Source: Linnemannia hyalina
Taxonomy: Eukaryota; Mortierellomycota; Mortierellomycetes; Mortierellales; Mortierellaceae
Direction of reading: 5' to 3'
Assembly: GCA_019671135.1 (NCBI GenBank)
Contig: JAHRHY010000004.1
Span: 310,001-374,000, forward strand
DNA length: 64,000 nucleotides
The notes under the pieces were generated by a model, which had not been told where the DNA came from, searched no databases, and worked only from the letters and a program-made list of their open reading frames with translations. Of this stretch, positions 1-64,000 are shown piece after piece. The first letter of the stretch is position 1, and every line of letters starts with the position of its first letter. The translations under genes were made by a program, and so were the position numbers.

Positions 1-83
1 TGCTGCTGTTGTTGTCTTGCTTTTAGGTTGCGGACATAAATAATAACCTTACATTTGCTTCGTTGTGTGTTCGCTTCTTGTAG

Positions 84-808
84 GTGATGGAGAGATGTTT
101 CGCAAGTGTCATCCCCAAGGAAAACTTTTTGGATGTCATGCAAGGCAGCCCCGACCTCTATGGTAAATGCTCTTTCCACACACTTACTCTTGAACCTGTT
201 GCCGATATTCAAGACGAAAAGGACGGATCCAGTCGATTTTGGCCATACTCATTTGCTCTTAAACTAATGTATACTCCTTCTTTTTGACACTATCTACAAA
301 AGGCCCGTTCTGGATTGCAACGACGGTAGTGTTCGTCCTCTTCGTGATCTCCTCCATCGTCGAATCCATTAACGCCTACGCCGCAGGAACTCCCTACAGA
401 TACGACTTTACCGCCCTCACCTTCGCATTTGGAACAATCTACTCCTACGCTTTCCTCGTCCCCACCGTCATCTGGGGCGCAACCAAATATTTCGGCTGCC
501 AGCCCGACCTCCTCGACATGTTAGCCCTCTACGGGTACGGGCTTACTATCTGGATCCCCGTGGCAGTGTTGTGTGTGCTGCCATTTGACCTGTTGCGGTG
601 GGGGCTGGTAATTCTTGGCGCCGCTGCGTCGGGCTTGTTCCTTGTGAGGAATATGTACCCGGTTCTGTCGAGGGCTGAGGCGCAGACGAGCAAGAGTATT
701 TTGATCCTTGTTGTTGCGTTGCATGGGCTTTTGGCGCTCGTGTTGAAGTACAAGTTCTTTGCGTACACTGTTACCGCTCCTTCTCAACCCCCTGCTCCTA
801 CTCGTTAA
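84..808 (+). CDS. Yip1-domain (YIPF1/YIPF2-like) Golgi membrane protein, 3' end only
   Basis: Partial gene; earlier exons lie before the window. Exons are 84-162 and 303-808, joined by an intron with GTAAAT donor and AAAAG acceptor, and the reading frame closes (194 residues plus TAA). Bases 1-83 are the end of the preceding intron (CTTGTAG acceptor). The protein starts inside the conserved stretch ending SPDLYGPFW, typical of YIPF1/YIPF2, and continues with about five hydrophobic segments and the motif YGYGLTIWIP between helices 2 and 3. Yip1-family proteins are multi-spanning membrane proteins of the early Golgi/ER that bind Rab GTPases during vesicle trafficking (family knowledge). The short tail after the last helix is Pro/Thr-rich and presumably faces the lumen. 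The family assignment is firm; the exact paralogue is not. Confidence 0.85.
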
Positions 809-1155
809 GTTCCCCCCCCCCCCCCCCCCGTTTAACTCCCTCTTTAAATAATCGATGCAAGTGAAATAATACAACTGTGTAGTTGTCCATTCTTAGTTTT
901 GGGTGTTGCAATCGATGTTTTTTTTTTTTTAATTTTTTTTTGGTGTGTGTGCAAGTATTCCTATGTACAAAATGTAGTTCTAAAAAAAAAAAGGGAACCT
1001 GACTGGGGGATGATGCAAGGGATGACTCCCACAAGTTTCCTTCCCGCTTCCTGCGTTTCCTCTTCCTCCTACTCTGCCACTCGTTCGCGTCTCTTCTTAG
1101 TTGTTGGCTCCTTTTTTTTTTGCTATGTTTGTTTGTTACTGCTAGGGGGGGCCCA
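809..1155. other. Intergenic region between two convergent genes
   Basis: This is the shared 3' flank of the Yip1-type gene (+) and the F-box gene (-). It contains a run of about 18 C directly after the Yip1 stop codon, several T tracts and an A tract. I see no coding potential. It presumably holds both 3' UTRs and poly(A) signals, but no canonical AATAAA stands out. Confidence 0.6.
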
Positions 1156-4100
1156 TCATGCAATAACTTCGACGGCTGGCATCTCCTCGCCACCCATGGG
1201 CTCGTCCGCTGCTGCTGCTGCTGATGCTGGGGCGGCGTCGGCGGCAGTGGCGGCTACTGCATCCAGAACCAGTGAAGAAGATTCCAGTGCTTGTGACTGT
1301 GTCTGAGCATCCATCTCAGAAACAGACGCCACCGTCGTATCTCCAGAAGTAGCCGCCGCAATAGAAGCCGAAGAACTCGTGATAGTGCTAACCCTTGCCA
1401 CAAGCCTCTCCGCCGGCAACTCGGGCCCACGCTCAACCGCCAACCGAGCCATCATCATATCATGCTCATTCTCCATCCAGATCCGACTCTTCTTCCGGCC
1501 CTGTCTTGCCAGTTCTGCTTGTCGGTCTTGTCCGAGGCTCTTGATCTTGGTCATGGTTGCCAGGGAGAGGTTTGAGCAGCATTCGACGTTGACTTGTTCC
1601 AGACGCGAGTCTTTTATCCAGGCCAGTGTCGCTTCGTCCAGCATAATGGAGGCTGGTGTGGCTAATGTTGGTGCATGGGTGGTGGAAATGGCTGAAGTCG
1701 GAGGAGCACTTGATGTTGATTCGACGGTTGTGGATCCTAAGGCCTCGTCAGAAGCCGCCTGGGTCAAAGCAGACGAAAGTAACGGAGTGACCACATCCTG
1801 GTCTTCAACGACAATGTGCGATCCTGAGCCAACGGCCGTCTGTTCAACAACCTCCTCAATCGCCACAGTACCCGCCTCACTCAACAAGAAGTCATCGCTG
1901 GCCTTGTTGATAAGGCCGTGAGGTTTCGACTGCGAGCTATCATTGCTGCTGCTGTTGTTGTTGTTGTTGTTGTTGTTGTCCAAAGAATCGGCAGTAGCGA
2001 CTCCTGACGACGAAGCGGACGGCATCGAGCAGCCAGCAACGACAGAAATCGAGATTGGATCCTGTGATGCGCCATCAATAACAACGCCATTATCCTCAAG
2101 TCTCGACGGGATCGGAAGTGCCGGCAACAACGGCGTGCAGTGGAAGGCATCCAACACACGAGCTTCAGCAGCCTGGAGAGAAATATAGCCGTCTTGAACT
2201 TGAACCTGCAGACCGTTGTCGTCCTGAGCCATATAAGACGAGGAAGAAGAACTTGACGACGAAGACGAGGACGACGAGGACGACGACGAGGAGGATGTGG
2301 TCGACTCATAGGACGTAGAGAACGTCGAGACTCCAGATGCGATGAAGTGTGTGTGGCTGTGATGATGATGTCCGTAGGCATCGCCTCCACGATCAATATC
2401 CTTGCCCTTGGGCTCCCTCACGCGCACCACAGGCTCCTCTCCCTCCGCAACAACGCCAACGTCCCCCTCCTCCTCATCTAGCTCCATGTACACATCCTCA
2501 TCTTCCTCCAGCTGCTCCTCAACCCCATCCGAATCATCTCCCTCAACATCATCACGGTCATGATATGAGCTCTTGCGATGATACCGCTCCAGATCCAAAC
2601 ACATATCCAAATCCATGCCCGTCATCTCATCCAAATGAATCGAGAGGTCCATATCCAAGTCCAAGTTCATGATCGTCCGAAGATCCATAACGTTTGAATG
2701 GTGGTGGACCAAACCCAGCTGTGACTGCTTCTTGGGACCTCCGTTCGCGCAATAGACGGGTGTGACAAACTGCTGGCCGTGATCCAAATTAGTATCCATG
2801 TAGTCAACTGCACCAGCGCCGCTAATAACTCCCTCGTCGTCGTCAAACTCGTCCTTGCTCCGTGCCGCCTCCATGCCACGTTGTTGCTTCCTAAGCAGTT
2901 CGACTCTCTCTGCCTCAAGCGCCTCTTCCAAGGCTTCACGCTCGTGAGATTCCTCCACTGCTGCCAACATATGATTTGTCGGTTCTCGGGAAGGCAAATG
3001 ACTCTCGATCGTCGGCTCGCTGAGCGGGTGGACTGGGGCTGGAGTCTGAAGATGAGATCCGTCCGAGGAAGAGCCAACAAGGAGTGGTGTTGATATGGGC
3101 GAATCCACAGAAGAGTTTGTCGCCGCAGCAGCCGCAGAAGCAGACACAGCCGAAATCGCAGCAGTCGTTGTAACAGAGACCTCCTTGACCTCCCCCAGAC
3201 ACCCACAAATGATCTCAGCCGTGCTCTCCGCAATATCCGTATAGCTCACATTGAGATACCGCAACATCCCGCACTCGCGTATCACAGCCTCGATCGCAGC
3301 AGCCGAGAACTGCCAGTGATTGACATCCAGCAGCTCCAAGTTCCGGCAATTGAGCGAAATCTGCTCCAGGATGTTGTTCGACAACTCACCGTGGACGTCG
3401 TGGCAGCCCAAGGTGAGGACACGCAGGTTTAACGCACAAGGTCGACTCAACATCAGACCGACATCCCGCGCCTCCGATTCCAGAATATCCAGTCGGAAGC
3501 AATCCAAACCCGATCCGTGCTCGCCAATCGCCGTGCAGGTGTCCTGGTTCAGCATATCCTCCATCCCCAACAGGACTAACGCCTTCAATACACCCTTGGC
3601 CGCTGCGGGTGTCGACAGCCCCTTCATGACCGTCATCAGACAGTCTGTCTCGATATCCGAGTTGGAAAAGTCCAGATGCTCCAGCGTCAGCTTACAAGCC
3701 TCCGTCAGCCCCACGACCTCCTCCCTTAGCAAGTGCATTCCTCCGGGGGCGGAAAACTTGCTGAGCCTCTTGCAAGCCTTTCCGAGGGCAGTCAACCGGC
3801 AGTTCTGGAAATCGTGCGACTTGAGAACCAAGGCCTCCAAAGTCTCGCCATGGAGCTTGGTCAACATATCAATCGTCTTGATTAACTCGTGTCCTTGACT
3901 GATCTCCCGGTGGTTGTCGACGTGGACCAATTTGAGACCGTGTTGGGACGCTACAAGACACGCCAGGGCATGGTCGGTGACAGAGTAGGAGTGGGGGAAG
4001 TGCTGCCAATGGGTCGCAACCTTGAGAGACTCAATCCTGTGGCAATTGGTAGCCAGGGAGATGACCAGACTGTCAGAGACAAGCGCATATCGGAGGTCGA

Positions 4101-5553
4101 GGTAGACAAGACTGGTCGTTTGTTCCAGAGTCAATGGCCAGGTCGCAAGGAAGGGCTTGAAAGCAGATGAACTTGAACTTGAACTTGATGACGACGATGA
4201 GGTTGACCGACTGTGGAGTTCTGTAAAGTTGCTGGGATCGAATGGTTGTTGGAATCCATAGACCAATTGTGGCTCTCCGCTTGCTGTAGCGGCAGCTGCG
4301 GACTGAGTTGACGACGACGCCATAGAAACCAGTGACTGGTTGGCTTCATGTGAGTGTCCGGTGATTGTCATGTCCAGAACGTCGTCCATGAGAAAATCCT
4401 CATCCGCTTCCTCGATCGATCCAGTCGCCACAATAGCATCACCAAACTGGCTTGCTCCAACCCCACCCTCCTCCTCTTCCATATACTGGACGGTCGCCGT
4501 CACAAGAGGTGATCCGAATGGGTTGGGAACGTGTGGCAGAACCACTGGCGAGAAGAGCGTATGGGGGACTTCTGACACGACTGACTGTGAACTAGTGCCA
4601 GCATTCAAGATCTGCAAGAATGAACCTTGTACGCCCTGAGGGATGTCGGGGTTGTTGATTGATGGTTCCACAACGGAAGAATGCACAAGTTCAGGGTGAA
4701 CCAAGGGCATGGCTGTAGCAATGGGTTGTTGTTGTTGGACTGGGAGCAATGGAGGTGTGGTCAGAAGACTGGCATCCAGCAACGGCAACAAGTCCTCGTT
4801 GGTTGCATCCTGCATCATGGCTTCCCAGTCGTCGCTGTCAGTGCTCGCTGTAAAAGCAGTGTTGATCGTCTCGGCAGGTTCGACCACAACCATAGTGCCA
4901 TTGACATCGGTCTCGTAAGTCGGCAAGACAGTCCCCCCCTGCTCATTGACGCCTCCAACCTCGTCGCCATTATTCTCTGTAACTGTCGCGGTCATGTGAG
5001 CGAAAAGGCAACGTGGCAACCGAGGGGCATGACAGTGGACAAAGTCGCTCAAGTACGGTCTATGGGCGAGTAGATGTCGAATCAGATAATCCTTGGGCGC
5101 CTCATTCCTGGTCCACCTGAATCCGGTCAAGGTCTGGATATCAACTTCGGGAAGGTCAAAGGTATCGTGGACCCATTTAAGATTAATACTCCTAGCAAAG
5201 CTAGCGTAGGGGAGCGTCGTTCGGGAGGGATCCATGCATCCTTGGAACAGCGTCCTGAGCAAAAGCATCGACCCGGCCTTGTCCATGACCCGGCCCTCAG
5301 TCTCGAACTGGTATGTAAAGAGATAGGACCATGGGTGGCGGTAGAGCTCCTGAAGTGCGGGTGCTGTCCAAGTCCGTGTGGTAAGAGCGCAGTTAAGTAG
5401 GTCTTGGGGTTCTTGTGAGAGGTGCATAAAGATCTGGATGATGATGTCGAGCGGCAAGAGCTGGTTGTCCGCCTGACTGCGCTGATAATAGCGCAGAGGG
5501 GAAGCAGATGACACCGACGATGAGGATGAGGGTGAAGACGGAGACAACGCCAT
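1156..5553 (-). CDS. F-box / leucine-rich-repeat protein with long low-complexity tail
   Basis: Uninterrupted frame of 1465 codons; the ATG at 5553 is preferred over an in-frame GTG two codons upstream. An F-box lies at about residues 32-80 (LPLDIIIQIFMHLSQ followed by a conserved Leu/Trp pattern). Residues of about 470-780 form leucine-rich repeats of the RNI/AMN1 type (repeated L..L.L..C... spacing). The second half is disordered: poly-Ser at about 450-465 and 1085-1107, poly-Asn at about 1192-1203, acidic stretches and a His-rich patch. F-box proteins are substrate receptors of SCF ubiquitin ligases: the F-box binds Skp1 and the repeats select the target (family knowledge). The substrate cannot be told from sequence. 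No intron is needed, which is unusual beside its intron-rich neighbours. Confidence 0.85.
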   Translation of the reverse strand: MALSPSSPSSSSSVSSASPLRYYQRSQADNQLLPLDIIIQIFMHLSQEPQDLLNCALTTRTWTAPALQELYRHPWSYLFTYQFETEGRVMDKAGSMLLLRTLFQGCMDPSRTTLPYASFARSINLKWVHDTFDLPEVDIQTLTGFRWTRNEAPKDYLIRHLLAHRPYLSDFVHCHAPRLPRCLFAHMTATVTENNGDEVGGVNEQGGTVLPTYETDVNGTMVVVEPAETINTAFTASTDSDDWEAMMQDATNEDLLPLLDASLLTTPPLLPVQQQQPIATAMPLVHPELVHSSVVEPSINNPDIPQGVQGSFLQILNAGTSSQSVVSEVPHTLFSPVVLPHVPNPFGSPLVTATVQYMEEEEGGVGASQFGDAIVATGSIEEADEDFLMDDVLDMTITGHSHEANQSLVSMASSSTQSAAAATASGEPQLVYGFQQPFDPSNFTELHSRSTSSSSSSSSSSSSAFKPFLATWPLTLEQTTSLVYLDLRYALVSDSLVISLATNCHRIESLKVATHWQHFPHSYSVTDHALACLVASQHGLKLVHVDNHREISQGHELIKTIDMLTKLHGETLEALVLKSHDFQNCRLTALGKACKRLSKFSAPGGMHLLREEVVGLTEACKLTLEHLDFSNSDIETDCLMTVMKGLSTPAAAKGVLKALVLLGMEDMLNQDTCTAIGEHGSGLDCFRLDILESEARDVGLMLSRPCALNLRVLTLGCHDVHGELSNNILEQISLNCRNLELLDVNHWQFSAAAIEAVIRECGMLRYLNVSYTDIAESTAEIICGCLGEVKEVSVTTTAAISAVSASAAAAATNSSVDSPISTPLLVGSSSDGSHLQTPAPVHPLSEPTIESHLPSREPTNHMLAAVEESHEREALEEALEAERVELLRKQQRGMEAARSKDEFDDDEGVISGAGAVDYMDTNLDHGQQFVTPVYCANGGPKKQSQLGLVHHHSNVMDLRTIMNLDLDMDLSIHLDEMTGMDLDMCLDLERYHRKSSYHDRDDVEGDDSDGVEEQLEEDEDVYMELDEEEGDVGVVAEGEEPVVRVREPKGKDIDRGGDAYGHHHHSHTHFIASGVSTFSTSYESTTSSSSSSSSSSSSSSSSSSSSYMAQDDNGLQVQVQDGYISLQAAEARVLDAFHCTPLLPALPIPSRLEDNGVVIDGASQDPISISVVAGCSMPSASSSGVATADSLDNNNNNNNNSSSNDSSQSKPHGLINKASDDFLLSEAGTVAIEEVVEQTAVGSGSHIVVEDQDVVTPLLSSALTQAASDEALGSTTVESTSSAPPTSAISTTHAPTLATPASIMLDEATLAWIKDSRLEQVNVECCSNLSLATMTKIKSLGQDRQAELARQGRKKSRIWMENEHDMMMARLAVERGPELPAERLVARVSTITSSSASIAAATSGDTTVASVSEMDAQTQSQALESSSLVLDAVAATAADAAPASAAAAADEPMGGEEMPAVEVIA

Positions 5554-8377
5554 TGTCACTTTTGATGATAACTATATTGAGTGATTGCAAGTAGGGTAAT
5601 GAAAGCGGTGAATACAACAGATTCCTCGGTGTGGGTGTCCTGTCTCCATTTTCCCCGTGTTCATGCAAAAGAAAAGCGAGACAGGCGACAGTTTGTTGTC
5701 TGTGCCCATTCTTTTTTGCCATACCTGGAGGGTCGTTTAGTTGTTCTTTCTCTTCCTTTAATGATGTATTCCCTGTCGTTAGCTCGAACACTTCGGCAGA
5801 GAGAGACAACAACAGGACGGTGGTGATGGTGATGATAATACAGCCACACGACGAAACTGGTGCGAGGGTAGGAAAGTAGTGGGTTCGTTGTCGATGAGGA
5901 CACTAATTAGGAAAGGAAACACAAGGAACAGAGAGAGAGAGAGGATGAAAAGGGTCAGTGGATGAGGTGAAAAGGGAGAGGGATACGAACAAATGGTCAT
6001 GATTGGTGTATGCAACTGTTGCTATTGTAGTTGTAACTGTTGTGCGCGGCTCATGACGCCAAAAGAATGTGTCAAGGCAAAGCAGGGGTGGGACGAAAGT
6101 GGAAGTGTAATAACGCCATGGTCGCTACAAATTCGTTCTACTCGGCACACACGCAAGAACAAAGTGGGTAGGGGCAATATGCCCACACGGGTCCTCAATA
6201 GTTATAATTATCTCTTTCGGTCCCACACTAACAGACCCGAAATGGGCGTCTGTCTCTGTCGAGCGGGATAGGGATCAAGGGGGTGGGGAGTGAGAAAACG
6301 AAAGAAACGAGTCCAACCGACAAGTACAGTAGTAGTAAAAGCGTACGCAGACAAGGGTGCTCATGTGCACTGCATACACAAGGTTGTATTAAAGCAGGGA
6401 TGGGGGTAGATGAATGGAGTCAAGGCGAGGTCATATGAGCATGACCCCCCAATATAAGCCGAACCTTGCTTGGCTCTCATTTTGCTTGTCTGAGTGACCC
6501 GTACGGTACCGTACAATGTACATGTACACATACGGACAAGAATAAAAGACAAAAGAAAGACAGATAATACCACGGAAAGGGGTTGAAGAAAGGAGGAGTG
6601 CAGCATAGAAAGTAAAGACAGATGAGAACGAAACAAAGGGGGGCAGAAGAGAGGCAGCTTTGTTGACAGGAGGAGCAGCAGCACGTACACACGCGGGGAT
6701 AGGGATGAAGATGGATGATAGAGCGAGAGAGGAGGAGAAGACGAAAGAAAGAAAGGCGTGAAGACAAGGTATAGGAATCTGGGACGCACAAACAAAGGAG
6801 TGATCGTTGATGATGATGATGATGACGACGATGATTTGCCTGCGTGTGATAACGATGGTTGCCGATAATGCGTGTGTGTCTATTAACTGGATGATGGTCT
6901 TCCGAAGGGGCTTCTCACCTTTTTTTGGTGTGTCCAAGGAAGGAAGGAAGGATGGGGACACAAAGACACAAAGACAAAGCCGTCCCTTGTCGTGTGTTAA
7001 CAAAATGGGCGTTGCTTCTTCCTTCTGTCCTTTTTACCCGTGTGACAGTAGAGGGACACAAAGAAGGAAGAAAAAGAGGGGTACGGAAACAAAAGGAAGA
7101 GAGGGACTTGTCCGTCGGTCGGTCGGTCGGGTAGAAAAAGGATGAAAAACAAGGAGTCGGCTTCTTTTAGTCCTCCCTTTTTTTGCGTTGTGGAGAATAG
7201 TAGCTGTGAGAGTCGAGTAGGTAGAGAGAGGTGTGGGTCTGTGTACTTGTAGGCGCGGGTTTGTAGGGGGAGCCGGATGAGGGGCGGGGTCGGTGGTCAG
7301 GAGCGTATCATGAAGATGAAGGGTGACCGTCGTTGTTGAGGGCGGACAAGGAGGTTAAACGTTGCCGGGTCCAGCGTGGCTACAGTATAGTAAACGAGAA
7401 GCAGGAGAATGGAGTACTTGAACAAGTCAGAGCGAAAGAGTAGGGGCGAGAGTGAGAGTGGCGATGGTGGTAGAAGAAAAAGAGAGAGGGAATAACAGGA
7501 AAAGAGGGATTTGGGGAAGAGGCAGAGCGCAATGTCTATTTAAACATTTAAGCAAAATGGAAAAGGGGGGCACGACAAACACGAGAAAAGAGAGGAAGAG
7601 GAAGGGAGGCGACAGACGGGACAATGGGGTTGGCTGGGGAACTTTAGTATGACGGACGAAGATGACTCGGAAAGTCAATGTCACGGGATGGCAACGGATT
7701 CATAGGATGAAGGATGAAGGATGAATGATGAAACATACAAAAGAGCTTTGTCTCTTCATCCTACACCCTGCCTTCTTGGACAAGGCTGCACCATGCAACC
7801 CCAATCCATTTTTTTTTCTTTTTGTGACTGCAAACGCAAGGCTGCGCCAAATCTGACTTCGCCTAGTGTCTTGTAATGCATCCATCTTTTCGTTGCACTG
7901 ACTGAACGTTGAGTTTCTAGCAAACGCTCACACCGCTATCTCTTCAACCCCGACCAACAAACACACACAGCAACATTCAAACTCATTTCGTCGTTTATGT
8001 CATTCACGGAATTGATAGGATTCATAGGTTTCTCTTTTAAAGTGTTTTTTTATAATATTAAACAGGTTTTGTGAAAGCTAAACTAGAAAAGTATATGCAA
8101 AAGAAAAGTAAGAAAAGAACAGCTACACTAGAAAAGAAGAAAAAGGGAAAAAAAAAGAAAAAGAAAAGATATTTCCAGTGGAGGGTGTGTGTGATGTTCC
8201 AGAGTCTCCTGAGATACCTTGACCTTGTCGCAATATAGTCGCCAAGTCGGATACAAACAACAATACACACATGCGTCCACGTCGAAAAAAAAATATAAAA
8301 AAAAAAGAAAAAAGAAAAAGAAAAAGAAAAAAGAAAAAAAAAAGTGAATTGCTGAAGATGTCGCCTGTGTGCTCCAT
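5554..8377. other. Long intergenic stretch upstream of the F-box gene
   Basis: About 2.8 kb without a convincing gene. The part next to 5553 must hold the promoter and 5' leader of the F-box gene (-). Much of it is purine-rich or pyrimidine-rich simple sequence (GA tracts near 5930 and 6540-6790, ATG repeats near 6810-6830, A-rich tracts near 8140-8345). Several open frames run through these tracts on both strands, but they consist of biased residues and look accidental. No tRNA or rRNA was seen. Confidence 0.55.
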
Positions 8378-8518
8378 TCAAGCCGCTGTTTCATTCTTCT
8401 TGTTCAGAGTCGTCTGCGATTGCGATTGCGAAGGCGATGTGGATCGCGATGGCGAAGGCGAAGGCGATGAGGATGATCGACCCGAACGTGCCTCGTCAGA
8501 CGAACGGCACTCTGCGCA
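8378..8518 (-). CDS. Candidate last exon of the C2H2 zinc-finger gene (Ser/Pro-rich C-terminus)
   Basis: This stretch reads as 46 codons plus TGA directly after a good minus-strand acceptor (pyrimidine-rich tract, TTCTTCTAG, with a GCTGAAC branch-like site about 25 bases upstream). The product begins with a Cys-Ala-Glu-Cys pair and continues as Ser/Pro/Arg dipeptides. The zinc-finger frame upstream contains a GTGAGC donor at 9269-9264, five codons before its stop. Joining 9270 to 8518 keeps phase 0. The implied intron is 751 bp, long for this locus, so the join is an inference. The alternative is that this is 3' UTR and the gene ends at 9255. Confidence 0.4.
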   Translation of the reverse strand, partial: CAECRSSDEARSGRSSSSPSPSPSRSTSPSQSQSQTTLNKKNETAA

Positions 8519-9254
8519 CTAGAAGAACACACATAACAAACATGTTCAGCAACCAGAAATTGAAATGCAAACTATGATATGGAAAAGAATATGTACATTT
8601 TTGTTTGGAGTAGGGAGTGAGGAGAAAGTAGAACAAAAGAAAAGAAACGAAATAGAAAACCACTCTTCTTTTGTACCCCATCCAAAAAGAAGAAAAAAGA
8701 AAAGACTAGAAAATATGAAAGGAAAGAATGTGGTTATCACAATTGAATATAGCGTCATCCACAACTGCTTAGCTGACTTCTGCATTCGGCTGATATCGTC
8801 GTCGTAGTGGTCGTCGTCGTCTAATGTCTCTCAATGGGTGAGAATCATCCTTCCACAACAACATTCATCCGAAAAATGTGAGATGTGAAAGTGTTGGCTG
8901 GCTTGCATGTGTTCCTAAAGTTGCTGCTCAAAGGTAGCTGAGCAGGTTTGTGATGTTGATGATCGCTTTTTTTTTGTGTTTTTTTCTTTGATTGAAAAGT
9001 CTGGGAAAGGTGCCCAAGGGTTATATGGTCCAAGTAAAAGGGAAGGTGGAAACTTTCCAATCATTGGGGTGCCATAAGGTCAAGAAATAAAAAAAAGGCT
9101 AGCATGTACATTATCGCCTCCCTCTTCTTCAAATGTAATGCACACAACAGACAACAACCCTCTTTCATGTTTTTTTTATCTCGTCTCGTCTCCTCAAAAA
9201 AACAAAGAAAGGCAACATAGGGGTACTCCACAATCATGCAGCAACAAAACAAAA
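8519..9254 (-). other. 3' UTR or long last intron of the zinc-finger gene
   Basis: About 735 bp between the zinc-finger stop codon and the candidate last exon. It is A/T-rich with no clear coding frame. A GTGAGC donor lies just inside the upstream frame and a TTCTTCTAG acceptor at the far end, so this may be an intron that is optionally retained. Otherwise it is plain 3' UTR and spacer. Confidence 0.45.
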
Positions 9255-10532
9255 TCACAAATGGCTCACTTGATCAGAATCCAGCTCCATGTCGGCCGCG
9301 GCCTCCGCAGCATTGCACTGCTCGTTGCGGGCCAAATGTCTCTTGAAGGCGTCCGATCGGGTACACTCGACGCCACAGGTACGGCATTGGAAGTTCTTGC
9401 CCTTGGTGTGCTTGCTGACGATGTGGCGCTCGAGGTCGTGACGACGAGCAAAGGACCACTTGCACTTGGAGCCGCTCTTGTCCTTGTGGGGGCAATCGAA
9501 GGGGCGGAAGCCCGAGTGGGTGTCGCGGTGGGAGCGCAGGTTGAAGGGGCGCGAGAAGGTCTTGCCGCACTCGGAGCACTTGTAGCGAGGCCTAGCGTTG
9601 GGGTCACCCATCTGCTCAGTGGGGATCACGCGAGAGGCCTCTTCCGAGGTGACACGGCGGCGACGAGTCTTCTTGGGGGGCTGAAAGCCGACCTTAGTGG
9701 GCGACTGGGTCACCTTTCTAGGAGCGACACGATAATTGGGCGCCTGCATATCTTGACCGAGGAGTTTGGCCTCCGAGAAGGTGGTAGGGCAAATGATCTC
9801 CTGTGGGGTGAAGGTGGTCAAGGCAGGCGAGACGGTGTCAGAGAGGACAGGCGAGAAGGCGCCAAAGGTAGGCTCGACGGGGGATTCCTTGATTGTAGGC
9901 AGGGCAGACAGGACAGGCATGGCTGTGGTTGCGGGGTGAGACTCCATGAGGAGTTGCTCGAGCTTGGCCGATTCATCCTTATAGGTAGGGAAGAGCTCGA
10001 AATCCTGTTGGGCAGCCCAAACGGCCTCGTGCGAGAAGCTGACATTATCAAAGTCGGCGTCGAAAGAGTTCAGGGCAGCGAGGGGATCCTCGATGGGCGA
10101 GTGCCATTCGATGGAGGGGCTGGCTGCGTCGCCAAAGCTGCCGAGGGGATCATACGTGTAGGGTGATCCGATAGAGTCGACAGCAGGAGAGTAGTTGCTC
10201 ATCTCGGGAGAAAGCTCCGGAGTGAGGTCAAGACCAGTGAGGTCGTTGGTGTCGGCGGAAAGTTGGTCCCAGTAGAACTGGGAGACAGAGTCGTCGTTGT
10301 TGTTATTGCTCATGTCGGTGTTGAAGTAGACGGTAGGGAAGGTGGTGGCGCTGTTGTCGTTGTTGTTGTTTTTGCTGCTTTTGCTGGCGTCGAAGCTACC
10401 ATTGCTTGCGCCGTTGTTGTTGTTGTTGTTGGCGATGATGACGACAGAGGAGGAGGAGGTCTCCTTGGTGTTGGTGGTGGTGGCGAACATGTCGCTGGAG
10501 GATGAGGTTGAGATGAAGGAAGAGAAGTCCAT
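9255..10532 (-). CDS. C2H2 zinc-finger transcription factor
   Basis: Frame of 425 codons from ATG at 10532. The N-terminal 300 residues are Ser/Thr/Asn-rich and acidic with short aromatic patches, as in fungal activation regions. Three C2H2-type fingers follow at about residues 317-410. The first is classical (CSECGKTF..HRDTH). The second has a widened Cys-Cys spacing (CPHKDKSGSKC) and ends HIVSKH. The third begins CRTC and ends with His and Cys rather than two His. A basic patch (KKTRRRRV) before the fingers could be a nuclear localisation signal. It is presumably a sequence-specific nuclear DNA-binding protein; targets are unknown. The stop at 9255 may be bypassed by splicing to 8518. It overlaps no other gene. 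Confidence 0.85.
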   Translation of the reverse strand: MDFSSFISTSSSSDMFATTTNTKETSSSSVVIIANNNNNNGASNGSFDASKSSKNNNNDNSATTFPTVYFNTDMSNNNNDDSVSQFYWDQLSADTNDLTGLDLTPELSPEMSNYSPAVDSIGSPYTYDPLGSFGDAASPSIEWHSPIEDPLAALNSFDADFDNVSFSHEAVWAAQQDFELFPTYKDESAKLEQLLMESHPATTAMPVLSALPTIKESPVEPTFGAFSPVLSDTVSPALTTFTPQEIICPTTFSEAKLLGQDMQAPNYRVAPRKVTQSPTKVGFQPPKKTRRRRVTSEEASRVIPTEQMGDPNARPRYKCSECGKTFSRPFNLRSHRDTHSGFRPFDCPHKDKSGSKCKWSFARRHDLERHIVSKHTKGKNFQCRTCGVECTRSDAFKRHLARNEQCNAAEAAADMELDSDQVSHL

Positions 10533-12569
10533 GGCGATGAGGTTGGGTTGGAGTGGATAGAGTAAGATAAAAGGTTAAAGGACTGGTTGTTGGAAATAAG
10601 AGTATTGCCAGGAACAAAAGAAAGGTCGACGTCACCTACTTCTTTAGAGGTTAAGGGTGGGCTTGGAGGAGGCGGAGGCAAAGCAATAACGAAAGAAAGA
10701 GTATGGACGAGGAGTGTAGTATGGTCACACACTAGACAGACAAGCAGACGGCAGGGAGGCAAGCGCTCGAACGAGGACGGCAAAAGGAAGGTGGTCTGGT
10801 CAACAACAACCAGAGGACCTTGTCAGCAAGACAGACAGACAGACGGACAGTAACACCACTTGGGAAGGGTGTTCAAAGTGCTTCAGAAGCGAGGTGTATG
10901 GTGGTGCCGAGAATGATGTGTGTTGTGTTGCAAAAGAATGCAAGTATGCTTAGTGAAAAGAAGGTTGATCGTCGAATTGGGTAGGTAGATCAAAGGTTTG
11001 TCTTATACGTAGGTGACAAGTACGAGTAAGTAAAAGCAGAGGGAGGGGAAGTAAGAGAGGGAGGGAAAGTAGGAGAGTGTGAGTGCGAGTGTGAGTGAGA
11101 GTGGAGTATGAAAAGAGAAGGAAAAGAAGAAAAGAAGCAAAAAATCATTCGGGGGGAATGGCCGGTTTAAATACTCTCCCCTTCCCAGCCAGGCACTCGC
11201 CTTTCTTTTTTTCATCTTCTTCCTTCTCGTATAATTCTGGATCCACTTCATAATACTTTTTGTCGCCACTCCTCCCACTCTCACACTCGCCTCGCCACCA
11301 TTGCATTGTCCTCTTTTTGCCTCAATTGCTTCATCAACACTTACTCTTCATCCTTGCTGCCACCATCGCTACTCCCTTCCTTCACCTCATCCTGTCATCT
11401 TCAAGTCCTATCAACGTTTAGAAATAACCCACCGACCCATAATATCTCTAAAGACCGGTTTTCCGACTCCAAGAAAATAAAACTCAATTGCGAACCAAAA
11501 AGGGGAGGAAGAAGGCCTTGGCAAGATTTTTTTCAGCTCCAGCCCTAAACGCTGCGGATTTTTCCAAGACACACACACAAACGCCGTCGACACACAATTT
11601 GAGAGCACACTTCTGGTCTTTGTCTTCCCTTCCAATGAGAGGAAATAAAGTAAACAAATAAGACCAAAAAGGGGGAAGAGCACTTCGCAGTTCGCACAAG
11701 AGTAGAGAGAGTTGGAGAGGAGAGGGCATCCGTCGGCAGTGCAAAAAAAATAAAATCTTTTGGCACACCACACACGCACACACACGCACACACACGCACA
11801 ACACACAATCTTCACACAACATATGACATACACCATTGAAAAAGCATGATCGAGTTCCCCCCCTCCTCCTCGTTATCGCTATCTACCAGCTACACATTTT
11901 CTGCCTGACCTTCCTTCCTCTTTCTCTTTCGACGTTCCTGTAGCATGAATGGGTTTTTCTTGTTTGTTCAGCGACTAGAAAAAGAGGCATCAAAATCGGT
12001 TGACTTTTAGTCCCTCCGCTCCGTAATAAGAGAGCGTGTGTGTTGCAGGAATGCAAGTTTTTGATTTGTCAGAGATCAAACATATTTTAAGGCAGGCGTT
12101 GCAGTTAGGCACGGAGCCCAAACAGACAGATGGAGGGGGAGTGTTCAAACAGACTTGGACAGACCGACAATCAGAAAAGGGGGGAAGGGGAGGGATGCGC
12201 CATATGTATCTGTCTCAATTGCATTGCAGGTGAAATAACCAATTGCTCTGTGAGGCTGAGCACATAATTCGTCGAAAGACGTTCTTAACAAAAAACACAC
12301 TTATGCACAAACGAAAAGGAGGGATATCAGCAGTGATCAAAGACAAACAAGGTTGTTCCACGTTTTTTTTCTTATTGATCGGAAGAACACGAAGGATAAG
12401 AAGATTACGAAGGATGGGGATATCGTGGATGATGATCAATTGGAAACTAGCAGAGGCCATCGAAATGAACATATGTTCCATTGTACATTTATTTCAGATA
12501 GAGAGATGCAAATGGACAAAAAAAAACGTAGCCGGGGCGGCATACAGTAGTGGCACTGAAGAACTCTAT
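10533..12569. other. Intergenic region upstream of the zinc-finger gene
   Basis: About 2 kb containing the promoter and leader of the zinc-finger gene (-) and the 3' flank of RNA14 (-). A TATTTAAA motif on the minus strand near 11163-11171 could be a TATA element, but it lies about 630 bp from the start codon. GACA repeats occur near 10830-10850 and CACA-rich sequence at 11760-11810. No gene is evident. Confidence 0.5.
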
Positions 12570-15500
12570 TTACTCCATGTTGGCTTTACGCTGCTGCCGA
12601 GACCGGAAGACATCATACTCTGGTGGCCGATTCACTCCTGGCATATGTCCCCGGAAATCCCCTCCACCTCCACCGCCACTTCCTCCTCCCATCTCATCAT
12701 CATACTCCCGTCCTTTCCTCTTCATACCACCACGACCACTTGGCCCTGCCGAAGATGGCCCACCACGAGGCCGGAATCCACCACGGTCACCTCCTCCTCC
12801 TCCACCACGCATCATGCCACGGGGGTCGTTACCTCTTGGATGAGGGTCACTCCGATCGCGGAGATCACGATCCCTAGGGTCGCCTCGAGGATCTCTGGGA
12901 TCGCCTCCTCTCTCCCTTGGATCACGTGGGTCACGGTTATCCCTTCCTCCACCATAATCAAACTCTCGAGGGTCCCGTCCATCCCCACCACGGGGATCAC
13001 GGTGTTCACCCATATCTCGACCTCGTCCATCCCGATCCATACCGCCAGAGGGACCAGTAGGAACAGGCACCGGTGGTGGCACAACCATACTTTGCCCAAC
13101 AGGGATCTGTGCTGCCCGAATCAAGTCCATGATATCTTGCGTTTGCAAGATAGGCCCATTGAATCCTGCAGCTGGAGGCAAGTTTGACAAAAAGAACGCC
13201 ACAGCGTCTGGAATCAACCCATGAGGTCCTAACGTCCAACCAGGGACAACCAAAGGTCCTTGCTGTTGCTGTTGCTGCTGTTGCTGATGCTGTGGAATAG
13301 GCTGAGGCGGTGGGATCTGAGAAGAGGAACCCATAGCCTGAGGAGGCATGGGTGGAGGGATATGAGGAGGCATTGGCGGCTTGGGCGCGAATCCTGGTCC
13401 TGGTCCTGGAGAACCTCTTCTGTCGCCATCATGACCATCATGGTCTCGGTCACGATCACCTCCGTGAGGATGTGGAACTGTATCCATATCACCTGGTCGC
13501 GAATCCCTGGCTGAGGTTGGTGGTTTACGGATCATATCGGGGTAAACACGGTAGCTGTTCCACATAGCGAAATCAGGTCGTGGGTACAAGTCTACATGCA
13601 CGGGTTCCATCAGGGGTCGTCGACCAGGGCGAGCAGCATTGTCCAAATCAACAGCCGGTGGTGGTGGGAAATCACTTGAAAAGTCTGACAATGCCGGCAC
13701 ATGAATGTTCTTGCGGACTATTTCCGTGCAACAAAAATAAAACCAACTCACTCATTAGCATATGTGAAAAAGAACAGTGCTACAGCAAATAACAATAATA
13801 AAAATGGCAGGAAACTTACTGCTGGCGCCCATGTCCATCTCTTCGATGACTTTGAGCTCGTTGTAGCTGTACCGGGATGCGAAGCAACTGATGACAGAAT
13901 CGTCAGGGTAGACCTCCCGACGACGCTTTTCGACCTTGTTGATCGCGGCCAAATCGCCATACTTGTTCTCGTACTCTGAAAACTTTTCCCAGAGAGGACG
14001 AGCCTTCTCCGGCGACATGTTGATGAGAGCTCGCTCAAACAGGGCTCTGGCGTTGCTGTCATCGTTCAGCTGAATCAAAAACTCGAGGTACTGGTCCACA
14101 TAGGCAGTCTCATCTGCAAACGACTTGTACCCGACCTCAAAGACCTTTCCTGCAATAGTGGTGTCCTTGGTGCAGTGATACTCCAGCAATGCCGCCGCAA
14201 TGTAGACCTGGTAGGGGCAGGCGTTCGAGCGACGAGCGCGACCAAAGACGTGCCTCCACTGAGAAGTGCCCTCAGTACGACGGATAAACTGCATAAACAT
14301 GATCCAGGCAAGACCGCAGCCCTTGATCATCTCCTCGACTTCCTTCCTGGCCAGTTTCTCATACTGTTGCAACTCCTTGGTCCGCTTCTTAAGTTCTTCA
14401 CGCTCGCGCTCACGCATCTCTCCATCAACCTCCTCGATATCGCGCACTTTCTTGTTCGAACCCGCTCCACTGCCATCAAGAAGCTGCTGCTCCGCCAATA
14501 GAGCCGCCTTTGCAGCTTGGACTTCCTGATCGACCTTGGTGTTCATGTCGTCGATTTTCTCTGTCAGGTTCTTGACCAACGCCTCATACGAAGCTCGGCT
14601 CTCCTTGAAGTTCTTGCGTGTCTCCTCCATCTCGGCATAGGCGAAATGAAGCAAGAAACTTGTTGGCATGATCTCGCATCCGTTCTTCAACATCGCCACC
14701 GCCTCATCCGCACGACCAATCTCGTTGAAATAGTTGGCTGCCTCGAACCAAATCTCGGGGTAAAACCGCATCGACAACAACGCCTGCTTATACGTCCAGG
14801 CAACACGGGCCGACAAAGCCGACGGGTCCTCAAAGTTGAGAGGGTTCGATTGCTCCCAACGAATATAGCGCTTCCATTGCTCCAGCTGATGCAATTCCCG
14901 CTCGGTCCACTTGACAGGTCGAGGGAGCAAGTTCCTGTTAATCCCGTCCGTCAACTTGCGCAGCTCCTTCCACATCATACGGGCCGTCATATATCCTGCT
15001 GAACGCTCCTGCAAGAACTTTTTCGCCGTCAACTTGTTGAGTCCATTCTCGAACGTGTCGTAGTCTCTCCAGATGTTCTCGACGTTGTTGAGAGGAATAC
15101 ATACAGCCTTCTGGAAGACACGGCGCATCGCATCCATCTTTTGCTGCTCCTCCCAAGTGTTTTGAGCCTACATTGTAAAAACAAATGATGTGGTTGAGAC
15201 ATGTCAGACATCATTCTTTTTGACCCCATATCACTTTCATGATTGACATGGCATGTTCGTGTTTCTTCTCTTGCAAGGGGTAACTTACCTGGCCAGACTT
15301 CAAGAAGAACAAATAGTCGCTCCAGATGGGTCCCGAGTCCCGGTCGAGTCCAACGTGCTGCAGCACGAAATCATACGACTTTGTGATAATGTCCTTGGAT
15401 TCGGGGCCAGTGTTGATACGACGAATATAATTCAGATAGTACTTCCAGAGATCTACAGACAGGACGGAACGGAGACAGCGCTGAAAGATGGACTCTACCT

Positions 15501-16608
15501 CGGTAAAATGATGATGCTTGAGTTCAAACTCGGCGTACTGGATCCAATACCTAGACTGTTGGTAGGTGTGTGTATGTATGTGTCGACGGGCAGAGATGGG
15601 TGCGGATAAAATAATAAAAGGTGGTGGCGATTTGGTGATGGTGTGGATGTAGATAGGAAGGAAGTCGAATGGCGGGAGGAGATATAAAAAAAAGGGCCAT
15701 CCCGTTCATGCATAAGAAGAGAGTAATGCCATGTAGTGATCGCGAACATTTATTGAGATCGGGCAAAAGGAGAGTCAACATTGAATATTTGTCCATGAAA
15801 CAAAAGAGGCCGATATTCAAGCACGATATGAATGACCGTTGTCACATAAACACAAGAAGCGAAAAATACATAGGTAGGTGGAAAGAGTGAAGAGAAAATC
15901 ATGGTGCCAACAAGGTCGAAAGAGATGGAAGGAAACAAGAAGGGAACAAGAAGAAACGGAATGGTTACTGAATTGCTCTTTGAACAGCTCTTGCATACTG
16001 TACCAATTTTCCGTAAACACCGGGTCATGTATATATTAACATCCAGCGATATCAACAGAGAGTTCAACAGCGTCGGTTGTCGCCAGTGGTTCGTCCTGAG
16101 GGCTTCACAGGACCACAACCACCGCCAATGTTGCAGTCCATTGCACTCAAATCTTTCATAACATTATGGATCATCCACATGGAACCATCTCAATATGAAT
16201 AGGCACAATGGTGGGTTTTGTTTTTTTTTGGAATTGTATATTGTGGTATTTCTTGTTGTGAAAGTCGAATACGGGACGAGGCATTAACACAATATAATTA
16301 AAACAAAGAGGATGACTTACCGAGGAAGGAAACACTTTCAAGAACCTCTCATAGACATCTCTCACACGAGCAACCTCGCCTTCCTTCTCAGCATCGTTCA
16401 ACAGCGTCAACCAAGCGTCGGCATCAAAGGGGTCTTCGACAATCCGTTGCTCCAAAGCACTCGCACCAGCTGGTACGACATCTGACTTCCCGGCGGCTGG
16501 GGTGCTGCTGCTGTCGACAGAGTTTGCTCGCGAGGCTTGGTTGGAGTCCTCGAGGGTAGCAGGAGACTTGATTTCGCTGCTGCTGTTAGTAGCGAGCGGA
16601 GAATCCAT
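12570..16608 (-). CDS. RNA14: mRNA 3'-end-processing factor RNA14 / CstF-77
   Basis: Four exons: 16321-16608, 15289-15555, 13820-15167 and 12570-13717. Donors are all GTAAGT and the phases (0, 0, 1) close to 1016 residues. Residues of about 50-650 form HAT (half-a-TPR) repeats, for example FDADAWLTLLNDAEKEG, ARYWIQY-like SRYWIQYAEFE and RPLWEKFSEYENKYGDL. At about residues 795-840 lies the short segment FFLSNLPPA..GPILQTQDIMDLI, recognisable as the 'monkeytail' that binds the hinge of Rna15/CstF-64. The remaining tail is rich in Asp-Pro-Arg and Gly repeats and is likely disordered. The protein scaffolds cleavage factor IA/CstF in nuclear pre-mRNA cleavage and polyadenylation (family knowledge). 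The first intron is 765 bp, much longer than the others (about 100-120 bp); no phase-compatible extra exon is needed. Confidence 0.92.
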
Positions 16609-16638
16609 TGTTGTTTGTTGTCTTTGTTGTTGTCTTTA

Positions 16639-16685
16639 GTAGTTGTCTTTCGTAGTTGTCTTTCGTAGTTGTCTTTCGTAGTTGT
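16639..16685 (-). repeat. 13-bp tandem repeat in the RNA14 leader
   Basis: Three full copies and a partial fourth of GTAGTTGTCTTTC lie 31-77 bp upstream of the RNA14 start codon. On the mRNA strand the unit is a purine-rich GAAAGACAACTAC. It is probably part of the 5' leader; copy number may vary between strains. Confidence 0.8.
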
Positions 16686-16882
16686 TGGCGCAAGGGTTAA
16701 GAAATTAAGAGGGTGGGTGATGGGGGAGAGAGAAGGAGGCGGATCCACAGCAGATGTCGTGGAGCAGGATCAAAGTGTTGTGCGAAGAACCACAACCTTC
16801 CTTGCCTCTCTTTGTTCATTTCAACAAACTACGATACACCACTTTCTATTACGTCATCATCCTAAAAGACGCCACCAAAATA

Positions 16883-18916
16883 TTAAACGAGCTCAAAGTA
16901 GCGTTTTGTCTCCCAAGAAGTCACAGCGGTCTCCCAGAGTCGGTTCTCGTTCAACCGCGTAGCTCCATAGTGCTCCACAAACTCGTCCCCCAATACCTCC
17001 CGCGCAATCGACCCCTTCTCCAACATCTTCATCGCAGACTCCTTCAACGATTTTGGCAGTCTCTCCCCCCCAGTCGGTCCTTCTCCAGTCTCAACAGTTG
17101 TTGGTCCAACTGGCATCTCCAGCCTCTTCTTGATCCCATACAACCCAGCCGCGAGACATGCCGCAATCGCCAAGTGTGGGTTAATATCCGCACCACCGAC
17201 CCTCATCTCCAACCGAGTTCCCTTGGGCTCACACTGTGGTGGTCCAATGACTCGTATCGCCGATACTCTCGATTCGATCCCCCAGGAGATCGTCACGGGT
17301 GCCCAGTAGTTCTCGACCAGTCGCTTGTACGAGTTGATGTTGGGGGCTAGGATACACATGATGCTCGGAAGTGCTGTCAACAGTCCAGCAGTAAAGTACT
17401 TCATCATTTGACTCATCTCCTGCACACCCTCCACCGAAGTCTCCCAGTTAGGTCGGTTCAGTGCCGTATCCAGAGATGCTCTTGTTGCCTCGGTGGATTC
17501 TTCAGCGTCAGATGTAGGACTGTGGAGCTGCTGTCCAAAGGGGGTCGAACTGCCAGGACCTGACGCTGATGCAGTGGATGCTGCAAAGAGGTTGGTCTTT
17601 GTGTTGATGTCGCGAATTGAAAAGTGCAGGTGTCCTGAACAGCCTGGCTGGTCCGCATAGGGCTTTGCCATGAAGGTCGGCATGATCCCTCGTTGGAGCC
17701 CCAGCTGCTTGACCGATAGCTTAAACAGATTGGCCATGTCTGCCATCTTTGTCGCATTGTCGTACGCCAGCGCCGCTTCATAAACTCCTGGGCCTAGCAA
17801 TGCAATTCCAATTGAATGCAAAGAGTCGGCGTTGATGTTAGCTACTGCATATACCACATAGCAAAAATCGATAGAGATCAAATAAGGGGGTTGCATAGTT
17901 TTACCTGTTTCGGTGTGGAAGCTTTCAATGTTGACATCAAAGTTGTTGCATTGGTCAAAGATATCGTAAAAGTAATCCTGATACAGTGAAGGTCGCAAGA
18001 GAGAATATCCAAACATTCCTGGAGTCAATGCTTGAGGGCTCGTGTGTCCCTTCTCTGCCAATGTTTCCGGTGTTTCTAATACGTGCAGGAGAGACGGCGT
18101 GGAATTGAGAAAGAGCAGAAAAAGGAGGATGTGGTAAGTCGACCATTTCATTTCAGGAGATAGAGAAAATTCCTCATCCGTCCTTGGACAACTTTTTTTT
18201 CACACGCAGACATCCCATCATCCCACCCCTGTCACAGGACGAACATAACACTCACACGCCTACACAGTGATGAGAAAGGGAGAGAGAGTTTTACCTTTGA
18301 AGTTGAAGAACTCAAGCTCGGCTCCACACATGGCCTCCCATCCAAAGGACGCCAACTCATCCGTGACCTTCTTCAACACCCCGCGTGGACAGACTGCCAA
18401 TGGAGCTCTTGTCTTGGGATCGTAGAATGATAGTAAGAAGAATGGGATGTCGTTCTCCCATGGAATCCTTCTGAACGTCGACAAGTCCGGAATCGCAATG
18501 ATATCCCTGTAGCCTACATAGAATATACATAACCCGTTGTGTTGGTATCATTAAAAGTAGCGAATGTACCAACATACCTTCTACATGTAAAAAAGCGAAA
18601 AGCACAAGTTACCATTGGCGGCATTGGAGACACTCAACTCCTCAGCATAGGTCTTGTCATGCATGTCCCATCCAAAGATGACCGAACAGAACCCGAACCC
18701 CGACTGAAGGACGGACAAAAACTTTGTCTTTGTCATGATCTTTCCACGAAGGATCCCGTCGAGATCTATCCCTGCGACCTTGATACGGACATCTTTCTCG
18801 AGGAGCGCCTTGAATTCTTCGATGGTTGCATGGGGGATTGTTGTTGGAGGGGGTTGGGGAGGAGTGGTGCTGATGGTTGGTGGTGGTTGTGTGTTTGAGG
18901 AGTGGGATGTGTTCAT
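16883..18916 (-). CDS. Glutamine synthetase-like protein (GSI type, FluG/GS catalytic domain)
   Basis: Exons 18613-18916, 18295-18513, 17906-18075 (within one base) and 16883-17793 join through three phase-1 introns (donors GTAACT, GTAAAA, GTAAAA) to give about 534 residues. The N-terminal part carries the GS beta-grasp region (IDLDGILRGK, WDMHD). The catalytic part has GAELEFF, the ATP/glutamate site KPYADQPGCSGHLHFS, SYKRL and EMRVGGADINPHLAIAAC. These match GlnA-type (class I) glutamine synthetases and the related FluG C-terminal domain and gamma-glutamyl ligases, not the eukaryotic GSII enzyme. The core reaction is ATP-dependent ligation of ammonia or an amine to glutamate; the true amine substrate is unknown. 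A Ser-rich insert at about residues 325-350 interrupts the domain. It sits 274 bp downstream of the RNA14 start. Confidence 0.88.
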
Positions 18917-19374
18917 TATTGTTGTTGTTTATGCTCTTCTTTGGTTGGCGATAACTGGTTCTCGAGTGATACTGACAATGAGAAAGAAAGAAGAGAAAAG
19001 GGAAAAAGGAAAGGAGTAGCAGAAGAAGAACAAGAGAATGGAAAGAGAAAAGGTGTTAGAGGGGAGTCAGCAAAGGACAAGAAACAAAGTCATGGAAGAG
19101 CACTGATACCACTGCAAAAGTCAAAAAGATCCTCCTGACCAACCAACAAACACTTGATTAGACCCTGCATCCTCAGTGGTCATGTTCCCTTTGTTCGTCC
19201 TTCAGGCTCATGCATGAATGCAAGCATCATCTCTTATTTTTCTCATAGAGCATGAACGTGCATGCCATGAGTACAGAAACAATTATTATTTTATTAAAGG
19301 TAAAAAACGTGTCGCATATTTACAAGACGAGCGATCAGAGAATTAGAAAAGAGATTTGTACAAGCATGACCACA
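18917..19374. other. Intergenic spacer upstream of the GS-like gene
   Basis: About 460 bp between the GS-like start codon and the stop of the membrane-protein gene, both on the minus strand. It holds the GS-like promoter and the 3' UTR of the neighbour. GA-rich sequence occurs at 18975-19060. No gene is visible. Confidence 0.55.
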
Positions 19375-20471
19375 CTAATTGTTGGCAGTGTTGTACCCAG
19401 TCGTAGTCGTTGTGTTGTACGAGGTCGAAGGGTGAACAGCGCTCGAACCAGTGTTATAAGTAGTCGGAGTGTTGCTGTCGTGCCCTCGGTTCGCGGGGAC
19501 AGGCTGAGTATTGGTGGTGTATGAGGTAGAGTTGTTGGCGGGGTCATTGTTGTTGTTGTTGTAGGTCTGGTGGGTACCGGACTTGACGACGACGGGCTCA
19601 ACCTTCTCTGAGATAACGGTGCGGGTAGGGCCACGGTTTTGGTTCTCGAGGTTCGAGTGGGTGTTGTAGGTAGTAGTATGATCGCTGCGCTTTCTTCTCC
19701 AGCACCAGGCCAAAAGACCGGCAAGGGCCAAGGCGGCCAAGCATCCGATGACAATACCGGCAATGGCGCCTCCAGACAACTCATGTCCTTGCGACTGGAC
19801 GGGGACGGGGGTCTCGGTGGGGCTCTCTATAGGGGCGGCCGATCGGGACGAGCCGTTGCCGCTAGTCGACGTGGCACGGACGTTGCCACCGGGACTAAAG
19901 ATTTGGGTGCCTTGGCCGGGTTTGTACTGGCTGGAGCTACCGAAGGGGTTGCTCAAGGTCGAGAGACCGCAACGTTTAAGAAGACCCTCGACGTTGACGG
20001 AGTGCTGCGTTGTCCATGTGTCAAAAAAGAAAGGAAGGTGGAGGTGAGAGTGAGTCCGAGACAAAAGGGTGTCAATTCGTAGGGCAAAAAAGGGGGAGGT
20101 TCACTCACCTCATAGAACATGTTGGGACTGCGAAGGCACTGGCAGGCAGAGTAGTTATCGATGTACGCTTGGTTGCACTGCTTGGCATTGCAGACATCCT
20201 TGTTGACATTGGGGTTGCTGCACACCACTATCGGATAGGATGGGACACGATGGTCGAGGGGATATAAGAAGTACGTGTTAGCATATGTTCGATTGAGACG
20301 GACCGGTTAACAAGAATCAGATAGGAATCAACTAATGGGGAGGCAGCATTGATTACATGGGGTGACAGTGATCTGACGGCAAGAAGAGTTGATAGAAGCA
20401 GTGTCGGGGCATTGGTAGGCGGAGACTGACGAGGCAGCGATAACAGCCGCGAGGATTATGGTGACCTTCAT
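19375..20471 (-). CDS. Single-pass cell-surface protein with Cys-rich ectodomain
   Basis: Exons 20357-20471, 20109-20227 and 19375-20004 join (phases 1 and 0; donors GTAATC and GTGAGT) to 287 residues. Residues 1-18 are a signal peptide (cleavage after SVSA likely). The mature ectodomain (about 19-95) has eight cysteines. A Ser/Thr/Pro-rich stalk follows, then one membrane helix at about 156-178 (GAIAGIVIGCLAALALAGLLAW) with a stop-transfer CWRRKR. The cytoplasmic tail (about 105 residues) is rich in Asn, Thr and Tyr. The layout resembles fungal Wsc/Mid2-type wall sensors. Eight Cys also recalls CFEM domains, but the spacing does not fit the CFEM consensus well. Function is not assigned beyond plasma-membrane or cell-wall location. 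The first donor (GTAATC) is the weakest join. Confidence 0.75.
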
Positions 20472-21297
20472 CTTTTCTTTGTTGGTGTGATGATGTTGTG
20501 GTAGGAGATATTAGTTGGTCGGTTGGAGATTAGTTTACGAGGGAAACGGGAAGAAGAAATGGAGGGTAAAGGTGAGAGAGCAGAAAGGATTGAAGGAAGG
20601 CGAAGAAGAAGGTGAGAAAGCGGAAGGGATTGCAGGAGGGACGGTGGACTTTTAAGTACTGCATCATTTCGTACACCCAAGACCTAAAGATTGGCCAGCA
20701 TCGTTTGCATCAAGAACATTTTTTTTTCTTTATCGAAATGTATGATGTATGTCTTACTACGATGTAGGACTCTGTTGTCTGTCCAATCACAGCGCACATA
20801 TATATACCTTCGAGCGCGTTCAATCAGGACGCGCCTTTTGGCTCTTCATAATGCTGTGGCTTTCTTACTCAAGAGTCAAATAAAGACACTCAGTGTCATC
20901 ATGAAAAGAAAAAATGCTCTTGCTGTTGCTGTCTGTCATATCATTAACTTTTAATCTTTCATGACAGACAAATGGGTTTGGCTGATGAGAATGACGTAGA
21001 TCTTTTTCTGATAATGAAAATCCCCATGATGGTATCCACCCCGCGGTCTATCGCATTTGCGGTTCATCGTAGAAAGAGCTTTTACTGAACACCTTGTTTA
21101 TCCGAGTTCGTCGGATTCAGGTAGTTCGGGTGACAAGGAAAGCCTTGGCTTGTGATGGGGATGAGACCAACAAGGTAAATGTTCCACACGCAGCTCGTCT
21201 ATTTCTTACCTTTGCAAAAACGATTCAACAAGAATCAAAGAAAAGGGTGCAAGAGAAGGGAGTGAATTTATTGCACAAAGAAATGCTTTGAAAAAGG
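20472..21297. other. Intergenic region upstream of the surface-protein gene
   Basis: About 825 bp between two minus-strand genes. A TATATATA run on the minus strand at about 20799-20808 lies about 330 bp from the surface-protein start codon and is a plausible core-promoter element. The remainder is A/T-rich with no convincing frame. Confidence 0.5.
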
Positions 21298-23996
21298 CTA
21301 AGAGACATTGCTCCATTTCTTGCCAGAGGTCACCACAAGTTTCCGGAAGGCGTCATCCCGCTTGACGACGTTGTGGAAGGTGGTAACTCGGCCACTGATA
21401 TCCGTCACGTCAATGCCCGGCATCGACCAGATTCCCAGATTCATCGACTTGGACTATTTGTCATAGGAAGAGGAACACAAACCGAGGTTAACAAAAAACC
21501 ACTGTCACAATTATCTTAACCATCGCGCGTATACCAACGTTGTCTGTTTACCTTCTTGATGGAGTCAATGTTTTCCCATTTGATGAGGGTCTCGACATCA
21601 TGCCCCAGCAGCTTGGCAGAGCGAAATTGGAGCGCCTCTTCCAAGATCACCAGCTTTCCGGGTTTGCCTCGGAGCAGACAATGGAATTCTATAGGCGCAA
21701 GGGATATGAGTGCTGACTGTTAGTCCGACTACTGTGCCCAAAGCCAACATTTGCGCCACCAAATTCATCAGAGATAACATACCATTCTTGTCATGCAAGG
21801 ACATATTGTCCATCTCCATGATAGATCCTGAGCCACTAGAGTCCGATCTCTTCCTTGCCCGCTTCTGGTACTCGTACTTGATCTTGGATGCCGGAGAGAG
21901 ACCAGACATGAAGGACGCAGAATCGTGGACCTCCTCCTCTCCATGTGTCAATGACTCGACAGTGCCTCCAATGCTCGGCTCCGCTTCCTCCAGGGTGCGC
22001 CGCCTTTCGTCTTCTTGACGCGTCAACATCTCAACAGCAAGCTCCGCATTCGTAGGGACACCCCAGAGAATCCATTCCACTGGAGAAAAGACATGACTGA
22101 ATCGAGGGTAATATTTCTGCATTGGCAGCAACACAAAGAACTCGAGGCCGATGGAAAAACCTAGTACATCCAACAGGCAACGTTAGGAGCGAACAGAAAA
22201 GTCGGGGAGAGCCATTGCAACTACCTAGAAAAACATGAAAGTCGACTTACCGATGGCTGGGACAATCACGAAAGGGAAGAAGGCGGTCATGAAAATGTAA
22301 TACGCCAACAGACCAAGGACCCGCCAAGTCTGCTGAGGACGTTCCCAACGAAACAGGCTACAATAAATGATATGGAAGGGTTAGCATCGGGCAAAACAAA
22401 CGGGTATAAGGGATTCACGGCGACCTTCTCAAAGGGTCATCTCCTTGACTTACTTTTTGACCCTCTCCAAGTAGCAAATGTTTTCCTCAAGGAGTGCTTG
22501 GCAAAAGGGTCCCCAGATCCTTGTCATCTGTGAGATCCAGTCCGTCAAGTCTTTGGAATGAATCAGCTCACGCAATTGAGAGTGCATTTTGGTGCTTCTC
22601 CGCATTGGCTCCTTTCCATTCGATACGGTTGCCAGTGGGTCTGGTACATTGAGTGCCTTCTTAAAGTCCCCGAGAAATCCAAAGCGATTGTTGAGGATCT
22701 TGAGGGCGAACAAGAAAATGAGTCCTGGGAGCCACAGCTGATATGCCCAGAGTGTAAAGTAAACCTATTGGCACCATCAAACAAACAACGATGTCAAAGG
22801 GTAACTCTTTACTTGCTACGCAGTTTTAAACGTAAATGCAAGGCAATGCTTCAAGCAGTAAAATGCTGCGACCAAACTTACGGTGAACCATGCAAACGTC
22901 TCAGGTGGGTTCCTCCAGTACAAGATCCGGTCGACATAGAGGCCAAGTGACTGGACGGGGCTAGAGGTGTCGTAGAGTCGACTGAGGAGGGCCCTTATCC
23001 GGGACCACTGGAGTGGCTCAACCTTTGTCTTGACCTTGTCGTCACGAGCCAGCGATTCCACAAAGTACATAAGATGCTATTCAGGGACAATATCATGCAG
23101 GTGAACAAATTAACATGTGCACAGGGCATTGAAATGGGCGGGAAATATGTGGAGGGGGAAACGGACAAAAGATTTTCATGTAAGCGCCCATTCTAAATGC
23201 TCATGTGGTCATACAAATCCAAAACAATAGCAGAAAAAACCTCGATCGTGTCCGAAAGGCACTTACAGCTTGAACATAAAGACCGACATCGAGCACACGC
23301 TTCCCAGACTCAGCCTCGACTCTGGTAAAATCATCCCGATCGGGCGGCGGACCCTTCGTCGCCACAGTCCTCCTTCGGCGGATCTCTTGGACGTGTCGGT
23401 CAAATTGGAAGGAGACCTCCTGCTGACTTAACGTGGTCGGGGTATTATGGGAGCTTGTCGAAGTCGAGCGGGGACTGAGAGGTCGTTCGGGGTAGGCGCC
23501 TTGCGCGGGTGTGACCCCGTTGCTCCATGCGGTTGTGACAGCTGGAGTCTGGTGTAATGCGAAAAAGAGAGAAATTGTGCGTTTTGATGTTTGTAAAGAA
23601 GGCGTAAGGGAGCGAAACGATACGATATGTCGCTGATACAAACGACGAAAATAAATGAAGAAAAAAAGAGCTCGGAACCGAAGTTCTTCCGTCTTTTTGT
23701 ATACTATGTCCCTTCCTGGCGGCTGCCTGGAGAAGGTTGATCTCCTGCTATACACATTTAATTGGACTTACAACGACAATGGGTGGTTGGACTCGTGTTG
23801 GTAGAGGCGGTGGAATGGTCGAAGACGAGTCGAGAATTGTTGGTGCGAGGTAAGTGTCGTGGATAGAGGCTTGGTGGGGTGCTCTCCCTGGGGTGAGGTT
23901 GTAGGGTTCTGTCTCGGACGCGGTAGCAACCGAGTGTGAGCGTCGCTTTGGCAGTGGCGGAGGATTCATGATGTGCATGCCGTCGCTTTCGGTCAT
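21298..23996 (-). CDS. GRAM-domain membrane protein, GRAMD4-like
   Basis: Eight exons: 23772-23996, 23267-23548, 22882-23076, 22454-22764, 22251-22357, 21783-22160, 21552-21688 and 21298-21453. All phases close (596 residues), and donors are mostly GTAAGT. Residues 1-165 are disordered and Pro/Ser-rich. Residues of about 170-235 hold SLARDDKVKTK and ILYWRNPPETFAWF, matching GRAMD4. Hydrophobic segments follow at about 231-262 and 350-390. A C-terminal GRAM domain starts near 387 (YPRFSHVFSPVE), is interrupted by an acidic/Ser-rich insert of about 95 residues, and resumes with EFHCLLRGKPGKLVI. GRAM domains bind membrane lipids. GRAMD4 proteins are membrane-anchored at ER/mitochondria in animals; the fungal role is unknown. 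It is divergently arranged with UTP4, about 400 bp apart. Confidence 0.82.
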
Positions 23997-24393
23997 GGCG
24001 GGAAAGTGTAAAAGAAAAAAAAAAGTGAGAGGTGAATGAGAGTGTGTAGAAAAGAAATAAACGAAAGTGAGTTGCCAAGGAGCGAGGGAGAGTAGTTGGG
24101 CTGAAGACCGCTGAAAGGTCAACTGCCATACGTGAACTGATATGACACGTAAATATGAGAGCGATTTGTGACTGATAAAAAGGTAATATCCACGTGACCA
24201 GTGTTTATGTTTTTTGCAAGCAACAAAAAAAAAGAAAAAAGTGCCTCCCAAGAGCCGTTTGCAAGGGCAAGTCTCTCTCCTTTCTCCTTGACTTCTTTGG
24301 CCTCACTCTCCAAATAACGTCGTTCTACCCATCTTCTTGTTCTTCTTCTTCTTCTTTGTCCGTCCTCCTCCTCCTCTTCACAACACCAACGCC
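23997..24393. promoter_or_regulatory. Shared divergent promoter region between GRAMD4-like gene and UTP4
   Basis: The two start codons face away from each other across 397 bp. The UTP4 side is pyrimidine-rich on the + strand (CTTCTTCTTC and CCTCCTCCTC runs at 24325-24380), as is common for fungal initiation regions. The other side carries an A-tract near 24016. No clear TATA box was seen. Confidence 0.55.
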
Positions 24394-27300
24394 ATGGAGG
24401 TCCACAGATGTCGATTCGTCGACTACGTCCCTTCCGCCGCCAATGCACTCGCATTCGCCCCCAACACCACCCGCCCAATCCTCGCCTGCGGACGGGCTAA
24501 CGGAGATATCGAGCTCTGGAACCCAAAGCACGACTGGACCTTGGAAAAGGTAAAACACCACTCTCGACTCTTTTATATCACCCGTCGACAACAACAGCGA
24601 TAGCAATCAGGATCGATACCAATTCAACATACAACTAACTGTGACCACCATCCCTCTGCTTGCAACAGGTCATCCCAGGAGGAAAGAACACGTCGGTCGA
24701 AGCTATTGCCTGGGCACATCAGACAGTTTTGACTGAGGACGAGGACTTCTGGGACTCTGAGAAGGAAAAGCAGGCTGCCATCAAGAAGCTCACCAAGACC
24801 CCTCCAAGACTGTTCTCTGCTGGATTGAACGCCGTCGTGACAGAATGGGATCTGACCTCCTTGAAGCCCAAGGTATGTTCCACTCACACAGTCTATGGCG
24901 GATCAGAGCAATGTCCTGTCAGCAGATTCACAGGTACATGAATGGAATGCTAATGTGCAGCCTTCTCTGTCTCTAATAGCGCTCGGTCGACTCTCACGGA
25001 GGAGCTGTCTGGTGCATGGCCACCAACAACGCCAACACTGTCCTGGCTGTCGGATGTGAAGACGGCTGCGTTAGACTTTTTGATATCGCCGACGGCGAGT
25101 TTGCCTTCATTCGCTCTTTTGACAAGCAGAGGAGTATGTCTCTTGACTTTTTTGCTATTGCGCTAGGACATTATTCCTCAGAGTCAGAAAGGAACCTACA
25201 TTGCGACAGGTGCTAACAGTATTCCACCTGATCACCCTCTTCATTAGCGAGAATTCTGTCGTTGGCTTGGTCGCAGGATGATAAGATTATGGTGACAGGA
25301 TCCGCCAACAGCAGCATATACAAGTGGGATGTTGAGCAAGGTCGGGTTGCCACTCGCATGACCGTGGAACGTGTTCCTGGCGAGGATACCCTTGTCTGGT
25401 CAGTCAAGATTCTCTCCACCGGCGATATTGTCAGTGGTGATTCTCTTGGTCACGTCAAGATCTGGGATGGCACTACTACAACCATGATCCAATCCTTCAA
25501 CTCGCACGGTGCTGATGTTCTCTGCCTTGCCGTTGGACGTGTAAGTTGATTCGACGAAACTTTGGGAAGTTACGAATTTGATCAGTGCAGCATGGTTTCT
25601 TGACAGAGTTCCTGACACGTCTTCCTTGCTTTGACCTTCAATAGGATGGCACCACTGTTTTCTCGTCGGGTGTCGACCGCAAATGCAACCAATACCGCCT
25701 AGTGGATCAACCTGCGCCAAAGAAGACTGGAAAGAACGGAACGACCCATGGAAAGACCGAGATGGTCAACAAGTGGGTTTTGTCCGCCACTAGACGATTC
25801 CACTCGCACGATGTGCGCGCAATGGCAATGGACGAGAGCAGGAATGTCGATGCCTTGGTTACAGGAGGTGTCGACGTTTCTTTAGTTGTCTGCAGCGCCT
25901 CCCAATTCACCGATATCAACCAGCGCCGTATCTCATATGTCCCTCAAAGACCCGTCATCTCTATGAGCAAATCGACTCGCCTTATGCTCTGTCGACAGGC
26001 CAATGGCATCAAGGTCTGGCGCCTTGGAAAGTGTAAGTGAACGCTTGTCTCAGGAAACGAAGTTGCTGAACTGGACCTTCATATGCATGAAGACCTTATC
26101 TAACAGCCTTCTTCTTGGCCTCTTATTGATACATTAGCCGCATCGCCAATTCAGCCCTTCTCGGACTTTGAGATTGGAGCACATATGGATCTGATTGAAC
26201 CACAGCAGGCTGTTTTGGAGATGAACTTCAGGGACGACCGCAACCTTACCTCCAGCGCAATGTCTGAGGATGGCCACTGGATCGCTGTTGCAGATATTGA
26301 AGAAGTCAAGTTGTTCCGTATCGATGAAAACGTAAGTAACAACTGTATTTTCATTTTCGTACGTTGCATCTACGCCGTGGTAGTTGCACTGCAGTAACCT
26401 AGATACTAACAGCATACACTCTTTCTTCAATTTGCAGCCCTCCCTTCCTGGTCAGTTGATTGTCAAGAAGCAAAAGTCATTCCCAGGCGTCCGTGGAACT
26501 GGAGCTCACTTCCTCGCCTTCACCCCTGATAACTCTCGCCTTGTGGTTGCCTCGACTGATTCGACTGTGGTTATCGTGGGTATTTCTCAGTGGGAGTCTA
26601 AAAAGTTCGATGTCCTTGCCAAGTTTTCTCAGCACAGAGGAGTTGGTGGCAAGGTTGCCGGATCCATGGATGTGGATGGTGAGGAGCAGGAAGTTTCTGG
26701 GGGAGATGGCCATGTTGAGACGATCATCTCCATGGCTGTGTCGGCCGACGGTCAGTGGTTGGCAACAGGCGATGTCAAGAACAGGATCTTTGTGTTCAAC
26801 CTGGATACCGTTCAGGTAAGAATCCAGCCCGTGATCGGAACGCCCAATAGAATCATGTCAAAACGGAATGGTGAACCATCCACATACCTCGTTCTAATCT
26901 CACACGTTGTCTGTTGTTTCTTCACAATTTGTCCTACGATAGCACCATGCAACTCTCCCAACATTCGATGCTCCATTGACGGCCCTTCACTTCCACCCTT
27001 CCTCGCCAGTGCTGGTTATTCCAACGGCGAGCAATGTGTTCTATGTGTTCAATGTCGAGACACGACTCATGTCGGACTGGTCGCGCGAATACTCGTCAGA
27101 TAAGGCGTTTCCAACAAAGTTCTTGGCATTCAGGGACAAGATCCAAGGTGTCGCCTTCAACCCCGCTCGCAAGAACACGTTGATGGTTTGGGGCGCAAAG
27201 TATATGTGCCACGTGGACCTGACCCTAGGTGTCGGAGACCGCAACGCAGCTCTGAGTGTTGGAAAGAGGAAACGAGATGAGATGATCGAGGCAGAGAAAC

Positions 27301-27608
27301 GCAAGCAGCAGCGGGAACGCCGGATGATGAAATACGCCGAGAACGGAGTCCTGTCGGCACCGGATATGGAGAATGGAGAGGCTGTTGTTGTATTAGAGAA
27401 GAACGGCAAGAAGGTCCGGAAGGTGTTGACAGACGACTTTATGGAGAATCAGGAGGCAGAGGTGAACTTTCAGGTTATTCACAAGTTCCAGCCGTTGATG
27501 TTTGTTGACTTTTTGGACGACAACTCGCTGGTTGTGGTTGAGCTTCCATTTATCAAGATCTTGTCGACCCTGCCGCCAAGCTACTACCGCGCCAGCTACG
27601 GAACGTAA
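24394..27608 (+). CDS. UTP4: U3 snoRNP (t-UTP) WD40 protein UTP4 / Cirhin
   Basis: Eight exons: 24394-24549, 24669-24872, 24980-25133, 25248-25540, 25645-26032, 26138-26331, 26438-26815 and 26943-27608. All phases close, giving 810 residues. The protein opens with VHRCRFVDYVPSAANALAF, characteristic of UTP4/Cirhin. It continues as two WD40 propellers (examples: LACGRANGDIELWNP, VTGSANSSIYKWDVEQG, VSGDSLGHVKIWDG, LATGDVKNRIFVFNLDTVQ). Near residues 690-720 there is a basic segment (GKRKRDEMIEAEKRKQQRERR). The C-terminus keeps the conserved MFVDFLDDNSLVVVELPF. UTP4 belongs to the t-UTP/UTP-A complex of the small-subunit processome, needed for pre-18S processing in the nucleolus (family knowledge). 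It is followed on the same strand by EIPR1 and the septin. Confidence 0.95.
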
Positions 27609-27951
27609 ACGTTTGTCTACGTCCCCCGTTGTACCTATCTCTATCTATTGCTTTTTTTTCTTTCTTTTCACTATTCTCTCACACTCGCATGCTCTCCTCT
27701 AGAACTACTCCCCCTCTCTTTCTTTTCCCGTCGCTCATCCAGTCCCTCCCTCATCTAGCATTCAAAATAAAATACAACAGAACATTCAGTCATATCATCA
27801 TCAGTTCCAACCATTGACGCACATCGTGTCCTTGTTCGATGCAGATCAATTTTCGAAAGCCACACGAAATTGTTGGTTGGCTGTGCCCGAAGCCTTTGTC
27901 AATTTCCTTTTTTTTTTACACTCTACTACACTTTTCAGGAACAGAACCTCG
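27609..27951. other. Spacer between UTP4 and EIPR1
   Basis: About 340 bp, pyrimidine-rich at 27640-27760 and then A/T-rich. It holds the UTP4 3' UTR and the EIPR1 promoter. A CTTTTCAG acceptor-like site 14 bp before the EIPR1 start codon could mark a leader intron. Confidence 0.5.
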
Positions 27952-30227
27952 ATGGAACACGGCGAACACCGCTCATGCGCCTACGGACTACGCCATCAGG
28001 TACATACCGGACAGGAGCAATAACAACAACAGGAGACTTGGACTTGAGTGAATGACTGACAAGCTGGCATCCTCACTTTCCTTCATTCCATTCACACCTT
28101 CTTCTCAACAAAACACACACACAATGTAGGCGCGCTGTCTTTCCGCCATCAAGTCGACCGATGGCAAGAGCAGTTTTATTATTGGCACACAGGAACTCTC
28201 CCGGCCCAACGAGGTAAAAAAATAAAGTAAAGAATGCCTTACTGTACCTATCCTTCACTAACGCTCTACCTGTGAGGTGTCGCAAATGAAAGATATGTTT
28301 TTTGCAACCCGGTGAAAAGACACACGTTCCTGATATCCTTTTTCTTCGATCCTTGGTTCATAGGTCCATTTGTTGACGTTTGATGAGGAGTTCTTTGAGA
28401 TTAGCACAACCATATTCAATCACCCGCACGAGATCTGGGATATCTCGGCGTCCAAGGAGGATCCGGATCTGTTCTTTACGTGCTACCGAGAAGGTAACGA
28501 CATCGGATGGGCTGAATTCTGGCTTGCACTCACATACGGGAACCAATCGGTGTTACTGTTAATCATTAATTGCTTTTACTTATCGCGTTCAAAAAAAATA
28601 CATTACAGTCATCGACGGGAAGAAGACACAGAGCAAGGCATCGTTGTGGCGAATGAAACGTGGATACCAGGAGCAGGAAGAGGATGGGCACGAAGGAGGA
28701 ATGCATCACCATCAACCCAGAGGTGAACTTGAGCATGTACTCAGTCTTGATATTGGCGATGGATCTGTCAAAAAGTAAGGCAGACAAATGTGCTTTTTGG
28801 GTGGCGTGGAATTACTTTTGCTCGGTCGTTCACTAGGACCCACGGAATCTCTAACGCGAACATGAATGCCTTATTTTTATTTACGATTTAGAGTCATTTG
28901 GCAGGACAAGACAGAGGTCATCTCGGTTGAGGACTGGCGTATATGTATTTGGGATATCGATATTAAACAAGGCACCGCCAAGGTGAGCACTTTGTCAGGA
29001 TGTTGTCTTTGCGAGTTGTATCGTCAAAACACAGCATCTTTTGCCTGACCGCTCTTTTTTCTCTTGCTATCAACTATAGTTGACGGGATCGATTGATACA
29101 CCGGACAAGGGGTTCAAGTTTACAAGTGCAGTGATGAACCCTCATGCTCAGGAAGTTGTGGCTGTGTACGGACGTTCGATTCAGGGCTGGAACTTGAGCT
29201 CGCTCAAGTAAGGACTACAAACAAACAAAACAGTCAGGGTTGTTTTTGTGCTTTTTTTGTTCATCACCTATACGGGAACATTGACAGTTTACAACTTGCG
29301 TTTTTCACTTTTTAGGCCAACGTTCACAATCAAGGATGCTCAGCCAGCGCTACTTTTCTGTGTGGATTATAATCCGAATCGCCCCTTCCAGATAGCCACA
29401 GGAGGCGATGACTGCAAGGTCAGGATATGGGATGTCAGGGATATAACCGCTGGACCCATCATGACCATTCAAGATCACACCCACTGGTAACAACTTTGAC
29501 GTTTGTGGTTTTAGATGTTAGAGAGCACAAGTTGAATGGAGGAGGGATCGCATCTCGACTGCTAACATTCTATTGGGCTAACCAACATTCATGTTATGTT
29601 CTTAGGGTGTGGTCGGTGGCGTACAACAAGTTTCACGACCAGTTGATGCTGACGTCTAGTTCAGATTGCCAGGTGAATCTGCAGAGTATTGTGTCGATCT
29701 CGACAGGGGCCGAGTACAAATATGAAGGGGATGCGAGTGAGGGTGAACAAGGTGCGGAAGAGGATGGAGAGCAGGGCGACAACGTGCAAGAGTAAGTTTT
29801 TATATATGTTGCTGTTGTTGTTGTTGTTGTTGTTTGGTGTTGATCTATCCTTGGAATAACTACACCAAACAACAAATGCTCACTCCATTTTAAGCATGCA
29901 TGCATCTCTTTTTTTCCTCTCTCACTCTCTGACTCTCTGTCAGCTTGTGTGGTGCCTTGAACGAGAGAAAAAATAAGACAAATGGGGCTCTCGACGGACT
30001 CGCTGGCTAATTCAAACCTTTTTAATATCTTTCTTTTTTTTTTTTTCCTGAATAGTCCCCCGACGGATGGGCTTGTTCAGGCGTTTGACCAGCATGAGGA
30101 CTCTGTGTACCAGGTTGCGTGGAGCAGTGTAGATCCATGGCTGTTCATGTCGCTGTCGCATGATGGGCGGGCGGTGATGAATCAGGTCCCGAGTGAAGAG
30201 AAGTTCAAGATTCTCTTGAACTATTGA
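27952..30227 (+). CDS. EIPR1: EARP/GARP-interacting WD40 protein EIPR1 (TSSC1)
   Basis: Nine exons: 27952-27999, 28130-28213, 28364-28493, 28609-28774, 28892-28982, 29080-29207, 29316-29486, 29606-29791 and 30056-30227. All phases close to 391 residues, close to the animal protein (about 387). Landmarks follow the family in order: CAYGLRHQARCLSAI near the start, FIIGTQELSRPNE, HEIWDISASKEDPDLFFTCY, VDYNPNRPFQIATGGDDCKVRIWD, THWVWSVAYNKFHDQLMLTSSSD, an acidic insert, then HEDSVYQVAWSSVDPWLFMSLSHDGR. The fold is a single seven-bladed WD40 propeller. The protein cooperates with the EARP and GARP tethering complexes in endosome-to-Golgi and recycling traffic and in dense-core granule biogenesis (animal data). 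It is generally absent from budding yeast, which argues for a non-ascomycete lineage. Confidence 0.93.
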
Positions 30228-30910
30228 GCTACTGAGAGAGAGATATTAAAAGGCTCGTTTCGCGGGTTGCAGTGATACTCTGTGTGTGTGTGTGTGTGTC
30301 TGTAGACATGGCATCCCCTAGTGTCTGTTACTGTGGTATTTAGAAAAGAATGAGTGAATGAATGAAAAAATGTTTGGTGTCACCACTCACCAGTGTGTTT
30401 TCATATCTCTCCCTTGCGGCAATGGCAATGGCATGAGTCGAACAAACACCTTTCCTTTCATATCTGTCCATCCCGCCTGTTCCCTCTTCCTCCTTCTCCC
30501 TTTCTCCCTCTGTGTCTCTGTTCTGTCTCCTTGTCTCTTGTTGTGTGTTTCGTGCTCTCTGTTTTTTTTGAGTTTATTCGAATGCAGCAATTAAGCGAAC
30601 CAGAGATGGATTTCATTATTTTGTCCGTTGGGACTTGCACGCTGTTCTTGTGCCACTTCCTTTTTATTTCCCTGGTCACTTCCCAGTCCTCCTTCCTCTT
30701 CTTTTCCTTCTTTTCCTTTTCTCTCTCTCATTCGTCTCTCCGATTCCCATTTCCCGCACATACTCTCATCATCTTTCCCTTCCCTTCCCTTCCCTTCCAT
30801 CATCTTCCTCCCTTCTAATACCCCTCTCTAATCCTCCCCCTTTCCACTCACTCTCTCTCTCACAACAACACACTTGACCCCTCGCTTTCTTCACACCTTA
30901 ACTCTACATC
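30228..30910. promoter_or_regulatory. EIPR1 3' flank and septin promoter region
   Basis: About 680 bp. The first part has a (GT)n run at 30282-30298. The second part (30470-30870) is strongly C/T-rich with CCTTCC and CTCTCT repeats, then ACAACAACACAC just before the septin start. This is typical of a strongly expressed fungal gene lacking a TATA box. I see no coding content. Confidence 0.5.
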
Positions 30911-33727
30911 ATGTCCACCGAAATCAGTATGTTCCAGCCATCTCTGCCGCCCTTTCACTCTCATCTTGCGTCTTGAACGGACGATGAACGCTTACTCCTC
31001 GCTATTTCTTTGATTTCAACCACTAACCGTGCTTTTCCTTTTTGTTTCGGCCTTTGCCACTTTAGCTAACCCCATTATCAAGGTACGCCAATGGCCTCTG
31101 ATGCAGCACCAGCAACTCAACATATCCCACCCTTTGACCTCTACACTCGCTCACTCGCTATCGAACTGAATGGACCCGCAAACCTTACACTTCACCATCG
31201 CTTTAAAGCGAGAGAAGAAAGCAATTGAACAGAAAACACCAGCCTGTTACAGATGGATATCCAGTAACCAATTCAGCTCCACCACCCCTTCTTTCACTTC
31301 TCACTTTATGTGGGGGGGAGAATGAAAGGACTCTCCCTGTTTTTTTCGCCCTTATTTCCTGTCTCCCATTTACTCCCTTACACGCAATCTCCTGTTGCCC
31401 TCCTCTTTGGTTTTACAACCAAACAGTTACAGGCAGTTTAGAGGATCGTTTTCGGGGTCAATTGCAGAAAGGGAGATCCTCAAAGGACGTATATTCGTCT
31501 TGTCGCATGGACCCAAATGGTACAAGTCATTAACCGTGTTTTTATATTTAACAATGTGTTATTATTAGTCCTTGGCCAACGGCACCCTCCGCAAGAAGCT
31601 CCAGGGTTATGTCGGATTCGCCAACCTCCCCAACCAGGTTCATCGCAAGTCCGTCAAGAAGGGCTTCAACTTCACCGTCATGGTTGTTGGTAAGTTATCC
31701 TGACAGAAAGAAGAAAAAAAAAACATTCCTATCCCCTCCCTGCTTTTTCTTTTTTCTTTTTTCTTTCTGGAGTCTGCTCTCGACTCGACTGTCGGTGTAA
31801 AAAAGCAGAAAAGGTGTCCCTTTTTTTTTTGGCTCGTTTCGTCAGATCTCTTGTTTCCCTTGTTGTTTTCTCGGAGCCTGTCTCTGATGTTTATATGGCT
31901 TCACGCTCAGAGGTGCTCCTTCCTTTTTTCACGGCTCCTTTTTTTTTCTTTGAGAGAGAAAAAAAGAGAAGAGAGATGGGCTCGCAGACTTATTTATATA
32001 TCACAATCAATTATTGTATAATGGCGACCGCTGCTCAAAAACATTCCGCCTGTGGAATGACCTTGGACCAAAGAACGAAAAAGGGTCTCTCTCCCTCTCT
32101 GTCTCTCCCGCTCGTTTCTTGGACACCCTTTCGTACTTCAAAAAAGTCTTGAACATGATGACACCAATCCCCTAACCTCTGTCCTACTTTCAATTTGCTT
32201 TTCTGTCTATAGGTGAATCGGGACTCGGCAAATCCACTCTTGTCAACACCTTGTTCAACGCCCCCTTGTACCCCGCCAAGGAGCACGCTCCTCTCTCCGA
32301 GGAGAGCCCAAAGACTGTCGGCATCCAGGTTCTCAGCACCGATATTGAGGAGAACGGCGTCCGCCTGAAGCTCAATGTCGTCGACACCCCCGGCTTTGGC
32401 GACTTTATCAACAACGAGGACAGGTAACGAACAACAAGCAATGGATCTCTTTCAGCAAAAAAAAACAGAAACGAGCGGCAGTGACGACTGTGCTGTGCCT
32501 CTCTTTTCCTCTTGTGCCGATACCAACCAACACACTTTTTTTGTATTATTGCTCAATTTGCATTATTCCAAAATAGCTGGAAGCCCATCTTGGAGACCAT
32601 CGAGAGCCGCTTCGATGCCTATCTCGACCAGGAGAACAGAGTCAACCGCAGCAAGATCTCCGACACCCGCGTCAACGCTTGCTTGTACTTTATTGCCCCC
32701 ACCGGTCACTCCCTCAAGGCTCTCGATGTTGAGTTCATGAAGCGTCTCCACAAGAAGGTCAACTTGATCCCCGTCATTGCCAAGTCTGACACCATGACCA
32801 ACGAGGAGATTGCCGCCTTCAAGGAGAGAGTACGTCTGGCCGTCTTGTTGATACTGTGGCGAAATGAAGGAGAGCAAAAAGGAAGCCGTCAGTAGTGCAA
32901 GGGACAACGCATGAATGGACAGACTCGGCTAACTCACCCTTGCGTTTTTTTTCTCGTCGTTCATAGATTCTCTTGGATATCGCTCACCACGATATCAAGA
33001 TCTACCACGCCCAGCACTACGACTGCGATGACATTGAGACCATCAACGAGACCAAGGATGTCATGGTACGAGCAAACAACTTACAGCATGACAGCATTGG
33101 CGAACAAGGCCATGGACTCTTTTCTCGACCATCAACTAACCGGAAAATCTCACTTTTTAAACTCCCCTTGGACCCAAATAGAGCAAGATCCCCTTCGCCA
33201 TTGTCGGATCTGACAAGGTTATCGAGACTGCTGACGGTCGCCATGTCCGTGGACGTAAGTACCCATGGGGTGTCATTGAGGTCGACAACGAGGACCACTG
33301 CGACTTTGTCAAGCTCCGTCAGATGTTGATCCGCACTCACATGGAGGAGCTCCGCGAGTTCACTAACGACATCCACTACGAGAACTACCGTACGGAGAAG
33401 CTGATCGCCATGGGCTACCAGCAGGATCACACCGTCTTCAGAGAGGTCGACCCCCTCGCCAAGTTGGAGGAGGAGCGTGCTTTGCACGAGGCCAAGCTTG
33501 TGAAGATGGAGCAGGACATGAAGCACGTCTTCCAGCAGAAGGTCCAAGAGAAGGAGGCCAAGTTGACACAGTCCGAGGCCGAGCTCTACGCCAAGCACAA
33601 GGAAATGAAGGATGCCCTCGAGAAGCAGAGATTGGATCTGGAGGACAAGAAGAGGAGGATCGAACAGGGCCGTCCCATCACCCCAGAGAAGCCCAAGAAG
33701 AAGGGCTTTGGTTTCGCCAACAAGTAA
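30911..33727 (+). CDS. Septin (Cdc3/Cdc12-type GTP-binding cytoskeletal protein)
   Basis: Seven exons: 30911-30926 (16 nt), 31066-31082 (17 nt), 31569-31689, 32213-32423, 32577-32829, 32967-33065 and 33182-33727. All phases close, giving 420 residues. GTPase motifs are present: P-loop GESGLGKS (about 52-59), switch DTPGFGD (about 109-115) and AKSD (about 190). The septin unique element is seen in [33 protein letters not shown] coiled coil follows (about 335-400), ending in a Lys-rich tail. The very short N-terminus before the polybasic region favours a compact Cdc12/Cdc3-like member. Septins assemble into hetero-oligomeric filaments at hyphal bases, septa and branch sites and hydrolyse GTP slowly. 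Introns 2 and 3 are long (about 490 and 520 bp) with T-rich tracts. The orthologue among the septin groups is not settled. Confidence 0.95.
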
Positions 33728-34898
33728 ATAGATCCATCGTGAACGCGCGCTCCCACGTTTTCTCGAGAAAGGTAGGCCTCTCCTCTTTACCTGTTTGGTT
33801 GATACTTGATGATGAGCTTGCAGAAAATGACAACTGGACATAGAGACTGACCTACCGTCTGTTCGTTTTTTGCACTGTTGATTCGATAGCTCTACACTTC
33901 AACTCTATACCTCATGATATCTTTCTCTCTTTATCTGCTTCCATCTTCTCACTCACTCCTTCGTCCCTCGCGTGTGTAACACCCTCCCATCTTTAATGCT
34001 CTTCTACTCTTAAACAAACCATTGACTAAAAAAACTAGAAAAAAATATTCAGACACCTTGGTCTTTCTTTCTTTTCTGTGTTTTTTTTTCTTTTTTTGTT
34101 CGTTTACTTAATTATTTATGCCTTCCTTTCGTTACGTTCTTACACTTCAATACTTTTCTCTTTGTACACTCAAACAACAAAGCACGAAAACACATAAGCG
34201 ATTCAACTTCGATTCTGCTCCTTTTATCCATTAAACTTTGCCCGTTCGTTGGATATCGCTCTTTTTTTTTTCTTGCCCATTGATTGTTAGTCTTCTCAAG
34301 AGGAGAGAATGAGAAGGGTATTGTAGGTGAGGGGGTATATAGGTTGGTAGACAGGAAGACATAGACCGGGAGCTGCTTTCAAACTTTTTTTTACTTTCTG
34401 CTGGACCGGAAATAAAAAACATTAAAAACATATTCATATAACCAACCTTCTCCCTCATTCCTTTTCTTTTCTTCTTTTTTGCCGCGCGCCGGTCATGCCA
34501 TCAAAACGAGGTTCTCGCCGGTGGAATGGAACGTAATAGGCGACACTTGAAATTGGCAACTGCACCTCAATTCTGACAAAAATGACAACTCCTTGTCAAG
34601 AGCAGAATACTTGTTAAACATGCCAATTATTCAGGAACAGAACAACTGAACCTTCTAGCTTGCACTTATAGAATGTATATTTTCCTGCACAAAAGCGGTG
34701 CAATGTTACTCTACCTACAAAAAAATGTCTTTCTACTCAATACCAAATTGCAAACTACCGTTCTGGATAGAGTTTTGAGATACCCTGAGTGGAGTCTCTG
34801 GGATCCAGGGCTCAAAGTAACCAAAAACACGGTTCTTGAACGAAATGGATCTTTCAGAACTTGGATGTCAGCCACAATTGCTGTGTATTAAGTAATTC
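33728..34898. other. Septin 3' flank and boundary of the mobile-element region
   Basis: About 1.17 kb. The first part is T-rich 3' UTR-like sequence with many short pyrimidine tracts. The second part (34500-34898) is ordinary A/T-rich DNA that forms the original 5' flank of a tRNA-Ala gene now interrupted by a LINE. No gene is convincing. Confidence 0.5.
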
Positions 34899-34924
34899 GG
34901 GGATCTAGCTCAAATGGTAGAGCG
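34899..34924 (+). repeat. 5' fragment of tRNA-Ala gene (left copy of LINE target duplication)
   Basis: The 26 bases are identical to bases 1-26 of the complete tRNA-Ala gene at 42112. They include the acceptor 5' strand, the D arm and the internal A box (TAGCTCAAATGG). They abut the 5' end of LINE copy 1. With the intact gene at the other end they form a target-site duplication of about 26 bp, or up to 28 if the preceding TC, also shared, is counted. Confidence 0.9.
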
Positions 34925-35038
34925 AGCAACTCTTTCTTCCCCTTTGCACAAGTTTTATATATTTCGCACCCCGCCCCAGACGGCCCCCCTTCACCTTTCT
35001 ACTACCCCTCTTTTCTCTTTTTTATCCCCCACCTACCC

Positions 35039-36928
35039 ATGTCGGTCAATCACGACATGGCCCTGGCGGCAGAAACAGTTCCGCCAGGTACCGACCCGAA
35101 TCCAGAAACTGGAACCGGATCGGCATCTGCAGCGCCCAGGTTGGCGATGGATGGATCTGGGACTCTTCCACCCATCCACCAAAAGTCGAATTCAACCCCC
35201 GACACCTCGAACCCACCACAACAGCAACAGCATCAACAACAGCAACAGCAACAACGACAACTACAACAACAACAGCAACAACCGGTTGTGTTTCGCCCAC
35301 CCCTGGAGTCAACAGCAACATGGGCGAAAAAGGCTGCAGCGGGCAAGTATCGCCCAGTAGCAGACACGCTCCCCGCGACCGTGTTCAGGGACGACTATGT
35401 CCTGGCCTACACCCTTCCCGGCAAGAAGGACACGCCCCAGGGCATCACATACACCCAGGTGATGAATGCCATCGCAGACCAAGTCAGAGGCGTGACGGAG
35501 CTGCGATTCGACCAAGTCCATAAATATATGGCAGCGATTTTCGAGGATAAGGCTGAGTTTGACTTTGCCCTTAACATCCCCCTGGAGATCACAACCACCT
35601 TCTGGATTCAGCCATCCAAGACGGTGTACACCTCGGGAGTGGAGGAGACGATCTTCGCCAACAACATCGCCTCCACCAAAAATCTGGAACAGATCCAGAC
35701 CGAACTGACGGCTATCTTCGGTAACCATGGGACCGTTGACAACATCAGCTTTGGGTACATTCGACACCCAACACACACAATCAAGGACGGTAACATATCC
35801 TTTCGACTCACGTTCCATGAGAACATCCCGTCCAACCCACAGCTGCCCAGGATCGCCAACTTTCTCCGCTGGAACACGTACTTCTTCTGGAGAAACGCCC
35901 CGGCCTTCTGCGTGGGATGCGGCATTACTGGACACGACTCTAGAAGCTGCAGCAAGGCAACAGCAAGCCTCGCCCTGAGCAACACACCCCTGCTGACTAA
36001 AACCATCATGTCGTACCGCTTCATGGAGGGAACGCCTACAGTCAACCAACTCGGTAGTAGTAGCAGAGGCAACAACAGCAACAGACAACAACCCAACAAA
36101 AGCAACAACAACAACAACAGCAAGAGCAACAGCAACAGCAACAGCAACAACAACAACAAGGAGCAGGGATCAAAGAGAATCTCGGCGCCGGACCAGGATG
36201 GATTTCAGATCCGTCATGCGCCAAAACCCACCATCAAGGACCTGGGGCCCTCCGGCCAGGACCCTCAGGACCACAAGAGACCTAGGTCCCTGGATGGCGC
36301 CCCCAAGAAGAAGAAGCCAAGGAAGAAGAAGACAAAGACCGCTGGACAGGCCACCACTCCTGCACCGCAGGCTGCTGGGTTGAATGGAAGCAAGGTCCCC
36401 GTGACCAATGCATCCGTACCCCAACAGAGGCCTCCTGTCCAAGCTGAAGGGTTGAATGGGACGAAGCCCGCTCTGAGCTTCAATCCCGTACCCCATCAGC
36501 AGGTCGCGCCCGCAAGCAACAGAGAACAACAGGCTGCACCAATGCAAGTTGTGGACCCATCTACACCCCAGGCTCAAACCCAGGGGTGGTTTGGTGTCGC
36601 GTCCACACATGCAGAGGCCTTTGTCCTTAATGCTCAAGGCACTTCTGGCCCCCCAGCTACTTCTAGTGATGGTAGCAGCAGCAGCAGCTCCGACAGCAGC
36701 AGCAGCACGCCAGCATCACCCCATCAGAAGGCTAGCGTACCACCCTCAGGTGTTGAATGCGACGCCCATGATACTACGAACAAACAACAGCACAACCACT
36801 TACAGACCGATGACGATGAGGACGACGACATGGGCGATAGTCTCGATCGTCTCTGGACCGCGGCAGAAAGAGAAGAAGCCCAAAGAGAACTAGAACAGAA
36901 TGGAGGTGGTGGAGATATGGATCAATAA
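35039..36928 (+). CDS. LINE copy 1 ORF1: nucleic-acid-binding protein with CCHC zinc knuckle
   Basis: 629 residues from the ATG at 35039. Residues of about 60-85 are Gln-rich. The middle (about 100-290) is a folded region resembling ORF1 RNA-binding domains of fungal LINEs. It ends in a zinc knuckle CVGCGITGHDSRSC (C-x2-C-x4-H-x4-C) at about 290-303. An Asn/Ser-rich linker, a Lys-rich patch (KKKKPRKKKTK) and a Ser-rich acidic C-terminus follow. By family knowledge, ORF1 products coat the element RNA and assist reverse transcription. The frame is fully open in this copy, whereas the copy 2 frame is broken by an LTR element. Confidence 0.9.
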   Translation: MSVNHDMALAAETVPPGTDPNPETGTGSASAAPRLAMDGSGTLPPIHQKSNSTPDTSNPPQQQQHQQQQQQQRQLQQQQQQPVVFRPPLESTATWAKKAAAGKYRPVADTLPATVFRDDYVLAYTLPGKKDTPQGITYTQVMNAIADQVRGVTELRFDQVHKYMAAIFEDKAEFDFALNIPLEITTTFWIQPSKTVYTSGVEETIFANNIASTKNLEQIQTELTAIFGNHGTVDNISFGYIRHPTHTIKDGNISFRLTFHENIPSNPQLPRIANFLRWNTYFFWRNAPAFCVGCGITGHDSRSCSKATASLALSNTPLLTKTIMSYRFMEGTPTVNQLGSSSRGNNSNRQQPNKSNNNNNSKSNSNSNSNNNNKEQGSKRISAPDQDGFQIRHAPKPTIKDLGPSGQDPQDHKRPRSLDGAPKKKKPRKKKTKTAGQATTPAPQAAGLNGSKVPVTNASVPQQRPPVQAEGLNGTKPALSFNPVPHQQVAPASNREQQAAPMQVVDPSTPQAQTQGWFGVASTHAEAFVLNAQGTSGPPATSSDGSSSSSSDSSSSTPASPHQKASVPPSGVECDAHDTTNKQQHNHLQTDDDEDDDMGDSLDRLWTAAEREEAQRELEQNGGGGDMDQ

Positions 36929-37014
36929 AAAGAAGTTTACCCTTTTCTTTATCATCCGTTTTTTCTGTCTATCTTTATTTAGATCTTTGTTTTTCATTGA
37001 TATATTTTTTTCTA

Positions 37015-40000
37015 ATGACCAGTCTATCATTTGCATCATTTAATTGCAATCGTGTTGTGGATACGAGAAAACGGCAGAACTTGTTCCGCTGGCTCAAAAC
37101 ACAACCGTTTGACATTATTGCGCTACAAGAGTGTAACCCTAAAGACAACCAGATTCCCGAATGGAGGAGAGAATGGGCTCGAGAGAGCTATTTTTCCCAG
37201 CATACGGCCATTCTGATCAAATCAAAACACATCAAGATGGATGCAGACAAGTGCCACACGCTGGAGAACGGTCGTATCGTCTACTTTGACTTTTTAGTAG
37301 ACGGGGTAGAATACCGCTTTGCAAGTGTGTACGCCCCCTCTGACCACAACCAAAGAAGAGCATTTCTCCTTCGATTCCCAGTCGATGTACTCCAACATCA
37401 ACGACTGGTTATTGGAGGTGACTTCAACACATACAAAGACATACAGAACGATCGCTTGCCCGCCCTGCAGGCGGGGCAACGCAACCGCTCCCACTGGCAC
37501 CACCTTGAGAATATTCTCACTCGTCTCGACTTGAGAGATACTATGCCACCAGTGGAAGAGGGAGGCCCTACAAAAGCCGGTCGGTTCACCTGTCGAACCA
37601 AACACAGAAAAATAGGGGCAGACAAAAGTGAGATTGTGCAAACACGCATTGATTACATTTTTGTCTCAACCCCAACCTTATTTCCAATTGCCTCAGATGC
37701 AAAAGTCACAGTGTGCACAGGTATACAGAGCGACCATGCGGTCATCTCTTGTCAACTGTCATCCACCGAGACCATTGCAGACGACGATCGCAAGCGTGCG
37801 ATCGATGTCCGCCACCTTAGCGGCCCCTTCATGTGCAGAGGATATAAAAAGGCATATAAAAAATATCCAAAGTCCAAGGAACGGAGTGTTGACTTCCATA
37901 ACTGGCATATCTCTTCATAGTGGGCAACAGAACACAGAATAAAATAGCAATAGACAGCACAAGAATTTTTAAAATGTAATCTCTCCCCTGTATTTCACGA
38001 CAAAGATACAGTTGGGAATACAAGTGCTTTAGATGATCACATACAAGAACTACTCTGTCGAATCTTGCAGTGAGGGTTACAGGTTAATAGTAGATGAACA
38101 CATTCAAGAGTTTGGTGTGCGAAAAATAAGAAGACTTTGTTGTTTGGAGAATAGGTTGGTGTTTAGTAGGATAGTTAAACAAAAAATGTTACAATGGTTG
38201 TCTTATATGCTTGGTATCATATATACATTCTCCTCTAATGGACGCGGTGGATATCGTCAAGATCTGCAGAGATGTAACAAACACCATATGATAATTTGGA
38301 CTTGAAAGGCCTCCTAAAGAATCCAGAGTACATTACTCTTATCCGACAATTGTGGGATGATCTCATGTCCTCACGCATTTCCATCCCAGAGGAAAAAGCG
38401 TTCGAGTTCTGGGATAGAGCAAAGGAAAGGATTCTGGAGGTGTCGTCCGAATTTGGAAAAAAGGAGCGAAAAAAACAAATCCAAAAGAAACACACCATTG
38501 AACGAAAAATGAAACAGACAAACGAGCAATTGATTGCAGACCCCTCTGACCAGGACGCAGCAGACACTTATGCCCGCCTCACGGCGGAGGCTATTGATCT
38601 CGAACAACAGTCTCTAGAGCGTCTCGCTATCTTGGCCAGGGTAAAGTGGATAGAAGAAGGAGAGATCCCCTCTCCTTACTTTACACGGGTCTTGCAAGGA
38701 TCAAGAGCGAAAAAATTAATTCCACACTTAAAGAAACCAGACGGCACTTTTACCTCCACAACCGAGGAGAGAGAAGAAGTAGTCAGGGACTTTTGGAAGA
38801 CCATATACACATCACAAGGCTCAGACGCGATGGCTAGATCAGCTCTCCTCCGGGATCTTCCTCAGGTCACAGCCCAGCATGTCGCCATTCTGGACAGTGA
38901 CTTGAGCCCGGTCGAGATAGAAAAAGCAATTGATATGAGTGCAAACCGCAAAGCGCCAGGTGAGGACGGTATACCTTTTGAATTCTACAAGACATTCAAG
39001 GACATGCTATCCGGCCTGCTGACACAAGTATACAACGAGGCAACGAAAGAGGATTTTGACCTGCCCCCGTCGACCAAAAAGTCGGCCGTCGCTCTTTTTT
39101 TTAAAAAAGGAGAACGATCGTTGTGCAAAAATTATCGCCCTATATCCCTTTCTGGGTGCGACTACAAAATTTTTACAAAAGCACTGACAGAACGAGTCAA
39201 CAAGGTCGCCACCTACCTTCTCCAGCCCTGGCAAACAGGTTTTGTCAAGGGCAGGCAGGGTCATGACAACGTACTTAATATGCATCTTTTGATGCAGCAT
39301 GTGCAGAAACAAATCACAGACGAACAGTTGGCACAACATCGCATTCTCCAATTTTTGGATCTGAATGACGCGATGGAGAGACACCCACGCCCCGACCTCC
39401 CTGCTGATGCCCTTCTTAGTCTCGACCAAGAAAAGGCATATGACAGAGTAGAATGGAAGTATCTTCATGAAGCGCTCAAAGCCTTTGGCTTTGGAGACCG
39501 CTTCAGGACGTGGATTACTCGATGCTATACTAATCCGTCGAGCAGAATCATTGTCAATGGACGCATGACCCAGCCTTTTCAAATTGAACGAGGACTGAGA
39601 CAAGGCGATCCACTAGCACCACTACTATTCAACTTTGTTCTTGAACCCTTTCTTAGGTACTACAGCCAGAGAGCTCGTGGTACCCTGCTCCCGAACGGTG
39701 ACGCCTCCAAAGTGAACGCTTTTGCAGATGACACCACCCTGTCCATCTCCAGAGGGGATGAGGAAGTAGTGATGGGGGCCTTGGCTCTACATGAACTTGC
39801 ATCAGGAGCCAAGGTAAACAAGGACAAGACAGCACTCATACCACTACAACCTTGGGCCCAACACTATTTCAATTTTGATCACCTCACAAATTGGGAAAGA
39901 TATGGAGCACCATTCACACATCTAGGTGTAGAACTGTCCGTTAATGGATTTAACCTGGAAGTGATCGAAAAGAGACTTATTAATGACCTGAAGGGATCGA

Positions 40001-41343
40001 CCGCAGCCTGGCGGCTGCGCGGTCTCACCATTCAGGGCAGAGTCACTGTCTTGAACACATATCTGTTATCCAAACTATGGCACTGTTCACCGTTCTACCC
40101 CTTTACAAACAATTTTTACGACCAAATAGAAAATATCCTAAGGGACGTGCTGTGGCATGGCAGAAAAGTCCGTATCTCGCTGGATACATTTTTCAAGCCA
40201 AAAAAGGACGGAGGATGGGGTCTTATACACCCTCGCTCTCAAGTCCTTGCCCTCAAGGCAAAGTGGATTGCTCGTTGGAAGACGGAACGGCCAGGAGTAA
40301 AATGGCAGCACACCTTTGAGACTGTTGCCCAGTACACCCGCCCCCTTATTCAACAAGACACACCTATCACACACTTTGCGGCACTACCACCAACAAAGAT
40401 GCAACAAAACCCAACACCCCAAGCCATCAAGTCCAGAAAAGCCGACACCCTCACCCACCACATCCTCATGTCATGGACAAAGGTCAAGGCGTTACTCAAG
40501 GACGGAACCACTACAGACTCGGATCCAAGGGAAGCCATTCTTTTTGGTAAACACAAGTCACCCCTCAAAGAATTTTCTGTCCGCAAAGCACGAAGCACAA
40601 TCGTCAGCGGACTTGAGCTCCCCCAGCCCATCACCATTGCCGACAAGCTCGCTAACCCGGGCCAAGCTTCTTTCCCATGGGACTGGACGGCTGCGCAGTG
40701 GAAGTTGATCTGGGACCGAGTACACAACACGAACCTACGTCGCAAGGAGCACGACCTTCTATACAAGCTGGCCTACAACAGGGTGACCACCAACAATATC
40801 CGCAAGCACTACAAGGAAGCGGATACGGACGGTACATGTAGACGGTGCGATACAGGAGCGAGTGAAGACAACCGTCATGCCTTTCACGACTGTCCAGAGT
40901 TGGCGACACACTGGGACAGCTTGCATGACCTCATCAAGACTATTTACCCTGACCTCAACGACTTGTCTCGCACCGCCCAGGACAGGATTTTTTGTTGGCC
41001 TGAACGAGACAACATGAATGACTACCCTCTTGTATACCACCTGCAAACAGCAGCACTCTGGTCGATATATGTTACCTTTTCCAAGCTGGGAGCAGGAGAG
41101 CAACTCGAGCCAGGCGCGCTACAGTCGATTTTTCTCCAGAATTGCCGTACCAGAGGCATGGAGGAGTGGATTCGAGCGGAGCAGCAGGACAAGAAGAACG
41201 CAACAAGGCCGATCCGAGAAGAGGAGGCACCGATGGACCCGCACGCGGGCAAGAACGCCTTTTATGAGATGTGGCACCACACACCACATATCAAGGTGAC
41301 CAAGAAGGGACCTCAGTTCGGAGACGCATTCCAACCACCATAA
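37015..41343 (+). pseudogene. LINE copy 1 ORF2 (endonuclease-reverse transcriptase), split by a MITE
   Basis: The first part (37015-37819) encodes about 268 residues of APE-like endonuclease: FNCNRV, ALQECNP, GGDFNTY and the final SDHAV are visible. The frame then runs into the MITE and stops at 37920. The second part resumes at about 38315 with KNPEYITL and continues to 41343. It includes NYRPISL, the RT active site AFADD and the zinc-binding CRRC...H....C near the C-terminus. The uninterrupted copy 2 shows that both halves belong to one 1276-codon frame. Unless the MITE is removed from the RNA, this copy cannot make full ORF2. Confidence 0.92.
37820..38314 (+). mobile_element. 495-bp MITE-like element, copy 1 (inside LINE ORF2)
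   Basis: The sequence between GCGGCCCC and GGCCTCC is absent from the otherwise collinear ORF2 of LINE copy 2, so it is an insertion. Flanks read TTA on the left and TAA on the right, consistent with a 3-bp duplication with one change. The ends are imperfect inverted repeats (GGCCCCTTCATGTGCA against GGCCTTTCAAGTCCA). The same unit occurs at 43556, 46579 and 62785. A 3-bp duplication suggests PIF/Harbinger-like mobilisation, but no transposase was seen. Confidence 0.85.
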
Positions 41344-42111
41344 CATGAGCAGGAGGAGAACGGGCAGCCAGCAGGATTAATTAGTATAGATTTCCTTTTT
41401 TTTGTTTTTTTTTTTTTTTTTTTTTCTTTCTCTTTCTTTCTTTCTCATTTCTCTGTATCTCTACGTCAAGCGTCTATATACCCTCCCTTTCGCCTTTCGC
41501 TTGACCTTTTCCCTTTTTTTTTTTTTTTTTTTTTTTTTTTATTTTTTTATTCTTTCTCTTTCTCTTTTTCTATCTCTAATCTCTTTTTCACTATTTCTAT
41601 TATCCTTTTCCCCTCCTCTCCTCCAAACCCGCAAACACAAACCCACAGAAACACCAAACACACACACAAGCCTCAACGTCACTACCCTCGAGCCTGAAAC
41701 GCTCATGCTCACCTCCGTATCAGATCACAGACACAGAGGACATGGATCTCACCCGTTTAAGCAGCGGAAACACTCTGAACAAGCAGTCAACGGCTTTTTT
41801 TTGGTTCACACAAGACCAACAGGCACCGTACCAAGGCGGCGATGCCTGCCCAACAGCTCTAACACCCCCCCGAGCCGAGATCCACCCCCTCCCCCATCCT
41901 TACCTTCGCCCTGTACTATAACTTCCAACTTGGATTCCCCCTCCCTCTTTTTCCCACTGTCCCCTCCCTACATTTTTTTACACCTTAAATCCTAGAGTAG
42001 CATTTTTTATCAGCCCTTTTTTGGTGGCGTCGCAAAAATTAGGTAGCGGGAACCAGACGGAGGAGTTCTGAATGACCCGAAATTAAACATACCCGAGGTG
42101 TAACAACCGTC
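41344..42111 (+). other. LINE copy 1 3' UTR with long T tracts
   Basis: About 770 bp after the ORF2 stop. T runs of about 20-28 lie at 41397-41425 and 41514-41550, followed by a C-rich part. The corresponding runs in copies 2 and 3 differ in length. A frame in the last part (41703-41995) is conserved in copy 2 but shifted in copy 3, so I treat it as untranslated. The final 20 bases before the tRNA are identical in all three copies. Confidence 0.7.
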
Positions 42112-42184
42112 GGGGATCTAGCTCAAATGGTAGAGCGCTCGCTTAGCATGCGAGAGGCACTGGGATCGATGCCCAGGTTCTCCA
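42112..42184 (+). tRNA. tRNA-Ala (anticodon AGC)
   Basis: 73 bases including the discriminator A. The D arm is GCTC..GAGC, the anticodon stem-loop CTCGC-TTAGCAT-GCGAG gives anticodon AGC, and the T arm is CTGGG-ATCGATG-CCCAG. The acceptor stem (GGGGATC/GTTCTCC) has one U-U mismatch and one G-U pair. A box TAGCTCAAATGG and B box GGGATCGATGCCC are intact. It begins exactly where LINE copy 1 ends, so the natural 5' flank has been replaced by LINE 3' UTR. Whether it is still expressed depends on how much upstream sequence Pol III needs. Confidence 0.93.
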
Positions 42185-42293
42185 ACTTCAATTCTTTTTG
42201 ATTCGTTTTGGTCAGCTAGGTTGCTGCTGCCGGATGAAGATATTCTGACTGTAGTGTCAGATTACTTATTCTGACATTACAGTCAGATTATCC

Positions 42294-42380
42294 AGATATT
42301 TTGACAGCGTGTCAGATTAACTAGATATTTTGACAGCGTGTCAGATTAACTAGATATTTTGACAGCGTGTCAGATTAACT
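42294..42380 (+). repeat. 29-bp tandem repeat, three copies, in the left end of the 5.3-kb element
   Basis: Three identical units (42294-42322, 42323-42351, 42352-42380), each with TTTTGACA facing TGTCAGATTA, are followed by a degenerate fourth. Each unit carries one inverted pair of the TGTCAGA-type motif, so the array multiplies putative binding sites near the end. Confidence 0.9.
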
Positions 42381-43199
42381 AGATATTCTGACATTGCAAA
42401 AAGATATTCTGACAACATGCTTTTGGAGACATGTCAGAATAGCTGCTGTGTTCTCATACAGTTAACGACGTTAAGAGCTTCACATTGGCTTTGACAACAC
42501 CATCGTGACCGTGTGCATGCCTTCTTTCCTCTACACAGCCGTTTCGACGCCGTCAAGAGGTGACGGCAAGACTAAAAATTAGTAGCCATCGTTCAATCTA
42601 CAAATATCATTGTATAACATCTCCATCTTTATTTATGTATTTTGATACGTGTGTGAAGGATGGAGGAAACAGGATTGATCGTATTCAATAAACGGCACTG
42701 CTCCATGGTTGGAACGCCTCCTCATTATTGGTGGGGCTTGCGCTGGACGCTATTTTGATTCTTGAACATGGGATATAATCTCTCGAAAGTATTGTCAATA
42801 TGCAGCTGGTCGTTCAAGGGGAGCACATTATTGTTGTTGTTGTTGTCATTTTGCCTACAATCCGCTGAAGATTTCGTAACTGACTGGCGAGTTCATTTTG
42901 TTGGCATCTCTGATCAAAGATGACCTGCTGCTACCCCAAGCATTTGATTCTGTTGAAACTGAAGTGGGGTCCAGAAAAGGTGGGGTTGTTGTGCATTCAC
43001 ACTCATCATGGAGACCATGTCCGAAGTTGTACATGCACAGGGCTGCAGTTGCATTAACGCTTGCCAAGAAACAGCAGAACTGTGAGTGGTGCCGGAGATA
43101 TTCAGCTTTTCCTCCTCCTCCTCCTCCTCCTCCTCCTCCTCTTTCTCATTCTCCTCGTCTTTACTTTGATGTTCATTTCGCACATCATCCGGCTTCTTG

Positions 43200-44393
43200 T
43201 CAGAACTGAAAATTGAGAAATATTCGCTGGCGGTTGTAATGCCTTTCAACTTCTGGCATTTCAGACGGTGTCTGTGTACAGATTCGCGATAGAGCATCAA
43301 ACCCACACAATGGCACTGGAATCGCATTTGACGAGCCGGGTTCCTTCTTAGGATGAGAACACACCCTGTGTCTGGACTCTGGAAGGGAAATCACCGCAGG
43401 CGTTATCGAATGCACTCGACGAATATGGTCCTTCTCTTTTTTCACCAATACAGAGCCGGCGTCACCCTTATCTGCTCTCTGCTTCTTCTCAAGCAATCCC
43501 TTGACACATAGGAAATATGAGCATTGGCCTTGCCCTCGGCTTTTTCGCTGCCTTTGCGGCCCCTTCATGTGCAGAGGATATAAAAAGGCATATAAAAAAT
43601 ATCCAAAGTCCAAGGAACGGAGTGTTGACTTCCATAACTGGCATATCTCTTCATAGTGGGCAACAGAACACAGAATAAAATAGCAATAGACAGCACAAGA
43701 ATTTTTAAAATGTAATCTCTCCCCTGTATTTCACGACAAAGATACAGTTGAGAATACAAGTGCTTTAGATGATCACATACAAGAACTACTCTGTCGAATC
43801 TTGCAGTGAGGGTTACAGTTTAATAGTAGATGGACATATTCAAGAGTTTGGTGTGCGAAAAATAAGAAGACTTTGTTGTTTGGAGAATGTAGTTGTGTTT
43901 AGTAGGATAATCGCGCAAGGAATGTTACAGTGGTTGTTTTAAATGGTTGATATCATACATACACTCTCCTCTAATGGACGCGGTGGATATCGTCAAGATC
44001 TGCAGAGATGTAACAAACACCATATGATAATTTGGACTTGAAAGGCCTCCTTTGTTGCTGCCTTTGATATTGGGGGTTGTTGGCAAGTGGTTTATTAGGA
44101 TCAATGGCGGGTGGCGCATGAAGATTTTCGCATGGCTGGTGGGAGGGATTGTCATATGGGCGATTGGGAGGATTGTCGTATATTGAGTAATCGTGGGGTG
44201 GGGAGAATGTTGTGCGGGTGGTGGGGAGGATTGTTGTATAGCGGGTAACGGTGGGGTGGGAGTAAGGGTGATAAGTGGGTGTTGTGTGAAGGCGACCAAG
44301 GGACGGGCCACTTAAGGATTGGCCCTCAGAAGATGACCCTTCAGCGGACGAGGGGATGGAGGACAATGCTATAGGGTGAGCGCCAGGCGACAT
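43200..44393 (-). pseudogene. Unidentified Cys-containing protein gene split by a MITE
   Basis: A minus-strand frame starts with ATG at 44393, runs Pro/Ser/Tyr-rich for about 115 residues and meets the MITE at 44050. On the other side (43552 downwards) a frame with Arg/Lys/Cys residues continues to TGA at about 43200. If the MITE and one 3-bp duplication are ignored, the two frames are in phase, so they formed one gene of about 230 codons. The C-terminal half has CSYFLCVKGLL, HRVCSHPKK, PLCGFD and RICTQ, a possible zinc-binding arrangement. I do not recognise the family. It may be cargo or an accessory gene of the surrounding 5.3-kb element. Further exons towards 42850, with a poly-Glu run, are possible but not supported. 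Confidence 0.5.
43556..44050 (+). mobile_element. 495-bp MITE-like element, copy 2
   Basis: Same unit as at 37820, flanked by a perfect 3-bp TTT duplication (43553-43555 and 44051-44053). The first 250 bp match copy 1 almost exactly; differences cluster in the second half. It interrupts the unidentified minus-strand gene. Confidence 0.87.
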
Positions 44394-45049
44394 GGTATAA
44401 AGGACTGATAGTGGAAGTGTGATGGAGTGGGTTTAAAAGGAGTTAAGGAGCTGTTGAGTAAAAATGCTTTGACAAAAACTAAACAGCGCTCTTGAGCAAC
44501 GTCAGCATGTTAATAATAACCTGTTCTTTTACTTTCCACATTCAGCATGCGTTTTGTTTGGCTTCCATCCGTTTCATATTACGTGGGTTGGAAACTCTTG
44601 GATGGAAGCGAGCCTGGCGTTTTGTCCTCTTTTTGGACAAAGCTGTTGGCGTGTTGGGACTCTCATACTCAGTTACCTCTTGTTTCACATGTATGCATGC
44701 ATATCTTTCTTTTTACTTTCTATGTTTCACATGCATGTATGACTTTCTTTCCTTACTGTTGTTGTTGCGGACTCAGCTGCAAGCGCAAGCCGGCTGCTGG
44801 TCGTAGGTTGGTCGTTTTCATAAAAGTAAAATAAGCAAAACGGCCAATCTCCATCATCATCATCCTTTCTTTTTACATCAGCAATAGCTTCGCTCAGGAA
44901 GTAGTTATATTGGATAGAAGGCCATCTACGCTTTCTCCCTGTATCGCTCTCAGAGCGCCAGGCTGGGTAGATCCCACTTGGAAGCCAGAAAACATCATTT
45001 TAGACACTAGTCTCTCGGCCTGAGCATGGCTAATTTAGTTATGTAGTCA

Positions 45050-45069
45050 TGCGGGGATGCATCCCCGCA
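45050..45069. repeat. 20-bp perfect palindrome
   Basis: A self-complementary stretch centred on ATGCAT with GC-rich arms (GCGGGG/CCCCGC). It is the only long GC-rich palindrome in this A/T-rich part of the element. Confidence 0.9.
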
Positions 45070-45094
45070 ACAAATAAAAAAAAATAGGCCATTA

Positions 45095-45121
45095 TTGGTG
45101 GTGACCCATGCTCACCACCAA
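45095..45121. repeat. 10-bp inverted repeat with 7-bp loop
   Basis: TTGGTGGTGA at 45095-45104 is matched by TCACCACCAA at 45112-45121, with CCCATGC between. It lies 25 bp from the preceding palindrome, so the pair could mark the end of an older element or a binding site. Confidence 0.85.
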
Positions 45122-45547
45122 AATGATGTGGAGCTTCAAAAAAAACCTGAGTGGACCTGTCCAAAAGCCTAAATTAGGAAAGATGGACGCACACTCACGT
45201 GTTCTGGACGACCAGTTTCCTAAAATGTTAACTCGGTGTCCACTCACCTGCTATAAAAGGCAGAAAAAGGTGTCCAGGCGCATAATTGGGGCATGTTTTC
45301 GCGTTTGTCAATTGCTCGGTCTATAGGCACGCTAGCGGCGCGAGGTTGGTCTCTCTGGGTAGCGGTGAACCATAGCTTCCTTCCATAGAAGTTGATGACT
45401 CTTAGAATATGTATCTCCCACCTGGCAGTCGAAAAACAAAAAAGACACACCACGGACATGTGGCGTACATCTTCGCACGACATGCAGGCATATTGCACGC
45501 CAATCATTGCATGCATCCTTTTTGAAAACGAAAAGGGGAAAAATATG

Positions 45548-45617
45548 TACAGTGAAGAAGGGTTTTTGGGTTCGTTTTTACTATGAAAAAGGAACCCAAA
45601 AACCCTTCTTCACTGTA
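45548..45617. repeat. 26-bp perfect inverted repeat (hairpin), 18-base loop
   Basis: Bases 45548-45573 are exactly complementary to 45592-45617; the arms contain GAAGAAGGGTTTTTGGG. RNA from either strand would form a long uninterrupted stem. No T run follows immediately, so an intrinsic-terminator reading is not favoured. Confidence 0.92.
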
Positions 45618-46578
45618 TAGGCTGGGTCTTCCTTTAGTTGTAAATTGAGAAGGATATGAACTATGTACGCATGGGTTTTCCTATCCTCTCCATTAAAGGT
45701 AGACGCGTTACCACCTTAACTACATCTCCACCAGCACTAGTAATCGGGCCTTCCTTCCTTCCTTCCTTAATTATGCCCCCTGTATAGTAATATCTTTCTC
45801 TCTTTCTTCATGGATCGCTCATCCCTCCTTTTCAGTACCCTTCGTCCTTGGGCATTTCATCTTTTTTAGATCGGCGTCTGCCGCTCCCTTGTATATGAAG
45901 CTGCACCGCTCTTTGTCCATGCACCCGCAATACCCTTTGCTCAAGCGCCTGTACCACTCCTTTTCTATGCACCAGCACTAGCCTTTTGTATGCGCATATC
46001 CTATGCACCAGCACCAGTCCCAGTCAATGCACCTGTACCATGCGCCTAAACCTTTCCGTGTCGACTGTATCGTATATATGTACCGGTGGCAATATATGCA
46101 TCCAAACCGCTTTTCGTCCCTACTCACCATCTTCTTTAGACTACTTCTGTAATATTGTAGCTCCACCTTTTCGATCTACACTTTCTTTTCTCTCCCCAAA
46201 CGTGTCTTTTCATACAGAACAGCGACTACCACAGAATGCACAGAGCGAAACAGAGCATTTATTTCAGATTGAGACGCTGACAAAAGTAACCTTCCTACCG
46301 CAAGTTTGAAACGCGTTGTGCCTCTCCTATCTCTCTCTTGTTCCCATTTGTTGCTTACTCCCTTATTCACACCCCCTACTTTGCTGCTATTACAATATGC
46401 GACTCCTTTGTACAATTAACAGTATTAGTTATTGCACCTCTCTACTTCATTCATTGCCTTTTCTCTTGCTTTGTCGCTATTGCAGGTACCAGTATTTTGT
46501 AAATCGCTGTTTTGATAATGCCTGAAAGGATATGACAGAGTTCATTCTTTTAGCACGCTCTTGGGATTGGCTTACCTT

Positions 46579-47072
46579 GCGGCCCCTCCATGTGCAGAGG
46601 ATATAAAAAAGCATATAAAAAATATCCAAAGCCCAAGGAACGGAGTGTTGACTTCCATAACTGACATATCTCTTCATAGTGGGCAACAGAACACAGAATA
46701 AAATAGCAATAGACAGCACAATATTTTTTAAAATGTAATCTCTCCCCTGTATTTCGCCCCAAGATACAGTTGAGAGTACAAGTGCTTTAGATGATCACAT
46801 ACAAGAACTACTCTGCTGAATCTTGCAGTGAGGGGTACAGTTTAATAGTAGATGAAGACATTCAAGAGATTGGTGTGCAAAAAATAAGAAGACTTTGTTG
46901 TTTGAATAATATCATGGTGTTTAGTAGGATAGTTAAACAAAAAATGTTACAATGGTTGTCTTACATGCTTGGTATCATATATACATTCTCATCTCATAGT
47001 CGCTATGGATATCGTCGAGATCTACAGAGATGTAACAAACACCATATGATAATTTGGACGTGAAAGGCCTCC
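46579..47072 (+). mobile_element. 495-bp MITE-like element, copy 3
   Basis: Same unit with more substitutions than copies 1 and 4, flanked by a perfect CTT duplication (46576-46578 and 47073-47075). A 90-codon frame inside (46791-47063) remains open, as in copies 1 and 4, despite several amino-acid changes. Confidence 0.85.
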
Positions 47073-47518
47073 CTTGCATTCAAGATACCGCAATAGAACT
47101 CGCGTTCTTGGCGGCATCATACCGGTGCGTTTCCTAAGTGTCTCTTTCGTCATATCGACTCTTTTTAAAAAAAATTAACATTGACGGTAGTAGAAGTATT
47201 AAGCACACACATTCTCATTTACGTCAGTGCTTAAGCAACCCTTAGATTTCACTATATTACAGTCGAGCAGCTCTCTAAAAAGAGCGCCATATGAGTATTA
47301 CATGTCAGAATATCCAGATAATCTGACATTAGTGGAATGTCAGAATAGCATTTTCTTGAAAAAGATAGTTTGACAGCTCATGTCAGATTAGCCAGGAAAA
47401 CATTATTCTGACATCCAATGAAAAAAATATGGTTAAGTCAGATTATCTCATAAAAGCTTATTCTGACATTACAGTCAGATTAGTTATTCTGACATCTAAT
47501 GTCAGTTTATCTTATTCC

Positions 47519-47945
47519 GCTGCTGCCCTAGCGACACCTGGGGGCTCGTTCCTCTCTTTTTTCTTTTTTTTTGGTTTGGGGTTTCCTCAAGCAGAACGCC
47601 CGAGGTAGAGCCAAGGGTCGTCCTCCTTGTCAAGTTGTGCTTTGTCTGTTCGTGTTCGCGGGGGGCGGCGAAAGGGACGATCTCGGGGAGAGCAGTATCT
47701 TGGATACATTTGTGTGTTGATCCAGAGGGAAGGCCAATGCAGACTCAACAATTGAGAATCTTGGCGGTATATGGAGTGCAGTTTATTTGCGCTACTTTGA
47801 TCTTGGTCAAGGGTTTGGATTTAGCCATGTGTAAACAGAAAGCTATATCTAGGTGCTAGGGAAACCTGGCTAAGGAAATGCACGGCAAGGGCGAACTATC
47901 TTTATACTTGATGGCCAGTGTCGATCTCAAGACAGATATGTTTCA
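47519..47945 (+). repeat. Inverted-repeat arm A, outside the tRNA gene
   Basis: Continues the 3' flank of the tRNA-Ala gene at 42112 after the 5.3-kb insertion. It matches 48235-48623 in reverse complement. The first 230 bp are nearly identical; beyond about 47750 there is a 31-bp length difference and increasing divergence. No gene is seen. Confidence 0.85.
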
Positions 47946-48234
47946 AGAAGTGGCCAGGGCACTCTGAAGTTATCCTTCTTGGTTCAAGTTTAGAAGGAAA
48001 AGATAAAACGCGATCAAGTGTTTGTATTCGGACATAACCATCGAAAACATCGGAGAAAAGAAGCCCAAATTTATGTGGCTATACGGGGAAATAAAAGTAG
48101 TTTAATTAATTAATTAAACTATCATTTGAAGGCACTGTCACACAATGCTTCCTTTTTCTTTTTCATTGTTGTTCTTTAACTAATTACTTTTTTTTCCCAT
48201 CCGCGTGCACTGCTCACATACATTCTAGCCACCG
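47946..48234. other. Central spacer of the inverted duplication
   Basis: About 290 bp not shared between the arms. It contains an AT palindrome around 48100-48120 (AGTTTAATTAATTAATTAAACT), a plausible fold-back point, and a T-rich tract near 48190. No gene. Confidence 0.5.
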
Positions 48235-48659
48235 CTTCAAAGCATTCCTGTCATGGGATCAACGCTGGCCATCAAATATAAAGAAGTTTCACTCCTAGCC
48301 ATTCCATTTGTTTCCCTAGCACTTTGCTTTCAGTTGACACAAGGCTAAATCCAAACCCTTGGCCAAGATCAAAGCAGCGCAAATAAAATTGTTGAGTCTG
48401 CATTGGCCTTCCCTCTGGATCAACACACAAATGTATCCAAGATACTGCTCTCCCCGAGATCGTCCCTTTCGCCGCCCCCCGCGAACACGAACAGACAAAG
48501 CACAACTTGACAAGGAGGACGACCCTTGGCTCTACCTCAGGCGTTCTGCTTGAGGAAACCCCAAACCAAAAAAAAAGAAAAAAGAGAGGAACGAGCCCCC
48601 ATGTGTCGCTAGGGCAGCAGCAACCTAGCTGACCAAAACGAATCAAAAAGAATTGAAGT
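48235..48659 (-). repeat. Inverted-repeat arm B, outside the tRNA gene
   Basis: Reverse complement of 42185-42231 joined to 47519-47945. Here the GCTGCTGCC site is empty, which defines the 5.3-kb insertion in arm A. Immediately adjacent is the second tRNA-Ala gene. Confidence 0.87.
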
Positions 48660-48732
48660 TGGAGAACCTGGGCATCGATCCCAGTGCCTCTCGCATGCTA
48701 AGCGAGCGCTCTACCATTTGAGCTAGATCCCC
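48660..48732 (-). tRNA. tRNA-Ala (anticodon AGC), second copy
   Basis: Identical to the tRNA at 42112 and on the opposite strand. Its first base abuts the 3' end of LINE copy 2. The 47 bp after it are also identical to those after the first tRNA, so the two genes are duplicates rather than independent tRNA-Ala genes. Confidence 0.93.
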
Positions 48733-49301
48733 GACGGTTGTTACACCTCGGGTATGTTTAATTTCGGGTCATTCAGAACTCCTCCGTCTGGTTCCCGCTA
48801 CCTAATTTTTGCGACGCCACCAAAAAAGGGCTGATAAAAAATGCTACTCTAGGATTTAAGGTGTAAAAAAATGTAGGGAGGGGACAGTGGGAAAAAGAGG
48901 GAGGGGGAATCCAAGTTGGAAGTTATAGTACAGGGCGAAGGTAAGGATGGGGGAGGGGGTGGATCTCGGCTCGGGGGGGTGTTAGAGCTGTTGGGCAGGC
49001 ATCGCCGCCTTGGTACGGTGCCTGTTGGTCTTGTGTGAACCAAAAAAAAGCCGTTGACTGCTTGTTCAGAGTGTTTCCGCTGCTTAAACGGGTGAGATCC
49101 ATGTCCTCTGTGTCTGTGATCTGATACGGAGGTGAGCATGAGCGTTTCAGGCTCGAGGGTAGTGACGTTGAGGCTTGTGTGTGTGTTTGGTGTTTCTGTG
49201 GGTTTGTGTTTGCGGGTTTGGAGGAGAGGAGGGGAAAAGGATAATAGAAATAGTGAAAAAGAGATTAGAGATAGAAAAAGAGAAAGAGAAAGAATAAAAA
49301 A

Positions 49302-49338
<37 letters not shown>

Positions 49339-49507
49339 AAAAGGTCAAGCGAAAGGCGAAAGGGAGGGTATATAGACGCTTGACGTAGAGATACAGAGAA
49401 ATGAGAAAGAAAGAAAGAGAAAGAAAAAAAAAAAAAAAAAAAAAAACAAAAAAAAGGAAATCTATACTAATTAATCCTGCTGGCTGCCCGTTCTCCTCCT
49501 GCTCATG

Positions 49508-52500
49508 TTATGGTGGTTGGAATGCGTCTCCGAACTGAGGTCCCTTCTTGGTCACCTTGATATGTGGTGTGTGGTGCCACATCTCATAAAAGGCGTTCTT
49601 GCCCGCGTGCGGGTCCATCGGTGCCTCCTCTTCTCGGATCGGCCTTGTTGCGTTCTTCTTGTCCTGCTGCTCCGCTCGAATCCACTCCTCCATGCCTCTG
49701 GTACGGCAATTCTGGAGAAAAATCGACTGTAGCGCGCCTGGCTCGAGTTGCTCTCCTGCTCCCAGCTTGGAAAAGGTAACATATATCGACCAGAGTGCTG
49801 CTGTTTGCAGGTGGTATACAAGAGGGTAGTCATTCATGTTGTCTCGTTCAGGCCAACAAAAAATCCTGTCCTGGGCGGTGCGAGACAAGTCGTTGAGGTC
49901 AGGGTAAATAGTCTTGATGAGGTCATGCAAGCTGTCCCAGTGTGTCGCCAACTCTGGACAGTCGTGAAAGGCATGACGGTTGTCTTCACTCGCTCCTGTA
50001 TCGCACCGTCTACATGTACCGTCCGTATCCGCTTCCTTGTAGTGCTTGCGGATATTGTTGGTGGTCACCCTGTTATAGGCCAGCTTGTATAGAAGGTCGT
50101 GTTCCTTGCGACGTAGGTTCGTGTTGTGTACTCGGTCCCAGATCAACTTCCACTGCGCAGCCGTCCAGTCCCATGGGAAAGAGGCTTGGCCCGGGTTAGC
50201 GAGCTTGTCGGCAATGGTGATGGGCTGGGGGAGCTCAAGTCCGCTGACGATTGTGCTTCGTGCTTTGCGGACAGAAAATTCTTTGAGGGGTGACTTGTGT
50301 TTACCAAAAAGAATGGCTTCCCTTGGATCCGAGTCTGTAGTGGTTCCGTCCTTGAGTAACGCCTTGACCTTTGTCCATGACATGAGGATGTGGTGGGTGA
50401 GGGTGTCGGCTTTTCTGGACTTGATGGCTTGGGGTGTTGGGTTTTGTTGCATCTTTGTTGGTGGTAGTGCCGCAAAGTGTGTGATAGGTGTGTCTTGTTG
50501 AATAAGGGGGCGGGTGTACTGGGCAACAGTCTCAAAGGTGTGCTGCCATTTTACTCCTGGCCGTTCCGTCTTCCAACGAGCAATCCACTTTGCCTTGAGG
50601 GCAAGGACTTGAGAGCGAGGGTGGATAAGACCCCATCCTCCGTCCTTTTTTGGCTTGAAAAATGTATCCAGCGAGATACGGACTTTTCTGCCATGCCACA
50701 GCACGTCCCTTAGGATATTTTCTATTTGGTCGTAAAAATTGTTTGTAAAGGGGTAGAACGGTGAACAGTGCCATAGTTTGGATAACAGATATGTGTTCAA
50801 GACAGTGACTCTGCCCTGAATGGTGAGACCGCGCAGCCGCCAGGCTGCGGTCGATCCCTTCAGGTCATTAATAAGTCTCTTTTCGATCACTTCCAGGTTA
50901 AATCCATTAACGGACAGTTCTACACCTAGATGTGTGAATGGTGCTCCATATCTTTCCCAATTTGTGAGGTGATCAAAATTGAAATAGTGTTGGGCCCAAG
51001 GTTGTAGTGGTATGAGTGCTGTCTTGTCCTTGTTTACCTTGGCTCCTGATGCAAGTTCATGTAGAGCCAAGGCCCCCATCACTACTTCCTCATCCCCTCT
51101 GGAGATGGACAGGGTGGTGTCATCTGCAAAAGCGTTCACTTTGGAGGCGTCACCGTTCGGGAGCAGGGTACCACGAGCTCTCTGGCTGTAGTACCTAAGA
51201 AAGGGTTCAAGAACAAAGTTGAATAGTAGTGGTGCTAGTGGATCGCCTTGTCTCAGTCCTCGTTCAATTTGAAAAGGCTGGGTCATGCGTCCATTGACAA
51301 TGATTCTGCTCGACGGATTAGTATAGCATCGAGTAATCCACGTCCTGAAGCGGTCTCCAAAGCCAAAGGCTTTGAGCGCTTCATGAAGATACTTCCATTC
51401 TACTCTGTCATATGCCTTTTCTTGGTCGAGACTAAGAAGGGCATCAGCAGGGAGGTCGGGGCGTGGGTGTCTCTCCATCGCGTCATTCAGATCCAAAAAT
51501 TGGAGAATGCGATGTTGTGCCAACTGTTCGTCTGTGATTTGTTTCTGCACATGCTGCATCAAAAGATGCATATTAAGTACGTTGTCATGACCCTGCCTGC
51601 CCTTGACAAAACCTGTTTGCCAGGGCTGGAGAAGGTAGGTGGCGACCTTGTTGACTCGTTCTGTCAGTGCTTTTGTAAAAATTTTGTAGTCGCACCCAGA
51701 AAGGGATATAGGGCGATAATTTTTGCACAACGATCGTTCTCCTTTTTTAAAAAAAAGGGCGACGGCCGACTTTTTGGTCGACGGGGGCAGGTCAAAATCC
51801 TCTTTCGTTGCCTCGTTGTATACTTGTGTCAGCAGGCCGGATAGCATGTCCTTGAATGTCTTGTAGAATTCAAAAGGTATACCGTCCTCACCTGGCGCTT
51901 TGCGGTTTGCACTCATATCAATTGCTTTTTCTATCTCGACCGGGCTCAAGTCACTGTCCAGAATGGCGACATGCTGGGCTGTGACCTGAGGAAGATCCCG
52001 GAGGAGAGCTGATCTAGCCATCGCGTCTGAGCCTTGTGATGTGTATATGGTCTTCCAAAAGTCCCTGACTACTTCTTCTCTCTCCTCGGTTGTGGAGGTA
52101 AAAGTGCCGTCTGGTTTCTTTAAGTGTGGAATTAATTTTTTCGCTCTTGATCCTTGCAAGACCCGTGTAAAGTAAGGAGAGGGGATCTCTCCTTCTTCTA
52201 TCCACTTTACCCTGGCCAAGATAGCGAGACGCTCTAGAGACTGTTGTTCGAGATCAATAGCCTCCGCCGTGAGGCGGGCATAAGTGTCTGCTGCGTCCTG
52301 GTCAGAGGGGTCTGCAATCAATTGCTCGTTTGTCTGTTTCATTTTTCGTTCAATGGTGTGTTTCTTTTGGATTTGTTTTTTTCGCTCCTTTTTTCCAAAT
52401 TCGGACGACACCTCCAGAATCCTTTCCTTTGCTCTATCCCAGAACTCGAACGCTTTTTCCTCTGGGATGGAAATGCGTGAGGACATGAGATCATCCCACA

Positions 52501-53338
52501 ATTGTCGGATAAGAGTAATGTACTCTGGATTCTTAAGGTGGCGGACATCGATCGCACGCTTGCGATCGTCGTCTGCAATGGTCTCGGTGGATGACAGTTG
52601 ACAAGAGACGACCGCATGGTCGCTCTGTATACCTGTGCACACTGTGACTTTTGCATCTGAGGCAATTGGAAATAAGGTTGGGGTTGAGACAAAAATGTAA
52701 TCAATGCGTGTTTGCACAATCTCACTTTTGTCTGCCCCTATTTTTCTGTGTTTGGTTCGACAGGTGAACCGACCGGCTTTTGTAGGGCCTCCCTCTTCCA
52801 CTGGTGGCATAGTATCTCTCAAGTCGAGACGAGTGAGAATATTCTCAAGGTGGTGCCAGTGGGAGCGGTTGCGTTGCCCCGCCTGCAGGGCGGGCAAGCG
52901 ATCGTTCTGTATGTCTTTGTATGTGTTGAAGTCACCTCCAATAACCAGTCGTTGATGTTGGAGTACATCGACTGGGAATCGAAGGAGAAATGCTCTTCTT
53001 TGGTTGTGGTCAGAGGGGGCGTACACACTTGCAAAGCGGTATTCTACCCCGTCTACTAAAAAGTCAAAGTAGACGATACGACCGTTCTCCAGCGTGTGGC
53101 ACTTGTCTGCATCCATCTTGATGTGTTTTGATTTGATCAGAATGGCCGTATGCTGGGAAAAATAGCTCTCTCGAGCCCATTCTCTCCTCCATTCGGGAAT
53201 CTGGTTGTCTTTAGGGTTACACTCTTGTAGCGCAATAATGTCAAACGGTTGTGTTTTGAGCCAGCGGAACAAGTTCTGCCGTTTTCTCGTATCCACAACA
53301 CGATTGCAATTAAATGATGCAAATGATAGACTGGTCAT
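49508..53338 (-). CDS. LINE copy 2 ORF2: intact endonuclease-reverse transcriptase
   Basis: 1276 residues from ATG at 53338. Residues 1-255 are an APE-type endonuclease (FNCNRV, LQECNP, GGDFNTY, SDHAVVSC). The reverse transcriptase spans about 450-800, with NYRPISL near 540, LRQGDPLAPLLFN, and the catalytic AFADD near 737. A conserved linker with WHGRKVRISLD and WGLIHPRS follows. A C-terminal zinc motif CRRC-x9-H-x4-C lies near 1109-1127. By family knowledge the endonuclease nicks the target and the RT copies element RNA onto the exposed 3' end (target-primed reverse transcription). This is the only unbroken ORF2 in the window and could be active if expressed, but its own ORF1 is disrupted. 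Confidence 0.95.
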   Translation of the reverse strand: MTSLSFASFNCNRVVDTRKRQNLFRWLKTQPFDIIALQECNPKDNQIPEWRREWARESYFSQHTAILIKSKHIKMDADKCHTLENGRIVYFDFLVDGVEYRFASVYAPSDHNQRRAFLLRFPVDVLQHQRLVIGGDFNTYKDIQNDRLPALQAGQRNRSHWHHLENILTRLDLRDTMPPVEEGGPTKAGRFTCRTKHRKIGADKSEIVQTRIDYIFVSTPTLFPIASDAKVTVCTGIQSDHAVVSCQLSSTETIADDDRKRAIDVRHLKNPEYITLIRQLWDDLMSSRISIPEEKAFEFWDRAKERILEVSSEFGKKERKKQIQKKHTIERKMKQTNEQLIADPSDQDAADTYARLTAEAIDLEQQSLERLAILARVKWIEEGEIPSPYFTRVLQGSRAKKLIPHLKKPDGTFTSTTEEREEVVRDFWKTIYTSQGSDAMARSALLRDLPQVTAQHVAILDSDLSPVEIEKAIDMSANRKAPGEDGIPFEFYKTFKDMLSGLLTQVYNEATKEDFDLPPSTKKSAVALFFKKGERSLCKNYRPISLSGCDYKIFTKALTERVNKVATYLLQPWQTGFVKGRQGHDNVLNMHLLMQHVQKQITDEQLAQHRILQFLDLNDAMERHPRPDLPADALLSLDQEKAYDRVEWKYLHEALKAFGFGDRFRTWITRCYTNPSSRIIVNGRMTQPFQIERGLRQGDPLAPLLFNFVLEPFLRYYSQRARGTLLPNGDASKVNAFADDTTLSISRGDEEVVMGALALHELASGAKVNKDKTALIPLQPWAQHYFNFDHLTNWERYGAPFTHLGVELSVNGFNLEVIEKRLINDLKGSTAAWRLRGLTIQGRVTVLNTYLLSKLWHCSPFYPFTNNFYDQIENILRDVLWHGRKVRISLDTFFKPKKDGGWGLIHPRSQVLALKAKWIARWKTERPGVKWQHTFETVAQYTRPLIQQDTPITHFAALPPTKMQQNPTPQAIKSRKADTLTHHILMSWTKVKALLKDGTTTDSDPREAILFGKHKSPLKEFSVRKARSTIVSGLELPQPITIADKLANPGQASFPWDWTAAQWKLIWDRVHNTNLRRKEHDLLYKLAYNRVTTNNIRKHYKEADTDGTCRRCDTGASEDNRHAFHDCPELATHWDSLHDLIKTIYPDLNDLSRTAQDRIFCWPERDNMNDYPLVYHLQTAALWSIYVTFSKLGAGEQLEPGALQSIFLQNCRTRGMEEWIRAEQQDKKNATRPIREEEAPMDPHAGKNAFYEMWHHTPHIKVTKKGPQFGDAFQPP

Positions 53339-55261
53339 TAGAAAAAAAATATATCAATGAAAAACAAAGATCTAAATAAAGATAGACAGAAAAAACGGAT
53401 GATAAAGAAAAGGGTAAACTTCTTTTTATTGATCCATATCTCCACCACCTCCATTCTGTTCTAGTTCTCTTTGGGCTTCTTCTCTTTCTGCCGCGGTCCA
53501 GAGACGATCGAGACTATCGCCCATGTCGTCGTCCTCATCGTCATCGGTCTGTAAGTGGTTGTGCTGTTGTTTGTTCGTAGTATCATGGGCGTCGCATTCA
53601 ACACCTGAGGGTGGTACGCTAGCCTTCTGATGGGGTGATGCTGGCGTGCTGCTGCTGCTGCCGGAGCTGCTGCTGCTGCTACCATCACTAGAAGTAGCTG
53701 GGGGGCCAGAAGTGCCTTGAGCATTAAAGACAAAGGCCTCTGCATGTGTGGACGCGACACCAAACCACCCCTGGGTTTGAGCCTGGGGTGTAGATGGGTC
53801 CACAACTTGCATTGGTGCAGCCTGTTGTTCTCTGTTGCTTGCGGGCGCGACCTGCTGATGGGGTACAGGATTGAAGCTCAGAGCGGGCTTCGTCCCATTC
53901 AACCCTTCAGCTTGGACAGGAGGCCTCTGTTGGGGTACGGATGCATTGGTCACGGGGACCTTGCTTCCATTCAACCCAGCAGCCTGCGGTGCAGGAGTGG
54001 TGGCCTGTCCAGCGGTCTTTGTCTTCTTCTTCCTTGGCTTCTTCTTCTTGGGGGCGCCATCCAGGGACCTAGGTCTCTTGTGGTCCTGAGGGTCCTGGCC
54101 GGAGGGCCCCAGGTCCTTGATGGTGGGTTTTGGCGCATGACGGATCTGAAATCCATCCTGGTCCGGCGCCGAGATTCTCTTTGATCCCTGCTCCTTGTTG
54201 TTGTTGTTGCTGTTGCTGTTGCTGTTGCTCTTGCTGTTGTTGTTGTTGTTGCTTTTGTTGGGTTGTTGTCTGTTGCTGTTGTTGCCTCTGCTACTACTAC
54301 CGAGTTGGTTGACTGTAGGCGTTCCCTCCATGAAGCGGTACGACATGATGGTTTTAGTCAGCAGGGGTGTGTTGCTCAGGGCGAGGCTTGCTGTTGCCTT
54401 GCTGCAGCTTCTAGAGTCGTGTCCAGTAATGCCGCATCCCACGCAGAAGGCCGGGGCGTTTCTCCAGAAGAAGTACGTGTTCCAGCGGAGAAAGTTGGCG
54501 ATCCTGGGCAGCTGTGGGTTGGACGGGATGTTCTCATGGAACGTGAGTCGAAAGGATATGTTACCGTCCTTGATTGTGTGTGTTGGGTGTCGAATGTACC
54601 CAAAGCTGATGTTGTCAACGGTCCCATGGTTACCGAAGATAGCCGTCAGTTCGGTCTGGATCTGTTCCAGATTTTTGGTGGAGGCGATGTTGTTGGCGAA
54701 GATCGTCTCCTCCACTCCCGAGGTGTACACCGTCTTGGATGGCTGAATCCAGAAGGTGGTTGTGATCTCCAGGGGGATGTTAAGGGCAAAGTCAAACTCA
54801 GCCTTATCCTCGAAAATCGCTGCCATATATTTATGGACTTGGTCGAATCGCAGCTCCGTCACGCCTCTGACTTGGTCTGCGATGGCATTCATCACCTGGG
54901 TGTATGTGATGCCCTGGGGCGTGTCCTTCTTGCCGGGAAGGGTGTAGGCCAGGACATAGTCGTCCCTGAACACGGTCGCGGGGAGCGTGTCTGCTACTGG
55001 GCGATACTTGCCCGCTGCAGCCTTTTTCGCCCATGTTGCTGTTGACTCCAGGGGTGGGCGAAACACAACCGGTTGTTGCTGTTGTTGTTGTAGTTGTCGT
55101 TGTTGCTGTTGTTGATGCTGTTGCTGTTGTGGTGGGTTCGAGGTGTCGGGGGTTGAATTCGACTTTTGGTGGATGGGTGGAAGAGTCCCAGATCCATCCA
55201 TCGCCAACCTGGGCGCTGCAGATGCCGATCCGGTTCCAGTTTCTGGATTCGGGTCGGTACC

Positions 55262-55468
55262 TGCAACATATTAGGTTTACTATTGCTCTCTAGTTAGTCA
55301 TTCCTTGTCACCCTCTGTCACCTCTGACTTTGTATGACACTACACCTAGAAACCTAGTTGGCGACTTTGTATATATATTTAGTTGTATCATAGTAATAAC
55401 ATCAATCATCACTGCTTCAACTCTCGTCCCCGTTCTATACTTCTCTGTCCCAGTCTTCGCCTGTTGCA
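55262..55468 (+). repeat. Left LTR
   Basis: 207 bp, TG...CA ends with 7-bp inverted repeats. A TATATATA run lies at about 55370. It is identical by eye to the right LTR, implying a very recent insertion. Confidence 0.93.
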
Positions 55469-55480
55469 TGGTAGCAAAGG
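55469..55480 (+). other. Primer binding site (initiator-Met tRNA type)
   Basis: TGGTAGCAAAGG begins with zero spacing after the LTR. It fits the complement of the usual eukaryotic tRNA-iMet 3' end (CCTCTGCTACCA) except at one base. Confidence 0.75.
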
Positions 55481-55839
55481 TTACACCGATCCATCACCGC
55501 CCTCCCATTTTATCTTTATTTTTATTTTTATTTTTATTTTACCTCCCCCTCTCCACATTTTTTTTGTTGAGGGGAAAGGGAGTCTACACCTACATCCATC
55601 GGTGGAGTCCTCGCCCTTATCGCCCTTCGTTGCCGACTAAGAGCTGTTTCTCTAGAGTTAAGAAAGGTCCCTTGATCTTACTCATTAGCGCATTAGCGAC
55701 CAGTATCTTAGCCTCCCAGCCTTGTCTCCCTCTTCCTCCATCCCTCGCCCTCGCCCCTTTCTTTATCGTCTCCCAACATGCCCCTCTTGGCTCTCGACAT
55801 TCTTCATCGTCCTTAGTCTTTCCAGCTATTAGTCTCCTC

Positions 55840-56165
55840 TGCACTCAGTCTCCTCTGTTCCCAGTTTCCCTGTTCTCAGTTTCCCCTATCCCCAGTTTCC
55901 CCTGTTCTCAGTTTCCACTGTTCCCAGTTTCCCTGTTCTCAGTTTCCCCTGTTCCCAGTTTCCCTGTTCTCAGTTTCCCCTGTTCCCAGTTTCCCTGTTC
56001 TCAGTTTCCCCTGTTCCCAGTTTCCCTGTTCTCAGTTTCCCCTGTCCCCAGTTTCCCCTGTTCTCAGTTTCCCCTGTCCCCAGTTTCCCCTGTTCTCAGT
56101 TTCCCCTGTTCCCAGTTTCCCCTGTTCCCAGTTTCCCAGTCACAGCTTCCTCTGTTCTCAGTTTC
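55840..56165 (+). repeat. Minisatellite of 16-17 bp units inside the LTR element
   Basis: About 18-20 copies of variants of CCTGTTC(T/C)CAGTTTCC, followed by a more degenerate extension to about 56280. All units are C/T-rich on the element sense strand. The array makes an accidental Phe-Pro-Val-Ser-rich frame. Confidence 0.9.
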
Positions 56166-56960
56166 CCTTATTCCATGCTCCCTTGTGCTCAGCCGTCCTC
56201 GTGCTCAACCGTCCCTTGTTTCAGTCTTCCTTGTACTCAGCCTTCCTCGTACTGAGCCTTCCATGCTCCCAGTCTTCTTAGCAATCAGTCTCCTGTTCTA
56301 TATCCTGTCTTATATTCCAAGCCTCGTTTCGTCCGCCTCCTTGACATCGTTCGTGATATCTTCTCCACGGATGCGTCATTCCCAATCCCCTCGTTTGTCG
56401 GGTTGCCAACAGTTGATGCGCCCAGTCCAGCCCTCTCATCTGTTCGATTGCCTTCAGTCAACATATCTTATTCCATTTCCTTGTCCATGGTATCGCTGCC
56501 CATGGATATGTCAATACCTTCGTCCGTCACACTCCTTCCGTCCATTCAGCCAATCTGCCCTACGATGCCAACCGACCCCTGCCATCCCCTATGTCATCTC
56601 GACCACAAGAAGACAATTGATTCTGGCTCAAGTCCTCCATCCTTCGTCGAAATCACCAAAACCATCGTCAAGGATAGTGCGTCCATTGAATCCGGAACCG
56701 TCAACCCCAGTCCACTTCGATCGTATGTCCATGCTGCCCGCCGTCCGTAACAATCCCGATCCAAAAGTCATCCACCATGTGGTTGTCTGTCGTTGGTGCA
56801 GAGAGATGAACATGTTAAGTTGAGTGTTAATCTCTCGTTCCTAAAACAGCCACAAATTCGACGTCACGCGCAATGTCCCCTATGTGCACACAAACCGCGT
56901 TCCCTCTATGTGCACACATCCCTTACTCCCTCTATATACACGCGTGCGGGAAGACAGCCC

Positions 56961-57162
56961 GCTCACCAAAATTGTTCACATGCACATCCCTTTTCTTCGT
57001 TCATGCAAACTCTCTTTTCCTTCCTGTCGTTCTTAACCAATCCCGTTACACTTTCATTACAGCCGGCTCACCAAAATTGTTCACATGCACATCCCTTTTC
57101 TCCATTCATGCAAACTCTCTTTTCTTTCCTATCGTTCTTAACCAATCCCGTTACACTTTCCT
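56961..57162 (+). repeat. 105-bp tandem duplication inside the LTR element
   Basis: A unit beginning GCTCACCAAAATTGTTCACA occurs at 56961 and again at 57066 with few differences. Confidence 0.88.
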
Positions 57163-57522
57163 TGATCACGCCATTCTCTCTTCCACCCCATGCAACAACA
57201 CTCTCTGTTCCCTCCTCCCTCCTTCAGCAAGCACGCCATTCTCCCCCATGCACAAACTCCTTTTGTCCTCACAGTCAACCACACCATCATCCTTTCACCT
57301 CATGCACACACCCTTCCAGTTTCCTTCCAGTTCCATTCCAACATGACCTCAGTTCATCGACAGTTCGCCGTTGCTCGACATTCAAAAGCAACAAGCTGCC
57401 CATTCTCACTTCTCTTCTCTTTGTTCCCTACACCCTTCCATTCCCCTGCCTCCATTCCCCTGCCTCCATCTCATTCGCCTACCTTCGTTCACACCGCTAT
57501 TCACACATTTGCTTCCCCATTC

Positions 57523-57554
<32 letters not shown>

Positions 57555-57598
57555 AACATATACACAACCTTTCCTCTCTCACAACACCGACCACCACC

Positions 57599-58225
57599 AT
57601 GTCCGCCAAGCGAGCACACTTCAGTTCCTCCGTCAAGACCATTCCGGATGCCCAGCCCAACCGTCGTACAGCCTCACTCCAACACCAAAAGTCCTTTAAT
57701 GGTGAGGACGACCCTGAGGCAGCATCCATTCGAAGCACTTTCCCCGCCGCACAGAAGCCGTCCGAGGAGCAAGAAACGACGTCCGATAACGACGAAGCCA
57801 ACACCACCTTCGTCACTCAGCAAACCATCAACCTTGATCCCGAAGACGACGAAAAACCAATCCTTGAAAGACCACAAGTCCATGCGGCTTCTCTTTCTAC
57901 CCAAGAAAACCTCGGACCATGTCAGCCAACCCAAGTTGGCAGCTTTCTCGCACAGCTGGAGATTGCGTGGCAAGAGACGCGCCAGGAGATGTATAAAACC
58001 GCTCCGTTGTGTAGCGACACATCCCTATCCCCGAACCTCCTGGAATGGTACCGAAGACACTATGTGGACCTCCGAGAACAAGAAAAAAGCCTTCGAGGTG
58101 ACATTGGTCGCCTAACCCCTGTCCCTCCGATGCCAATGGACCCTCACCTCAAGTTTTACCAGGAAGCCCTCCACGCCTACAGAGAAACTCTTCAAGAGTA
58201 CTGGTCGAAGAGGCCCCACCCCTAG
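57599..58225 (+). CDS. Only plausible protein of the LTR element (208 residues, function unknown)
   Basis: The ATG at 57599 sits in an ACCACCACC context right after a 28-base A tract and is followed by 208 codons with normal composition, unlike the pyrimidine-rich surroundings. The N-terminal half is acidic and Ser/Thr/Gln-rich. The C-terminal half (about 115-208) is predicted helical: FLAQLEIAWQETRQEMYKT, LLEWYRRHYVDLREQEKSLR and LKFYQEALHAYRETLQEYW. No zinc knuckle or protease motif is present. It could be a gag-like structural protein or a captured host gene. It ends about 300 bp before the polypurine tract. Confidence 0.55.
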   Translation: MSAKRAHFSSSVKTIPDAQPNRRTASLQHQKSFNGEDDPEAASIRSTFPAAQKPSEEQETTSDNDEANTTFVTQQTINLDPEDDEKPILERPQVHAASLSTQENLGPCQPTQVGSFLAQLEIAWQETRQEMYKTAPLCSDTSLSPNLLEWYRRHYVDLREQEKSLRGDIGRLTPVPPMPMDPHLKFYQEALHAYRETLQEYWSKRPHP

Positions 58226-58543
58226 GTCTCCTTTAGAAGGAGGAGTGTCAGAGTCCCACTCTGTCCTCTTTCCCTTGCCCCTTCTCTCCTCTGTTTTCCT
58301 TCTCTCTGCCTCTTCTATTTATCTCTTTTTCCCTGTCTCTTTTCTCTCTCCTCGCACCTCTCTCATTTCTCCTTCTCCACCACGTTCCTTGTGTATGTCG
58401 CGTATCCCCTGTCCCCACGCCCTTACGTGTTCCGCGTCTTTCCCATCTCCTGTCTTCGGTCACTCCCTTCATTTATTTTTTTTAACCAAGTCCAAGCCGA
58501 TCATGGCCTGAAACTTGATGAATTTTTTTTTAAGAGGGGAAGG
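58226..58543 (+). other. LTR-element 3' internal region with polypurine tract
   Basis: About 320 bp of C/T-rich sequence without a gene. It ends in an A/T stretch and the polypurine tract AAGAGGGGAAGG (58532-58543) that would prime plus-strand synthesis. Confidence 0.75.
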
Positions 58544-58750
58544 TGCAACATATTAGGTTTACTATTGCTCTCTAGTTAGTCATTCCTTGTCACCCTCTGT
58601 CACCTCTGACTTTGTATGACACTACACCTAGAAACCTAGTTGGCGACTTTGTATATATATTTAGTTGTATCATAGTAATAACATCAATCATCACTGCTTC
58701 AACTCTCGTCCCCGTTCTATACTTCTCTGTCCCAGTCTTCGCCTGTTGCA
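58544..58750 (+). repeat. Right LTR
   Basis: 207 bp, matching the left LTR base for base as far as I can read; followed by the GTACC target duplication. Confidence 0.93.
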
Positions 58751-58914
58751 GTACCTGGCGGAACTGTTTCTGCCGCCAGGGCCATGTCGTGATTGACCGA
58801 CATGGGTAGGTGGGGGATAAAAAAGAGAAAAGAGGGGTAGTAGAAAGGGGAAGGGGGGCCGTCTGGGGCGGGGTGCGAAATATATAAAACTTGTGCAAAG
58901 GGGAAGAAAGAGTT

Positions 58915-58939
58915 GCTCTACCATTTGAGCTAGATCCCC
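58915..58939 (-). repeat. tRNA-Ala 5' fragment between LINE copies 3 and 2
   Basis: 25 bases matching tRNA-Ala positions 1-25 on the minus strand. It lies between the 3' end of copy 3 (58940) and the 5' end of copy 2. It is the left copy of the duplication made by copy 2, and equally the first part of the tRNA that once followed copy 3. Confidence 0.9.
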
Positions 58940-59522
58940 GACGGTTGTTACACCTCGGGTATGTTTAATTTCGGGTCATTCAGAACTCCTCCGTCTGGTT
59001 CCCGCTACCTAATTTTTGCGACGCCACCAAAAAAGGGCTGATAAAAAAATGCTACTCTAGGATTTAAGGTGTAAAAAAATGTAGGGAGGGGACAGTAGGA
59101 AAAAGAGGGAGGGAGGATCCAAGTTGGAAGTTATAGTACAGGGCGAAGGTAAGGATGGGGGAGGGGGTGGATCTCGGCTCGGGGGGGTGTTAGAGCTGTT
59201 GGGCAGGCATCGCCGCCTTGGTACGGTGCCTGTTGGTCTTGTGTGGGCCAAAACAGCCGTTGACTGCTTGTTCAAAGTGTTTCCGCTGCTTAAACGGGTG
59301 AGATCCATGTCCTCTGTGTCTGTGATCTGATACGGAGGTGAGCATGAGCGTGTCAGGCTCGAGGGTAATGACGTTGAGGCTTGTGTGTGTGTTTGGTGTT
59401 TGTGTGGGTTTGTGTTTGTGGGTTTGGAGGAGAGGAGGGGAAAAGGATAATAGAAATAGTGAAAAAGGATAATAGAAATAGTGAAAAAGCGATTAGAGAT
59501 AAAAAAAGGTGAAAGAGAAAAA

Positions 59523-59561
<39 letters not shown>

Positions 59562-59655
59562 AAAAGGTCAAGCGAAAGGCGAAAGGGAGGGTATATAGAC
59601 GCTTGACGTAGAGATACAGAGAAATGAATAAGAAAGAGAGAGAAAAGAAAAAAAG

Positions 59656-59706
<51 letters not shown>

Positions 59707-59755
59707 AATCTATACTAATTAATCCTGCTGGCTGCCCGTTCTCCTCCTGCTCATG

Positions 59756-62700
59756 TTATGGTGGTTGGAATGCGTCTCCGAACTGAGGTCCCTTCTTGGT
59801 CACCTTGATATGTGGTGTGTGGTGCCACACCTCATAAAAGGCGTTCTTGCCCGCGTGCGGGTCCATCGGTGCCTCCTCTTCTCGGATCGGCCTTGTTGCG
59901 TTCTTCTTGTCCTGCTGCTCCGCTCGAATCCACTCCTCCATGCCTCTGGTACGGCAATTCTGGAGAAAAATCGACTGTAGCGCGCCTGGCTCGAGTTGCT
60001 CTCCTGCTCCCAGCTTGGAAAAGGTAACATATATCGACCAGAGTGCTGCTGTTTGCAGGTGGTATACAAGAGGGTAGTCATTCATGTTGTCTCGTTCAGG
60101 CCAACAAAAAATCCTGTCCTGGGCGGTGCGAGACAAGTCGTTGAGGTCAGGGTAAATAGTCTTGATGAGGTCATGCAAGCTGTCCCAGTGTGTCGCCAAC
60201 TCTGGACAGTCGTGAAAGGCATGACGGTTGTCTTCACTCGCTCCTGTATCGCACCGTCTACATGTACCGTCCGTATCCGCTTCCTTGTAGTGCTTGCGGA
60301 TATTGTTGGTGGTCACCCTGTTGTAGGCCAGCTTGTATAGAAGGTCGTGCTCCTTGCGACGTAGGTTCGTGTTGTGTACTCGGTCCCAGATCAACTTCCA
60401 CTGCGCAGCCGTCCAGTCCCATGGGAAAGAGGCTTGGCCCGGGTTAGCGAGCTTGTCGGCAATGGTGATGGGCTGGGGGAGCTCAAGTCCGCTGACGATT
60501 GTGCTTCGTGCTTTGCGGACAGAAAATTCTTTGAGGGGTGACTTGTGTTTACCAAAAAGAATGGCTTCCCTTGGATCCGAGTCTGTAGTGGTTCCGTCCT
60601 TGAGTAACGCCTTGACCTTTGTCCATGACATGAGGATGTGGTGGGTGAGGGTGTCGGCTTTTCTGGACTTGATGGCTTGGGGTGTTGGGTTTTGTTGCAT
60701 CTTTGTTGGTGGTAGTGCCGCAAAGTGTGTGATAGGTGTGTCTTGTTGAATAAGGGGGCGGGTGTACTGGGCAACAGTCTCAAAGGTGTGCTGCCATTTT
60801 ACTCCTGGCCGTTCCGTCTTCCAACGAGCAATCCACTTTGCCTTGAGGGCAAGGACTTGAGAGCGAGGGTGTATAAGACCCCATCCTCCGTCCTTTTTTG
60901 GCTTGAAAAATGTATCCAGCGAGATACGGACTTTTCTGCCATGCCACAGCACGTCCCTTAGGATATTTTCTATTTGGTCGTAAAAATTGTTTGTAAAGGG
61001 GTAGAACGGTGAACAGTGCCATAGTTTGGATAACAGATATGTGTTCAAGACAGTGACTCTGCCCTGAATGGTGAGACCGCGCAGCCGCCAGGCTGCGGTC
61101 GATCCCTTCAGGTCATTAATAAGTCTCTTTTCGATCACTTCCAGGTTAAATCCATTAACGGACAGTTCTACACCTAGATGTGTGAATGGTGCTCCATATC
61201 TTTCCCAATTTGTGAGGTGATCAAAATTGAAATAGTGTTGGGCCCAAGGTTGTAGTGGTATGAGTGCTGTCTTGTCCTTGTTTACCTTGGCTCCTGATGC
61301 AAGTTCATGTAGAGCCAAGGCCCCCATCACTACTTCCTCATCCACTCTGGAGATGGACAGGGTGGTGTCATCTGCAAAAGCGTTCACTTTGGAGGCGTCA
61401 CCGTTCGGGAGCAGGGTACCACGAGCTCTCTGGCTGTAGTACCTAAGAAAGGGTTCAAGAACAAAGTTGAATAGTAGTGGTGCTAGTGGATCGCCTTGTC
61501 TCAGTCCTCGTTCAATTTGAAAAGGCTGGGTCATGCGTCCATTGACAATGATTCTGCTCGACGGATTAGTATAGCATCGAGTAATCCACGTCCTGAAGCG
61601 GTCTCCAAAGCCAAAGGCTTTGAGCGCTTCATGAAGATACTTCCATTCTACTCTGTCATATGCCTTTTCTTGGTCGAGACTAAGAAGGGCATCAGCAGGG
61701 AGGTCGGGGCGTGGGTGTCTCTCCATCGCGTCATTCAGATCCAAAAATTGGAGAATGCGATGTTGTGCCAACTGTTCGTCTGTGATTTGTTTCTGCACAT
61801 GCTGCATCAAAAGATGCATATTAAGTACGTTGTCATGACCCTGCCTGCCCTTGACAAAACCTGTTTGCCAGGGCTGGAGAAGGTAGGTGGCGACCTTGTT
61901 GACTCGTTCTGTCAGTGCTTTTGTAAAAATTTTGTAGTCGCACCCAGAAAGGGATATAGGGCGATAATTTTTGCACAACGATCGTTCTCCTTTTTTAAAA
62001 AAAAGGGCGACGGCCGACTTTTTGGTCGACGGGGGCAGGTCAAAATCCTCTTTCGTTGCCTCGTTGTATACTTGTGTCAGCAGGCCGGATAGCATGTCCT
62101 TGAATGTCTTGTAGAATTCAAAAGGTATACCGTCCTCACCTGGCGCTTTGCGGTTTGCACTCATATCAATTGCTTTTTCTATCTCGACCGGGCTCAAGTC
62201 ACTGTCCAGAATGGCGACATGCTGGGCTGTGACCTGAGGAAGATCCCGGAGGAGAGCTGATCTAGCCATCGCGTCTGAGCCTTGTGATGTGTATATGGTC
62301 TTCCAAAAGTCCCTGACTACTTCTTCTCTCTCCTCGGTTGTGGAGGTAAAAGTGCCGTCTGGTTTCTTTAAGTGTGGAATTAATTTTTTCGCTCTTGATC
62401 CTTGCAAGACCCGTGTAAAGTAAGGAGAGGGGATCTCTCCTTCTTCTATCCACTTTACCCTGGCCAAGATAGCGAGACGCTCTAGAGACTGTTGTTCGAG
62501 ATCAATAGCCTCCGCCGTGAGGCGGGCATAAGTGTCTGCTGCGTCCTGGTCAGAGGGGTCTGCAATCAATTGCTCGTTTGTCTGTTTCATTTTTCGTTCA
62601 ATGGTGTGTTTCTTTTGGATTTGTTTTTTTCGCTCCTTTTTTCCAAATTCGGACGACACCTCCAGAATCCTTTCCTTTGCTCTATCCCAGAACTCGAACG

Positions 62701-64000
62701 CTTTTTCCTCTGGGATGGAAATGCGTGAGGACATGAGATCATCCCACAATTGTCGGATAAGAGTAATGTACTCTGGATTCTTTAGGAGGCCTTTCAAGTC
62801 CAAATTATCATATGGTGTTTGTTACATCTCTGCAGATCTTGACGATATCCACCGCGTCCATTAGAGGAGAATGTATATATGATACCAAGCATATAAGACA
62901 ACCATTGTAACATTTTTTGTTTAACTATCCTACTAAACACCAACCTATTCTCCAAACAACAAAGTCTTCTTATTTTTCGCACACCAAACTCTTGAATGTG
63001 TTCATCTACTATTAACCTGTAACCCTCACTGCAAGATTCGACAGAGTAGTTCTTGTATGTGATCATCTAAAGCACTTGTATTCCCAACTGTATCTTTGTC
63101 GTGAAATACAGGGGAGAGATTACATTTTAAAAATTCTTGTGCTGTCTATTGCTATTTTATTCTGTGTTCTGTTGCCCACTATGAAGAGATATGCCAGTTA
63201 TGGAAGTCAACACTCCGTTCCTTGGACTTTGGATATTTTTTATATGCCTTTTTATATCCTCTGCACATGAAGGGGCCGCTAAGGTGGCGGACATCGATCG
63301 CACGCTTGCGATCGTCGTCTGCAATGGTCTCGGTGGATGACAGTTGACAAGAGATGACCGCATGGTCGCTCTGTATACCTGTGCACACTGTGACTTTTGC
63401 ATCTGAGGCAATTGGAAATAAGGTTGGGGTTGAGACAAAAATGTAATCAATGCGTGTTTGCACAATCTCACTTTTGTCTGCCCCTATTTTTCTGTGTTTG
63501 GTTCGACAGGTGAACCGACCGGCTTTTGTAGGGCCTCCCTCTTCCACTGGTGGCATAGTATCTCTCAAGTCGAGACGAGTGAGAATATTCTCAAGGTGGT
63601 GCCAGTGGGAGCGGTTGCGTTGCCCCGCCTGCAGGGCGGGCAAGCGATCGTTCTGTATGTCTTTGTATGTGTTGAAGTCACCTCCAATAACCAGTCGTTG
63701 ATGTTGGAGTACATCGACTGGGAATCGAAGGAGAAATGCTCTTCTTTGGTTGTGGTCAGAGGGGGCGTACACACTTGCAAAGCGGTATTCTACCCCGTCT
63801 ACTAAAAAGTCAAAGTAGACGATACGACCGTTCTCCAGCGTGTGGCACTTGTCTGCATCCATCTTGATGTGTTTTGATTTGATCAGAATGGCCGTATGCT
63901 GGGAAAAATAGCTCTCTCGAGCCCATTCTCTCCTCCATTCGGGAATCTGGTTGTCTTTAGGGTTACACTCTTGTAGCGCAATAATGTCAAACGGTTGTGT
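59756..64000 (-). pseudogene. LINE copy 3 ORF2, split by a MITE and cut by the window edge
   Basis: Reverse transcriptase and zinc-motif part at 59756-62784, with the AFADD site intact. The endonuclease part runs from 63280 to the edge. Single-residue differences from copy 1 include Gly to Val shortly after the active site (SISRVDEE). It is broken in the same way as copy 1. Confidence 0.92.
62785..63279 (-). mobile_element. 495-bp MITE-like element, copy 4 (inside LINE copy 3)
   Basis: Reverse complement of copy 1, at the same ORF2 position with the same TTA/TAA flanks. It was therefore copied along with the LINE, not inserted independently. Confidence 0.88.

What the first reader, a model, noticed from the sequence alone, without database searches (positions are those of the whole stretch)
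34899..42184. LINE that inserts inside a tRNA-Ala gene and rebuilds the complete tRNA gene downstream
Seen: copy 1 is flanked on its 5' side by tRNA-Ala bases 1-26 and on its 3' side by a complete tRNA-Ala starting at base 1. Copy 2 shows the same arrangement. The 3' end of copy 3 meets tRNA base 1 in the same way; its 5' end is outside the window. The target duplication therefore spans the start of the tRNA to a point just after the D arm. Established: Dictyostelium TRE elements and some LTR elements target positions next to tRNA genes. Inference: cutting inside the gene while duplicating its 5' part makes the insertion harmless to the host tRNA. I know of no described fungal LINE with this behaviour.
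Basis: partly seen in the sequence, partly recalled or inferred. Interest (0 to 1): 0.92.

Follow-up and report, generated by a model that had tools for sequence, protein, structure and literature searches.

The report
LINE that rebuilds its tRNA target
In a fungus apparently related to Mortierella, a self-copying DNA element (a LINE) sits, in 11 of the 12 copies found, inside alanine tRNA genes at one exact point, and each of those sites still ends in a complete tRNA gene, so the insertions likely do the host little harm.

Summary
Observation confirmed and extended genome-wide. The LINE encodes an APE endonuclease and a reverse transcriptase; its best match in the PDB is human L1 ORF2p. Twelve 3' ends were found. 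Eleven of 12 meet base 1 of a tRNA-Ala(AGC) sequence: 7 run into a complete gene, 4 into bases 1-25 followed by another LINE. All 11 have tRNA bases 1-25 on the 5' side (one with a mismatch), joined exactly after base 25, including four copies truncated at four different points. Seven of 14 identical tRNA-Ala(AGC) genes are occupied; paralogous empty sites exist. Control: the corresponding 25 bases of tRNA-Lys/Arg occur 20 times, always in complete genes. The twelfth copy, in host sequence, carries tRNA bases 1-8 before a 16-bp target duplication beginning AGCTCA (tRNA bases 9-14). I infer that the LINE RNA reads through into the tRNA, the bottom strand is nicked at 8|9, and the RNA supplies bases 1-8. 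A relative (35% identity, same 100/100 clade), on a contaminant contig, lies 570 bp upstream of a complete tRNA-Lys; a third member has no tRNA nearby. My paper searches showed no LINE inserted inside tRNA genes. New variant of a known kind.

The parts
34899..34923 (+).
   Evidence: 100% match to tRNA bases 1-25; base 26 also matches, within an extra GAGC
34924..42111 (+). Copy A LINE body, ending CAACCGTC with no A-tail, directly before tRNA base 1
35039..36928 (+). Copy A ORF1 (629 aa); gag-like CCHC motif (recalled pattern) seen by eye
   Evidence: weak similarity around the motif between ORF1 of copy B and of L056; no Pfam hit
36997..41343 (+). Copy A ORF2 region (APE + RT), interrupted by a ~490-bp insert at about 37819-38311
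42112..42184 (+). Complete tRNA-Ala(AGC) directly downstream of copy A
   Evidence: ARAGORN; one of 14 identical genes
48660..48732 (-).
   Evidence: the first 47 bases after it match those after copy A's tRNA 47/47
48733..58914 (-). Copy B LINE body, split by an LTR-flanked insertion at 55262-58750 (207-bp terminal repeats, 100% identical)
49508..53338 (-). Copy B ORF2, open, 1276 aa: Exo_endo_phos (APE) + RVT_1
   Evidence: Pfam; best PDB chains human L1 ORF2p
58915..58939 (-). tRNA-Ala bases 1-25: 5' repeat of copy B and at the same time the sequence after the 3' end of copy C
58940..64000 (-).

Best explanation
This is an L1-like LINE that, in 11 of the 12 copies found, sits inside tRNA-Ala(AGC) genes at one fixed point, joined after tRNA base 25 on its 5' side and followed by tRNA base 1 on its 3' side, and it likely gets there by target-primed reverse transcription of an RNA that would read through into the tRNA. 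Shown: the fixed junctions, the complete tRNA gene at each of the seven occupied tRNA sites, serial insertion at one tRNA site, and one off-target copy that carries tRNA bases 1-8. Inferred: (1) the LINE RNA ends in tRNA sequence, at least to base 14; (2) the element's endonuclease nicks the bottom strand opposite 8|9; (3) the exposed primer anneals to AGCUCA (bases 9-14) of the RNA tail, and reverse transcription copies tRNA bases 8-1 and then the LINE; (4) the top strand is cut at 25|26, a 17-base stagger, which fixes the 5' junction even when the cDNA is truncated; (5) the result is bases 1-25, then the LINE, then a complete tRNA gene, so each insertion restores its own target and further copies can enter the same gene.
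For: Twelve LINE 3' ends (counts are lower bounds): 11 of 12 abut tRNA-Ala base 1; 7 run into a complete tRNA, 4 into bases 1-25 then another LINE. The tRNA 1-25 word (up to 2 mismatches) occurs 25 times: 14 complete genes plus 11 five-prime LINE junctions, none left over. All 11 junctions are at base 25; E, F, H and I are truncated at four different LINE positions and still join there, with 0-1 nt of shared bases. Control: the first 25 bases of tRNA-Lys(CTT)/Arg, with nearly the same D arm, occur 20 times, 20 of 20 at complete tRNA genes of the list, no orphan. Four other tRNA-Ala-like genes (81-83% identical) have no LINE end next to them. Empty paralogous sites: copy H versus C17:545759 (5' flank 116/129, 3' flank 99/110); copy K versus C1:1688548 (5' flank 131/134 only). 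Off-target copy on C15: TSD AGCTCACCCTCTGGTG, with GGGGATCT between LINE and TSD; 2 of 4 paralogs compared span the junction, and both lack LINE and GGGGATCT. The 16-bp TSD begins with tRNA bases 9-14 and is close to the 17 bp of bases 9-25. APE and RT domains. The relative L056 lies 570 bp upstream of a complete tRNA-Lys whose bases 8-15 and 18-26 equal those of tRNA-Ala; both LINEs fall in one 100/100 clade. That R1Bm needs downstream target sequence for accurate reverse transcription is stated in PMC7265360 (passages).
Against: Nick position and RNA-supplied bases rest on a single off-target copy; at tRNA sites a nick at base 1 with a true 25-bp duplication gives the same sequence. RNA annealing alone cannot explain the target choice, because tRNA-Lys/Arg genes also contain AGCTCA and are not hit, so the protein must read more of the site. 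L049, a relative in the same clade, has no tRNA in its 8.5 kb and no second copy of its 3' region was found. L056 is a single copy with its 5' end off the contig, so its exact ends are unknown. The LINE end scores poorly against native tRNA upstream flanks, so undisturbed expression of the rebuilt tRNA is not shown. Placement among named LINE clades was not possible.
Confidence: 0.65

Rival explanations
1. Same site-specific LINE, but the bottom strand is nicked exactly before tRNA base 1 and the whole 25-bp repeat is a true target duplication; the RNA ends at the LINE's own 3' end, for example after RNase P cuts the LINE-tRNA transcript.
For: The 3' boundary is exactly tRNA base 1 in 11 of 11 tRNA-site copies, where RNase P cuts (recalled).
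Against: The off-target copy carries tRNA bases 1-8 that its target did not have, so at least that RNA contained tRNA sequence. The tRNA beside L056 shares bases 8-15 and 18-26 with tRNA-Ala but only 1 of the first 7, which puts the common core at about 8-25.
Confidence: 0.27
2. Targeting by tethering to the Pol III machinery (TFIIIB/TFIIIC), as in Ty3 or TRE5, rather than by recognising the tRNA-Ala sequence.
For: The target is a Pol III gene; base 25 lies between the A box and the B box (box positions recalled).
Against: Only tRNA-Ala(AGC) is hit: 11 of 11 tRNA-site copies, no orphan 25-mer at 20 Lys/Arg genes. Junctions are fixed to the base, whereas the elements in the passages seen of PMC5911963 insert in windows outside the mature tRNA.
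Confidence: 0.06
3. One insertion multiplied with its tRNA flanks by segmental duplication or unequal crossing-over.
For: Copy A and the D-C-B array lie on inverted duplicate flanks (5' 141/148; first 47 bases of the 3' flank 47/47); A, C and D share an insert of the same length at the same ORF2 place. Part of the C33 cluster may have arisen this way.
Against: E, F, H and I have four different truncation points, and among the seven outer 5' flanks compared (A, D, G, H, I, J, K) only A and D matched. At least eight separate insertion events are needed.
Confidence: 0.01
4. LINE and tRNA form one fixed mobile unit, with the tRNA as internal cargo.
For: One off-target copy carries tRNA bases 1-8.
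Against: It carries no full tRNA. The complete tRNA after copy H has a 3' flank that matches an empty paralog, and seven identical tRNA-Ala genes have no LINE.
Confidence: 0.01

Closest known systems
Dictyostelid tRNA-targeted non-LTR elements: TRE5, TRE3, NLTR-A, NLTR-B
   Same: Non-LTR retrotransposons (the TREs with APE and RT) that use multicopy tRNA genes as safe sites in compact genomes (PMC5006619, PMC5911963; passages seen).
   Different: They insert in flanks (40-54 or 39-64 or 2-6 bp upstream, 40-150 bp downstream); this one is inside the gene at one base, in one isoacceptor, and a complete gene is left.
APE-type site-specific LINEs of RNA genes: Keno (U2 snRNA) and other Tx1- and R1-clade elements
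   Same: Sequence-specific insertion with an APE endonuclease (PMC4640811, passages); R1Bm needs downstream target sequence for accurate reverse transcription (PMC7265360, passages).
   Different: Target is a tRNA gene, and repeat plus downstream gene leave a whole tRNA.
Utopia (U2 snRNA)
   Same: Precise 3' boundary in a small RNA gene, occasional tandem insertion, 20-bp duplications in reptile families (PMC4640811, passages).
   Different: Restriction-like endonuclease; different target.
Dada DNA transposons in tRNA genes
   Same: Insert inside tRNA genes, including tRNA-Ala (PMC8869645, passages).
   Different: DNA transposon with a DDD/E transposase, 6-7 bp duplications; the paper speaks of disrupted tRNA genes.
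Human LINE-1 ORF2p
   Same: Best PDB match (best stretch 5-599; one entry 5-934).
   Different: No A-tail here; strict site specificity.

Membership tests
L1-group (APE-type) LINE | ORF2 with N-terminal APE endonuclease and RT | tested here: met
   Pfam PF03372 at 7-227 and RVT_1, best stretch 633-776; best PDB chains human L1 ORF2p, E 1.1e-45
L1-group (APE-type) LINE | 5'-truncated copies with target site duplications | tested here: met
   E, F, H, I truncated at four points; 16-bp TSD at the off-target site
L1-group (APE-type) LINE | 3' poly(A) or A-rich tail | tested here: not met
   12 of 12 copies end CAACCGTC then GGGGATCT
Tx1 clade | RT phylogeny grouping with named Tx1 elements | tested here: inconclusive
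   No named Tx1 reference at hand; a Xenopus protein of unknown clade falls outside the 9-row clade
Dictyostelid TRE/NLTR | Insertion in a window outside the mature tRNA sequence | tested here: not met
   11 of 11 tRNA-site copies inside, after base 25
Dada | DDD/E transposase and 6-7 bp TSD | tested here: not met
   APE and RT instead; 25-bp repeat
Site-specific LINE of multicopy RNA genes (works-like class) | Most copies at one base of one RNA gene family | tested here: met
   11 of 12 copies found
Site-specific LINE of multicopy RNA genes (works-like class) | Endonuclease cuts the target specifically | not testable with these tools
   needs in vitro cleavage

The most novel reading that the evidence does not exclude
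Probability: 0.35. Interest if true: 0.87.

Novelty: new variant of a known kind. Interest (0 to 1): 0.74.

Why it matters
The tRNA-targeting retroelements in the papers I saw insert beside the gene. This one joins inside it, between the A and B boxes (recalled positions), yet leaves a complete gene. A target that is restored with each insertion would explain how an element can live on only 14 gene copies, where site-specific LINEs of RNA genes commonly break the copy they enter (recalled). If the mechanism holds, it is a natural, base-precise insertion system of L1 type with a compact 25-bp target and a testable RNA-guided priming step, of use for thinking about retrotransposon-based gene insertion.

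Tried and rejected
Promoter mimicry: I asked whether the LINE's last 45 bases resemble the 5' flanks of native tRNA genes, which would keep the rebuilt tRNA expressed. I took 44 flanks (37 fetched, 7 unoccupied tRNA-Ala), dropped L057 and near-duplicates, and kept 40. The LINE end scored poorly with both backgrounds (rank 538 of 724 windows of its own 3' UTR, 68% of random window 45-mers as good or better; and rank 685 of 724, 91%). A CAA/AAC/CATC word in the last 12 bases is found in 26 of 40 native flanks against 30% of random words, and the LINE end has one too, but that is weak. Rejected.

3'-end homology with L056: local alignment of the last 80 bases was no better than shuffles (506 of 2000 reach it). 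RNA folding of the ends was unremarkable (z 0.22, -1.35 and -1.67).

Other LINEs in the genome as contrast: one search lists 22 further places at 26-37% identity; for 3 of the 22 I fetched about 3 kb on the 3' side (in the C7 copy about 1.9 kb of it beyond the ORF2 stop) and found no tRNA. The other 19 were not checked. The 39-41% relative L049 has no tRNA in 8.5 kb, no recognisable target repeat, and its 3' region found only itself; its target is unknown. This counts against a clade-wide claim.

More relatives with DNA context: viral contigs gave none; genome contigs gave one, L056; in the MAG that holds L056 the LINE 3' region plus tRNA found only itself and a weak match at other tRNA-Lys genes.

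Clade assignment to Tx1 or L1 proper: no named reference set; left open. The tree holds 23 of the 63 LINE proteins listed, plus four sequences from loci; it warns of three long branches and of uneven letter make-up in many rows.
Full report
What is in the window. The window is C33:310001-374000 of a 51.5-Mb assembly in 50 contigs. A gene in the window (13758-15137, rna14-like) is 85-88% identical to proteins named Mortierella polycephala and Podila, so the host is apparently a Mortierellaceae fungus. Copy B (copy 2) lies on the minus strand between a complete tRNA at 48660-48732 and bases 1-25 at 58915-58939. Copy C (copy 3) ends at those same 25 bases, so C and B are in tandem and share one intact tRNA. 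The two tRNA loci face each other and share flanks (outer 5' flank 141/148; first 47 bases after the tRNA 47/47): an inverted duplication, one arm with one LINE, the other with three (D, C, B).

What the element is. Copy B's ORF2 (1276 aa) is open and has an APE endonuclease and an RT domain; the best PDB matches are human L1 ORF2p. ORF1 has no Pfam hit; a CCHC knuckle is visible by eye and in the weak alignment with ORF1 of L056. Copies B, H and K have stop-free ORF2 matches over 1-1276, and A and E, on different contigs, are 100.0% identical over the last 1700 bases, gaps set aside: recent activity.

The genome-wide table. The last 262 bases of copy A occur 12 times (the tool calls its counts lower bounds). 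In 7 of 12 the 3' end runs into a complete tRNA-Ala(AGC): A, B, E, H, I, J, K. In 4 of 12 (C, D, F, G) it runs into bases 1-25 and then another LINE. In 1 of 12 (X, on C15) it runs into bases 1-14 and then host sequence. The tRNA search gave 18 matches: 14 identical tRNA-Ala(AGC) genes, 7 with a LINE directly upstream and 7 without, and 4 other tRNA-Ala-like genes (81-83%), none with a LINE end beside it. The word of bases 1-25, with up to 2 mismatches, occurs 25 times: the 14 genes and the 11 five-prime junctions of A-K, one of them (G) with a mismatch. The 5'-end search gave 7 hits; one (L015) is the second half of copy B, split by an insertion, and one (copy J) is partial.

The 5' junction. 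In 11 of 11 tRNA-site copies the tRNA stops at base 25, the last base of the D stem. B, C, D, J and K start with the same LINE base (J diverges after 18 bases); A has four extra bases (GAGC). E, F, H and I are truncated at four different points and still join at base 25 with 0-1 shared base. G has 198 bases of other sequence between the tRNA and a 533-base match to the LINE end. Variable cDNA ends joined to one fixed tRNA base point to a fixed top-strand cut at 25|26. In the C17 array three differently shortened copies (G, F, E) follow one another in front of one intact tRNA: serial insertion into the same gene, not tandem duplication.

Empty sites. Copy H and the unoccupied gene at C17:545759 share 5' flank (116/129) up to tRNA base 1 and 3' flank (99/110, starting 35 and 15 bases after the tRNA); copy K and C1:1688548 share 5' flank (131/134) but no 3' flank. 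These are paralogous, not orthologous, sites.

Control. The first 25 bases of tRNA-Lys(CTT)/Arg(TCT), with nearly the same D arm, occur 20 times with up to 2 mismatches, and 20 of 20 fall on complete tRNA genes of the RF00005 list (11 of the 20 were fetched and typed as Lys or Arg). Orphan 25-base tRNA pieces are therefore peculiar to tRNA-Ala(AGC) among the two words tested. Three of 22 places of more distant LINEs had no tRNA in about 3 kb fetched on the 3' side; 19 were not checked.

The off-target copy. On C15 a 399-column match (LINE 3' end plus tRNA bases) sits in host sequence that looks like a gene with paralogs. The site reads ACA-AGCTCACCCTCTGGTG before the LINE and GGGGATCT-AGCTCACCCTCTGGTG-CTTC after it. 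Of four paralogous places compared, two (C6, C12) cover the junction and read straight through AAGCTCACCCTCTGGTGCTTC, with no LINE and no GGGGATCT; the other two align only beyond it. GGGGATCT is tRNA bases 1-8 and must have come with the RNA; AGCTCA is tRNA bases 9-14 and is part of the 16-bp duplication. The simplest reading is that the RNA ran at least to base 14, and that a primer ending in TGAGCT annealed to it. Applied to the tRNA gene, the same nick (8|9) and the top cut at 25|26 give a 17-bp duplication, with bases 1-8 supplied by the RNA. This step is inference from one copy. R1Bm's need for downstream target sequence is the nearest precedent (stated in PMC7265360; passages seen).

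A relative at another tRNA. The one other LINE of this clade for which I could read an open ORF2 with its DNA context is L056, a 6660-bp contig in an Iodobacter MAG, almost certainly a eukaryotic contaminant. Its ORF2 (35% identity) stops at 5523 and a complete tRNA-Lys(CTT) begins at 6094 on the same strand. Its tRNA shares bases 8-15 and 18-26 with tRNA-Ala, but only 1 of the first 7 bases. Its 5' end is off the contig and no second copy was found in that MAG, so the exact 3' end cannot be proved. In the tree the two fall in one nine-row clade (100/100). A third member, L049, in this same genome, has no tRNA nearby.

What is not shown. Whether the rebuilt tRNAs are transcribed; the LINE end scores poorly as a native tRNA upstream region. 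Which bases the endonuclease reads. Whether the arrangement holds in other strains: no relatives of this genome are held.

Comparison with print. Seen as passages only: PMC5911963 and PMC5006619 (tRNA-targeted retroelements; the table rows shown put every listed non-LTR element outside the mature tRNA), PMC4640811, PMC5035012, PMC8869645, PMC5014426, PMC7265360. Eight searches of the paper library (listings with starts of abstracts) showed no LINE inserted inside tRNA genes; two of the eight returned no paper. Most subscription papers and Repbase are not covered, so an element known elsewhere is possible.

Verdict. A site-specific LINE inside tRNA-Ala genes that leaves a complete gene: about 0.97 certain. 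The read-through priming mechanism: about 0.65. A clade of LINEs devoted to different tRNAs: about 0.35.

Noticed in passing
window 55262-58750: LTR-flanked insertion in copy B, near the start of its ORF1; 207-bp terminal repeats 100% identical, so recent.
   Followed up: partly
window ~37819-38311, 43551-44051, 46574-47072; also in L012 and L049: A ~490-500-bp repeated element. A, C and D have an insert of the same length at the same ORF2 place, so copies with a broken ORF2 multiplied, by trans-mobilisation or by DNA duplication.
   Followed up: partly
window 42112-48732 with flanks: Inverted duplication of a tRNA-Ala locus, one arm with one LINE, the other with three.
   Followed up: partly
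L027/L046, C17 copy G: 198 bases of non-LINE sequence between tRNA 1-25 and a short LINE 3' end; possibly a template switch.
   Followed up: no
L056 (NZ_JANXSO010000066.1): Eukaryotic LINE contig binned in a bacterial (Iodobacter) MAG: apparent contamination.
   Followed up: partly
L049 and P0004: A second family of the same clade in this genome, 96% identical over 635 aa to P0004 from an unnamed contig; the copy seems 5'-truncated, target unknown.
   Followed up: partly
L096:1299-1453: Rfam MIR7504 match below the gathering score; probably a hairpin repeat.
   Followed up: no
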